NCBI RefSeq assembly: GCF_000005505.3
Contig: NC_016134.3
Span: 2,232,001 to 2,296,000 of the forward strand
Length of the DNA stretch: 64,000 nt
Direction: 5' to 3'
Origin: Brachypodium distachyon
Taxonomy: Eukaryota > Streptophyta > Magnoliopsida > Poales > Poaceae
The notes beneath the pieces were generated by a model. The model had not been told where the DNA came from, made no database searches, and saw only the letters and a program-made list of their open reading frames with translations. How positions within the stretch are numbered: position 1 is the first letter of the stretch; each line of letters starts with the position of its first letter. A program made the position numbers and the translations under genes. This document shows, one piece after another, positions 1-64,000 of the stretch.

Positions 1-950
1 GATCATATCCATCCTTACTAGAGAGGTTACAGATGTTTCCTGCCTCATCAAATCACCTGGATCTTGATGCCATGTACTCTCAAGAACCTATGTTAACTGG
101 ATATGCTGTTGCTTCAGGTTTTTTTGTTCAAGAGAATTATGAGCAGTAAATGTTTAGACTTTTGAGTAGAAGATAAAAATGTCGTCAGACTTGGATTTGT
201 ATATCAGGGTTCAGGTGAGTTAATTCTATTATTGACTATGGGCATATCCAATGAAAAATGCACCAAACGTACCAAATACATGAAATTGTGTTGTCAGAAT
301 TTGAGAAGGCCAAATTTCTCCCAAAGTTCTACGTCCACACAACTTCAACTTCAAATTCAAAGTTCTTTGCAAGAGAGAAAAAAAAGAGAAAAATAAAAAT
401 ACTTGGCATTCATTTTCACAAAGTATTTTTTATTGCAACCTCCCAAAGTTGTTCAGGATGTTTTTGGAACCTTTTTGGATCTAATCATTTCCAACTAGGA
501 AACAATTGGCTGAGTATATTTTATGCTTGTACCTTGACAATTATTCATCTTCTGAGTTAGTACTGACATCATGTATAGTTATTACATGAAAGGACTGGAT
601 GTTCGGAGTTTGCAAGCCAATGGAAGGAGTTGAATCCTCTTCACTTCACTTGCTGCCAACTTTTCCTCTCCCCAAGACGAGAAGGCAAACGCTATGCACA
701 AGATCATAATGCATCTGCAATGGTGACCCCACCTGCCAGTGGGCAGGGCCTATGAACACCAGGTCCACTAGTCTCTTCTGAGCTGTATTTCTAGGTGAGG
801 TCAATTTAAGTAGGAGGTAACTGCTCGCTCTCTCACTCGCAAACTTATCAGAGTAGGCATGAAGAGCAGGGCAAGAGCTCCCACTCTCTCTCGGTGTATG
901 TGTGGAGTTTGCAACAACTTTCTGCAGTGACTGACGTTAAATGACAGATA

Positions 951-2840
951 ATGGATGAGGAAGGGAAGGGAAGGTGTGAGAGGTGCAAGGAGTGGCAAGA
1001 GCACTTCTACTGGGAGCACATGGATGTGAGCAAGATGAGGTTCTTCAAGCTCATGACAGGAGATTTTGAGCAGCACATTGTAAGTATCTGAAAACCCTGC
1101 CTAGTGGATTGAATCCTCTGCTCTGATGATGTGGGGAGCTTGTACTAGCTTTATTTTTGTTCTTATTTTCAAGCACGAAATAGGTGGTTATTTTAAACTA
1201 GGATTAGGTTTGTTTGTTTCTGTATGAACTTTTTGCTGCAAAACTGAATAATGGAAACAACACCAAAGATATGATACTTTCCTTTGTGAATCTCTAACTG
1301 TTATTTATTTTACTTTTTGAGAAGGGATTAAATCTGACTTTCTAGAAAAAGCATACGCAAGTCTTACAAGGCTTATCTGTTAATGCATCAGAGAAAAAGA
1401 AAAAGAAAAAGAAGGGTCTTACAAGGACTGTAAAACTAACATACATCATCATCGATCCTCTGAAACTAAACCATGTGAACGATACATGCCAATTTTCTGT
1501 TCTCTATCTTAGAGCATACCAGAGAAGGTTGCGAGCAAATTCATCAGGCAGATGCAGATCGTGGAGGGGTTTGACCTGAAGGCGCCGAGCGGCGAGACAT
1601 GGCATGTGGGTGTCACCAAGGTTGCCAATGAGCTGTTCTTCAGGCTAGGATGGAGAGATTTCGCCAAGGCTCATGAACTGCAGGAGAATGACCTGGTGCT
1701 CTTTACATTCACCGGCAACTCCTCCTTTGAAGTCTTGATCTTCGATGCTAGCGGCTGCGAGAAACTGTCTTCACTCTTTTCCGGCAAAATGCGAGAACAT
1801 TTCGATGATCTTGGTGGTCAACACGTTGAGCAACACTCTCTGATTGATGACTGTGATGACAATGATGATAATGACTCTGATGACAATGATGATAATGACT
1901 CTGGTGAAGATGATAGTGAGAGTTTGCCGTCTCTGTCGGTTGAGTCCTCTCACAAGAAGTCCTCTACTTCAAAGAAATTCAGTGCGAAGACTAAACCAAG
2001 TAAGTAAAACTACAAATTTTTCTGCGACACGGCTAATAAGTGATATGAGATCTTATATATCCCTCTCTTCAGAACTTTGTGTAGTTAGCTAAGGCATAAA
2101 TCTTTAACTATGAAATTATGCATCATCAAATTAATTAATGTACTTTCTTGGTCAGTTTCAATGTTGACACTACACAGTGTTTTTTCTCCACAGGGAAAGA
2201 GCCTTCTCAATCACCAACCAGTAGCAGTTGTGATGATGTTAAGCATGAGACAAGCGACGGAGATGAGAGTGATCATGAACCCTACTACTCGAGGTCTGCG
2301 AAACGGCTACTCGACACCGAAAAGAGAGAGATAATCGGTCTTGCTTTGATCCAACCGGACAACCCGGCTTTCATGACGGTTCTGCAGACGAGCAACGTGC
2401 AAGGCAAACACAAATTCCTGGTCAGTTTTTAGACCGATAAAGAGTGATCTTACATACTTGCATTTGTACAAAATTTCTGTTTAGACTGATCCAACATTTG
2501 GATTTTCCAACACCATTGGATATTGCTTCTTGTCCAGATCATCCCCATTGAATTTGCTGCTGACCATCTTCAGAGGAAGTCACATGACGTCCTGCTCATC
2601 AGGCCGGGCAGAGAAGATAAGTGGTATGTCAGGCATTACCAGGGGAGCTCCAGCAGAGGCTTCAAGTGTCAGCCCTGGGCCAAGTTCGTCCGCGACAACA
2701 GACTGCATGAAGGCGACGTCTGTGTCTTTGAGCTGATCAAATGCGCGAGAAGGAAGACGAAGAAGGCGGCGATGGCGATGATGGTCGTCCATGTTGCCAG
2801 GAGGAGGAAGGCCGACAGCCGGTTTGTTGCAGTGGGCTAA
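951..2840 (+). CDS. B3-domain transcription factor (REM-type), copy 1
   Basis: Proposed exons are 951-1079, 1513-1999, 2194-2420 and 2538-2840, giving 381 residues; all junctions are GT-AG and phases agree. Exon 1 encodes a short module with C-x2-C, then HFYWEHM and FFKLMTGDF, which in this grass family directly precedes the first B3 domain. B3 domain 1 lies at about residues 44-137 (IPEKVASKF, then GWRDFAKAHELQENDLVLF). An Asp-rich linker follows at about 155-175. B3 domain 2 lies at about 270-375 (WAKFVRDNRLHEGDVCVFEL). B3 domains bind DNA, so a nuclear transcription regulator is expected; the targets are unknown. The start was chosen as the ATG directly before the C-x2-C module; an earlier out-of-frame ATG lies at 941. 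Exon structure is inferred by comparison with the tandem copy at 5813. No defect is visible. Confidence 0.88.
1846..1920 (+). repeat. Coding minisatellite for an Asp/Asn-rich linker
   Basis: Two tandem copies of a 24-nt unit (gatgacaatgatgataatga...) encode the acidic linker between the two B3 domains. The tandem gene copy at about 6724-6780 has fewer units, so linker length differs between the paralogues. Confidence 0.8.
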
Positions 2841-3080
2841 TGAAGGTCGTGCACCAATCTTCATCTTGTTCTACTTTTTGGTATGTAATATGCAGTGCAG
2901 GTGTGCAAGTATGTTTGGAGAACTGAATGTTTCTGAATGCTAACTGCTAAGCGAATGTTTATGTGTAAGCTAATATGCAGTGCAGGCCTGCGCTTTCCTG
3001 ATAAGTGCAATGGGGAGAGGCTGCTGTAATCTGCTTTTGTAAACTGCTCTGAAATTAGGTTTGTAGGTTCAGTTGAAGCT

Positions 3081-3430
3081 TGTGGGTGTTAACAATGGTG
3101 AGCTATTGCTTTAATTTGCTTCTCATGCATTCCTGTGGCTGGGGCAACCGTACTTTTATTTGCATGTACAGTAAAATAAAATATGGTATAAACTTTATTT
3201 CAGCGAAAATTCGCTTTTCAACTTTGAACGGTAAAATGCGAGGGACCCTGAACTACGAAACAGTTCAGTTTACAGACCTCAATTGGTTTTCCAGGTGGTT
3301 CTGGTTGACTTGTGTATAAGCCGATAAAATTTTGTCAATAGGTTATGCACATTTTTATGTACCAAAGTCACCAGATTATACATGTTATGTTTTGAATATA
3401 CTGTTAGTTTGATGGCTTCATTCTTGGAGC
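3081..3430. other. Intergenic, no gene seen
   Basis: Sequence between the 3' flank of B3 copy 1 and the B3 relic. No coding signal, no repeat recognised. Confidence 0.6.
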
Positions 3431-4040
3431 TTCTCTGCAGGATTTACTCCTTCTGCCAACAGGTTTAGGCCTAAAGGTAATGTGAGGTTCACACGATTCA
3501 CCACTCTGGAAGGTCTGATGAAGACTAAAGTATATGAGAAAGTAGAAGCTATTAAGTCTGGAATCCCGATTTTCGTGTCCATCATGCTGAAAACCAACAT
3601 CCATGACAGCAGCACATGTATTCTGGTGAGATTGCTTTTGTTTTGGATGTCAATAAACATAAAAGTATAGAGCTGTGAATCTCTACTTGGATTGCTACAA
3701 TTTGTTCCTTCTATTTTCAGTGCAGTATCTTACATTTTCCTCCTATGCAACCAGTCCTTCAGTTTGGATTATGACAGAGATTATCTCCCCGCTGACGCTG
3801 AGAGCCAAACTACGAGGCTTCATCGGACAGGGGAGAGAACTTGATGGAAAGCTACATACTTACAAGATCTTGGATAACAAGTGTTTCGCTGGTTGGAGAC
3901 TGGAGGCGATTCACCGCTGAAAACAAACTAAGAGTAGGCGATATCTGCCTCTTCGAGCGGATGAAAAACAGGAAGAAGCTTTGGATGATATGGTCCATAT
4001 CATCCGGAAAGAAGAGTATTGTTGATTGCCGTTGCTGCCT
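3430..4040 (+). pseudogene. Relic of the 3' half of a B3 gene
   Basis: An open exon-like block at about 3441-3629 follows a TTCTCTGCAG acceptor and ends at a GTGAG donor. It encodes VYEKVEAIKSGIPIFVSIM, the start of a second-type B3 domain of the same family as the flanking genes. The next block, about 3721-4030, continues the domain (DYLPADAES, then ENKLRVGDICLFERM). It carries in-frame stops (TGA and TAA near 3842-3880) and a frameshift near 3910, so no full domain can be made. The sequence after it matches the start of the window. This suggests the relic was the 3' end of an upstream paralogue and was caught in the tandem duplication. Confidence 0.75.
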
Positions 4041-4451
4041 TTTGCACCTATGCTTTTGTAATAAGGAAATCTAGTACTGGCAGTGCCTTTTGTGTTCGAA
4101 CTTCTCATGATCATGTCCTTTCTGACTCACTAGAGAGGCTTGCAGGTGTTTCCAGCCCACCAAATCACCTGGATGTGATGTACTCTCAAGAACATTACCT
4201 GGATATGCTGTTGCTTCTGGTTAGTTTGTTTAGGAGAATTATGAGCACTAAATGTTTTGACTTTTGAGTAGAAGATAAAAATGTCTTAAGTCTTGAATTT
4301 GAATATCAGGATAAGTTAAAGTTATTTTTACTATTGACTAGGGCATATCCAGTGAAAATGCACCAAATGTGCTAATTCCATGATATTGTAGTGTCTGAAA
4401 TCTGAGAAAGACATGTTCTAGGTCCACACAAAATTTCAACTTCAAATTCAT

Positions 4452-4480
4452 AGTTGTTTGAGAGAGAGAGAGAGAGAGAG
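4452..4480. repeat. (GA)n microsatellite
   Basis: About 14 GA units in the promoter-side flank of B3 copy 2. The first unit has a degenerate GA-rich run at the equivalent site near 375. Confidence 0.9.
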
Positions 4481-4539
4481 AGATAAAAATACCTGGTATC
4501 CATGTTTCACCAAGTATTGTTGTGTTTTTTGTTTCATTT

Positions 4540-4945
4540 TTCCAATCTCCAAAAGTTCTGGATATTTTTGGAACCTTATTCTATCTAATCATTTTTAACT
4601 AGTAAACAATTAGCTGAGATTGCACCGAGTTTATTGTATGCTTGTTTGATGATAATCTATAATCTCTATAAAGTTAATCCTCGCCAAGAATCATTTAATG
4701 TTTGCAAGCTCATAATGAAAAGTGTCCACATCATTAAGTTGATTTTTCCAATCTCCTAAAGTTCAGGATACTTTTGGAACCTTATTCTATCTAATCATTC
4801 TAACTAGTGAACAATTAGCTGAGCTTGCACTGAGTTTATTGTATGCTTGTCTGATGATAATCTATAATCTCTATAAAGTTAATTCATCATTTAATGTTTG
4901 CAAGCTCATAATGAAAAGTGTACACATCATTAAGTTGATTCGCAT
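4540..4945. repeat. About 200-bp direct tandem repeat
   Basis: Two adjacent copies, about 4540-4742 and 4743-4945. Each runs from 'tttttccaatctcc' through 'ttattctatctaatcat' and 'gataatctataatctctata' to 'cacatcattaagttgatt'. A single diverged copy of the first part lies near 450-550 in the first duplication unit, so the doubling happened after, or only in, the second unit. Confidence 0.85.
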
Positions 4946-5812
4946 TAAGCACAACATGCAAAGTGATCACATCAAGTCGGTTCCCATTAATCCACATTAT
5001 GCGCATGCAAAATGTCCACATCACCATCCACATCATATATTGCAACCTCACTAGGAATTCATTTTGGTGGCCCCTTTGACGATTCAAAATTTGAGCTCCT
5101 AAATCTTTTCACCTTCACGTTTTGTATAAGTATTTCACCAAGCACCCATATTTTATTTATATGTATGTTGTCTTTCTAAGAACTTCGGATATTCAAGTTC
5201 TTGAAACTTCTGTTTTCATTTCCTCAAAGTTATTAATGTTCATATACATCAAAATTACTTTTGTTGCATATGTGTTATGGATGATAAAGTCGTTTGGCCA
5301 TATGGTATTCATATTTATTTTGCATTTGATCATATTATTATCATTTCTTTCAAACATCATGTCCAGATGTGCAAACAGGAAATCACCTAGTTCATCATCA
5401 TCCAAGTTCCTGACGTCATGTATAAGTTATTGAATGAAAGGACTGGATGTGCAGAGTTTACAAGCTAATGGAAGGAACTAAATCCTGTCCACTGTGTTCT
5501 CAAAAAAATCATGTCCACTGTTCACTCCATTTACTGCCAACTTTTCCTCTCCCCAAGATAAGGCAAACGCAGCACAAGATCCTAATGCATCTGCAATGGT
5601 GACCCCACCTGTCAGTGGGCAGGGTCCGTGAGCACCAGGTCCACCAGTCTTTTCTGGGCTTAATTTCTAGGTGAGTTCAATTTAAGTAGCAGGTAACTGC
5701 TCTCTCTCTCACTTATCAGATTAGGCATGAAGAGCAAGGCAAGAACTCTCTCTATCTATCTATGGACTTTGCAATTTTTTCTGCAGTGACTGACAATGTT
5801 AAATGACAGCTG

Positions 5813-7687
5813 ATGGATGAGGAAGGGAAGGGAAGGTGTGAGAGGTGCAGGGAGTGGCAAGAGCATTTCTACTGGGAGCACATGGATGGAAGGAAGATGA
5901 GGTTCTTCAAGCTCATGTCAGGAGATTTTGAGCAGAGCATTGTAAGTATCTGAATACCCTGCCTAGTGGATTGAATCTTCTGCTCTGATGATGTTGAGGG
6001 GTTTTACTAGTTTTATTTTGTTCTTATTTTCAAGTAAGAAATAGGTGGGTTTTTTTAATACTAGGATTAGATTTGCTTGTTTTTTTATGAACATTTTGCT
6101 GCTAAACTTTTTTTTTCTAGAATACATTTGCTGCCAAACTGAATATTGGAAACAATACCTAAGATATGATACTGTGAATCTGCAACTTTAATTTATTTTA
6201 ATTTTTGAGAAGAGATTAAACCTGACTTTCTACAAAGCATAAACAAGTCTTAGAAGGCTTATCTGTTAATGCATCAGAGCCAAAAAAAAGGGTCTTACAA
6301 GGACTGTAAAACTAACATACATCATCATCGATCCTCTGAAACTAAACCATGTGAATAATACATGCCAATTTTCTGTCCTCTTATCTTAGAGCATACCGGA
6401 CAAGTTCGCGAGCAATTTCATCAGGCAGATGCAGATCGTGGAGGGGTTTGACCTAAAGGCGCAGAGCGGCGAGACATGGCATGTGGGTGTCACCAAGGTT
6501 TCAAATGATCTGTTCTTCAGGTCAGGATGGGGAGATTTTGCCAAGGCTCATGAACTGCAGGAGAATGACCTCCTGCTCTTTACATTCACCGGCAACTCAT
6601 CCTTTGATGTCTTGATCTTCGATGCTAGTGGCTGCGAGAAACTGTCTTCACTCTTTTCCGGCAAAATGCGAAAACATTTCGATGATCTTGGTGGTCAACA
6701 GGTTGAGCAATACTCTCTGATTGATGATTCTGATGACAGTGATGATAATGACTCTGATGAAGATGATAGTGAGAGTGTGCCATCTCTGTTGGTTGATTCC
6801 CCTCACAACAAGGCCTCTACTTCAAAGAAATTCAGTGCCAAGACTAAACCAAGTAAGTAAAACTACAAATTGTTCTGCGACACGTCTAATAAGTGATATG
6901 AGATATAATATATCCCTCTTTTGAGAACTTTGTGTAGTTAGCTAACAAGACATACATCTGTAACTATGCATCATCAACTTAGTTAATGTATTTTCTTGGT
7001 CAGTTCCAATGCACACACAACACTGATTTTTCTCTACAGGGACAGAGCTTTCTGAATCACCAAACAGTAGCAGCTACGATGATGTTAAGCACGAGACAAG
7101 TGAGGAAGATGAGAGTGATCATGAACCCTACTACTCGAGATCTGCGAAACGGCTACTCGACACCGAAAAGAGAGAGATAACCGGGCTGGCTTCGATCCAA
7201 CCAGACAACCCGGCTTTCATGACGGTTCTGCAGACGAGCAGCGTGCAAGGCAAAAGCAAATTCCTGGTCAGTTTTTAGACTGATAAAAAGCAATCTTATT
7301 AGGCACTTGCATTTGCACAAGATTTTCTGTTTAGACTGGTTGACACATTTGGATTTTCCAACACCATTGCCCCTTGTGCAGATCATCCCCATGGAATTTG
7401 CTGCTGACCATCTTCAGAGGAAGTCACATGACATCCTGCTCGTCAGGCCGGCCAGAGAAGAGAGGTGGCATGTCAGGTACTACCAGTGGAGCACCAGTAT
7501 AGGCTTCAAGGGCAAATCCTGGGCCAAGTTTGTCTGCGACAACAGGTTGCGAGAGGGTGATGTCTGCGTCTTCGAGCTTATCATATGCGCGAGGAGGAAG
7601 AAGATGAAGAAGACAGCAATGACGATTATCGCTGTCCATGTTGCCAGGAGGAGGAAGGCCGACGGCAGGTTTGTTGCAGTGGGTTAA
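5813..7687 (+). CDS. B3-domain transcription factor (REM-type), copy 2
   Basis: Proposed exons are 5813-5941, 6390-6852, 7040-7266 and 7382-7687, giving 374 residues. Structure and phases are identical to the copy at 951. Exon 1 carries the C-x2-C/HFYWEHM module. B3 domain 1 follows at about residues 44-137 (IPDKFASNF, GWGDFAKAHELQENDLLLF). A shorter Asp/Ser-rich linker comes next, and B3 domain 2 lies at about 262-368 (WAKFVCDNRLREGDVCVFEL). It is expected to be a nuclear DNA-binding protein. Differences from copy 1 are mostly single substitutions plus the shorter linker; both reading frames are intact, so both may be functional. Introns 1 and 2 are recognisably homologous between copies with small indels. 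Confidence 0.88.
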
Positions 7688-7744
7688 GTTCCTGCAGCAA
7701 TCTTCATCTTTTTCTACATTTTGGTGTGTAATATGCAATGCAGG

Positions 7745-8040
7745 TGTTCAAGTATGTACTAGCACTGAAGAACTGAAATGGGACTAGTGAATGAATGTTT
7801 GTGAATGGCTCCGTTTAACCCCTCAAACTAACAGCTTTGGGACAAATTTCCCCAAATGTTTTTCTTGTGTATAAAATTACCTCCTAATTTTGCTGAACCG
7901 GATCCAATCACCCCCCAACCATGATCTCTGATCAGGTTTAACCGGGGCATGCCGGAAATTAGGCCGCACCCGGATCCATGCGAGGCAACCACGAGGCATC
8001 AAGATATTTAGCCAGATCTCTCTGCCGATTCATTTATCGT
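7745..8040. other. Intergenic, no gene seen
   Basis: Sequence after B3 copy 2. It contains a low-complexity C/A-rich stretch (about 7815-7930) but no recognisable gene or element. Confidence 0.5.
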
Positions 8041-8424
8041 CCCGACTTACGGTGACAACTCTCGATATTCGAGCATGAAGTGGCTGCTCTTGTGGCGTCT
8101 GGAAGAGCCACACGAGCCGCAGGCCTGAGCAATGTTGCTCTCATGCTAGTTGGCCTGGATCCACGTATCCCCAGACAAATTCTTCTCCTCTCAACCTACA
8201 TCGGGTATGTCACTCCGGAAGGGGTTGATGCGCTCCTGATGCCTCTCATCCCTAGGTAAATGTATGCGCGCGTGTGTTGGACTGTAGATGTATAGATGTG
8301 GTGGAAAATTAAGTGAGATCGGCATATTATCTTAATCTTAGATAGAGATGTGGCCTACACCCGGGTATAACGAAGGCGGTAGAGGGAGAGAAATCGATGA
8401 GAGGAGAAGGTGGTATATATACAG
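8040..8424 (-). ncRNA. Candidate 21-PHAS precursor 5' region, copy 1
   Basis: The plus strand at 8233-8254 differs from the rice miR2118 sequence as I recall it at only two positions (1 and 18). A minus-strand transcript would therefore carry a near-complementary target site. A TATATATA element at 8414-8421 lies about 160 bp to the right, correctly placed to drive transcription leftward through the site. Sequence on both sides is homologous to the other copies of this repeat. Left and right limits are approximate. An alternative reading is a simple dispersed repeat without small-RNA function. Confidence 0.5.
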
Positions 8425-8484
8425 AGCTTTGCCATGTGCTAGAACCTGCAGGGAGGGTACTCTGGCGTACCCGCTCTAGTTTGT

Positions 8485-9310
8485 GGTATGCCTGGGCATG
8501 GGTGGCCCGGCCCGGCCCGAAGCCCGACATTCCGGGCCGGGCTCGGGCCTCACTTTCCAGTCCCAAGCCCGGCCTGAAAGCCCGAAATGATTAAAAAATG
8601 TATTTTTAGGAAAAATAGGTATAAAAATATTTATTTATTTTGAAAATGATTATTTTAATACTTAAATGGCCTAATATAAAGCCGTCTTATCAACCATTGT
8701 ACATGTCCTAAGTGCAATTAATTTTGCAAGCTGCACATGCAGTCTATCCACGTCAGCACCTACCTTCTCACGAGTCCACGTCACCTCCTTTCACCCGTTG
8801 CGTTGCAGCGTCGCGAATGTTCCCCCAAATGGTGGCAGCAACGCTCGTTGCGCCGTTCCGGGCTTTGCCTGAACCCGCCGCTGCCAGAACTGCTCCGTGT
8901 GCTGTCGTCGTCGTGCGTGCTTCGTGCGCCGCTGCCACGCCTGCTCCGTGTGCTGCCGCCCTCGCGCCGGATCGTTGCGCCACCGCCGCGCCAGATCAGA
9001 ACGAGGCTGGAGGTGGGCCGGAAGATCGAGAGGAGGTGCAGGGGGATCGATTCGGGAGGAGGAGCGAGGAGTCGCCGTCGCTCGATCGAGATTGGGGAGA
9101 ATTGATCGGGAGGATCAATTCGAGACGTGCGTGCTGCGTGGGCTTCCTCAGCTTGGAGAAAGGAAATATCAGAAGGGAAGCGGGCCGTTGCAGGACTGGA
9201 CCAGGCTCAGAAAAGAAGACAAGATGGGCTGGCTTAAGTACATTGTAAAATAGCCCATGATGGGCCATGCACGCCGGGCCAACGGACTTTTTCAAAAAGC
9301 CCGGCCCGTT
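8485..9310. mobile_element. Possible non-autonomous DNA element with GGCCCGG clusters at both ends
   Basis: The left end (8490-8590) is dense in GGCCCGG/CCGGGC motifs. The right end (9245-9305) has GGGCCATGCAC, CCGGGCCAACGG and AGCCCGGCCCGTT. Clustered motifs at both ends resemble the subterminal arrays of hAT or CACTA elements. No clear terminal inverted repeat or target duplication was found. The GC-rich core (8710-9130) has open frames on both strands but no recognisable protein. Confidence 0.35.
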
Positions 9311-10600
9311 GGAGCTGGACGCAGGTCAAGCAGCCAGTTACCAATTAGTCTTGCTCAAAAAAGCCAAAATCCTTGCATGCAAGTCAAGTGCTACATGAGA
9401 AAGCCGCGGGGGAGGCTAGAGCACTTCCATCCATAGGAGAAGGGTGATGCAAAGGGACTGAGGGACATCAAGCGTGCCAACCTGCAGGTTAGGAGCAACG
9501 GCGAGCTCAAGGACAAAGTCTGTGATCATGTCCAAGTCCAACCTCCTCTCACCGTAGCCTGCTCGCTTCGATGACGTTGTTGTACCGGCTATGCACGGGA
9601 GATGCTGCTGGCTGGCGGCCGCATCGCGTACGGGTCCACTGTGGACCTTTGTAGCACCGGGTGCATCTTCGACAAGCTCCATGCACGTCGGAGCGTGCGC
9701 ATGTTGTAGGAGCACACGAAGGTGGAGCAGATCCATAGGTTCTGAGCGTCCTCCCTCCTCCGCTGCAGGTGTTGTACAAGAGCCGTTTGATGGAGACCTT
9801 CGAGTCTTGGGTGGTGCCAGACGAAGCTGCCGAGACGGTGCTCTCTGTTGACCCACTGCGCCATCACCGTGCTCGCCTCCGGCTGTTTCCCCAGTCCTGG
9901 CACGCCGTGCCCAGCAAGAGCAAGCGATGGATGCCACCACCAACTGGAGGCATCTCAAGAGCCACATCATCCACCCCGAGGAGTTGCCGCTACGGCGAAA
10001 CCCCTCGCGGCACCGCCGGTGAGGAAAAAGGATGCTCTCAGGGTGGTTGGTCCAGTGCACCTCGACACGTCGACCGCTTTGTGTGGGTCAAAAAGCCTAG
10101 ATCACCAGATGCGGCCAAGGCTAGATCACCAGATGCCTATATGCTCAGCTCCTCCAAACACAAGTTCAGCAGTAGTATTGATTTAAATGTGCAATGCAGC
10201 AACTGAGGAAAAATCAACAGTTTCAAGCTCATTTTACCACTCCCCACATTCTTTCTACATATTCTGTAGATGCAATGCTCTGCTCTAAATAGATTTGCAC
10301 TTCCACAAGCCTGGTGTTCATATATTAATTTGTTTAGCAATATAAACATTGTTGACCGACTCTCATAAAAGTGTGTTCCCATATAAACGCAAAATCCTGG
10401 ACAAATTCGGTGAGTATATCGAGTGTTGTGGTCTATTTACATTTTAAGCGAACATATGTTTTTTCAAGAACAAATTGACCTCCGAGCATCTAACTAAATT
10501 AATGTTCAATTTTTCAATATGTAGCGTATATTTCCGCAGCAACGCGCGGGGTATCATCTAGTTTTTTTTATTTGTAATAACTGAATTTTGTTTTGTACTT
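9311..10600. other. No supported gene
   Basis: GC-rich to about 10090, then AT-rich. The longest open frame (minus strand, 9416-10060, 214 codons) has a composition and sequence I cannot match to any family. I treat it as a chance frame or a heavily decayed gene. Confidence 0.4.
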
Positions 10601-11159
10601 GTAGTTATGTGCATTGCGGTGCAGAGACGGGGATCTTGCTTGGTCGTATCCGTCGATGTAGCATTGAGATCAATAAAGGCTTCGACCTGCCATGTGATGT
10701 CAAATCAGGTCCGGCCAAGCCAAACCACCGTGTATCAGAACCAAATCTACACGATTTTGTCAGTTGACGAGGTGAAGCTGCAAGCTTACAAGAACAAAAA
10801 ATCGAGGGAGAAAACCTATGATTTCGTAGCAATTGTGGGACAACAATAAATTTATCTCATTAACAAAATATATTGTCGAGAGAGACTGATTAATATGTGA
10901 GTGAAAATTCCATTTAGGACCACCAAGCTAGGTTCAGTTTTTTGACAGCTTTAATCCCATCTAGTAAGATTTCCGTTTTCTGACCCCGTTCAGAAAAAGT
11001 TTAGCCACAAACTCTACTAGCAAGACCATGACTCTAAACATGACTAACTCCAACTCTAAACACACAAGGACACTAACAACACGTAGTCTAGCTTCACAAG
11101 GAAACTAACCTGATTACAACTTGGACATGACTCTGACACTAGTACGCCTATAAAAACCT

Positions 11160-11443
11160 AATTAGGCAAGATCAATCCAACTGAAGGATGGAGCTGCACA
11201 TAGTCTCCAAAAGCTAGGGCATATATCCAAGGAACCGTTTACTGAGCCAACTCGGTCTTCCTCAGCTTTATATGATCCATTCAACCCGGCGGGGTTACAT
11301 ATTGACCTGACCCCTCTCATGCCTATGACTAGCTAGCAGTTAGAGTTGTAGTTGAGGATCTCAGAACGGAGTGATGCGATGGTGGTGGAGCGATGTACAA
11401 TCCTATATATCGGAGTGATGATGGTGGTATATCTTATATATGG
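11160..11443 (-). ncRNA. Candidate 21-PHAS precursor 5' region, copy 2
   Basis: miR2118-like core at 11304-11325 on the plus strand (CCTGACCCCTCTCATGCCTA at positions 3-22). TATA-like sequences lie at 11404-11410 and 11435-11441 to the right, oriented for leftward transcription. The left flank (AAAAGCTAGGGCATATATCC, then a CTCAGCTTTAT segment) matches copies near 14660 and 58400, so this copy belongs to the same subfamily as copies 4 and 10. Confidence 0.45.
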
Positions 11444-11526
11444 GCGCCACCTCTATCACGGATTCTTATATATCGGCGCCACCTCTATCACGGATTCTTA
11501 TATATCGGCGCCACCTCTATCACGGA
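11443..11526. repeat. 32-bp minisatellite
   Basis: Two full copies and one partial copy of a unit containing GGCGCCACCTCTATCACGGA and TTCTTATATATC, at 11443-11474, 11475-11506 and 11507-11526. The copies are identical over the shared length, so the expansion is recent. Confidence 0.9.
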
Positions 11527-11933
11527 CGGTACATACTCAGCTATTTCATTGGTACGTAAAATATCATGTATGTACACTGAAAAGGAAAAAACTAGGGGCA
11601 CGAAGGTCTTCAAGTTGCTAGTTCCCCCGACTAGAACTAGGTGCCATTTGACGTCTTTTGCGGTTTTAGTTTGTTGAAGTATACTTGGAAACATTTTTTA
11701 TGATTTTTTGATGTATTTGTGACTTGTGTCACTATTTGAACTCATAAGACTTAATCACGTGATGTATTTTTATACGGATTTCCTAGTTCTCAGTCGCCTG
11801 AGAAATTGTATTTCTTAGTCGACGGTGTGGACCGTCGGATGAAACATCAAGATTCGTGCTTGTTGTCAGACGACTGCTAGAAACAAAATAACGGAACAAC
11901 CGGACATGCACGATACCAGCATGTTGGATTGGT

Positions 11934-12003
11934 GGTTAGTACGCTTTGCCATCTAATGGAGGTTGCAGGTTCGAGTTCCTGGGACCATGTTTTGTTCTTT
12001 TTG
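11934..12003 (+). other. Degenerate tRNA-like sequence (tRNA relic or SINE head)
   Basis: A TGGTTAGTACG segment resembles a tRNA A box and GGTTCGAGTTCCTGGG resembles a B box, spaced about 40 nt apart as in a tRNA. The T arm pairs only with an eight-base loop and the acceptor ends do not pair, so it is not a functional tRNA. A T-rich run follows, as in some tRNA-derived SINEs. Confidence 0.4.
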
Positions 12004-12165
12004 TTGTTGTTTCTTTTTTCATTTTCGTTTTTTTTGTTTTGACTTATTTTGTTTTCGTTATCCTTTCTATTTAGTTTTACTTTTTGTTTCTGATATGCAT
12101 GTCTTGTGTTAAGAGTAGGGCAAGTTGCATGTTTCTAAATTCATAATGGCGCAATGACGCTAGTA

Positions 12166-12278
12166 CTTCATCCGATATATATTAATTGTCTCAAATTTGC
12201 CTAAATATGAATGTATCTATGTCTAAAAAACGTCTAGGTACATGTAATATTTCGACAATTAATATGGATCGGAGGGAT
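12166..12278. mobile_element. Stowaway-type MITE nested in the 1 kb element
   Basis: Ends are CTTCATCCG and CGGAGGGAT, flanked by TA on both sides (12164-12165, 12279-12280). The interior has the usual 'aattgtctcaaatttgcc' and 'catgtaatatttcgacaatt' arms that fold back on each other. Confidence 0.8.
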
Positions 12279-12349
12279 TAGTTGACATATTTTTTCATAT
12301 CTTTATTTTTTAAAGAACCGTACACTTCGAGTTTTCAGGTCTTCTTTTT

Positions 12350-12590
12350 TGCAGCTGCAACTTGGTGTCTTTTCATAAATTACAAGCGAAATTTGTGTGC
12401 TAACTTTTTGCAACCGCAACTTAGTTTAATAACTTCAAGTGTATTTTAAAAAAAATTGCAACTCAATGTCTTTTCATAAATTGCAAGCGAAATTTTGTGC
12501 ACTGACTTTTGGAACTGCAACTTATTTAATAATTGCAACCGTAATTCATATGCTTATTTCTTGCGGTTGCAACTTCGCGTAAGATCAACA
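12350..12590. repeat. About 120-bp direct repeat, two copies
   Basis: Copies at about 12357-12465 and 12466-12580 share 'gtcttttcataaattacaag', 'cgaaattttgtg', 'gcaaccgcaactt' and 'tttaataa'. They are diverged and lie inside the 1 kb inverted-repeat element. Confidence 0.7.
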
Positions 12591-12591
12591 A

Positions 12592-12746
12592 AACACACAC
12601 ACACCCATGCATGCATGGATGTAGCTGTCACACGCACACGAGCTGAAAAAACGCACTCCACACACACAGGCATGCACATGCATGTACAGGCGCACACACA
12701 CATGCATGTATGCATGCACCGGTCCTCACACACACACACGCACGAT
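12592..12746. repeat. CA/TG-rich microsatellite tract
   Basis: Interrupted (CA)n and (CATG)n runs. The overlapping open frames are products of this simple sequence. Confidence 0.85.
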
Positions 12747-13230
12747 CGACATGGAACTTGCCTGGCCTGTCGACCGAGAAATTTGTTTTCTCAGCCGACT
12801 GTGCCGTAGGCAGTCCAATTTCACACTTTTGCTACTTTTTAAAGACTTATTTGTGCTTTCAATATATCATGAATATATGCTCATGCGGGTATTTTTTACC
12901 TGGTGGAGGATATGGGACAAAATTACTACCCATGTATGGGTTTGGATACGGATGGCGAGCCTAATTTTTAGGCACGGGTATGGATTTGGGTGAACTCCGC
13001 CCGTACCCAAACCCTGCGGAGCCATCCCTATACAGGCTGCATTTTGAGGGCCCGACTCGTTCGGTGCTGGAGCAGTCTCTGTGACGCACCCGAGTCATCT
13101 CTGGTCAGCTGATCCGCTGCAACGAAGAGGCTGGCCCAACACTAGCATAACATTCGTGGCAAACTTGGTACAGGACGGTCACAGGCATTTATTGCCCGAC
13201 AAGAGGGTAGTTGGCCGTGGGAAAATAGAT

Positions 13231-13530
13231 GGCGTCAGATGGAGCCGAGAAGCTTTCGCACCCGCCGTCGCGTTCTTCCTCGCCGTCCTCCTCACGTCCT
13301 CCTCCCCTGCAGCAGCAGCAGCAGCGAGGTCGCCGCCGTCGAGCGGGAAACACGACATCCTGGCGGCGTCTGACGCCGTGAGAAACCAGGAGCAGTGCGG
13401 TGGCCCACCGCCCACGAGCATGACATCATTGAGACATTGACATCCCGGCCGGCCGTGTTCGCGTTCGGCGACTCGACGCCGGCAACAATAACCGGTTCAT
13501 GACGCTGGTGCGCACCAAAGGGTCTGACCG
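13231..13530 (+). pseudogene. GDSL esterase/lipase first-exon relic
   Basis: A frame from about 13248 encodes VAFFLAVLLTSSSPAAAAAA, which looks like a secretory signal peptide. After a frame change the sequence at about 13456-13510 reads AVFAFGDST, then GNNNRF, the block I motif of GDSL lipases (catalytic Ser in FGDS) with a few bases missing between. Nothing homologous continues beyond about 13530. It is a truncated, frameshifted remnant of a secreted plant GDSL hydrolase gene. Confidence 0.65.
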
Positions 13531-13559
13531 GGGCCAGAAATTCAAAAAAGATCCCTGTA

Positions 13560-14000
13560 CCGCACAGGGCAGGAGAGATTAGCTCGCTCTAAATCACCCG
13601 GTGTTAGCAACTAGCACATCATTGAATTCGTGTCAGACATCTCACTTCTTTTTCGATCCAACGGAAGCTGGCCCCTGGTGCACTGTACCCTTGAGCCAAA
13701 ACGCCACACTCATCCCTATTCAAGCCTGAATCCCTATCCCTAGGTATATATACGTACTATGTAGTGTATATATGTTGGATCAAGCAGGAGGACTAAAAAA
13801 GAAAAAACGAGACCGATTGTGGATATATCCTCATCCTGATCTTAGGTAGAGACGTGGCTGATGAGCATCACATTAATTATGTAACGGTGGTAGAGGCCGG
13901 GGATTCAACCTCCTTTTTGAAAAAAAAATGTAACGGTGGCAGAGGAAGAGAACTCGACTGAGTGGGAAAGGTGGCAATGGCATGCGTATATATATAGATC
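13560..14000 (-). ncRNA. Candidate 21-PHAS precursor 5' region, copy 3 (degraded site)
   Basis: The core at 13723-13742 is two bases short (AGCCTGAATCCCTATCCCTA), so cleavage by miR2118 is doubtful. The right flank, including GGATCAAGCAGGAGGACTAA, the 'gtggctgatgagcatcac' segment and a TATATATATA run at 13986-13996, closely matches copy 11 near 60000. This copy may be dying or may use a different trigger. Confidence 0.35.
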
Positions 14001-14559
14001 GAGAGAGGCTGAGGCGCAGGTACAATGCATAAAAGGGCGGTGGGTGGAGCATGATACGAATTCATCAATGAAACCTGACAAACTGTGTAGATGCATGTGA
14101 TAATTAACTTAATTAGATTAGGTCAGATCAGATGGCCCCGTGGCATCACGTACGCTGCCATCAAAATAGTCCACACATCAAAATTCTTGTGTCGTATCAT
14201 ATGACACGTGGCTAGAATATTAGCCCTCAAAACTAATCTAACAGTATCAAGATTGAGAAAAAAAACAATAATCACACAATTATAATACAATGGATTGACC
14301 ACATTTCGCAAGATGGACGTGGTCTTTTAGTTGAAGGAGAGACCATGTCTCTTAAGATTATTTAGAAAAGAATGAGGGACGACAAAACCTACTTTCCTTA
14401 TAAATTGTGGGACAAAAATACATTTAAAAATAGTCGATCATGTATCCTATCCTAATGATGGTAAATGATACTCCTAGACCTATCTCCATGAGACATGCAC
14501 GAATGACTCATCATACTAAAGAAGGTGCATCCTGGATTTCTCCTCACGATTCTGCTTCT

Positions 14560-14960
14560 TCACATAAGGATGGGGCAGCACAGCACAGGCACAAGCCGCA
14601 GACAACACCTAGCTTTCTTGAATTTTGGCTCTTTTGGGAAGTTACTAAGGATCCATGTCAATGTGTCCCCAAAAGCTAAGACAGATATGCAAGGAACCTT
14701 TTGCTGAGCAGCTCAGTCTTGCTCAGCTTTTTATGGTCCATCCAACATGAAGGCGTTACACGTAGTCCTGACCCCTCTCATGCATACTACAGGCGGTATA
14801 CGTGCGTTTGACAAGCAGCTGGGAGGACTAATTGAGCGACCGATTCTCCTAAATCCTACTCCATTTAGCTTATGAATTGAAGCTCGGGAGTGATGGAGTG
14901 AACCGGGGAGGAGAAAGCGAGACGAGGGGAGATCGTGGTATATCTCATATATAGGGGCCT
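14560..14960 (-). ncRNA. Candidate 21-PHAS precursor 5' region, copy 4
   Basis: miR2118-like core at 14765-14786 and TATA-like ATATATA at 14947-14953, about 160 bp to the right. It matches copies 2 and 10 on both sides, including GCAGCTGGGAGGA near 14815 and GTGGTATATCT near 14936. Confidence 0.45.
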
Positions 14961-15306
14961 GAATGACCTCCAAAAGTTCCCTCCCCAAAAAAGAATGACT
15001 TCCAAAAGCCAGTAGGCTGATGTGAAGATGTACAACGCGAAATAATGGAAGGTGGGTGCGTAGAAGGTCTTCAAAAACGGGCCGAGAGCTTTAACTGTGA
15101 GTGTATCCTTTGCATTTTGGAAACAAGACTAGCTAATAAAGAGGCTGAAGAGACTGATTCTCAATCATTCGGGTTGATTCGCAGATGGCAGCTGAGAGAG
15201 CCATTGTTATTGATCCCCAAATATATGATGGTCAAGAAAGAATGCACTTGCCTAGGTATGCTCTCTTTATGATAGTAGCTAGTACTGTAACCCTTTTGTA
15301 TTATTA

Positions 15307-15377
15307 CTCCCTCCGATACATAAAAGTGTCGTCCATTTTATACTAAGTAGACGACATTTTTTATGGATCAGAGAAAG
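15307..15377. mobile_element. Short Stowaway-type MITE
   Basis: 71 bp between TA duplications (15305-15306, 15378-15379). The arms 'gtgtcgtccattttatac' and 'agtagacgacat' fold back. The left end is CTCCCTCCGATAC and the right end is GATCAGAGAAAG (slightly eroded). Confidence 0.75.
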
Positions 15378-15420
15378 TAATATATATCATGTTTCCAAAA
15401 AAATACGGTAGTTCGAAATA

Positions 15421-15585
15421 TTGTACTAGCTTGGTTGTCCCGGTGGTGATCGCCAAATGAAATGAACTAGCTTGCTAATTGCCAATTTCCACAGGTTAAT
15501 GTCAATGCGCTTATGAGCACCCTAATTAACCTACGCATACCATCTCAAGCAGGGGTGGCCATATTTCTGACCCCTCTCATCCCTA
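15421..15585 (-). ncRNA. Candidate 21-PHAS site, copy 5
   Basis: miR2118-like core at 15564-15585. The left flank from 15421 (TGTACTAGCTTGGTTG, GATCGCC, TAGCTTGCTAATTGCC) matches 59163-59240 closely. No separate TATA element lies between this core and copy 6, which begins about 290 bp to the right, so both cores might sit in one minus-strand transcript. Confidence 0.4.
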
Positions 15586-15639
15586 GTTAGGTACGTAAAC
15601 GTGCGTGTGTTTGCTGCATGTGTTAGAACGGACAACGGT

Positions 15640-16054
15640 TCGACCCAGCTACTCAAACATTAGCCGGCGCCGGTCTTACCGTCCAGATCCACATGAGCTT
15701 ACAACTAACTAATGCCTCAAGTCTAACTCAACCCAAAAGTAAGGACTGAACCGAAGGTACTGAAAAAAAAACTGCATACCCAATTACATTTGTCAAAACG
15801 GACGGAAATAGACCCACTACTAGCATTTGAACTTCCTGTCGCTTTGTATATCTGCATTACCAGGGCTAAATGGGCTTCCGATCCCTCTCATCCCTAGTAG
15901 ACAGCGTGTGCATTTGACAAACCGGAGAAAGGAGGAAAAATCCAACAAAGATCGATCTATGGGTCCCAATCTTAGAGATGTGGCTGACCATAACATGGAG
16001 AAGGCGGTGTAGGAAGAGAAATTGAATAGAGGTGAAGTTTGGTACTATATATAG
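15640..16054 (-). ncRNA. Candidate 21-PHAS precursor 5' region, copy 6
   Basis: Core at 15875-15896 of the CGATCCCTCTCATCCCTA type, and a CTATATATAG element at 16045-16054, about 150 bp to the right and oriented leftward. The GATCGATC, TAGAGATGTGGCTGA and GGCGGTGTAGGAAGAGAAAT segments between them recur in copies 1, 3, 7 and 11. Confidence 0.5.
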
Positions 16055-16059
16055 AGGCT

Positions 16060-17390
16060 GAGCGATAACTTGAGGTGAGCATTATACCAAGTCGATCAGT
16101 AGAAACGTGATACAAATATATCTGACCTCTCTGCACGACTAAGATGCAGACAACACCGAACCAAACTAGTCGCCCATACATACAACCGAAGTGTTGCGAA
16201 TTAATAGCATCAAAGGGGCGCAACAGCCATGCTGAGATTAATTCACCACCCACGCACATGGGTGAACACCTCCCTGGCCATCCCTCCACCAAAGTACATG
16301 CCTTCAACAACATTTTCTTGCTGAATAGACTAAGTACGGAGGCAGTAACACCCAAATCCTAAGGCCGAAGTATTAATTGTTCGGCCTCGAGGCGCTGCTG
16401 CTTTTTTTCCTTTCATTCCGCGGGTCGTTAACCTGTAAAGGAGATGGAAAGTTCTTTTTGTTAAACACGATGTCATTATACGGCCGGCGAGACCCCAACA
16501 GAGCTACCGCGCCAACCAGAACCAACTACCACAACTTGTTACCCATTAATACCCCGGAGCCAGCCAGACAGCCCCCAATCAAATTGGGAACGCCACGGGG
16601 TGAAAACAGATTAGTCGCGATATAGACGATCGACTAGACTGTGCACACAATGTTGAGTAGGAGTAATTGTTTTGTTATGGTAACAAAAAGTACAGCCAGA
16701 ACGTACTGCCTACCAGTTCCGCTTTTTTACACTCCCCGCTTGAGGTACCAAATGAATTTCTTATTTTGAGCCGTGATTACTTACCTGAACGCCACAATGA
16801 AAAAACAGGCTTTTTTGGTGCAAATTTCACCGGACAAATGAATCTAGACACCCCCGCTGGCTGCAGCCAGCTCTTGCCCACCAGGAGTCCGTCATTCCGT
16901 CCAGAGCATCTTCAATGCAAGGTACGTAAGGTAGTGCTACAAAATTAAACCGGTCTATTCTCAAGCAACAGTGCTTATTTCTATATTAGAGGTGCCTAAT
17001 TAAGCACCTGTCTTATAAAACACAAGCACTGGTGCTTAGACAAAAACCGGTTTATTTTGTGCAAGCAACTTTCTAAGCACCTTGCATTGAACATGCTCTC
17101 CTGATCGGCTGGGAGATTTGGAAGGAGCGCAACTCTTTTATTTTTCAGAATTTATCGGGTACCCGTGGTCAACGGCCGCATCAAAGACGAAATTGCCGCT
17201 GGGGCCGGCCTCGGCTCTTGCGGGTTAATGTACGTAGTTTTTATGATTTTGGAGGGGGTTTAGGCCGCCCTTCCCCGCTGTACATATTTCCTTCTTTGTT
17301 AATATATTGGCAAAGCTTTTGTCCTTAAAAAAAGAAGAAGTTATTAGCAGTCTTTTTTTTGACAGCTAGTTACTAATAGTCAAAATAACC
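16060..17390. other. No supported gene
   Basis: Mixed-composition intergenic DNA. Short open frames have no recognisable content. A 'taagcacc' motif recurs in both orientations between about 16990 and 17090, suggesting a small foldback MITE, but its ends are not clear. Confidence 0.4.
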
Positions 17391-17399
17391 ATTTCTTAA

Positions 17400-18335
17400 A
17401 ACAAGAATTTGTTAATTGCTTATCGGGATGTAAAGCTTTTTGTGTTTTCTCGAAAAAGAACAAGAAATTGCTTTTGTACCTTTGAGTCCTAGTTTGAACC
17501 TTGTGGCAATTTTTTCTATATTTTGCTATTATCCTGAACTGACAAGCTAGACTATTTGGATTCGCAAGCCTACCTCTATACATTTTGCCACCTGCTGAGT
17601 CCAAGTTAGCATCTAATTTGCCACACCTCACCTTCTTCTTCGCCTTCCTTCTCATTCTCCCTCCTCTCGCTGCCGTTCCTTGCTGGGCTTTGTGTTTAAT
17701 TACATGGCCGCTGGTTGACAGGATCAAGCTAGTTTATCTGGTCATGCTAATGGTTCATCTAGGATGAGTACATACTTATGAATGACTTGTGAATCTATGT
17801 TGTTCCATCTTTACTACAATTTCATATCATTTTTTTTGCAGCGAACCGGACACAATAAGAATTTGTTTTCAAGAGCGAATAGGCCCGAATGACGTACCGC
17901 CGCATCTCGTGTAATTCATTGGAGGCATTCGCGGGAATATTATGTGTCCGGCCACATAGCATCCAATATGTGGACATACCTCCACGTAGCCGTCCGGAGG
18001 TGCCACACGAGACACAGGCAGCATTCGTTCCTTAGCAATCATGCTCCTTAGGACTCAACCTAGTTGGCTTGTATCGGTTTAGCCCTAGCTGGTTCTTTCT
18101 TACATCCTACATTGGCCAAGAAATGATGCACATGATGCGCTCCCGATCCCTCTCATCCCCATTCCTAGGTAGGTGTAAAAAGGGGATCAATCGATCGATC
18201 GATATATCCTCAGTCCTCTTGATCTTAGCTATGTATATATATAGGGATGTGGTTGAGCATCACAATAATTATGTAAAGGTGGTAGAGGAAGAGTAATCGT
18301 TTGAGCGGAGAATTGAAGGTGGTACATATGGAGAG
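17400..18335 (-). ncRNA. Candidate 21-PHAS precursor 5' region, copy 7
   Basis: Core at 18140-18161 (CGATCCCTCTCATCCCCA, followed by a small insertion before TTCCTAGG). A TATATATATA run lies at 18233-18243. Left-flank homology to copy 11 is long: 'tttgagtcctag.ttgaa', 'gattcgcaagcctacctc', the 'gtccggaggtgcc' segment and 'catcctacattggcca' all recur near 59650-59930. Confidence 0.45.
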
Positions 18336-18419
18336 TAGTATTCATGAAAAGCAGGTCATAAGTATTTGTTTCCTACTCCTTCGATGCATAACAAGTGTCA
18401 CTGATTTAGTACAATTTTA

Positions 18420-18715
18420 GTACAAAATGTGTTGTCTCTTAACCCACAATAAATGCATCGTCTCTTAGGTGTTGTTTCTTAGCCCACAATAAATGCTAAG
18501 AAACCATACCCCCAATGCATTGTCTCTTATTATTGTATCTAAAGTAGCACTTACTTAAGAGCTTTGTGAGAGATAATTAATGACTTTGTGTTGGTTTGCG
18601 TGAAGAGACAGTCGTTAGCATAAGAGACAGTTTCATCATTAAGAGAGTGACATGTCAGCAAAATGTCTAAAATAACGTGCTAAGAGACAAACATTGGGAG
18701 AAGCCTTAGCATCGT
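18420..18715. mobile_element. Possible foldback MITE
   Basis: TTGTCTCTTAACCCACAA near 18433 is answered by GCTAAGAGACAAACATTGGG near 18680 in reverse complement. A second inner pair of 'ctaagaaac/gtttcttag' arms lies at about 18477-18505. Ends and target duplication are not resolved. Confidence 0.4.
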
Positions 18716-19159
18716 AATAATCAACTGCTTCTGAAAAAGAATCATCCGGTGTTGTAATAAACTGCAATACCAGGTGGGCCTCCGAAAACGAGGCATTGGA
18801 TATAATGGAGATGGTAAAACAAAGTGAGTGGATTTCAACCATGAGCATATATAATATTTATGAAACCACAGGTTTTAATATTAGTGATTATTATATATTT
18901 AAATTCTAGGCTTTTCAACGAAAGTGTAGAATTTTCTATTTCCCTAGCAATTTGACTTTTTCCATACACATAAAATTATATTTTTTCATCGCACTGTCCA
19001 ATCATCTTATCGTATCATAGTCATGGTATTGCGACTAATTGATTGTACATAACCAATTTTTTTCTAATAAAAAACAATATTAAGATACTTCCTGTTTTAC
19101 GCGAAATAAATATTGAAATTTATCCGCTATGGCGTTTTGAGTGTGGGCGTGTCAGTATA

Positions 19160-19690
19160 CCATTGTATACTGGCACGGCGCCGGGTAGAGCCACGGATAT
19201 CATGAATGTGTAAAACATATGGCGACGGTGGTCCATCCATGGCAGCGCCCCGGCGTATGGTAGATCCACGGATGACATAGTATCTCTTTCTCTCTTTTTT
19301 GTTAACCATCCGCGACGACATCATGGCGCCGGATAGAGCCACGGGCGTCACAAATTTGTAAACGGCAATGGTAGTCCATCCGTGGCTGCGACACGACGCC
19401 AGGTAGAGCCACGGCTGTCATAATATCTCTTTCTTTCTTGTAGAGCCACGGACGTCACAAATTTGTAAACGGCAATGGTAGTCCATCCGTGGCTGCGACA
19501 CGGCACGCCGAGTAGAGTCGCGGACTCACGAATTTATAGCTGGCAATGGTGGTCCATCCGTGGCTGCGACACGGCGCCAGGTAGAGCCACGGATGCCATA
19601 GTATCTCTTTCTCTCTTTTTTTGTTAACCGTCCGCGACGACGACACATCGCCGGGTTGAACCGCGGACCTCACAAATTTGTAGACGTATC
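19160..19690. repeat. Tandem array of about 70-75 bp units
   Basis: Eight occurrences of the anchor GTAGAGCCACGG (with variants) start near 19185, 19260, 19332, 19402, 19440, 19512, 19581 and 19654. Units also share GTCCATCCGTGGCTGCGACA and CACAAATTTGTA. Some units carry an alternative half, 'atctctttctctcttttttg' followed by TTAACC.TCCGCGACGAC, so two unit types alternate irregularly. Confidence 0.85.
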
Positions 19691-19699
19691 CTGCAACTA

Positions 19700-20540
19700 A
19701 GAGAGAAAACAAAATTAATCACATGGCACTTTGATGCGCCATCTACTCACCATGCCATCGCGAATCCTGAAGAAGCCACCGGATGAATGAAAGCGGAGAC
19801 GACGATCTATATGTGTATGCTTGTGTGCTGGCCGGACTCCGGAGGGGGACGAAGATCTGCTTGGCCGGAGGGGAGATGATCTGTGGTGTGGGTGTGCCTG
19901 TCGAAGTTCTGCGTGTGTTGGCCGAAGAGGAGAAAAGTGTCCAGTCCCCCTGGTGATGGGAGAACGTCGGCTTTTATCAAGAGGGGCTCGAGCGGCCTGG
20001 GATCCTGACGCCCGCCTAGCAAGGAGCAGAGACGTGCTGCCGTTAGATCGAAGGCGTCGTTGGCGACTTGGGCGTCGTAGATAGAGCTGGTTAATCCATA
20101 TCTCTTTGTTCAAATTCCTGAGTTCAAAGCCGTCCTTATCCAACCAAACTAACCAGCGTACTTGATTATCCCACGCCCTTGTGGCTACCTCGTCTCCAGC
20201 TGTGTCGTGCCGAGAGAGTGCAGCCAAAGAAGAATACGCTGCTTGCTCCTTGTGTTGTGCTCGACTGCTCTCTGGATGCATAGGTGATAGGTCATGCACT
20301 TTTGTCCATCAATTACTGATGCATGCGTGCAAGACCTACTAAGGTGTAGTAGCAAATATCAATTTTCTTCATCAAACAAACCAGCGGAATTAGTAGCACT
20401 GAGCTAATACCCTACTAAATACATGCCAGACTAAGGTGTACTTCAAACTTATTGTACTGCTGCAAGCAAAATATTCTCTGTTAATTTCAGAAAGTGCCAA
20501 GTTAAATTGTGCCATTTCACTGTAATTTTGTGACAAAAAC
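19700..20540. other. No supported gene
   Basis: A minus-strand open frame of 194 codons (19715-20299) shows no recognisable domain. I see no other feature in this stretch. Confidence 0.4.
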
Positions 20541-20550
20541 TCATCAAACA

Positions 20551-20640
20551 CTCCCTTTTACCATAATAAATGTCTCAGATTTTGTACTAATTTAGTACAA
20601 AATTGTATTAAATTTGGGATAATTATTGTGGACCGGAGAG
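20551..20640. mobile_element. Stowaway-type MITE, eroded
   Basis: The left end CTCCCTTTTACC and right end GTGGACCGGAGAG bracket arms 'ataaatgtctcagattttgt' and 'aaatttgggataattatt'. It belongs to the same subfamily as the MITE at 37090. Confidence 0.65.
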
Positions 20641-20929
20641 TAGATAAATTGATTATACATTAACATGGAGAGCTTATCTTTTAATTTGATTCTTTAAATC
20701 CAACGAGTTGATCACGTACCTCGACTTGTCAAGGGATCATCGATGCATACGCTTGTTAGGCTTGCGAGTTTCTGAGGCTAATTTTGGGGGAGCCAAAGAA
20801 CCTTTTTTTGACTGTTAGATATAGTACTCCAAGTCTTGGTTAACACTTTCAGAATCGTAGGCAGCTTCAGTCTTTTTTTGTAATTGCTCTCGATTACAGT
20901 ACAACTGTAATATTTGAAACTGACGCACT

Positions 20930-21090
20930 CATTGGCGGAGCCAGAAACTGAAGAAGGATGGTGCTAAAATAGATCTAATGGTGCTATATTGTGGGTATTT
21001 CATAATTATGAACTAGATAGCTAATATAATCTCTTGTAAACACCCTTGCTGGAGTGGTGCTGTAAGCACGACCCCTGGATCCGCCCCTGG
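20930..21090. mobile_element. hAT-type MITE with target-site duplication
   Basis: Terminal inverted repeats CATTGGCGGAGCCAG (left) and CTGGATCCGCCCCTGG (right) flank a 161-bp element. Direct copies of ACGCACT lie immediately outside at 20923-20929 and 21091-21097, matching the 7-8 bp duplications of hAT elements. A lone similar end (CAGTGGCGGACCCAGGA) occurs at 57591. Confidence 0.75.
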
Positions 21091-21099
21091 ACGCACTAA

Positions 21100-21850
21100 C
21101 ATCCTGGATCCGTCCGCATCTGGCCGCCACCGCCGCGTGCTGGCCGCCGCCATCCGCATCTGCCACCCCAAATCGAAGCAAGAAACAGAGAAAGGAGAAG
21201 GAGGGCAGGGCGTGGTGGCGGGAGGGAGGCATCGGTTGCTCTTCGTGTGGATAGGAGGAGGGATCGGGCTCCCCGATCTGTAGGTGAGAAAGAGCTCTAG
21301 ATCGGGGACGCCGAAATATCGGGAAGGTTTTAGGAAAACTACCGGACGTTGTTTTGAAGCTTTTCCTCTCTAAATTTGGTATTGGGGAGGTTTTAGTAGA
21401 ACAGTTGGTTTGCCTGATGTCGATCCGGTAACACAAACAGCCCGACAGCATGACCCCACTATTCAGTGACCAAAGCTCCAAGAAGCCATGAGAACCATGC
21501 CCCCGCCGGCGCGGCGAGCTCCATGCCCTACCCACGCCACGGCCGCGGCGCCGCTCCGAAGCCGAAGGGCCCCACCCCATCTCGCCGGCAGCGTTCCGTG
21601 GGTTGGTTGCGCCCGCGCGCACCCCCTCCAGCTGCGGCGCCGAGCCGGAGAGGCTGCTCGATCGAGGCCGATGCCGGCGGGGAGGAGTACATGCCGTGCG
21701 GGATTGGTTGGTGTTCTCGGATCGCGGTTGCCATCTTGTCCCCCCAACTCCCCCTTTTCCTTGGGCGATGCGGTCAAATCTAGGGAAAGGTGCAGACCCA
21801 TGCTCGCTCGCTGATTCCTCATGCTTAATTAATTTTCGTCCTACTGCTTT
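21100..21850. other. GC-rich, CpG-rich block without a supported gene
   Basis: Open frames exist on both strands (the longest is minus, 20984-21925). All show the Arg/Ala/Pro-rich composition expected of GC-rich non-coding DNA, and none matches a known domain. It may be the first exon or 5' leader of a decayed gene. Confidence 0.4.
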
Positions 21851-21859
21851 AAGCTGCGC

Positions 21860-23005
21860 ATTCTGATTCTGCAATGGCTCAATTGGAGAAATTACTTCGT
21901 GTTTTCCCTCTAGTAACTCTGGCATATTGTGTTACTCTAGTTTGTTCTGTAATGTTTTTTACACATGGCCCTCTTGCTTATAAGCAATTATTACAAATTA
22001 TCATTCTAGTAGCAATGATCTGAAATTCCAAGGTTTTACTCACGCCTCCTGTGTTTCTTCAAATACGTATTTTTGCAAGGATTCTTCAGTGAAGAGAAGC
22101 ACGTCAGAAGGTTTGTGTTTTTTGTCTCCTATACTCCCTAGTAGTATTATCTAATCAGAAGTGGCAATAAATTTGCTAAACCTATCTAATCAAGACCACC
22201 TGTGAGAGGGTTTAGTGTGGTGGAAATGGATTAATCCCCATGGGGATTGGGTAATAGAAGGGGGATAATTCCAATCCACCCTTGGATGGGTTCCAAATTA
22301 TATTATTTCGATAGAGTATTCAATTTCGAATCTTTTGGGTTCCTGACTCTAACATTATAGAATTCCTTGTAATGCCTTGTTTGGATCTGTCTTGTCGTTT
22401 TTGTTATAGATGGCGTCAGCACTCCACCACAAGATACTGACAGAATCTTCAACAAGCGCTCTCTGTCTGGGTATTGTTGTGCTCTCTGAAGGAATTGATT
22501 CTAGCATATGTACTTTTATCTGCACCTATCTGAACAACTTTTCAGTGTGATTCTTCTTTCCACAAAAGATATGATGCCATTACAAGACTCACTAGTCTCA
22601 GGCCATTATAGTGTTCTGTTCATCTGCGCACATCTGTGCTCATTTCTTTGGGCTTGGTTGCTACTTCTCTGCAGAGGTATCGGCTTGTAGAGAGAGCTCC
22701 TCTTGCAAAGGTAAGATGTTTCTTATCTTTCTGCCTTCTGGATCTTTAGATCATCGTCTTTAAAATAATAATAATTAAGATCATGCAAGGGCATGAAGGC
22801 ATCCCTGAATGCATTGCTTACTTCCTCTTGTCTTCAGTATTGAAATTTAACATCAAATGCATGCATCCGTGTGAAGTTGGAACAGACTCCTGCTGCTGAT
22901 AGTAACACATACTACTACATCTTCCTATTTTAGACTTCTGGAAAGAGCACTCTGGTATCTTGTTCCATTGGCTCCCCACCATTTATTCTTATTGAATTTG
23001 GCTAG
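21860..23005. other. Upstream region of the third B3 gene
   Basis: AT-rich. It holds a possible small MITE at about 22200-22390 (CCCCATGGGGATTGGG core). No coding region is supported. The B3 gene's 5' leader probably lies here, but no start site is evident. Confidence 0.4.
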
Positions 23006-25986
23006 ATGGCTGGTCAAGATCATGAGCAAGATGATAGGAGTGGTCACAACATCAGCAGCAGGTCGTGTCAAAGATGCGAGCACTGCTATGCACATTATTA
23101 TTGGTGTCATCTGGATGATACCAGGAAGTATTTCTTCGAGTGCATGGTTGGCGATTTCCATGAAAAAATGGTAAGCCCTGGTGAACATACCCTTTCTCTA
23201 AAATGGAATGCCATCCTGCCCAGAATTATAAACGTTTTTTCCTTACTTTTTTTTTATTGTATTTTGTTCCTGCAGATCATACCAAGGAAGTTTGTGGAGA
23301 ATTTCAAAGGTCAGATCGCTGAAGTTATCAAGCTAGAAGCTCCTGACGGAAACATATACAATGTTCACACTATCAAGGATCTGAACAAGATACACCTTGG
23401 ATCTGGATGGGCATCATTTGCCAACTTATACGAACTAAAAGAGGGCTACATGCTGGTGTTCAGGTACATCAGGGATTCCCACTTCAAAGTTCTAATATTT
23501 GATTATGGAAGTTGCTGTGAAAAAGAAGTGTTCCACGTTGTCATGAACCGTGGCGGTCCTGATGCCCAAGAAGGCACTCATCTTGATCAATCGCCACCAA
23601 GAAGATCCCAAGATGGTGGGCCAAGCAACGGTGAGTCCCATCGAAGATGTGAGTGGTGCGATGCACATTACTATTGGCATCACCTAGATGATAGGCAGAA
23701 ACATTTCTTCAGGTTCATGGTTGGCAATTTCCGGCAAGAAATGGTAAGAATGGATGATCAATACCCTTTCTACTTTGAGATGAAATGTCTTATTCATCAA
23801 ATATATATTGTTTGCTGTTTACTTTGTTGTCTTGTCTGTTCCTGCAGAGCATTCCAGAGAAATTTGTGAACAATTTCAGAGGGCACATCTCTGAAGTTAT
23901 CAAGGTGGAAGCTCCTGATGGAAATGTATACAGCATTCAGGTTACCAAGGATCTGGACAAGATAGTCCTTGGATCTGGATGGGCAGCATTTGCCGATACT
24001 CATGAACTAAAAGAGCATGACGTGCTGGTGTTCAGATACATTGGGGATTCTCACTTCAAAACAATAATCTTCGAACCAAATGGCTGCGAGAAAGAATTAT
24101 TCCATGTCGTCATGAACCGTGCTTGTAATGTCGGAGAAACGGGCATTTTCTGTGATCAGCCAGTTCCCAAGGAAGCAAGATGTAGATACGGTGGATCACA
24201 CGACAACGACAATAGGAAAAGTAAGAAGAAGACTCCACTGCACTTGCCTTCACCGAGATCAGGTAAAGATTGAAGAGTTGAATGTACATTTTTACTGGTG
24301 CCTATAATTGCTCACTGACGTCTTGATGATTTACGTTGTGCAGCTGAAGGTGTCGCGTCTTCAGAGGACATCCAGGACACCATGAATTCGTGTGGCCTTC
24401 AGGAAACTGCAGAGCCTCTCTATGTCCTAGCAAAAGAGTGCAATCTGACTACAGAGCAGAAGGCAGAAGTCGGTGCGCTTGTGAAGAAGAATAGGCCTGG
24501 AGTTCCATTTTATATTACAGCTTTGAACAAGACTAGTCTGTCTGAATCTCTGGTACGCGTGCAATATCTCCTACAGTTTCAATGAGACAAGAGAAAAATA
24601 TATGTTTCGCCCCTCAATTGGCATTTTCCGTAGACATTTAGTCTCTCAATTGGCAAAACCAGAGAATTTTGGTCCTTTGTACCGCTCGAAAATCAGTATT
24701 GCCTCCAATGGCTCTGTTTTGCCCTTGAATTGGTCATGTAGGCCGCCAAGCTAGCACCTTGACACCCTAAAATCCTAACCCTAAGTATCCAACAAGCTCT
24801 AGTACGTCGTGAAATTTTGGCAGCCTACATGGCAAACCCCTCTTTGGCGGGACAAAGGACCAAAATTATCTGGTTTTGCCAACTGAGGGACTAAATGTTA
24901 ACGGAAAAAGTTTAGGGACCAATTGTATATTTTCGTGTCAACTGAGGGATGAGAAATATACCTTTCCCAGAAGATAATGACTAATCCTACACATTTAGTT
25001 ACACAATGCTCGAAATTCAGGCTATATGTTATTACAAAATTATTGGGATTGTTGACATTACGATCTTCAGATATTTTCAGTGGCCAGATCATTATATAAT
25101 CCATCTGTAACAGGTCATATGCAAGGCTTATGCTGTGAAACACCTTCCGCATGAAGATCAACCCATCACACTGTGCCATCCTCAGAGCAGCAAAACATGG
25201 GATGCCAGTTTTAGGGTTATTATTTATGGTACATCTATCCTTCCATGCATAACTTCTACTGGATGGTTGGAGTTCGTTCAAGATAGCAAATTGCAGGAAG
25301 GTGATATCTGTATATTTGAAATATCGAAAAGCGACGGTAGAGTGATCATGGTAATTCATTCTCTTGAAGGAGGCTATCACCCACCAAGTGAGTATCTGAC
25401 ACATTGATACCTGCACATATGGCAATTGGCATATGCATGTGTATGTTTTCTTTTTGAAACACTAAGGAGTCAAGATGAGCTACTGTGGTTTTACTTGATC
25501 AGTTTGGGAAAACCTAATGAACATTAATTTTTGACAGGTAAAGAGCCTGAATCTCAAAACAATTGCGAACATCTAGTTAAGGGTGAGGCGACTGATCAGG
25601 ATGAGGAGAGTGACGATGAACATGCTGAGCCTGACTGTTACTACTCAAGGTTTGCCAATTACCTGACTGCTGAGGAGCAAGAGGAGATATTCGGGTTGGC
25701 ATCGATCCAGCTGGGCAACCCTGTATATGTCACTGTCTTGTGCAAGTCTCACGTTCGTGGCAGCAACAACATGCTGGTCAGTAGAGTTGTTCCGAAGATG
25801 ACGTTTTGTAGACATTTAGTCTCTGTTCAGATAGACGTTTTGTACTATCATAATGAAGTCTTACAATATGCCTGAACTAAATGCTGAACCAGTTAGTGTG
25901 CTGTGTTCTATTATATTCAGGTCATCCACAACCAGTTTGCGGCTAAGCACCTTGCGGAGAGATCCCACGACATCCTGCTCCTGTGA
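23006..25986 (+). CDS. Multi-B3-domain transcription factor (REM-type), C-terminally truncated
   Basis: Proposed exons are 23006-23170, 23276-23743, 23848-24262, 24344-24552, 25114-25387, 25538-25776 and 25921-25986, giving 611 residues; splice phases all agree. Two cysteine modules (RSCQRCEHCYAHYYW at about residues 18-32, RRCEWCDAHYYW at about 178-190) each precede a B3 domain. B3 domain 1 is at about 56-150 (IPRKFVENF, GWASFANLYELKEGYMLVF) and B3 domain 2 at about 212-305 (IPEKFVNNF, GWAAFADTHELKEHDVLVF). A third, more diverged B3 is at about 405-505 (GWLEFVQDSKLQEGDICIFE). A fourth begins at about 570 but is cut by TGA at 25984-25986. A plus-strand reading through intron 1 is also open, so that intron could be retained. 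It is probably a nuclear DNA-binding protein that still makes three B3 domains. Confidence 0.8.
24591..24965. mobile_element. Foldback MITE in intron 4 of the B3 gene
   Basis: Long inverted arms. The left arm (about 24600-24682) has CCCTCAATTGGC, ACATTTAGTC, GGCAAAACCAGA and TTTTGGTCCTTTGT. The right arm (about 24852-24962) has ACAAAGGACCAAAATTA, TCTGGTTTTGCCAA and GGGACTAAATGTTAACGG, then AACTGAGGGATGAGAAATAT. It sits wholly in the intron and probably folds into a hairpin in the pre-mRNA. Confidence 0.75.
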
Positions 25987-26208
25987 CCTAACAAGGAAAG
26001 GAATTGGTGCGTGAAGTACTACTACGACGCGAGGTGCACTCGGGGCTTCAACAGCACACCCTGGGCTAAGTTCGTCTGAGAGAACAAGCTGCAGGAGGGC
26101 TATGTCTGCGTCTTCGAACTGATGAAAGGTGCACGGATCATGAAGAAGCTGGTCATGACAGTGCATGCGTTCCGGAAGGTGGGTGGCAGGTTCAATCTGC
26201 TGGGCTAA
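25987..26208 (+). pseudogene. Untranslated remainder of the fourth B3 domain
   Basis: In frame with exon 7, the sequence after the first TGA still encodes B3 residues (FNSTPWAKFV, then ENKLQEGYVCVFELMKG) and ends at a natural-looking TAA (26206-26208). A second in-frame TGA lies at 26077-26079. Both stops sit where related copies have Arg, so both are explained by CGA-to-TGA changes. The domain was functional recently but cannot be translated now unless the stops are read through or are sequencing errors. Confidence 0.75.
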
Positions 26209-26680
26209 GTTAATTTGCTATCTTTAGCTATCTAGGTTCCTCCTAGCGGTACCGATCCTGCGTAACTTGTGGTCGACGAATAATGGATGTTGTTGCCACT
26301 GTGCTGGGAGCTGAACTGGGAGTAGCTTCTGTATGAGGGGTTGCAGTTTTGTAGCCTAAAGCTAAGTTCTTGTGATGTAAGTATGGTTCCAGTAGAACAA
26401 GTTGACCTGTGTGGGATGTTCATTCTCTTCTGGACTCATGCCTGCTGGCTTATCATCCATGAGCAAGATTTCATAACTGAATATTTTGGTAAGGACGGAA
26501 TGACAATAATACAGCACATGGATCCACCGACAGGGTTAATGTACACAATATAATGTGTCTTCTCAATTTGTACTTTTGTAGTGAACTTTGAAGATCACTT
26601 GGATCAGTTTGCATGTTGATTTATGCGAAAATTTGTCTCCTCAAAGCGTGGAGTAAAAAGCCATATTACCACAATCTTTA

Positions 26681-26740
26681 TTTCCTCCGATTCATAAAAA
26701 GTGTCGTACATTTTGCACAAGGTTAGTACAAAGAAAGTAC
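26681..26740. mobile_element. Stowaway-type MITE, truncated
   Basis: The left end TTTCCTCCGATTCATAAAAA and the arm 'gtgtcgtacattttgcac' are present; the right end is missing. Confidence 0.55.
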
Positions 26741-26773
26741 TATTGATGAAGTGGACATTATGGGTCCTTTCGT

Positions 26774-26900
26774 AGGCATTGGGCCAAGTTCATCTGCGAC
26801 AACAAGCTGCACAAGGGACTACATCTGTGTTTTTTGAGCTGATGAAAGGTGTAGGGATGAAAAGCCGGCAATGACGGTGCATGTGTTTTGCTGGGGTAAG
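26774..26900 (+). pseudogene. B3 domain C-terminal fragment
   Basis: Reads WAKFICDNKLHKG, then after one-base shifts a CVFELMKG-like segment and an AMTVHV-like segment, matching the last part of the B3 domains upstream. It is not connected to any exon. It probably derives from a deleted neighbouring paralogue. Confidence 0.65.
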
Positions 26901-27299
26901 CTAGATTCCTGCCTTGTGGGTCTACAAAATAGAGTATTTCTCATCTCAAGACTCAAGAGCCTATATTTATGCTTATGGTCGTCATTTTGCCACGAAAATA
27001 TGGATCAACAGGGCTCCAACATTTTTTTACGCACCCTGTTACAGGAGACTAAGAAAAACAAGAGTATGAATACCAACTCAACATGGAATTGGCAAGAATT
27101 AGTAAGAACTAAACGACCACAGCATGCATGTTCTCTCATAGTTTCTCATTTTAAACATTGCAACTTTAATACTAAAATCGTGCAAGTCCAACTTTTTCTT
27201 TATATTTACTTTTGTACCTTTGTAGAATAGAAACGATTTTAGACAGTACACCAATTAAATTACTTGAAGTTACCATGTGACATGTAAGTTGTCGATATC

Positions 27300-28110
27300 T
27301 TTACTAGTGTTTAATTTGCAGTCTGGCCGACCCTCGGTCCGTCGTCCCACCCCGCGCGCGCTCGCGAAAAAACCCTGTCCAACGCTCGGACGCGGCCCCG
27401 CGATCAGAAAACCAACCGATTTTTCGTCCAGTTCATCTCGATAGAATTCCCCCGCCGCCGCGGCCCTTCCTCGCCTCCGCCGCTGCCGCCGTCGTTTCCC
27501 TCCCTCTATCCTCGCGTGCTCCGGCGACCCAACCATCCTCGCCGCCTCCCTCTATCCTCGCGTGCTCCGTCCGTCACCCCAACAGCGATCTCCCATAGTC
27601 CCATCCCGATTCCCACGCTAGCTTTAGCAAATAAAGATAACCGACCTGGCCTCCCCATCCCGTCGCAGCGCGGCGCCGCGGCCCTCCCCTATCTCCTCCT
27701 CCGGTGGCGGCGCTCCGTCGGTGCTCCGGCCGACGCGCAACTCCCTCCGACGGCGGAGCTCGGTGATTTCGGTGAGGAGACGAGGAGGAGGAGGAGCTCT
27801 GCTGGTGTGGAGGAAGGCAGGGGCGGAGGAGGAGAACGACGACTGGATCTCAACCGCGGAACCGGCCGCCCAACCACGGCGGCGGAACCTGCCGCTGCCG
27901 CACTCCACCGCGGAAGCAGCAGCAGCCACCCTCCAGTCGGCGAGCTCCAGCCCCAAGAGTTGAATTGACCGCCCCCTCGATCTTGATCCTCTAATCAACA
28001 ACGATTCTTTTTTTTTCTTCGTCTCCTCCTCCTCCGGCCTGCCGGCGGCGGCAAGAAGCCCCCCATGATTCTCAGCCGGGTTGACTCTCCGTGAGCATTC
28101 CTGTTAGTGT
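27300..28110. other. GC-rich block, no supported gene
   Basis: Strong CpG richness and direct repeats of CCTCCCTCTATCCTCGCGTG (about 27500 and 27546). Frames on both strands are Arg/Pro/Ser-rich without a domain. It resembles the promoter plus 5' leader of a grass gene, but no coding exon follows. Confidence 0.4.
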
Positions 28111-28379
28111 TACTCCATCTTGTGTGAGGTGACAATGGCCGCTCTTCACGTGTTTGATAAATGCCTTTTGCATCTTTCAGGTTTTCCATGGCTTCACATT
28201 GCATATTTTGCTTCTTTGAAGTGGTTGCTCGGTTATTCCATTACAGCTCAGAGGAAGGGCTTCTGGAGATATCCAAGGCAAATGTAGAATGGTAAAATAC
28301 ATGGGGATGCAATATTTCAAGTTCAATGGCAGCTCTTTGCCTAGGCAGGTATCAGCTTGCTCTGAGATCGACCCATCAG

Positions 28380-28786
28380 GGGGAGATCAGAAGTAAATTA
28401 TTGGAGAAACCAATTGCACAGAAATAGGTAATAAAAGATTATCTGTGAGTCACCAAAGAAAAAAAACGTAGGTATATATTCCATGCCGCTGCACCTACAA
28501 AAAAGAACATCAGATGTGGTTTGGTCAGTAGCTGAAAGAACCATTAAGAAAACATACCTGAATGTTCAGAAGAGTACTTTCAGCCTGCAGAAGTATTCCT
28601 GACCCCTCTCATCCCTAGGTAGGAGAAAATGACATTGCGGAGGAAGAGAGATCGATCTATAGCGTTGCAAAAGAAGAGATCGATCTATAGACATATGTTA
28701 GTTGCATCACATGAGGAGGCGCTAGAGGATCCTTGGGGATCGATTGATGAGTGAGAGGGGGACGTGAAAGTGGTCTAGATATATAT
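28380..28786 (-). ncRNA. Candidate 21-PHAS precursor 5' region, copy 8
   Basis: The core at 28596-28617 begins TTCCTGA at positions 1-7 and matches recalled rice miR2118 at 19 of 22 positions. A TATATATA element at 28778-28786 lies about 165 bp to the right, facing left. It forms a tandem pair with copy 9. Confidence 0.5.
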
Positions 28787-28796
28787 GCTAGGTGAA

Positions 28797-29090
28797 ATAA
28801 AAGATGGTGGGTGAAAGATAAGTCGAATTTAACAATGTAAACTGCATGCATGTGGAGAAGTTAACGCGTGTGCCGTTACGGACACACAAGCTGGCACACA
28901 CGCTCTTTGTGGTGAGGCGAACCCACCCACCGTGGGTTTTAAGTTTTTCTTTTTCAAACTGATTTTAATGCTTCTTTTGGTTTTCAATGATTTGTGCATA
29001 GATTTTCCAAGTCTTTTACTCAAAATGAAACCAACTCAAACAATTCTTTTTAATTTTTCTTAAACAATGTGTTAACCCTTGGGTAGAGGA
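28797..29090. repeat. Upstream segment of PHAS-like copy 8, duplicated at 30364-30655
   Basis: AATAAAAGATGGTGGGTGAA, then ACCCACCCACC.TGGGTTTTAA, 'aaactgattttaatg', 'ttttggttttcaatgat' and CAACCCTTGGGTAG recur in order. In minus-strand terms this is the region upstream of the TATA element, so the duplicated unit includes promoter and target site. Confidence 0.8.
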
Positions 29091-29740
29091 GGAGCAGCGG
29101 TTCGCCAAAACTCTATGTATCGTCCGATAAGTGCAATCAGAGATCTCTGTTTACAAAAAACGGTGGTCTTTTATAATAATTTGGTCCAAGGGGTTATGTT
29201 AAACAACTTCCCTAAATGTGGTTGTTATGATGAATTTACTCCTTTGATAATCTCTATCTCTTCTCTCCTTGCTATAAAGCTACAGTTTAATTAATTTGCC
29301 ACTCATCGTCCACTCATTTTTTGGACCATCGGTTCAAAATCAACGCACATGTATATACATCGTCCTCATTCTTGTTTCGTTCTTGATGGGAATGCAGCCG
29401 GGAAAGGAGCTGACTTCGTTCTGTTCTATTCTTGGAGATTGCTGGAGATTGCTGTATATGTATCAATGACTAGTTGAGTACAAGATGCACCGTGCCAGAC
29501 CACACGATAACCCCCTGTGGGGCTATATGAATCCATGTGAGAAAAGGATGGATATAAACCAGCAGCCTTATCGTTAAAAATGAAAAAAAAAATCAAATGT
29601 GGAGTCGGTTATTAGAGAAGCAATTATTTACTAATTAAAAATTAGCAACAATGTTTAATTAGTACTCTACATATGATTTAAAACTCTTAAATAACTTTAC
29701 ATTTTAAACCGTATAGTTAACACTTATACCCAATTCGCAG
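29091..29740. other. No supported gene
   Basis: AT-rich spacer between the two tandem repeat units. No feature recognised. Confidence 0.5.
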
Positions 29741-30321
29741 AACTACATGGTCATTAATGTCATTCAAGATCATTGCAGCTGGAACTGTGAACTCACTAGC
29801 CGCAGAAAACAAACACACTTCATACAACTCCAACCTTCTGGCTGCAGCTGATTCAGAGTGCTGCAGCCGTAGAATCTGTCGTTGTAAAGCTGCTGCAGCC
29901 CAAACAAACACAACCTAAAATCATTGTTTCCAAGGACAGGGCAATGGTTCCAAGAAACAGCCGGCAGACGAAGTAATTCTTTCATGGCGCACCAGATATC
30001 CGGGTGCTAGATGTATTCCTAATCCTGACCCCTCTCATCCCTAGTAGATGTGTGCGTGTTTCAGAAGCAAGGGGAGAAAAATGAGATTACGGGGGAAGAC
30101 AGATCGATCTTGTTAATGATAGACAGAGGTATGTTGTAGTTGGATCGCATGGGGAGGCACGGTAGAGGATGAGTAATGCTATATGTACGACAAACTAATG
30201 CCCGATTCTCGTCCGATGAAAGACACGAACCATCGATCAAATCATTGTGCCGCTGGACATTGTGTCGTACACTACAGACCGGAAGGAGATCGATTGATGA
30301 GAGGAGAAGGTGCTATATATG
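29740..30321 (-). ncRNA. Candidate 21-PHAS precursor 5' region, copy 9
   Basis: Core at 30022-30043 and a CTATATATG element at 30313-30321. The wider spacing (about 270 bp) comes from an insertion of about 110 bp at roughly 30175-30285 compared with copy 8. The flank beyond 30364 duplicates 28797-29090. Confidence 0.45.
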
Positions 30322-30363
30322 CAGACTGATATTGTACACGCGAAAGTGGTCTAGATATGCAAT

Positions 30364-30655
30364 TTGAAATAAAAGATGGTGGGTGAAAGACAAGTCGGGA
30401 ATTAAACAATGCAGCAACGCGCACATGTGGAGAAGCTAACTACGTGTACCGCTACGGAAGTACAAGCTCGCATGGTGAGCTAACCCACCCACCTTGGGTT
30501 TTAAGTTACCTTTTCTCTCAAACTGATTTTAATGTTTTCTTTTGGTTTTCAATGATCTGTGCATAGATTTTCCAAGTCTTATACTCAAGATGAAACCAAT
30601 TCAAACAATTATTTTTATTTTTTGGTAAGCAATGCAATCAACCCTTGGGTAGGAT
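30364..30655. repeat. Second copy of the 28797-29090 segment
   Basis: Same ordered motifs as the first copy, diverged by scattered substitutions and small indels. Confidence 0.8.
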
Positions 30656-30849
30656 GGTAGATCTGGAGGAGCAACAGGCGGCGATGGATCGAGCCTCTCC
30701 TCACCTCGGTCGAAAACCACAGACACAGGCTTCAAAAGTTGGCTAATGGTGACACGAGCCTTTTTTTAATTATAGGTTAACTGACGAACAAATTAAAACC
30801 TGTGATGAACAGTTTAAAAAGAATTAAGATCTAAATGTGCATTTTTAAA

Positions 30850-31460
30850 ATTTAGCGACTAACTTGGCACGTTTAAGAGCTCACTCTGTTTTACTTTGTG
30901 TAATGCTACAGTTTTTGACTCTTCGTCCACGCACGCCGCGCCGATCCCCTCCTTTCTCGGCGCTCCGCCGGCGAGTCGGCCACGGCCTTGTCCGCCTCCT
31001 TTGCGCCCCCGCCCCCTCCTCCCGCCCTCTCTCTGCCTTCCATGGCGGCGCATCCCGCCCGCGCCCGCCGTCCCCTGCCCCCCTTGCGTGGCGAGCGCCG
31101 CCACCTCTCCTTCTCTGCCCCCGAGCACGTGGCGGCAGCCCTCGGCGACCAGGCGGGGAGGCCTTCTGTTCCTCACAAAGCCACTGTCTCCTTCGCCTCG
31201 ACTAGCGGCTCCCTCCTCGAATCCTCTGAGACTCTGAGTCTCTGACGACCCACTGGCCTGCATCGGCCGGTATCCGAGTCGAAGCGCATGCTGCGGCGGC
31301 TGCTCAGCGCGGCGGAGGTGGAACTTCGTCATTAGGAGCGAGCGTGCTTGCGCAGCGCCCGGAGGACGTCTCCGTGAAGCTGTTGCCGAAGGGGCTTGTG
31401 CTGCCGTAGGGGTGCCCAAGCCCTCCTTCTAGACTCTCTGGTCTGGCTTCTGCTTCTGTG
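30850..31460. other. GC-rich block, no supported gene
   Basis: Plus-strand frames at 30864-31245 are Pro/Arg-rich, and the minus strand holds a 186-codon frame (30859-31419). None matches a family I recognise. The block could be the first exon of a decayed gene. Confidence 0.35.
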
Positions 31461-33580
31461 GCAACAAGTATGTAAGCCGGTAAAGATTTTCCATTTTATG
31501 TGCGTGCTCAGATAAACCGCAAGTAGGATGGTGTTTTAAGCATGGAATTTTACTACTGCATCAAAGATGGTTGGATCCGCAAGAAAAAAAAAAAGTTGTG
31601 CAGTTGAGTTTTCTACTCACAAGCAGAATTTTACTATCAAGTCAAGACGGTTGAATCTGTAAGCAAAAAGGGTCATGTAGTAATTCATCTGCACTAAACT
31701 ATACTAAGACGGTAGTAGAAGCTCCATCTGTGAATGTGATACACCAGTAGAACTTGCCGGCGATATGTTTGTTCACATGCCTCACAACTTATCTTCCCTG
31801 TTCACTTATCATCGTGCTCTTTGCTGCTGACGAATCAGCCCCCTGGTGTCCAGTTGTTTTGATCCCGTGGGTTTGACCTTCAGATTGAGATTACCACATA
31901 CTATTCCTTTATGAGGCTCACTTTGAGGAACAATACTATAATTACATTATTTGTCTGGGAACAGTGCTTAGCAATAATATTAATGGAGTTTTCTGTTGTT
32001 AACTTGTAGGTTTAACTTAGATCTCAACATTACCAAGAACTCTTATTATGAACATGCCGTCAACGATTCTGTTTTTGCTATATGGATCTCCCAAATTCTA
32101 TAATAATTGGTTCTTGCGGTAGCATGCATGTATGGTTCAGCCTCATGCTGTTGTAAATTCAACATATTGCCAAGATTCAGGATAGGTTGCTCCTTTTACT
32201 TCCTGCGCGCAATAATCTTATACTCCCTCCGGTCAGAATTACTTGTCGAAATATTACATGTATCTAGACACTTTTTGCACATAGATACATCCGTATTTGG
32301 GCAAATTTGAGACAAGTAATACCGGTCGGAGGGAGTAGTTTTATTTCCCCACCTGTTCATGTATGTTGTGGCTGCTCATTATGAGTTATGCATTTATGCT
32401 ATGTTTAATGGCTTATTATACATATACAGTTTGATTTTCTATTTCTAAGACATTCAATTGGAATTTTGTCCACAAGAGCATACCTTTTTCTCTAGGTCAA
32501 TAACATATCTGACCCAATCATAGGTCTCCACTGAAATTTTATGATTTTGGTTGCTACCTATTTTTCCAATATTGTAAACCTCTGCTTTACATGTTGACCT
32601 CATCGGTAAAACTTGGTAGAATTCAAAGAAAATTGGGCAGGGTTTCACCCTGGGCATGTTCTTAAAAAAACTGGACATGTGTTTTTGACCAACATTGCAA
32701 ATGGGTTTCTACATTTTGTTGTTCCATGTGGATAATGTAGTACTACTGAAATTGTGCAAGTTTTAACCTTCTATGTTTTGGGTATTTATCTAACTTACAA
32801 TCATTAATGTTTGTATGTTAATTTCTAGAATAAAATAGATATCAGGTATTACTCATACCAAATTACTTGATATCGCCTCTGTAGATCCACTCAGATCACT
32901 CTTAGTTACATATACGTAAGAAATTTCGACCGTGTGCTGAATTAGTGAAATTCAAGATAAATGCAAGATCTGAGTTAGCACCAGCAGGCAGGCAGCTTTT
33001 ATCCCTCACACAAATAAAGTACACACGGCATGTCAACAAGATCTTGGACACATTCATCACAGGAAATGGTCTGAACTCTGAACCCTGAGACTGCAAGCAA
33101 CCGACATGCCACAAGCTGGAAAGACCTGATCATACGAGGTAACGAAAGAGGGAGAGAGATAAATCTTGGGCATTAATTAACTAACTTGGTCTTGTGTGGA
33201 TAATGTAGTACCTGAAGTAGTACCAGACTGTAATTTACCAACTGAATACGAACTTTCCCTCCGTGCAGTCCAGACCTTGTTCCTTCCTTCTATCTAGTTC
33301 CAGAATCAAGCCGGCGGCTATATCTTTTTATTATTGCACTCAAGAAGGTCCATAAAGTTACGTCGTAGATCATGAATCTCAAGGATACAGGAGGTAAGAC
33401 ATTTTCATTTGAGAAGACTTTAGCATTGCGAGCAGTCCAAATTCTCCAGAGAATAATCGGAAGAACCGAAGGCCTTAGAATTCATGGTAATTGGAGTGGA
33501 GGAACAATCGTCCGTAGGGAGCTGAACCTGAAATTGGGATCATGTATGACGTACTCATGTATATATGTTTACATGCATGT
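31461..33580. other. Intergenic, only a MITE recognised
   Basis: AT-rich sequence downstream of the NB-LRR gene. Apart from the Stowaway element at 32223, no gene or repeat is supported. Confidence 0.5.
32223..32335. mobile_element. Intact Stowaway-type MITE
   Basis: 113 bp with perfect CTCCCTCCGGT/ACCGGTCGGAGGGAG-type ends and TA duplications at 32221-32222 and 32336-32337. The internal arms 'attacttgtcgaaatatta' and 'caaatttgagacaagtaat' pair. Confidence 0.9.
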
Positions 33581-33582
33581 TA

Positions 33583-36500
33583 CTAAATCATTCGATGTTC
33601 AAAGAGTGGGGTAGGATGGTTGGGATGAGTGCTGGCTGCTCTCTCCATAGCCGCCTTTGCATCCTCTGCCACCTTATCACTGCTGCTGATTACTCCACAT
33701 TTGAGAGTAATGAGGCAGCGGAGGTTTTCAATTCCGATAGTATCAAAAGCACCACTAGCAGTGACAGGCAGCTCCTCCTCCACTTTGTAACAAATCTCTA
33801 GTTCTTCTAGCTTGGGCATGGATCCTGCCACAAACACCGGACCCGGGGCAAGTCCAAGAGCTATACGATAAGAGAACTGCCTCAAGCATGGGAACCCAAG
33901 CTCAGCACTGACTATGAGATTTACTTTATTAGACCTTGTTCTTTGATCTGGCAGCCAAACGATGAGAATGAGAATGAGCAGAGAGGGTAAGGCTCCAAGA
34001 ATGCACAGATCTTCCTGCCTGACTCCATCATCCACATCAAGGAGTAACTTTTGGAGGTTCGCGAGGGAGCCCATCCATTTCGGGACATGCGGGAGAGTTG
34101 AGAATGAGAACCCATGAATCTTAAGTTTTTGGAGGGTAAGTGGCACAGGGCACAAAGGTCCCTCGTGCTGTAAGAAGCTGCTCCTATCCCAAATAGTCAG
34201 AGAGCGAAGACTCTGATTGCCTAGGTTACGAAGAGAAGAGGCAACATCTTTATGGCATTCCTCGACTATAGTTGTAACCCCATCGTCATCATAAGGTTCA
34301 AAGTAAAGGTACAGCTTCCTCAGATTCTTTAGTTGTCCAAGGTCTCGCGGGTCAAATGGATGCTTGAGGACGCTGACCCGTTTCAATACCTCCAGTGCTT
34401 GCATCTTTGCAATTCCACCAGGAAATTTAACATCCATGCCAACAAGTAGATACGACAAATTTCTGAGGCTAACAATAGCTGTTGGTAATTCACGCACTTT
34501 TGTTTCTCTTATGTCCAGCAACTCTAAGCACTTTACATTTCCGATCTCTTCCGGGAGCTCACTTATTCCTGTCCTTTTGAGCTTCAGGTACCTCAGCTGA
34601 AACAACCTCCCTATATTTACAAGATGACGGTCTTCCAATTGGCTGCAACCTCCAAAGTTCAGAACACGCAAATGCCTGAACTTATCCAGAGAAGGGATCT
34701 CCACGGAATCCCCAAACACATTAAGTGATCGGACATGGGACAATTCCAGGCCTGTCGATATGAAAGGGTTTCCTTGTTTGCTGACTTGTATAGAAAGCCG
34801 ACGGACTTTGCCATGTGTCCCAACTGCAGGTAGATTAGGGATGCCAACCAAAGTAACAAATTTCTCTTCGATGGACTTCGATATGATGAAATCAAGAATA
34901 GTGTCATGAACTCGACAAGCCTCCTTCGCCCAACCAAATCCATCCTTCTTCACAGGTTGGATCAAACTCCTATTGAGGAGCTCATTAAAACACCTCTCTC
35001 CTATCTCATCTACTGTATATCTGCCTTGTTTCTGAACGAATCCTTCAACAATCCATCTCCTTATCAGCACTTTTTTCTTAATAATAGAATCTTCCGGAAA
35101 TATGCTCAGATATAACAGACAAGTTTTTAGATGAGGAGGCAGATCGAAGTAACTAAGTGACAATATCTTCATCATTCCTTCAACGCTAGTATTTCTTTCA
35201 AGTGCACGGCCAATTGAATCTTTCACCAGATTCCACAGATGCTCTGTTCTTTCTGTGTTAGCCAACAAACCAGATATAGCAATGATCGCCAAAGGTAAGC
35301 CGTTACATTTTTCCAAGATCTGCTCACAAACATCTTGAAGGTAATAAGGACAGTCTTCTCCGGAGTCAAATAGCCTTGTGTTAAATAATTGTCTAGAATG
35401 CACCATATTAAGACACCTTATATGGTAAATATCGCCATTAAAGGATGAACGGCATGATTCAGCAACAACATTTATACGAGTAGTGGTGATTATTCTGCTG
35501 CCACAACTGTTCAAGGGGAATGCACACTTAATAACATTCCATGTTTCCACGCCCCATATATCGTCAATCGCAATAAAATACCTGTACATGATTTTACGAG
35601 TGATATTAGCATGACTTAAAGTAGTATATAAGAAAGTAGAGAAACTTATTAAATAAGAAAGTAGAGAAACTTGTTAAATAAGAAAGTTGATAAAAGTGGT
35701 GAAAATGGCATTACAGACTTAATTTGTGTGTATGTCCATGTTAGTCTGGTATAATATGGACAACAGACTTACAAGAAGCATATGCAAGAGTTGAAACAAA
35801 AGTTTGATCAATACATGACTTTCGAATGATCTCATGTGCGTAATGAATGATCTCATGTGCGTAATGAATGATCTCACGTGCATAACTGTTGCTTCTTTTT
35901 CTTCTGAAAATACCTTTTGTCTGCTAGGAAATCACTGATCTTGCCAAGGAGTTCTTGTATGCTCCCTGCTTCCGTGTCAGCGTAACCTTGACCACTAACT
36001 TCACTAAGAATAGTTCTTAGTATATTCATCATGTTTGGATTTCGCGACACGGATAGGAAAGCTCGACACTCGAACTGCCCTTTGAGCTCTTGATACACCT
36101 GGTTTGCAAGAGTGGTCTTGCCCATCCCTCCAGATCCAACGATGGAGACCAGCTTCAGTTGCTCTTTTGTTGCTGCAGATCCATCCTCTTGTGCCAACAA
36201 TTTGATCATCTCGGCTTTCGGTCCATCGATTCCGACGAGCTTGGACGCATGCTCAAATATTGCAAGAGCTCTAGGGTCAACCGTTGCACTAATGGTCCTG
36301 GAGAAGGCCTCACGGGTCTTGTACCTTGCATTTCTCTTGCCCATCTTGGTGATCTGTTTGTTGAAATCTTGGATCTCCTTGCCAACCCGATAGCGAGCCT
36401 TCATCTTCCCCAGCGAGCTCTTGATCTTCTCCATGAAGCCATTAGTGTCTTGGTGGTCATCGGCATGTTTCATGAAGTCGTTGATGGAGTCTTCCATGTC

Positions 36501-36731
36501 GTAGGACAGCTCTCGCACCTCGTTCATCCAGGCTTTATCTTGTGGATCGGGGTCCTCCTCCTCCGACATCTTCAGAAGGAACGTGTCCATTGCTGCGAGC
36601 TCATGTGTGAGGGATTCGATCTCGCCGCGCACACCCTTGAAACGCTTGTATTCCTCGCCTAGCAGAGAAGCCAGCTTCCCCAGGACGGATTTCAGGACCC
36701 CCGTGGCTGCGCTCACCAAAGTGGCCTCCAT
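33583..36731 (-). CDS. CC-NB-LRR (NLR) disease-resistance-type protein
   Basis: Two exons, 36731-35914 and 35581-33583, are joined through AG|G (Arg 273), giving 938 residues. Order of domains: Rx-type coiled-coil with an EDVID-like motif (about 78-86), NB-ARC, then LRRs from about 540 to the end. Visible NB-ARC motifs are the P-loop GSGGMGKTT (199-207), kinase-2 FIAIDDIW (275-282), RNBS-B GSRIITTTR (300-308), GLPLA (367-371), RNBS-D CLLYLSIFPED (427-437) and VHD in place of MHD (497-499). Such proteins are cytoplasmic immune receptors that sense pathogen effectors. The start was chosen at the second in-frame Met because MEATLVSAATG is the usual NLR N-terminus; an upstream ATG at 36779 would add 16 residues. 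No stop or frameshift breaks it. The recognised pathogen cannot be inferred. Confidence 0.92.
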
Positions 36732-36739
36732 GGATACCG

Positions 36740-38820
36740 GCGATCTGTGCAGCGAGCGAGACGATGGCCGGCCGGGCAAAGATTTGGCAGTGCAGTACGT
36801 ACTGGGGCTCTCTCTCTGGTTTAGCCAGCTCTATATTATTAACCTTTGATCCTTGGCCTGGTCGTCGTTTGACTCTTGACTTCTTTTCCACAGCACACCA
36901 CACAGACACAGACACACAGTATGCCAGGTGTGGCTACAAATCATTTTGAATTCAGTCGCTGTTGTGTGGTGCCAATTTCGCAGTTTAGTCTAGGCTGCCA
37001 AACGACTTGAAAAGACTTTTGCCGAAAACAAGTTTAAGTCAAAACTGAAAACTTATATATATAATCTCACAATTTCATATTAGTTTTTACTCCCTCCGAT
37101 CCATAATATGTGGGTCAAATTTAGTACAAAGTTGCACTAAGTCTGAGACATTTATTATGAATCGGAGGAGTACGAAATATCCTCTCCTCTTCGCATTCCC
37201 ATACAACTAATCTCACCACAGCATTCAATCTTCCTTCGGTCTCTACGTAGCCTCACCTTCCAATCTATGATGTGCACCTTTGGAGTCATATGTGCAAAAA
37301 TCCATATGACCAGCTGATTAAATAAATATCAATTTTGGAAAGATACGTTTGTAGAAAAGAGTATTGCCAGGCAAGTTTGTAACAATCTAATTTAAAGAAT
37401 AAAATAGTCCACAAATCAAAATTTGCGTGTTAACATTATCTTAATTTTATTGTAAAAATTGGCTCAAAAACTTTTTTAGATAATTGTGATATTTTTTCAA
37501 GCAACCTCCGCATCAAATTTGTACACACAAGAAAACTGCTCTATCATTCACTAAAGAAAACTGCTCTATCATTCACTAAAGAAAGAGCTTTTTTTTCGAA
37601 GAGGAGGGAATAGCCCCGGTCTCTGCATCGATCAATGCACACAACCATAATATTGTTAAGCCAAAGTTTTTATAAAATGAGACGCCAAATTGCGACCTTC
37701 GAGGATCGAATTCCGGTGGTCTGCCAACATACTTCGTTGGCTAACCACCCAAGCTATGGTTGGTTCTCATTAAGCCAAAGTATTGTATCATCAATCTCAG
37801 TTACACCTCAAAATAGTTCAAAAGTGATAGCAATTAAAGTATTTATTAAGCCACTGAAGAGGAGCTTTCCTTTCCAACTACTAAGTTTCTTCTCAAAGCG
37901 ATCCTCAATACCTTCCATTCTTTGTTCCAAAGAATATGCGATGATAGCAATCAAAGTATCGAAGTATGAGCATTTGCTACTACCACCAAGAAAAGGACAC
38001 GGCACATGTCACATATTATGGGAAAGAAAAAGTAACAAAAAAAAAGCAATCTTGGTACTAACATGTACATTAGTACATACTCCGTATGTGAATAGGGCCA
38101 GGGAATATTTTACTTTGCTTCCGTCCAAGTAATCTAGATCACTTTCATAGCTTAAGTACTTAACAGAGGAGGATCCCATGCTAAAGCAGGCAAGGGGTAC
38201 ACCACCTAAAAACTGGAATATTTTGCTTTTCTTCCATCAAAGAGTAATCTAGATCACTAGCAAAACTTAACAGAGATGAGGATCCCATGCTAAAGAAGGC
38301 GAAGGGGTACAGCTCCTAGAGAAATTAAGCAAAGCAGAACATGCCTTTGCATGCGTCACAGACGTGTGAATCGAGATGCTACTTGTGAACATGTCAATGA
38401 GCCCATGACGTGGCAAAATATCTTTAGTCAGATTAAATGGTATACAAATCCCGGTCAATTAATTTGGAACGGAGGGAGTAGTATTTTCTATGAATCTCAA
38501 AGTCACATAGAAAGCATTTTTACTTTTGTTGATCGTACCAGTTGAGATTTGGTTCATAATTAAACTAACTGTACTAATTAAATACTTCCACTAAAAAAGA
38601 CTACTCCATATAAAAAAGGGGCACCCAAGATCATCGGTGCTATGCCAGCTACCGACATTGGCCGGCTGCCATGCGATGTTTGCAAAGATATATACCCCGT
38701 CCACTGTGTAGATTGTGTCTCTGCACTCTGCAGCCAGCGTTGGCATAGGCTCCAAAGCCTCAACACATGCATGAAATCTTACAAGCTGCACAATATATAC
38801 CACTAGCGGAAACACCAATT
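36740..38820. other. Intergenic between divergent NLR and ankyrin genes
   Basis: The shared upstream region of two divergently transcribed genes. It holds a Stowaway MITE (37090-37170), a lone Stowaway right end (GGAACGGAGGGAG at 38466-38478), and an imperfect direct repeat (TAATCTAGATCACT near 38129 and 38242). No gene is supported. Confidence 0.5.
37090..37170. mobile_element. Stowaway-type MITE
   Basis: 81 bp between TA duplications (37088-37089, 37171-37172). Ends are CTCCCTCCGATCCATAAT and ATTATGAATCGGAGGAG. Confidence 0.85.
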
Positions 38821-40689
38821 AATGGCGGCCATGGATCCTCTGCTGCTGGCAGCCTCATTCTCTGGGTCCTGGCAAGCACTTGGGTTTCTTCTTGATGGAG
38901 GAGATGCAACCGAGCGGTCCACAGACGCGGTGCCAACTCAATCATTCCTCGAGCTGCTGCAGCATGGCGCCACCTCGGATCCGGACAAGGGAAACATGAT
39001 CATGGCGATGCCGCAGCAAGCTACCAACAGTGATGCAGCAGTGTCGACAATGTCGCTCCTAGAAGGCGTCACCGCTGAAGGCGACACCGCGCTGCATGTG
39101 GTGGCCACCAACGGTGACGGTGAAAGCTACCTGCGAAGCGCCGACATCATCTGTCGGAAGGCCACACACCTACTCTTCAGGCCCAACAGGAATGGCGACA
39201 CGTCCCTCCACTGCGCTGCCAGGGCCGGGAGATCTCGCATGGTCTCGCAACTAGTCGCCTTTGCTAGAGGCTGCGAGGACGGTGCTGGGGAGAGGATGAG
39301 GGAGCTCCTGAGGATGGAAAACGGTTCCAAGGAAACGGCATTGCATGAGGCTGTACTCATCGGGAGTATTCATATTGTTGAGCTGCTGATGGCAGCTGAT
39401 CCGGAGTTGGCTTACTTCCCCAAAGACGGCGGCACTTCGCCGTTGTACCTGGCCGTCTTGCATGATCAGGCCGACATTGCGCATACCCTGCATCAGAAGA
39501 GCGGTGGGTATCTCTCCTATTCTGGACCGGATGGACAAAACGCATTGCATGCTGCTGCTCTGCGTAGCCAAGGTAACATATATATATCAATTTCCTTTGA
39601 TATTTATTTATATATATGCTCGTTGAATCTATCCCTAAATAGTTCCCTTTATTTCTCAGCACACTTGCTAGATGGTTTATCATTAGACCATCTGAGAAAT
39701 TTGTACTGCTTCATCAGATAGTTAGACAGAAAAAGAAAATAAAAATAAATTGTATGTCTAGATAAAAACAGAAAAGGATCTTGACGTTAATCTGACAATA
39801 ACACGTTGTCGCTCATGAATATGAATAATTAAGTGCATATGATAAATAAACTAGCATAGCATATAAAAGGAGTGAAAATAGCATTAATTAGGACTTGATC
39901 TCTACCCTAGCTAGCTACCAGCATTTTCTCCAACTCAATATTCGTAATTCTCATATATAGTCATATGTCAATTATTAGCGAGAAAGTAAAGATAGTTCAG
40001 ATAGTTCCAATGCTATTTTTTTTAAAGAAATTGTTAGGCAATTTAATTCATATAGAATTAATGTGTTCGAGGACGGGGTCCCAGCATGCACGCTTCAACA
40101 AAAAAAGGGCGATATATATATACTGCTATTTTGTTTTTCCAACCCGGTGCTTGTCCCATTTCCATTATGAAACATAACGGAAATGCACATTTCAGTACCA
40201 CAGATGATTAATCGTAAGAACGACGGAAAAGGGGGATATATAGAGGCTAGGTTTTCAACTGCTGAGCAGAAACCCGTAGTTGACGTCCGCAATCAAAACG
40301 TCAACTACGAGACAAAAACCTGCTCCTTACCAAAATAATTAAGTTCGACAATACATGAAACCAGATTACAGTTCAACAGCACAGGCACAAACATGCCCAG
40401 AGAACCTAACACAAAAAGAGCTAAGCATCCAGGAGCCTGGGCGATACTGCTATTGGAGCGAGAATATAATGTTTGGTTTGATTGCTTCTTCTTTCAGCCA
40501 CGAACATAGCTTTATCTTCTTTTCTAGGTTCTCCACTTTACTTTATTTATCTGAAAGCATCTGAGTGAATTAAGCTAGCTGGTCCTCCCAGGGACATCAT
40601 GATTATTGTACATGGTCTTTTAGCACATGGCACACACGTATGGAGATCACACACCTCAACGTCTTATCTAGGACAGACACCATGCAAAT

Positions 40690-41020
40690 TACACAGATAG
40701 GCACTTTAATTTTGAATTTTTGCTCAATTGGCTCCTGACGGACGTTTTTGACAGAAATGGTCCTTTCCCGAACGAAATGTCAAAAATGGCTTGCGGAAAG
40801 CACATAAAGCGACACGTGACCTTTCCTCCAATGGCATTGGCAGAAAAGGGGGGCAGAAGGGCTTCCCAACACACAAAGTCAAATGCACAAAACACTGCGA
40901 CAGTACATTCGGCCACGTGCCGCTTTGTGTGTTTTTCGCCAGGCTAGTTTTGTCAATAGTTTTTGAAGGAGGCCATTTTTGACAAAAGCGTGAGCCAGGG
41001 GGCCACTGCTGCAAATTTTT
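40690..41020. mobile_element. Possible foldback element in ankyrin-gene intron 1
   Basis: Left arm: GGCTCCTGACGG, GTTTTTGACAGAAATGGTCC. Right arm: GGAGGCCATTTTTGACAAAAGCGTGAGCC, here cut by spacing differences. The two arms are partly complementary and the outermost A/T-rich ends also pair. Boundaries are uncertain. Confidence 0.45.
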
Positions 41021-41384
41021 TTTTAATTTTTGCTTTATATATGCTAGTTAACAACATAAACAGTGCGACTTGATCGTTATAAATAGAGTATTCTTATAAA
41101 TATATAGTGAGTCTCCATGCAAATAATATCAGAACAAATATTATCAGAACGATTAGCTTGACCATGCATATATTATTAGAAACCTGAAAAATTATAGATG
41201 CCTATCACGCCCACATTTTTAGGGGTGCAATAGTAGTTGATTATTACTTCTCATCTTTGCAGCAATGACAGAAATGCTACTGGAATTTAACATTGGTCTT
41301 ACTGCACAGAAAGACCGAAATGGAAGCACACCCCTTCACTTTGCAACATCAATTCTACATCCGAGAGGTGTACACTTCTGGATC

Positions 41385-41535
41385 TTCCGCCCATGGTATG
41401 TATGGTTTCACGGATTTTGGCATTCAAGTATGCCATTCTACCCGGTGCTGCAAGTCATCTTCCATCCTTGGTTCCCATGGAACCACGGTGTGTGGCATTC
41501 AGGCATGCCATTTGATGCATTACTGCAAGCTAACC
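41385..41535 (+). repeat. 75-bp internal coding duplication in the ankyrin gene
   Basis: The protein segment FRPWYVWFHGFWHSSMPF is followed after 25 residues by FHPWFPWNHGVWHSGMPF. The two DNA copies are diverged, so the duplication is old. It expands the loop between two ankyrin repeats and adds many Trp/His residues. Confidence 0.75.
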
Positions 41536-42743
41536 CAACTCCAATGTATCAGTCAGATGATCAGGGATTGTTTCCTATACATGTTGCTGCTTTCACAGGT
41601 GTGAATAAGGCTATCGTCAAATTTTTAGAGAAATGTCCCACCATTGCTGTGTGCGCGATATCAAAGGGAGAACTTTCCTCCATGTCGCTGTCGAAAAGAA
41701 GAAGTGGAACATAGTCGCACTTGCTTGCCAAACTCCGTCATTATCATGGATTTTGAATATGCAGGACAATAAAGGGAACACTGCACTACACACAAGTGTG
41801 ATGCTTGGGCATCAGGACATATTTTGTTTGCTCTTGGAGAATCAGGAAGTGCGGTTAAATATGACAAATAAGAAGGGGGAAACTCCACTAGATCTATCAC
41901 AGAGTAAGATTTGTGCCGGGTGTTTTTGTGCATGGGTAATATTTTTTTTCTTCTCTTTCATTTCAGGCTTCATTTGCTCCGATGAAAGGGAAATGAAATA
42001 GCAGCATTTCATATGGCTGACATGAGTTTAATGGTTGCTTTTTACAGAACCCTAGATTTGTGATGAATGCTGCTTTAATATATTGTCACGCTAAACATGG
42101 CAATCGCCGATTGGACAATTTTGAAGAACAGTACATTCAACCGGGGGATGAAGAGAAAGAATCAAACAAATTGACAGCCTCAACTCAAACTTTGGGCCTT
42201 GGATCAGTGCTGATGGCTACTGTGGCGTTTAGTGCAACTTTCACTCCACCGGGGGATTTCAGTGACAATGGCACACCAACACTTTCTAGGAGGTATGTTT
42301 TTGATGCATTCATCGCAGCCAACTCGCTGGCATTTGGCTGCTCTGGTTTAGCAACGATCAACCTCATGTACTCTGGTACAGCTATTGTCGATGTGCCTTT
42401 GCGCAGCATGCACTTCGATGTAGCTGTAGTATTTGCATTTTGTTCGGTCACAAGCTTGGCTACAGCTTTTGTGCTAGGCCTATATGTGGTGTTGGATCCA
42501 GTTGCTCATATGACTGCAACTGCAGTGTGTGTGGTGGCTTCTCTTTTGTGTCTGTGTGGATATATAGACCCGTTACGAGGCCAAGCTGTTGCTAGAGCCT
42601 TATTCCGTAGAATGGGGAGTCGAGCGTTGGTGATATCCGCACGCATTCTCATCATCCGGACAGCAATGGTATTTTGGCCCTTGATAGCAAGCTTCATTTG
42701 GGCAGCAATTTCTGGAAAAGATCGTCACAAGAAACTACCTTGA

Positions 42744-43711
42744 ACAAGTGGTGGTAGAAGACAGGCCATGAACGTGGGCGATGAAATATATCCATTCTTT
42801 ACTTGCCAGATTTCGACGCATGTGGTATTTCTCGAAAATTATATACTTTTAGTAAGTTTTCGTGCCTTGTGGATCAATATACTGTGTGCATTGTTGCCTA
42901 CAATTTTGTTGTATTTTGCTTAATACTTAGTTGTTTTGGTGGATCTGATATATAGCTAAAGAAACTATGTGCATCGGAATGAGATGTTTTACAAACTGTT
43001 TTTACATACAATTGAGTAGAGTTTATTTAGAAAGGAAGCTTACTATTGCTGCCAGTCCTGTACTTAATTTGATTTATTTATATATGGAGTAAGCACCTAT
43101 TCCAACAAGACATCCCCTACATTGGCATCATTACTCTTAATTCCTCCCACCTCTAGTTGCGAACGTGAGCAAAGGACGCACCCGCTCAGGAAGATACGCA
43201 CGAGGGTAGCCCAGCAGTTTGCTTAAATGCAACCGTTCGGTGCTTTACAAAATAATGATTAAACAATTAGGGCTTCTTTGGATCACAGGATTTGTAAAAC
43301 ACAGGAACATGAACAAAAATAATATGATGTCATGGTTTATTGAATCCTACATGAATTCAAAACACAAGAATCAGTAATAGAAGGTGTTTGTTGCACCAAG
43401 GAATTTTGCATAGACATTAGTGTGATCCATAATTGTCATGCACACATATATAGGAATATTTTAACGGACAATCTACGTGCGGCACGTGCCCCACGTAGTC
43501 TTACGGGGCGGCGCGCTTTAAGATCGGGGGAAAAGATCTGCAACGTCCTTCCCCTTCCTCAATGCTCCCTCCTCCGAATTGGATTTCCCAATTTCATTCC
43601 CAGCTCCAACCCTCGAATCCCCTTCCCCCGATTACTCTCTTTCTCCCAGTCCTGGCCGGCGTGGAGGCAGGCCCGCGCTGTCACGCAGGGGTGGCATGGA
43701 GGCGACGGCGC
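42744..43711. other. 3' flank of the ankyrin gene and left side of the retrotransposon target
   Basis: AT-rich to about 43480, then a GC-rich block starting CGTAGTCTTACGGGGCGGCG that continues directly across the retrotransposon insertion into 54829. No coding region is supported. Confidence 0.5.
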
Positions 43712-43716
43712 GTCGG

Positions 43717-44587
43717 TGTCATAGCACGGGGCTCAGACACCGGGGATGCGAGGCATCCCCTTTTAGGTTCGGCAGTGGGCGTCGGGGATTGCTCCGGTGA
43801 TCGCCGGCGAGGCCAATGTCGAGCATTAGAGCACACAAGATCGTTTACCCAGGTTCGGGCCACCCAGAGGTGACCCTACGTCCTGCTTCTGCGTTTTTAT
43901 TAGCCAATGAACTAGGATTTACAGGTTGCCGGGGGGTCCCCGAGTGCTCTCTCTTTTTAGCTAAGTGCTACTTGCTATTTCTGGCTAGAACTAGTAAGGA
44001 ACCCAACCCTCTGACCATTGGCGGAGGTCCTCCTTTTATACTCAAGGGGATTCCATAGGTGCCTTGGTGCATGGGTGACAAGTGGCGAGCAAAAAACTAG
44101 GGCAGATTGCCCTTGCTGCGCTGGCTTGCATGCATGGTGCGTAGCCCTGCAACTTGGGCGCTACGTGCCTAGAATTCACAGTGGGCCAATCACTATGGGC
44201 TGACTGGACGGAGAATCACCTTTCTATCGGAGCATTTAATGTTTGCTTGTGCTTCACTCCTCGCCCTGATGAGCCCTACGCACAGGGAGCCCGTCGGGCG
44301 ACCACGTGGCGTCGTTGCTCTGCCCGGTTGGTCCCGCCCCTATAGCAAGCGCCTGCGCCCGGGAACACCCTCCCCGGCAAGCGACCTTCCCGAAGGGGGG
44401 GGGGCGCCCAGACGGGAGTCTTCTCGTTGCTTTCTAGAGCAACCCCCTCAGCCCGAACAGCCCTGCCGGGCTGGTGACTTGCCGGGCAGCTTGCACGGGG
44501 CTGCCCGGGGTGCTATCCTTGCGGGGAACAAGCAAGGCGAGCCACGCGTCATGCAGTGGTGGTACCCCGGGTGCCACTGGTGCGACA
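43717..44587 (-). repeat. 3' LTR of the gypsy element
   Basis: About 871 bp, bounded on the plus strand by TGTCATAGCA and GGTGCGACA. In element orientation this is the downstream LTR. Just inside, the minus strand reads GGGGGCTAC before the LTR, a short purine-rich tract compatible with a polypurine tract. Confidence 0.93.
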
Positions 44588-44994
44588 GTAGCCCCCGGGC
44601 GTGGGCTGGCAACGCCTGTTCCCGGGCAAAATCACCCCTGGTCAGTTGCCGGGCTACACCCTTAACCGACGGGTGGGTCCCGAGTTGTTTCGGGTCCTTG
44701 TTCATGCGCTGCTCCATGGACTTTGCCATTACGGGCAGAGTGGTGGGGGCGAAATTTCCGCCTTAACCTCCCCCCTAATCATGGGTGGTTAAGGTCACGT
44801 CCCGCATTGTCTCCTTAAAGCGTAGTTATCCCCCATCGCACCCGTAGGGTGCGGATGCGACCGTTGCTTAGCGCCGAGGCGTTGTAAGACCCCATCGCTG
44901 TGCTGAGGAGCAAACACTTAGGCCCCAGCCCTTCTTCCTCATCCCCACTCTTCCTTGCGCCCCTGAATCCTGCTAGCCTCCGCCCACATTCCCC

Positions 44995-47900
44995 ATGGCG
45001 CCCACCGCCCCCAAGAAAGGGAAAGGCTCCAAGAGTTCCACGGCTGACAAGGGCGAGAAGGCTCCCAAGAAGCCTGTCTCGAAGAAGGAGCAGGAGAAGC
45101 TGGTGCTGAGGGCCACGTAGGCCTTCTTCAAGCCCGGCTACAACGGCGAGGGGCTGGACAAGATCTGGCACGCCGTCGCCTCGCGGTTCAACGTGTACGG
45201 CGAGACGCTCGTCTTCCCTGCCGGCGCCGACCACCAAGAGAACGACTTCCGAGTGTTTTCGCGCTTCATCCTTGCCGGGTTGGTGCCTCCGTACTCCCTG
45301 TTCCTCCACGTTCCTCCACGCACTCATGGAGGCGTACCAACTCCGGGTGGCGCAGCTCCACCCCACCTCCCTCTTCCTCCTCGCCGTCTTCCAGTTCCTC
45401 TACGAGGGGTTCATCGGGGCGATGCCGTCGGTGGCATTGTTCCGGCACTACTTCTATCCGCGTGTTGAGCAGGCGGAGGCGATATCGTCGGGGGTGGTGT
45501 TCCGCGCCCGCGATCGGATGAAGTCAGAGTTCATCGTCCGGTCGAAGAAAAAGATCGAGAAGGAGTGGCGCGCGGACTGGTGCTGGGTTCACATGAAGGA
45601 ACCCGGCGAGTTCATCTACGCGCCCACCGAGCTGCCGGTGAGCAACCACAGTTGGCGGGACCGCTACAGCCACGACGCGGAGCTCCGCCCCATCGTCGAG
45701 AGGATCAAGGCCCTGCGGCTAGCGGGGCTCACTGATCTCGACGTGGCGCGGACCTACATCAGCCGGCGCATCGTGCCGCTGCAGCTGCGGTCTCGCCCCG
45801 CGTGGATGTACACGGGGCCCGGGGACAACACACGCCTTCAGAACGGGGGCGTGACCCCGGATGCGATCCGGGCCTGGGTGAAGGGGATCACCGAAGAGGA
45901 TGGCCCATTCACGGATCTGCCCCCAGGGGCACCATCCCTCCACGCCGGCGTCGCGGGGCTGGACGACATTGTCAGCAGCTACCCGCCCTGCAACGAGTGG
46001 GGGCTGATGTTCGAATCCCCCGCTCGAACCCCGCAACCTCCTCCACCCGCAACTCGTGGGAAGCGGGTGGTCAAGGAGAGTGGGGGGGAGTCCGAGCTCA
46101 GTTGGCCCGACCTCGAGTCTTCCGGCGGTGAGGCCGGCCAAGTTGTCGGGGCCCGAACGGTCCTCCCTGCGGAGGAGGAGGAGGAGGAGGACGAGGACGG
46201 CGCGCCCCTGGTGCGAAGGTCCAGAGCGCCCGCGGCAGCGGCCACCTCCGTAGTGACCGCAAGCACCGCGGCGGCTTCCACGGCGACTGAGGGTGCGGCA
46301 ACCCCACGAGCGCCCACAGCCCCCCGCCCAAGCGGGGACTCTTTCAGGGTTACGAGCTCACACTCAACCCCCCGAAGGACGGCACCTCGATGGGAGCCGG
46401 CCAGAGGGGGAGGACTGACACTGCGCCCGCCGCGCCGAGCAAGAGGCCGCGCACCTGGGCCAGTGGCGGTGCCAGTGCCAGCCAGGCTGACACGGGGGTC
46501 AGCGGCGCCGCCACCATGGCTGCCGCCGACCCGATTCCGGTAGAGGAGGAGCCTGCAACAGGTACGGTCCCCTTCCCCTGATTCCATCATCCAAGCTTTT
46601 TCTACACACTGACCTACAACGGTGTGCTCACCTCGGCTCGCAGGCGAAACCCAGCCCGTGGCGGGCGGCCCGACAGCAGAAGCCGGGACAGAGGGGGAGG
46701 AGGCTCCTGCCGCAAGCACGGCGTCCCCGCAAGGTACCCACTCAGTGCTTCCTCGCGTTCGTCGCCAGGTACCTCAATTTAGCTTCAAGTTCTAATTAAT
46801 TAACTTTGTCTTTGCCGCAGAGCCCACTGCGCCCACGACGGGAGCGGGCGATGCGGTGGTCGACCTCAGCTCCGACGTTGAGGACGCAGAGATGAGGGTG
46901 GAGCCGGAGGCGGCCAACGGTGCCGAACACAACGGTGGCGGCAACCAACGGTGGCGGCGCCCACCGTCGCTACCGGGGCGGAGATCAGCGACGCGCCCCC
47001 GGCCGCGCAGGCTGAATGCGCGGATCCCGCAGCCACCCAGCAGGAGGTGACTCCTGCCGGGGGCGCGGAAACTCCACCAGCCCCGCAACCCATGGGCGCG
47101 GGTGTGGTGGAGGCTGTGGCAGAGGGGCAACAGGCGGCCCCGCCGCAAGTGGACGACGCTCCCCCCGGCCAAACTGTGGCTGCTGGGGTCTCATCGTCAT
47201 CCGCTGCGACCTCCAGCCCAGACCTCGGCATCCTTGCCGGGGCGACTTGGGACCCAATCACCTGGGACCCAAGCATCTACGATCGGGGGCACCGGTTCCT
47301 CGACGCCATCAAGGAGCAGCAGTTGCCATTCGTCACCTCATTCAACAAGGTGAAGGAGTGCCACGAGCTCACGAAGGGCCAGCTTGGCGAGGTGCGGCAA
47401 GAAGTCGAGAGGGAGCGGCAAGAGCTCTCCCGGCTACGGGAGGAAACGCGCCTGCCCCGGCAGGCCAGGGATGAAGCCGCAGCGCCGGTCGTCCCCAAGG
47501 CCGAGCTCCATCGGCACCTGGAGGCCCAACGCGTCGAGCACCAGCAAGTACTGGACTCGCTGGCCGCGGCGCGGAGAAGGCAAACAAGGAGCATGAGGAG
47601 ATGCTCGCGACAGCCTAGGCTCGCCTCAATGAGAAGAGCGAGCTAGTTAACAGCTACTCCTCCCAGCTCTAGGCGTTGCGCACGAAGCTGGAGGAGCAGG
47701 CCAAGGTCACGGAGGACGCGGTCGCGGCGTCGGCACGGCAGGAGAAGGAGCTCAACTCCGCCAAGGAGAAGAGCACCCATCTCGAGTCGGAATTGTCCAC
47801 CGCCCGGGGCGAGCTCGTCAAGATGGGCGAGGACAATGTGGCCAAGGCCAAGGAGATCGCGCGGCTCACGGAACTCCTCAGCAAGGCCAAGAGCACAGTG

Positions 47901-48341
47901 GTGCTGGCGCGCGGCAACCACGACAAGTTGGCGGAGCAGCGGCAGAGGGAGACTGAGAAGCTGCGCGAGATCGCCCAGGCCATGCACGACCTGCTGCCGA
48001 GGTTCAAGGTGCAGGCCGCGAAGGTGGACGGCACGGACGTCATCACCCTGATCCCCTTCTTCTCTGACATGGTGGGGAAGCTTGAGGCGCTGGACGTGTG
48101 GATCTCCAAGTTCTGCGACGGGGAGCTTGCTTCGTGCGCCAGGGAGATCGCCGAGACGATCCTCCCCCGGGTGCACTACCATCACCCGGACTTCCCCTTC
48201 GAGACGCTGTGGGACGCCTGGTCGGATAGCGAGGACGGCCCTTCTCACTCCAAGGCGGTGAGCAGGTTCGTCGAGGAGGTGGTGGACCGGATGCAGAGGA
48301 AGCCGGAGCCAGAGCCCCCAACGGGAGACGCCGGCAACTAG
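44995..48341 (+). pseudogene. Antisense extra gene of the retrotransposon ('putative gypsy type transposon' domain)
   Basis: It is transcribed opposite to gag-pol. ATG at 44995 opens a Lys-rich start, which is stopped by TAG at 45118-45120. The conserved domain follows (NVYGETLVFPAG, then LFLLAVFQFLYEGFIG, SWRDRYSHD). A 10-bp tandem duplication (TTCCTCCACG at 45301-45310 and 45311-45320) shifts the frame. From about 45322 to 46330 a long open stretch continues, ending in an acidic, Ala/Pro-rich linker. Two short introns are likely (about 46561-46643 and 46735-46819, GT-AG). The C-terminal part (about 47230-47580 and 47680-48341) is a predicted coiled coil, broken by stops near 47616-47672. 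The function of this family is unknown. Confidence 0.75.
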
Positions 48342-49795
48342 TCGCCGCAGCCCCCTGCCGGTCCTCATTTTCTCTTTATGTCTTTTTTGGTTCCTGCAAG
48401 TATCGCGCTTGACGCCGTTGAACAATTAATGTTTTATCTGTCCTTGTAATTGTTCACTACTTTTATAAATTTTCATTTTATGGTTCTACTTGGTACTTGG
48501 TTCTTGTTCCCGTAGTTGGCTCGCGGGGTGGATCTTCTGGCCTTTGTGTGTTATGCCTTGTGTTGTCGGGGACTCGCGACCTACCCACTTAACAGAACAA
48601 GGACCCGGGATGGACCCGCAGTGCCAACCTGAGGTCAAGTAGCAGCGGCGAGCCACTCCGCTTGCGGGATAGCTACTCCCAAGCATGCGCCTGCGGGACG
48701 GACCCGCAAGCCCCATGAGGAGCGCACTCCCCCCGCAAGCTTCCTTCTAACACCCCAGCCACACGCAAGACCCGAACCACACCAACGAGCGAATGTTAGG
48801 TATCATAAAGCTAGGCGGCTAGGACTGTGCACTTAGCTGTCTGTTCTCGCACTTGGAGCGCTTGCTGGAGGGATGCGGCAGGGACGCTGTGGCGGGGCTG
48901 CTGTCGCCGCCGAGCACTGATGGCGTGCTCCACCACACCGTCTCATCGGCAACCCTTGCCTTGGGACCGCATTGGGAACACCCCGCTGGAGGGACGTGGC
49001 GAGGGCACAGCGGCAGTGCACCCATCGGTGCTGAGCACGGATGGCATGCACCACCACCGTGTCTCCGCGGCCTCCCTCGCCCTCGCAGCTATCTTCTTAG
49101 CTTCACTCTGAGTTGCTCCATGGCCACCATGCCCTTTTATAGGCACAGTGAAGAATCCTGCCACCATGCGCGCCGAGTTACTGCGGCACCCGTGGAGACA
49201 CCCTCCTGCAGTAAGAACCTTGGGACGGTCGCCACGCACCATTGGCCACCGCTAAATGACACGACCCGTGAGCGCTCCACGAGCATCACCGTGCGCCCAA
49301 TCCCATCCTTGTCCTGCATGTCAGATTCTTACCGAGCCCAAGATGCTGCCATTTTTTTTTCGAAATGCACGAAAAAAGACGCAGCGCAGATAGAGCACAG
49401 GTAACCCTCCTGCCTCCCAGCCCTCGGGCACAGAAGGGTCGATGCCAAACTTGGGTGTGAGCACTCTTCCATTCCACGACGCAGCTTCTGCGTGATGTGC
49501 GTTGCGGGGAACCCGGCAACGGCATGGCCCCGTGCCAGAGTGATCCGGCAACGGGTTTTCGTTTTCGAGGCTCTGGCAGCCCCCTGCTCACAACCAAGGA
49601 TGGAAAGAGACTTCTGTGCACCTAAAGCAGGAGACAGAAGAAAAAACATGCAAATAATCGAGACAACTTGAAATTCGGAGGAGAACACTTATCTTTATTC
49701 ATAAAAACTAGCGGATTACAATCGGGGGTTGCCCGGCTACACTAGTTCGAAAGCCATGCTACCGGAGCATCACCTATGGGTCGGGCTCCGCCGCT
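48342..49795. other. Retrotransposon spacer between pol and the antisense gene
   Basis: Non-coding. It contains a diverged direct repeat of about 125 bp (about 48862-48960 and 48988-49083, sharing GCTGGAGGGA.G.GGC, GAGCAC.GATGGC.TGC and ACCGTCTC/ACCGTGTCTC). No protein is recognised. Confidence 0.55.
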
Positions 49796-50480
49796 TCACG
49801 GGTAGAACTTGCGCAAGTGCTCAAGGTTCCAACTGTTTTGCACCGGCAAGCCTTCTTCGGTTTCCAGCCGGACAGGCCCTGGCCTGGTCACCTGCACTAC
49901 TCGAAAGGGGCCCTCCCATTTCGGAGCCAAGTTGTTCCCGGCCTTCATTCCTTGTATCCGGTGCAGGACAAGGTCTCCGATCTCGAGCTCCCGGGGACGG
50001 ACCCGCTTGTCATGATAACGGCGGAGTCCCTGCTGATAGCGTGCAGCTCGTACAGCAGCCCGGCATCGAAGTTCTTCGATGAAGTTCAGATCGTCAACCG
50101 TCTGCTCGTGTTGGCCATGGTTGCCATACGCGCGTACCCGAGGGGATCCATGCTTGAGCTCGAGGGGCAGCACCGCTTCTGCCCCGTAGACAAGGGCGAA
50201 AGGAGTTTCGCCCGTTGCCCGGCTAGGTGTGGTCCTGATTGACCACAGCACGGGCTGGAGTTCTTCGACCCAGGGCTTCCTGTGGCCTTTGAGCTCGTCA
50301 AAGGTTCTCGTCTTGAGCCCCTGCAGCACCTCTGCGTTGGCTCACTCCGCCTGTCCGTTGCTCCTCGAGTGAGCGACAGAGGCGAAGTGGATCTTGGTGC
50401 CCATGCCCTCACAGTAGGCTTGGAACACGGCGCTCATGAATTGCGTGCTGTTGTCGGTGCGCCTGGAAGTAGTGCCGTAG
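49796..50480 (-). pseudogene. Integrase C-terminal half of gypsy pol
   Basis: The open part (50329-49796) encodes LWSIRTTPSRATGETPF and VYGAEAVLPLE, then a chromatin-side tail (KWEGPFRVVQV, NLEHLRKFYP), typical of gypsy integrase. Upstream the core fragment ([19 protein letters not shown]) is in another frame, and a TGA replaces the usual CGA after NGQAE. The zinc-binding N-terminus and the first part of the catalytic core are missing, so integration activity cannot be encoded here. Confidence 0.85.
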
Positions 50481-51060
50481 CTTGCGTGATGCAAGTAGAA
50501 ACCCCAGCAAGAGCTTCTGCACTTGCGGGTATCGCGTGCGGGCGTCGCGCAACCCTGTGCTGACGAAGTACACGGGGTGCTGCACGAGCCGCTTGTGGGG
50601 CGTCATCGCCGCCGGCTCGACAACGGCTCCCGGGTCGGAGGCAGTTGCCGGGGGTGGCTCAGCACCCGGCCCCGCAAGCCCAGCCCCCGGGAGTTCTTCT
50701 TCTCTCTCGGCACCGAGCTGACCACTTGGTCAGTCGCCGCTAGGTAGAGTAGCAACGGCTCGCCCGGCTTAGGGGCGACGAGGATTGGCGGCAACTTCGG
50801 GTGTTCCTTGAGATCCTGGAACGCCGCCTCAGCCTCAGGGGTCCAGTCAATTGGGCCCTTCTTCTTCATTACCTTGAAGAAAGGCAGGGCGCGTTCGCCC
50901 AGCCTTGAGATGAAACGCCCCAGCGCGGCTACACAGCCGTTGAGGCGCTGCACGTCCTTCACCCTGCGGGGAGCCTCCATCTTCTCAATAGCTTCTATCT
51001 TCTTTGGGTTGCCCAGAATCCCCCTGCGTGAAACCAAGAAGCCCAGAAGCTGCCCCTAGG
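50480..51060 (-). pseudogene. Fragment spanning reverse transcriptase thumb and start of RNase H
   Basis: The frame at 51037-50603 has GILGNPKKIEAIEKMEAP, RRVKDVQRLNG and ALGRFISRLGERALPFF, then a WTPEAEAAFQDLK segment, the usual RT-connection to RNase H transition. A second frame (50606-50480) has [18 protein letters not shown]. The RT fingers and palm with the YVDD-type active site are absent. The sequence jumps from the end of the protease/pol linker to the thumb, and RNase H stops after its first motifs. Confidence 0.85.
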
Positions 51061-51133
51061 GACTGGGAAGATCCGATGGCTCCCAAGCGAACACGTCGGC
51101 ATTCTCCCAGAGGAAAGTGATAAGGGAGCCTTC

Positions 51134-51865
51134 CTATTTGGCATTGAGGTTCGCATCGATGGTGACGGTGCGCTCCTCTTTGCCGGCCTGAAGGGGCAGC
51201 ATCTTCACCTTGGCGGCCTCCTCCTTGAGCTTCTGGCCCTTGCTGGGGTGTGAGCTCGAGCTTGTGCCTCCCCCGGCAAGTTCCTGCGGGGCGACACGAG
51301 CCTTCTTCGCTGCGGGGCTGTCGCCCAGCAGCGGGCCTTCGCTTCCGGCGATGCCTTCATCGCTAGAATCAGCTGCAGCGGCGGCCTTGACGACCTCGCC
51401 CACACACCAGGCTGCATCTTTGAGATCGCACATGATGGAGAGGACTCCGTATGTGGATGGCATCTTCAGCACGCCGTAGGTGCAATGAGTTGCCGCCATG
51501 AACTTGATCAGCGCCGGCCGACCAAGGATCCCGTTGTACGGCAACGAGGTGTTCGCCACATCGAACACAAGGTGCTCGGTCCTGAACGCCTCCCGGGACC
51601 CGAAGGTGACCGGCAGCGTGATGCGCCCCAAGGGGCGCACGATCCCGAGGTTCACTCCCCGGAACGGGTCAGTGGGCTTCACCTGCTCCAGTGGCAGCTG
51701 AAGTTTCTCCACCAACTTGGCGGACAGGAGGTTCAACCCCGCTCCGTTGTCCACCAGCACCTTGGTCACCGTCATGCTGTTGATGATCGGCGAGACCACG
51801 AAGGGTAAAAGCCCAGAACCCAGCTGTCGGGCTGGGCGATCGTCGGCGCTGAAGGTGATCGGCAC
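51134..51865 (-). pseudogene. Retropepsin-like aspartic protease region of gypsy pol
   Basis: One open frame of 243 codons. The catalytic-site region reads VTKVLVDNGAGLNLLSAKL, with Asn after the catalytic Asp where these elements usually have Gly, Thr or Ser. It continues with YNGILGRPALIKFMA, the second conserved protease block, then an Ala/Ser/Lys-rich linker leading toward pol. The frame is open but belongs to a broken polyprotein. Confidence 0.8.
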
Positions 51866-51889
51866 GTGCGACCACTTCAGCGACTGCTA

Positions 51890-53851
51890 CGCCTCCATGT
51901 CCGGCAACAGTGCACACACCTCCCGGCATGGGATGAGAGAGCGTAAGCTCCCCCATGGATGCAGGCGACACCGCGGGGCTCCTGGAAGCCGGGCTCGTCG
52001 CCCCCGTTGTAGTCGGACTCGCGCTGCTCCTCAGCACGAGCATTGTCTCGTCCTCGGGGAGGTCGCTCCCTGCCGGCACGGGCTTGGCCGCATCCCCCCT
52101 AGGCTTCTTCTCTGCCGGCGTCCCCGCCGGCAGGCTTCGGCCCTTCTCTGGGGTCATTCGAGCAATCCCGGGAGAGATGCCCGATGTCGCCGCAGTTGAA
52201 GCAGGCGTCGGCCGCCCGGCGCTCCTCATGGCGCTGCTCGCGCCTCTGCTTGATACCCTGCAGGATGTGGCAATCCTGCACGTCATGGGTGGCGTTGGCG
52301 TGGATGGGGCAGCGCGATGCGTCGCTCGGCTTGCACCAGACCCGCCAGCGGGCGAGGCCTTCTTCGCAGGCCTCGGGGAAGCCCCCGACTCCGCGGCGAG
52401 GACTTGCTTCCCGTTGCGCTTATGGGAACTCTTCTTTTGCGAGCCCTCAGTGGGACTCGTGGCATCCTTAGCTGCAAGTTCGGGCACCAAGCGCCCTTCC
52501 TTGGCCATGGCACACTTGTGCGTCAGGGCGTAGAGCTCCTGCGTCATCCGGATCTGATGCGTGCTCAGTTTCTTCCGCATCTTGGGGTCACGGACATTGA
52601 TGGTGAAGGTGTTGATGATGGCGGCAGCCTCCGCCTCGGGGATGGAGTAGGAGAGGCTGGAGAAGCGGTTGACGAAGCTCCGCAGCGTCTCTCCTGGCTT
52701 TTGCACCACGGTTTGCAGCTCCGCCATGGTTCCCGGGCACTTGTAGCCGCCCTAGAACGCGCTCACAAACTGGTTGCGCACGTCTGCCCAAGTGGCTATG
52801 GACCCGGCAGGCAGGTTGAGCAGCCAAGTTCTCACTGACCCCTTGAGGACCATCGGGAACCAGTTGGCCCTGACCTTGTCATCGGCGCCGATGGCGTGCA
52901 TCCCCAACGTGTAGGTCAGGAGAAAATCCTTCGGGTTCACGGTCCCGTCGTACGTCCCAAGCGCTGGCGCTCGGGACTTGCGGGGCCACGTTACCCGGTG
53001 CAGCTCGCGGGTGAACGCGGTGCAGCTGTCCTCGGCGCCCATGGGAGCAACCTCCTGCTCCTCTGGACGCGGGCGCTCTGCCTCACGCCGGCGCCGGCGC
53101 CGGCGCTCCAGGCGCTGGCGGAGGTCTTCTTGCTGGCGGGCGTTCAGGACGCCCCACGCGTCAACCCACGTGATGGTAGGTGACGAATCCGAGGACCCCC
53201 AGGATCCTCGCCTCCCGGCCCTCCCTGCGGGGGAGGTTTTTCTCCCTGCCCCGAGACGCGGGACGCGTCTCCGCGTCCCGGGTTCTGCCCCCGGCCCGAA
53301 CCGGCCGGGGCGCCCTCGCCTTACGGCTGCTGGGCGGCGAGTGCGAGGAGCGCGTCCAGCTCCGCCCTCCATGCCTCGTGCTTCGTCGTGCCTTGCTGCA
53401 GCTCATAGCGCACCATGACTCGCGTGGCGATGATGGATTCTGCTGGGGTTTGCGCTGGAGGCAGCCGATTCTCTGACCGGCTACCCTCCGTCCTGTCCCC
53501 TGGCGCACCCGGGTGAGTAGGGTTCGATCCCGATGGCGTCGCTCGTGACGCGGTGTGTTCGTGGCGCAGCTGCCGCCGCGCGTTTTCGGCCCGCGAGTGA
53601 ACTCGCTGGCCGGCGCAAGCGGCGTCATGGCCGCTCGCGCGACTGGCTCCGGCGCTGGGAGCCGCTGGCCCCCTCAGCCGGTTGTCCGCCGACGGCCGAG
53701 GAGGCGGGGGTGGCAGCTGTGACTGCTGCACTCGAGAGGGCTCAGGGTTCTCCTGGCCCTGTGACGCGGGTTGCACGTCGTGTGACCGCGTGTGCGCCAC
53801 TTTTGCACCACGCGGATCGATCCGAGGGTCACCAGCCCGCTTAGGAGGCAT
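51890..53851 (-). pseudogene. gag of the gypsy element, frameshifted
   Basis: ATG at 53851 opens MPPKRAGDPR. The central retrotransposon gag domain (YTLGMHAIGADDKVRANWFP, then GSVRTWLLNLPAGSIATWAD) lies in a different frame at about 52752-53000 and ends at TAG. The next frame from about 52727 (PGETLRSFVNRFSSLSYSIP) continues the domain. A CCHC zinc knuckle (CFNCGDIGHLSRDC) is in a further frame near 52150-52210. At least three frame breaks rule out a full gag protein. Confidence 0.85.
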
Positions 53852-53959
53852 GATGACTGGTCCTGTCGGCGAAGAAGACGATGCCGATGTAGCTGCAGGC
53901 GTCGGTGCCGGCGGTCACCGGCGAGCTATCCACACGCGCCCCCTACCTAGCGTGCCAGA

Positions 53960-54823
53960 TGTCGTAGCATGGGGCTCAAACACCGGGGATGCGAGGCACC
54001 CCCTTTTAGGTTTGGTAGAGGGCGTCGGGGATTGCTCCGGCGATCACCGGCGCCGCCGATGTCAAGCGTTGGAGCACACAAGATCGTTTACCCAGGTTCG
54101 GGCCACCCTGGGGTGTGAAACCCTACGTCCTGCTTCTGCGTTTTTATTAGCCGATGAACTAGGATTTACAGGTTGCAGGGGGGTCCCCGGGTGCTCTCTC
54201 TTTTTAGCTAAGTGCTACTTGCTATTTCTGGCTAGAACTAGTAAGGAACCCAACCCTCCGACCGTTGGCGGGGATCCTCCTTTTATATTCAAGAGGATTC
54301 CACGGGTGCCTTGGTGCATGGGTGACAAGTGGCGAGCAAAGAACTAGGGCAGCTTGCCCTTGCTGCGCTGGCTTGCATGCATGGTGCGTAGCCTTGCAAC
54401 TAGGACGCTACGTGTCTAGAATTCACAGCGGGCCAATCACTGTGGGCTGACTGGACGGGGAATCACCTTTCTGTCGGAGCATTTAATGTTTGCTTGTGCT
54501 TCACTCGCCCTGACGAGCCCTGCACACACTGAACCCGCCAGGCGGCCACGTGGCATCGTTGCTCTGCCCGCTTGGTCCCGCGCCTGTAGGAAGCGCCTGC
54601 GCCCGGGAACACCCTCCCCGGCAAGCGACCTTCCCGGGGGGCGCCCAGATGGGAGTCTTCTCGTTGCCTTCCAGAGCAACCCCCGCAGCCCGGCCAGCCC
54701 TGCCGGGCTGGTGATTTGCCGGGCAGCTTGCACGGGGCTGCTTGGGGTGCTATCCTTGCGGGGAACAAGCGAGGCGACACACGCGTCATGCAGCGGTGGT
54801 ACCCAGGTGCCACTGGTGCGACA
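53960..54823 (-). repeat. 5' LTR of the gypsy element
   Basis: About 864 bp, bounded on the plus strand by TGTCGTAGCA and GGTGCGACA. In element orientation this is the promoter-side LTR. Inside it (left side) the minus strand reads TC then TGGCACGCTAGGTAGGGG, a plausible tRNA primer-binding site starting with TGG. Confidence 0.93.
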
Positions 54824-54828
54824 GTCGG

Positions 54829-55430
54829 CGGCAGAACACCCGCTGGGGACGCGGCGAGGTAGCTTCGCGACGGCGGTGGAACAATGCGGCAGCGTGATGT
54901 GGAGAGGCGGCAGGGCGACGCTGGCAGCACCCGGCGGATCCCTGCGTGTGGAGCACGTCTCGTGAGGCAGCGCCAGTTTGCGCCAATTGCAGCGGTTGAA
55001 ATCGTTGCCGACCTGCAGCCATATTCCAAAGATGGGCACGGGGAGGGGCCATCGTCTAGTAGTCTGGCCATGATCCTCGGCTGAGTCAGCTCTATTGGAA
55101 ATTGTGCTGCCACGAAGGGGCCGGAAGGCGTACGGGGCCTCGCGGCAAGAAGCCGAAGAAATTGTTGGAGATGTCTCTGGACACTGAACCAGCAGCTTTC
55201 CCTTGGGCGGTTGCTTGGCGCTTGATGAATGGCAGCTCGACACCAGCAATAGAAGCACCAGGAGGAACATCATTGAAGCTCACATGACCTCCTGTGCTTG
55301 GAAGTATCCGTCCATGGAAAGGACAGATGGAGGGGTATGTTTTTGGAAATCTCCCTCATGTTGTGTTAGCTAGCTTATATATTTTCTTCGGAATTTGAGA
55401 TGAAATATGGATTATTTTGTATTAGAAGAA
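54829..55430. other. Right side of the retrotransposon target locus
   Basis: GC-rich sequence continuous with 43490-43711 once the element is removed. The joined block looks like the 5' part of a gene or a captured gene fragment. I cannot identify a protein; short frames with an EMSLDTEPAAF-like segment near 55167 are not convincing. Confidence 0.4.
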
Positions 55431-56735
55431 TAACGTCATGTTATTTGGTTCTACTTGTCATGTTATTTTGGTCATAATTGTCATGTCTTGTAGTACTAGT
55501 TGTTATGTCGTGTACTTTCTAATTGCCATGTCGTTCGGTTCTAGTTGACATGTTGTTTGGTGCTAATTAATTTACATGCCGTGCACTATTAGTTGTCATG
55601 TTGTTTGGTCCTACCTAGTTGCAATGTCGCATACTATCTAATTGACATGTTGTTTACTCATAATTGCCATATATTCTTGTCGTACTTGCCATATTATTTG
55701 GTCTTAGCAGCCATGTCGTGCGCTATGAGCTCCCATGCCGTGTATTACCTAGTTGCCATATTGTTGGGTTCCTAGTTGCCATATTTTTTTGTCCTAGTTG
55801 CCATATTATTTGGTATTGGTATCTATGTCGTGCGCTATTAGCTCTCATGTCGTGTATTATCTAATTGTCATATTGTTCGGTCGTAGTTGCCAGATTTTTT
55901 TGGGGTGCTAGTTAGTTGCCATAATATTTGGTCTTAATTGACATGTCGTGAGCTACTAGTTCTCATGTCGTGTATTACCTAATTGGCATTTTATTTGGTC
56001 CTAGTTGCCAGATTTTTTGGTCCTGGCTGTCAGATTTTTGTGTCCTAGTTGCCATGTTGTGCCCTACGAACTCTCATGTCGTGTATTAGCTAGTTGCCAT
56101 ATTGTTTGGTCCTAATTGCCAGATTTTCTGATGTTAGTTGCCATGTCTTGCCATGTCGTGCGCTGCCAGCTCTCACATCATTTATTACCTAGTTGGCATA
56201 TTGTTTGGTTCTAATTGGCATATTGTTTGGTCCTAAATGCCAGATTCTTCGGTCATAGTTGCCAGATTCTTTGGTCCTAGTTGCCATGTCATACACAACT
56301 ACCTCTCATGTCACGTCTTACCTAATTGTCATGCTGGTTGGTCCGAGATGCCAAGTTGTTTGGTCATAGTTGCCATATTTTTTATGTCAGTTGACATGTC
56401 GTGCGCTACCAACTCCCATATCGTGTATTATCTAGTTGCCGTATTGTTTGGTCTTGGTGACTAGATTCTTTAATCCTAGTTGCCAGATTTTTTTTTACTA
56501 ATTGTCATGTGATGCATTACTACCTCTCATGTCATGTCCTATCTAGTTGTCATGGTTTTTTTCTTCTAACTGTTATGGTGTTTGGTCATAGTTGTTATGT
56601 TCTGCAACACCTAGTTTTCATGTGTAGTTTATTTGATCTCAGGTGCCATGTGCTTTATCATTACTCATTTGCATATATTTTTGTACTCTTAGTGATCTTT
56701 TTATTTTGATCATAATTGTCCTATGTTTTTATCAT
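55430..56735. repeat. Degenerate tandem array with nested 22-bp and about 112-bp periods
   Basis: The basic unit is about 22 bp (AGTTGCCATATTGTTTGGTC with variants). The block GTCGTGCGCTA.TAGCTCTC, followed by ATGTCGTGTATTACCTA, recurs near 55717, 55829, 55946, 56054, 56156, 56290, 56399 and 56512, spaced 102-134 bp, about five basic units each. The short open frames across it are artefacts of the repeat. Confidence 0.85.
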
Positions 56736-56739
56736 TGCA

Positions 56740-56835
56740 CCTCGTGTGCATGTATCTAGACGCATTCAATTATGTAGGTGCATGCGTATCTAGATTCTAG
56801 ATAAATCCGCGAGAAGTATTATGGATCAGAGGGAG
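56740..56835. mobile_element. Right part of a Stowaway-type MITE
   Basis: 'catgtatctagacgcattc' and the end GATCAGAGGGAG with following TA are typical of a Stowaway subfamily; the left end is missing. It sits at the edge of the tandem array. Confidence 0.6.
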
Positions 56836-58370
56836 TACGATAAATCGAGCAAATTTTGTCTAATTTTATGTGGCGTGAAAAATTGCTACTGTTTAGAAAA
56901 GGAAAAGAGCTTTTTTTTAGGATATGAAAAAAAAGGGAAAAGAGAGGTGGTCTAGAGGCATAAGCTGCACAAGACCATGCTGCTGGGGCAGCCTGGGCCA
57001 GGCTGCTCCGTGGGCCGAAGGGACTAGACGCTTGGATGCAAAGCAAGGCTGCTGCATGAGCTAGCGAGAGTACGCTGTAGCTGGATCGTACGCGGAGCGC
57101 GAGCGGAGATGCGGCCGGACACACGCACGCTGTTGGGCTCGGTCCGTGCCGTACGTTAAGGATACGTGGGGAATGCTGTTACGTAGTTCAGTCCATATTT
57201 TAAAGAGGTCCAATCTTTTGCTAGAATTCTCATAGGATTAGGTCGCAAGAAACCAATCCATAGGAATTTTGGAGTATTCATTCCAATTTGAACAAAAGAG
57301 TCTCGATCCATAGAGAAAAAATCCTATGGGTTAAAATGCTACCAAAATCCTATGAAAATCCCTCAATCTAAGGAGACCCTTAACACTTCCCACACCACTA
57401 CGGCTCTACCTGCTTCACCCATATCGCAGAGAGTTGTTCTAATATGACACAATCAACTGCGCCACAAGGCAAAATAATCGACGAAAAAAAAAACAGCGTT
57501 CAGGAGAGCGTGCCAGGCGAGCACCCAGCTATTAGTCCTGTACTAAACCCAACAAAATTGCAGCTAAATGCATGCTGCGAGCACTAGATCAGTGGCGGAC
57601 CCAGGATGAATTTGAACGTGTGGCGTAGCTTACAGAACAAAAAATCATATGCAATACGAAAATGCAAAAGTTCACTGGAATAATAGGCATCTAGTACTTT
57701 GTGTTCGACATGTACAGTAAATTACAAAAATAAAATACTGGAGTTCAAAATACCTCGACAAATGAAACTAAGGTGGACGACCATCGACTCGTCACCAATT
57801 TATAATCTATTAATTAGAAGGGTATAGAATTGATCTGCAAAACATTAAAATCATAAAAAAATATGAATTAGCAACTAGTAGTGTCAAAGGGTGGATTAGC
57901 AGCCTTGCCAAAGAAGCTCTTTATATCTGAATAGGCGGCATCTTGGTCATCTTGGTCAGGGAACTGATCTTGGCGAAGAAAAATCTTTATCTGCGTCAAG
58001 ACTCAGGACTGATCTGCGCGGGCGTCCTCCTCTCCGCCCGTCCGCGTGCAGCTTGCTGCTGCTGTGCCGGGCTGCCGGCAGACTGCGGGCTGCGGCAGTC
58101 CTGCCGCCGCCCTGATTTTCGGCCAAGAAGGAAGATTGGAGTCATTTCACGGCAGGGGGAGGAGACGAGGACAGATGGGAATCGATCCGGAACAGGCGGC
58201 CGCTGTATCGATCAATCTTCGCTAGGAGACCGAGAGTTACGGGAGGCAAGACTGGGCCGAGGCTTCTACCTAATACCTATATTGGGCTTCTGGGCTGAAA
58301 ATTAGGTATGGCGGACTAGCAGGCCAGCACTACAAAAGCTGTGCACTCGCAGCGCAGCCAGCTTTTATGA
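56836..58370. other. Intergenic with element debris
   Basis: 57180-57390 holds a MITE-like fragment with recurring AATCCTAT/ATAGGATT motifs. 57591 starts CAGTGGCGGACCCAGGA, one end of the hAT MITE type seen at 20930; the other end was not found. 57943-58305 has a GC-rich open frame without a recognisable domain. Confidence 0.45.
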
Positions 58371-58636
58371 TTTTTGGCTGTGACGAAAGTTACACATGGG
58401 ATTCCCAAAAGCCAGGGCAAATATCCAACAAGACTATTGTTAACCAGCTAAATTTCTTGTGCAAGGTCTACACGTAGTCCTGACCCCTCTCATGCCTAAT
58501 TAGTCGACTTGCGTTGGACTAGCAGCTGGGAGGAATCGAGAGATCGATCCTCCTAAATGGCTAAATTCCGAGTGATGGAGAGAAGAGAAAGCGACGAGGG
58601 AGATCGATGGTGGTATATCTTGTATATATAGGCCCA
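58370..58636 (-). ncRNA. Candidate 21-PHAS precursor 5' region, copy 10
   Basis: Core at 58477-58498 and TATATATA at 58623-58630, about 130 bp to the right. It matches copy 4 closely on both sides (GCAGCTGGGAGGA, GAGTGATGGAG, AAATGACCTCCAAAAGC, GGAAATAAAAGAAGGTGGGT). Together with the segment at 59163, the order repeats that of 14.6-15.5 kb. Confidence 0.45.
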
Positions 58637-58744
58637 AATGACCTCCAAAAGCTAGAAGGCTATTGTACAACGGGAAATAAAAGAAGGTGGGTAGAAAATG
58701 ATCTGCGAATTGCGATTTCATCAATTAATGGAACCTGCACTAGG

Positions 58745-58960
58745 GGCTCAAGGTGAACATACAAGCTGGGCTCGGCGAGCTGGACCGAGCCTGTGGGGAG
58801 AGCCGGGCCGGCTCGGTCCGAGCCTGCTCCCATTTTCAGCCCAAGCCGAGCTGGCAAAATGGGCTCGTTCGGCTCGAAGGCTCGGCTCAGCCCGAAGAAA
58901 ATGCAACCAGAGCCCAATATTCAACACGGCCCAGTTACGCAAAACAAAAAACCACGGTCC
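58745..58960. other. GGCTCG-motif cluster
   Basis: Dense direct and inverted GGCTCG/CGAGCC motifs interrupt the repeat block homologous to 14.6-15.5 kb. It is probably part of an inserted DNA element (about 58745-59155). No terminal repeats were resolved. Confidence 0.4.
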
Positions 58961-59162
58961 AGTATCCTATCGCCAGGGCAGGTGGGCAATCGTCTCCCAT
59001 CGAGTCAGCCGCCGCTGCCGCTCGCCTCAAAGGTTGCCGCGCCACCGCCTTCCTGCTCCCCGCGCCTCGCCGCCGGTCGCCATGGACACCATGGACGCCG
59101 AAGAAGACGACGCACGCTAATTGATCCCGTTGGTGATCAGTGTGAAGCCAACTGAAATTTTC

Positions 59163-59300
59163 TGTACTAGCTTGGTTGATCCCGGTGGCGATCGGTGAAG
59201 CCAAATGAACTACGGAGTAGCTTGCTAATTGCCGGTTTCCATGCATGGGTTAAAGTGTCAACCTGGCCGGCCGGCCGCTTACGAACACCCGCGCATACCT
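59163..59300. repeat. Diverged copy of 15421-15540
   Basis: TGTACTAGCTTGGTTGATCC, GGTGGCGATCG, TAGCTTGCTAATTGCCGGTT and the GCATACC end follow the same order as in PHAS-like copy 5, but the miR2118-like core is not present here. Confidence 0.7.
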
Positions 59301-59649
59301 TGTGAGAAGCTAATAGATATTATGTCTATCCTGACATTTCACATTTTCATTGCTCTTGCCAATTGTTCAAATGAGACAAACTATTATACATCTTGTTGAG
59401 AGTAAAATTTACGAAGCTATTTCAGCAACGGAGAAGGTGGCCCAACAATTATTTCTGGTGAGTGAATTTTCTACGCCCTAGCGCACAACCTTTATCGAGA
59501 TCTGCTGCCATATCAATGCATATATCAAACTGTCTCTCCCGGTGCCCGACCCCCACGTACTCCCCCAAACTTCTCGCGCATCTTGCCCCTTCCCCGGCAG
59601 CGGGCGCTAAACAGCAGAAATAATATATAGCTTTTGCGTCTTTCTCGAA

Positions 59650-60150
59650 GCTTAATTTGAGTCCTAGCTAGTTTGAACGCTTTGGGATTTATACTAGGGA
59701 GTACATTATGTTTCATGAACGGACATGCTAGATCCATGCACTACTCGGCTTCGCAGGCCTACCTCCATGTAACTATCCGGAAGCACCGCAAGCTATACTA
59801 CCGTGATCTGAGGAGCCACAATCCACGCGCACGCATTGTGCTCCTTGGGACTCACGCTAGTTGCTTCTGATCCATGTATCCCTAAGTAGTTTCTAGTGGC
59901 ATCCAACATTGGCCAATCAAAGAAATGGTGTGTTCCTGACCCCTCTCATCCCTATGTAGGTATATATACATATGTACTATGCAGTGTACTAGGCCGGTTG
60001 GATCAAGCAGGAGGACTAAACAAGATGAGACCTCTTGATCTTAGATAGAGATGTACTGGCTGATGAGCATTATATATATAACTTATGTAAAGGTGGTAAA
60101 AGAAGAGAGAAATTGATTGAGTGGTGAAGGTGGCATGCGTATATATATAT
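59650..60150 (-). ncRNA. Candidate 21-PHAS precursor 5' region, copy 11
   Basis: The core at 59933-59954 is identical to that of copy 8 over all 22 positions. A TATATATATA run at 60140-60150 lies about 190 bp to the right. The left flank matches copy 7 and the right flank matches copy 3, making this the most complete member of its subfamily. Confidence 0.5.
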
Positions 60151-60259
60151 GCATAACAAAAGGGCGGACTGGAGGTAGGTGGAGCATAATCCGAATTTAT
60201 CAATGAATTACCTGTGTATGCATGTGATAATTAACTTAATTGGATGAGTAAATTCAGAA

Positions 60260-60890
60260 AAACATAACTCCTGAAGCTAGGGTTTCAATCAAGCAGGTTC
60301 GTAACAGTTAGCCACAACTTAAAGAGTAATGATTTTCCGGTTAAAAAAAGGAGTAATGATTTTCCCGTAGCCCTAAACTCACAGATTAGCAAGGCGACAC
60401 CTCAGGCCCACATGTAAGGCCACATGGTAATTTTCTGCAAATCCATTTATCCACCTAGCCCCCTGTATAGTTTCCTTTGTATTCTCAATCCCAATCTTCC
60501 TCATTTTTCCCCAATCCCCAATCTCTCTCTCTCACCGGCCAGAGCCGGAGCAAGACGGCGGTGGCAGCGACCTTGCCGACCGTGCAGCGACAGGAGCGAC
60601 TCCATGGGAAGCTCGCCGATGTAGTCGAAGGCCTTCATCTCGGCACCGGCGCCGGCAGAGGAGCACGTTGCAGACGTCGTCCAGTCGGCGGCCCTGGCAC
60701 CCTCACGCTAGCTAGCTCCACGAAGGAGACCGTGTGGACGCTGCAGATCTTTGTTGGATCCATCAGCGAGGTTGTTTCCTTCGGTCTTTTTTTTTTTAGA
60801 ACTGTTTCCTTCGATCTTTGGATCTGATCCGGCGATTAAGCCGTCGATCTAGGGGCCTTTTGGGGCAACCTTGCCGGCCTGGCGCGCGTG
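60260..60890. other. No supported gene
   Basis: A CT-rich leader-like stretch and a GC-rich block (60530-60760) that resembles a gene's 5' end; no domain is seen in any frame. Confidence 0.4.
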
Positions 60891-60901
60891 ACAGCTGCCG
60901 T

Positions 60902-61065
60902 CACTACGGGAGAATCCTACGTTGCCGACGGCCCGAAGCCTCCGGCAAAGGACGTCGGCACGAAGGCACAACGGCAAAGGCTTCTTTGCCGGCGGCCTTT
61001 TTACAGACCCTTCGGTAAAGCCTTTGCCGGAGGCCTTTTATGGCTCTCGGCAAAGAAAAGTAGCT
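60902..61065. mobile_element. End of a CACTA transposon
   Basis: Starts CACTACGGGAGAATCC, the typical CACTA terminus. It is followed by many copies, in both orientations, of a CTTTGCCG/CGGCAAAG motif, as in CACTA subterminal regions. The rest of the element is not visible because an hAT-like end follows. Confidence 0.7.
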
Positions 61066-61291
61066 GACGGGACGAAACGGCACATGATTATGGTTGAAAC
61101 CGGATCGGATTCGGACGGATAATGCTCGTACCATATCTTATACCATATTTTTTGTCGGACTCGGAAACGGAACGGATACGGGTTCGGACACGGAAACGAA
61201 AACGGAATATAACGAATTACGTCGGAAACGGAAACGGTTCGGTAGCGGACCGGAACCGGACCGAAAACGGACAATAATGGACGGATAATAA

Positions 61292-61402
61292 GGGTCTCAC
61301 ATGGTCACACACATAGTACACATCATGGAGTAGTACATTTTTACGACATAGTCTCACACGGTCACACACACAGTACACATCATGGAGTAGTACATTTTTA
61401 AG
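61292..61402. repeat. About 57-bp direct repeat
   Basis: Two copies (about 61292-61348 and 61349-61402) share GTCTCACA.GGTCACACACA and AGTACACATCATGGAGTAGT, then ACATTTTTA. They lie in the hAT element's 3' untranslated or subterminal region. Confidence 0.85.
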
Positions 61403-61617
61403 GGTCTAAACCTCACAATCCTTCACGACAGTCCAGAAGTTCAACAAACACAAGATAGAGGTTCAACAACAGTCCAGAAGTTAAACAGCCGCAAAGAAGA
61501 GTAGAAGACAAAATAAACATGAGTCTAGTCCAGTAGCTTGGCAGCGCCAGCAGCTCATCTTCAAGTCGGGTAAACTAGAGCAGCTGGCAGCTGCATACAC
61601 CTCTGTTAATTATCCAG

Positions 61618-63992
61618 CTATTCTGAATCTGAAGACTCATCATCGCTGGACTTCTGTTTCTCCTGAGAAGAGAAATTCGGGTGAATAACAAAGTATGGCA
61701 GCAAGATAAATAATGGTAGTTAGGTAAGACATATTAGTGAAATTGTGAGAGCCTGTAGCACAACAGCAACATACCCTTTCGTCAAGGTCTCCCTCACACA
61801 AGGTATCAGCAAGGATCTCAGCAACATCAAGATCATTGAGGATAGATGCAACCCCTCTATTGGAATCTGAATTATATGAGCAGAGTTAAAAAAAGAGTTA
61901 TATCAGTAAATGAATTTACAATGAGAATTTAAAGAATGAGAAACAATTGCGAAACTACCTCTTCGAGATGCGGCAATCCAATCTTTGCTACAAATCAAGG
62001 CTTCCACGATCTCAGGATCAAGACGACTACGGAAAGGATCAATAACATGACCACCGGCACTAAAAGCAGATTCAGAAGCAACGGTCGACGCTTGCATTGC
62101 CAGGACATCACGTGCAAGTAGAGAGAGAATAGGATATTCTTCTTGATGAATTTTCCACCATGATAAGATGTCAAATTTATCTGGGCCAGAATTGGATTTG
62201 GTAAGATTTAGCGGCTGTATTGACATATATTTGTCCAAGTCACTTGTATTGCCAGCATCAGCTGCCACATCTGAGTCATATAAGAATTTTCGAAGACCAT
62301 CATCATCATCTCCTTCTTCCATTAAGTCATCTTTACTTGCTTCAACACTGACACTGGACTGGGGTTTAGTTGCACTCCGTGAGGTAGCAGCATATGAGTC
62401 ATACATTTTCTTGACAACCACAATAAACGCATCTACTTTAGCACGGTACAGCAACGGAACAAAAGATCTTTTCATTAAATATTCTACTGCCTTTTTCTTT
62501 AATCTAGGGTCAAGAAAGAAAGCTACAGCCAGAGCAACATTTGACTTGTTCCAATACTTCTCAAACTTTTTATCCATTGAGTTTGCCATACTAGAAATAA
62601 TGTCATCTCCACTCCTACACCACTCAGCAATTAAAGCCTTAACTTCGCAAAAGCTTTGATAAAATAAGTTTTCTGTTGGATATAAAGTACCGACAACAAC
62701 TCTGTAATATCATTGAATTTCTTCAAGCATTTGCAAAGTGTCTCGGCCATCTCCCAGTCACTATCTGATGGAGCTATGTCTTTATATCTCTTCTTGTCAA
62801 GGCCATAAAGCCTATCAAAAGCTTTTCTATAGTAGATGGCATTTCTTAACATGAGGTAAGTTGAATTCCACCTTGTCAAAACATCTAGCGTGAGACCCTT
62901 CTTTGTATCCAACCCACACTCAGCTGCACATTTTATGAAATCCTCCCACTGCGGCGGAGAGCATTTGACAAGTAATACAAATGATCTGATATTCAAAACT
63001 GCAGAAGCAATATGTTTCAGACCATCTCTAGCAACCAGATTTAATATGTGACAAGCACATCTAACATGGAAGAACAAGCCATCACAAACTAAGGGAGACT
63101 TCTTTTTAACTTCAGCAATGACATCATTAACAGCCACTTCATTTGCAGCTGCATTATCCAAAGTAAGCAAAAACATCTTTTTGTCGATGAACCATCTGGT
63201 TATGCTTGCACAAAATGGATCAGACATGTTAGCACCAGTATGTCGACCTTCTAGATGCATGAAACTCACAATCCTTTTCTAAATATTCCAACTCTCATCA
63301 ATCCAATGGACAGTGATACACATATATCCTTTGTTTTGGTTAGATGTCCACATGTCCATTGTCGCACTAAAGCAGCTGTTGACAGATTTAAAATGCTCAT
63401 ACAATTGTTCCTTTTGCCCTAAAAATATGGCCATGATTGCCTTCCTAGTAGTGACACGACTCTTCATAGGAAATGTGGGGCGCAGGGATTTTATGAAGTC
63501 GACGAAATACTCATGCTCGGCAATAGAAAAAGGGTAATCATGCATGATTATCGCCAAATGGAATTTTCTCAAGGAAGCCTCTTGATCATACCTAAAAATT
63601 GTAGGAGCTGCAGCAGTATCAGAACCAACATTCTTGTCTAACTTGAGCACTTGCTGTCCTGGAACTATGTTATGTGTTTTCAGGTGGTTCCTAAAGACCG
63701 ATGTTCCATTCTTGCTGTCACGCGGTTTGTGATACTTGCTGCAATGGTTGCATTTGGCATACTGTACTTCGATCGTCTTGCCATCTACCTCCTCCACAAC
63801 ATCATGCAAGGTGTAGTCACTCCCAGTCCAGATTGGTGATGTTAAATTCTTCTGCCTCTTCCCTTTCGGCTCATCCTCTAACTTATCAACATCTATAACT
63901 TCCTCTCTAACTCTAGCAGTACTGCCTGCTGATGGTTCAGTTGGACCAAGAGGTGAACACTGAGAAACACCGGCTGTACTGTTGCTAGCCAT
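61618..63992 (-). pseudogene. hAT (Ac-like) transposase, broken
   Basis: ATG at 63992 opens the frame. A BED zinc finger is visible (CNHCSKYHKPRDSKNGTSVF, then HLKTH). The catalytic region follows (MDMWTSNQNKGYMCITVHWI; later LDNAAANEVAV and CACHILNLVA). The C-terminal hAT dimerisation domain is at about 62090-61960 (VASESAFSAGGHVIDPFRS). TAG at 63281-63279 replaces a probable CAG (Gln), and a frameshift near 62690 separates the middle and C-terminal parts. Two small 3' exons are likely (61866-61775 and 61662-61618), joined by GT-AG introns. Such enzymes cut and move the element in the nucleus; this copy should be inactive. Confidence 0.85.
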
Positions 63993-64000
63993 GACATTCA

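Follow-up and report, generated by a model that had tools for sequence, protein, structure and literature searches.

A probable cluster of miR2118-triggered 21-PHAS loci in Brachypodium distachyon with a conserved TATA/leader module

Introduction

Reproductive 21-PHAS loci of grasses, described from rice superclusters and from Brachypodium, maize and wheat, share a 22-nt miR2118 site, a non-coding intergenic precursor, genomic clustering and an unconserved body. Hundreds of them are reported from Brachypodium itself (PMC4053937, PMC4788661, PMC7057497), and deletion of a miR2118 cluster in rice causes severe male and female sterility (PMC7305157). The 24-PHAS loci (miR2275, EAT1-driven) likewise have non-coding precursors that occur in clusters and carry a conserved miRNA site close to the 5' end (PMC5825165). 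Clusters of MIR2118 genes carry the same 22-nt sequence on one strand.

Here, we analysed a 64-kb stretch of Brachypodium DNA (the window), in which an initial annotation had proposed candidate 21-PHAS loci. This class is expected in the species, for which PMC4053937 gives 288 phased loci where degradome data support miR2118a/b, and the loci in the window are probably already catalogued. Unlike in 24-PHAS loci, the predicted trigger in the window is miR2118. Compared with grass 21-PHAS loci as described in the literature, the copies analysed below additionally share a TATA/leader module within approximately 270 nt upstream of the target site.

Results

Searching the window for CCTGACCCCTCTCATCCCTA with up to three mismatches identified ten copies, all on the plus strand, versus none in 100 dinucleotide shuffles. 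Six intact cores form a first block (8233, 11304, 14765, 15564, 15875 and 18140), while two others lie at 28.6 and 30.0 kb and two at 58.5 and 59.9 kb. Seven block copies plus two distant pairs had originally been counted. Six of the seven and all four distant copies are intact, and the seventh is presumably the decayed copy at 13723..13744 (minus-strand target site), whose core, CCTGAATCCCTATCCCTA, lacks bases in its middle and escapes the three-mismatch search.

The array continues past the window to 2.389 Mb. At least 22 intact sites cluster at C5:2.240-2.389 Mb (contig C5, which we take to be chromosome 4), and all 22 array sites found share one orientation, bearing out the proposed same-strand clustering. 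The genome-wide listing behind this count is exhaustive to two mismatches, and the array beyond the window was read around known sites, so that weaker or opposite-strand sites may escape. Across the Brachypodium genome, the miR2118 consensus is matched with up to three mismatches at 323 places, MIR2118 genes among them, compared with two for the reversed pattern.

We next quantified how similar the copies are. In an ungapped alignment on the site, the 22 array copies showed 85% identity in the core. Identity was 29% and 39% in the 22-nt segments on either side and about 25% at greater distances. The core value is partly built in because copies were selected by core likeness. The core and flank identities were computed for 29 of 30 copies, 22 of them from the array, with the decayed 13723 copy dropped; independence among the 30 copies is incomplete, as 15564 and 15875 have overlapping regions. 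Homology between copies centres on the 22-nt site and fades about 120 nt downstream, with strong divergence outside the module. A dispersed transposable-element family whose miR2118 likeness is incidental could also place a repeated sequence in several copies, yet the homology here is centred on the 22-nt site. Moreover, genome-wide searches with two of the modules returned at least four and at least one non-self matches, and those listed all lie within the C5 array and share a strand. On this restriction among the listed matches, we rejected a dispersed transposon as a very improbable origin of the repeats.

The initial annotation recognised the core as resembling grass miR2118, and the sites are indeed complementary to miR2118 isoforms predicted from the hairpins of this genome (11 isoforms from 12 miR2118 hairpin loci, leaving out C6-cluster matches with two to three mismatches). 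All ten intact sites, read on the minus strand, score between 1.0 and 4.5, below the cut-off of 5 used in a published Brachypodium degradome study (PMC4053937). Eight sites score at most 4 and two score 4.5, whereas a Markov control expects 0.1 sites at ≤4 and 1.1 at ≤5 for both strands together. The isoform that best fits most sites, from locus L009, has an imperfect local fold (15 pairs over 43 nt) and passes Rfam with 117.9 bits against a gathering score of 85.

Site 1 (8233..8254; score 1.0) is nearest to real miR2118. Its cleavage is predicted at 8242/8243, so that the position first given, 8242, is right if the cut falls opposite positions 10/11 of the miRNA. The weakest scores, 4.5, belong to site 2 (11304..11325; predicted cleavage 11313/11314) and site 3 (14765..14786; 14774/14775). 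A score of 3.0 was obtained for site 4 (15564..15585; 15573/15574), site 5 (15875..15896; 15884/15885), site 6 (18140..18161; 18149/18150) and site 8 (30022..30043; 30031/30032). Site 7 (28596..28617; 28605/28606) and site 10 (59933..59954; 59942/59943) score 2.0, and site 9 (58477..58498; 58486/58487) scores 3.5. The decayed 13723 copy fails the cut-off of 5 and is probably a dead trigger. Site 4 lies 311 nt downstream of site 5, and is perhaps a second site of the same transcript. Nine of the ten intact sites have a G:G mismatch at miRNA position 9, adjoining the cut. This mismatch sets them apart from the published grass 21-PHAS loci as these are described, and could weaken slicing.

Since the plus-strand sequence resembles the miRNA, the copies might be plus-strand MIR2118 precursor genes with the core as the microRNA itself; grass MIR2118 genes, too, occur in clusters (PMC7305157). 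Folding argues against this. None of the 11 window sites adopts a MIR2118 hairpin fold with the miRNA on the 3' arm: 0-12 bases pair to the 5' arm, versus 17-19 in a 21-22 nt span at 11 of 12 control loci (in this analysis, locus L026 was folded on the wrong strand). The controls are MIR2118 genes located elsewhere, at C6:13.92-14.00 Mb and C5:7.47 Mb. Rfam MIR2118 (RF01911) was detected in all six hairpin loci submitted (14 matches), indicating that the genome encodes the trigger, with a predicted size of 22 nt, and in none of four target-like loci. The same family had no match in the window at the gathering score, nor in 7600-31000 at E-values up to 1. One of the 13 loci with zero or one mismatch to the consensus (L011) has no hairpin fold and was counted among the targets. 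Judging from fold and family searches, then, we rejected MIR2118-gene identity for the copies as highly unlikely, and unlike MIR2118 gene clusters the window sites are predicted miR2118 targets.

We then looked at the sequence upstream of the target sites. A promoter/leader profile was derived from seven copies that lie beyond the window, and hence uses no window copy. It had 11 matches in the window, each on the minus strand and each upstream of a site, with 9 of the 11 sites covered; it had no match on the reversed window. An earlier profile, seeded with five window copies, had missed 11304, 14765 and 15564. The shuffle control for one test of upstream module conservation consisted of three single-letter shuffles. 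The strongest matches of the outside-copy profile were at copy 10 (59996..60207, E-value of 3.8e-19) and copy 6 (18190..18335, 8.3e-19), followed by the decayed copy (13767..14086, in two pieces at 13767-13902 and 13928-14086, 2e-15 and 1.5e-14) and copy 1 (8317..8433, 4.9e-14). Copy 8 (30044..30408) also matched in two pieces (30044-30177 and 30281-30408, 1.7e-11 and 2.5e-7). Further modules were found at copy 9 (58509..58735, 2.4e-9), copy 5 (15905..16058, 7.5e-9), copy 7 (28622..28840, 3.3e-8) and, in divergent form, copy 3 (14799..15067, 1.4e-5). The copies at 11304 and 15564 had no leader-profile match. Upstream of the former, the region 11326..11535 (minus strand) contains three TATA-bearing 32-nt units with hexamers 32 nt apart.

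Ten of the eleven copies had been credited with a TATA-like element to their right. This count stands under a loose definition (any of four hexamers within 300 nt), by which only 15564 has none, and falls to seven under a strict one (TATAWA in a band 90-230 nt upstream of the site). Strict TATA boxes precede 19 of all 30 copies. The corresponding figure is 12% for positions drawn at random from the window, and a mirror band downstream holds such a box in 6 of 30 copies (2 of the 11 window copies). Where a window copy has a strict TATA within the searched band, as seven do, the TATA-to-site distance is 132-195 nt. AUG depletion was not seen in 19 leaders (30 observed versus 24.7 expected), and a shared short upstream ORF is present in some copies only. 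By these sequence comparisons, the TATA-plus-leader module that precedes the target site is conserved among the array copies, pointing to the minus strand as the transcribed one, as first predicted. Conservation had been expected mainly at the site; part of the promoter and leader is conserved too, which suggests that the miRNA site is not the sole conserved part in the array.

The module also bears on whether most copies are decayed PHAS relics, in an array that grew by tandem duplication and of which most members are neither transcribed nor cut. One broken core (13723), the common position-9 mismatch, the strong divergence outside the module and a core identity that is partly a product of copy selection would all be consistent with decay. 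Relics would, however, be expected to lose the leader and TATA module that is kept upstream of most sites, and ten cores still score 4.5 or better. We therefore regard widespread decay as unlikely, if less so than the other alternatives considered.

The precursors are apparently non-coding. The longest ATG ORFs complete within 800 nt downstream of the copies span 25-91 aa, frames running past 800 nt being uncounted. Of 64 stop-to-stop frames of at least 130 aa in the window, 20 were searched against Pfam, and no match was found in the six searched frames nearest the copies (8781-9206, 9416-10087, 27624-28103 and 30859-31428 on the minus strand; 13048-13440 and 58695-59120 on the plus strand). 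Coding transcripts were rejected on these grounds, consistent with the original observation that none of the copies is followed by a coding sequence. We also looked for a phase signature (5' C, G at 19) in the sequence itself. It was only weakly in register: the expected register ranked second among 21 under five of the six settings and third under the other. With the first four cycles omitted, it exceeded the mean by no more than 1.3 sd for 47 loci and 0.9 sd for 30 loci.

Discussion

The window copies very probably represent a cluster of minus-strand 21-nt phasiRNA precursor genes triggered by miR2118. For this we rely on what was computed here, namely the sites, their complementarity to predicted isoforms, the orientation they have in common and the conservation of the TATA/leader module, while transcription, cleavage, RDR6/DCL4 processing and anther expression are inferred from the known grass pathway. 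Each copy would be transcribed from the minus strand, and a typical one would consist of a TATA box, a pyrimidine-rich leader, the 22-nt miR2118 target site and a non-coding body that is not conserved. The transcript would be cut in young anthers by 22-nt miR2118, between positions 10 and 11. SGS3 acts with RDR6 in the grass phasiRNA pathway, and together they would make the downstream fragment double-stranded. DCL4 would then dice it leftward in a 21-nt register from the site start plus 9, for example from 8242.

While this kind of locus is already known, the shared promoter/leader module is a modest novelty; in the open-access literature we found neither a promoter or leader motif described for 21-PHAS loci nor an account of how 21-PHAS precursors are switched on. 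With about even likelihood, the array may be built from a conserved cassette of some 250-300 nt, comprising promoter, pyrimidine-rich leader and trigger site, with the downstream body free to change. The leader would then be a functional cis-module, for premeiotic transcription or for the engagement of ribosomes or SGS3 ahead of cutting by miR2118. The array would evolve as copies of the cassette come to lie before new sequence. A promoter and leader common to otherwise divergent copies offers a concrete, testable element in a pathway whose products, the 21-nt reproductive phasiRNAs, are important for grass fertility.

Sites in the Window Are Probable Targets of miR2118

The window, at C5:2232001-2296000 of the 271-Mb genome (C5 being presumably chromosome 4), contains ten copies of the core, every one on the plus strand. 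We scored these as minus-strand targets (mismatch 1, G:U 0.5) for eleven predicted miR2118 isoforms, which come from hairpins in the Brachypodium genome itself. The scores of 1.0 to 4.5 support the proposal in the initial annotation that the core is complementary to miR2118, and all are below the limit of 5 applied to Brachypodium phased loci in the accessible text of PMC4053937. In 30 first-order Markov sequences, both strands included, the expectation was 0.1 hits at ≤4 and 1.1 at ≤5, and reversed miRNAs had no hits at ≤5. Three other places scored 5.0 (37902 and 43134 on the plus strand, 5833 on the minus), little above the Markov expectation. Nine of the ten sites have a G:G mismatch opposite miRNA position 9, the sole exception being 8233.

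Sites of this kind could instead be MIR2118 genes. The miR2118 consensus occurs with 0-1 mismatch at 13 places in the genome, 12 of them at C6:13.92-14.00 Mb and C5:7.47 Mb. Eleven of these 12 loci pair 17-19 of 22 bases with a 5' arm. In L009, the remaining one, 15 bases are paired and the span is longer; the thirteenth place, L011, showed no hairpin fold. Rfam recognised MIR2118 in all six hairpin loci submitted from the twelve (14 matches) and in none of four target-like loci run beside them. At the eleven window sites (the ten plus the decayed 13723), 0-12 bases are paired. Rfam found no MIR2118 in the whole window at gathering score, nor in 7600-31000 at E up to 1. This pairing and the Rfam absence argue against MIR2118 genes; the window sites are probably miR2118 targets.

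Genomic Distribution and Neighbourhood

At 3 mismatches the miR2118 consensus had 323 genome matches, MIR2118 genes included (reversed pattern: 2). An 18-nt core with ≤2 mismatches matched 31 times genome-wide (reversed pattern: 11), and 19 of these matches lie in C5:2.240-2.389 Mb, all on the plus strand. Orientation is uniform in all 22 array sites found, which comprise these 19, two from the miR2118 consensus search and 18140; sites at C5:0.54-0.65 Mb are oriented opposite to the array. Some of these oppositely oriented miR2118-like sites (loci L050-L054, C5:538315-645338) have a different leader, of the GGATCTCTCTTC type, and a further dense group of miR2118-like sites, on both strands, is at C1:4.48-4.82 Mb.

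B3-domain frames (1513-2007, 6390-6860 and 23006-23869, plus strand) lie beside and inside the array. A CC-NB-LRR gene in two frames (33583-36830, minus strand) contains no miR2118 site scoring ≤5; its larger frame matches a 938-aa Brachypodium RPP13-like protein. An NLR frame of the window aligns over 96% of its length, at 100% identity, with a protein from Brachypodium distachyon. Ankyrin-repeat (38807-39721) and PGG-domain (42021-42743) frames, both plus strand, probably form a single gene, 38807-42743. A GC-rich block (44000-56000) separates the 30-kb and 58-kb copies; it contains weak matches to retroelement domains, namely RNase H-like (50603-51055) and aspartyl protease (51134-51886). 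Pfam identified a hAT-type transposase frame (61903-62709, minus strand) and had no match for the adjoining frame 62631-63278. Inverted repeats resembling the MIR9783/MIR1319 (16943-17057) and MIR1120 (15302-15382) families, below gathering score, are perhaps MITEs.

A TATA and Leader Module Upstream of the Sites

Ungapped identity among 22 array copies was 85% in the 22-nt core, 29% and 39% in the adjacent flanks and 25% in distant sequence. Such a pattern is consistent with selection acting on the site; because the copies were chosen by their core, however, it does not prove this independently. In the strawberry 21-PHAS precursors compared in the available part of PMC8368212, whose annotation used 50 bp upstream of sites, the trigger site was the sole region conserved in all. 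The accessible text of PMC7057497, on wheat PHAS loci, stresses low sequence conservation between grasses.

We compared 320 nt upstream, in precursor orientation, from 30 copies (23 in the array, seven elsewhere on C5). Common 10-mers, one mismatch allowed, were shared by up to 17 of the 30 copies upstream, by at most six in 320 nt downstream and by 4-6 in three single-letter shuffles. BLAST homology, present in 130 of 435 pairs, was maximal at the site, extended ~270 nt upstream and had faded by ~120 nt downstream. Twelve aligned copies share the order TATA, TACCACCTTC, then CTCTTCCTCTACCACCTT. A profile seeded on seven array copies from outside the window had 11 matches in the window, on the minus strand only and each upstream of a site, and none elsewhere in it or in the reversed window. 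Nine of the 11 sites were covered, the exceptions being 11304 and 15564. A strict TATA occurs 90-230 nt upstream in 7 of 11 window copies and in 19 of all 30 copies. Random window positions have one in 12% of cases, and the mirror band on the downstream side in 6 of 30.

Upstream of copy 11304, in what is presumably its promoter, a unit of 32 nt bearing a TATA element is repeated about three times (11436-11535), possibly through tandem expansion of the promoter. Since 15564 lacks a TATA hexamer of its own and lies 311 nt downstream of 15875, one transcript may carry both sites.

Candidate 21-PHAS Loci

In all that the sequence shows, the loci resemble typical miR2118-triggered 21-PHAS loci, an established class, and are probably already catalogued; the part of PMC4053937 available reports over 1,100 phased loci in Brachypodium, 21- and 24-nt together. 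The overall reading of the initial annotation is right as far as sequence can show. By analogy, the loci fit the grass phasiRNA pathway as described in the accessible portions of PMC4053937, PMC7305157 and PMC7784310: the minus strand would be transcribed into a precursor, miR2118 would cut it, with the first-cut base predicted at site start + 9, and RDR6/DCL4 would then produce 21-nt phasing. Since 21PHAS precursors were found on polysomes in maize and rice (PMC7784310, accessible portion), the leader may play a part in engaging ribosomes. A search of one open-access library found no report of a conserved promoter or leader module of 21-PHAS, and this common cassette is the part worth following up.
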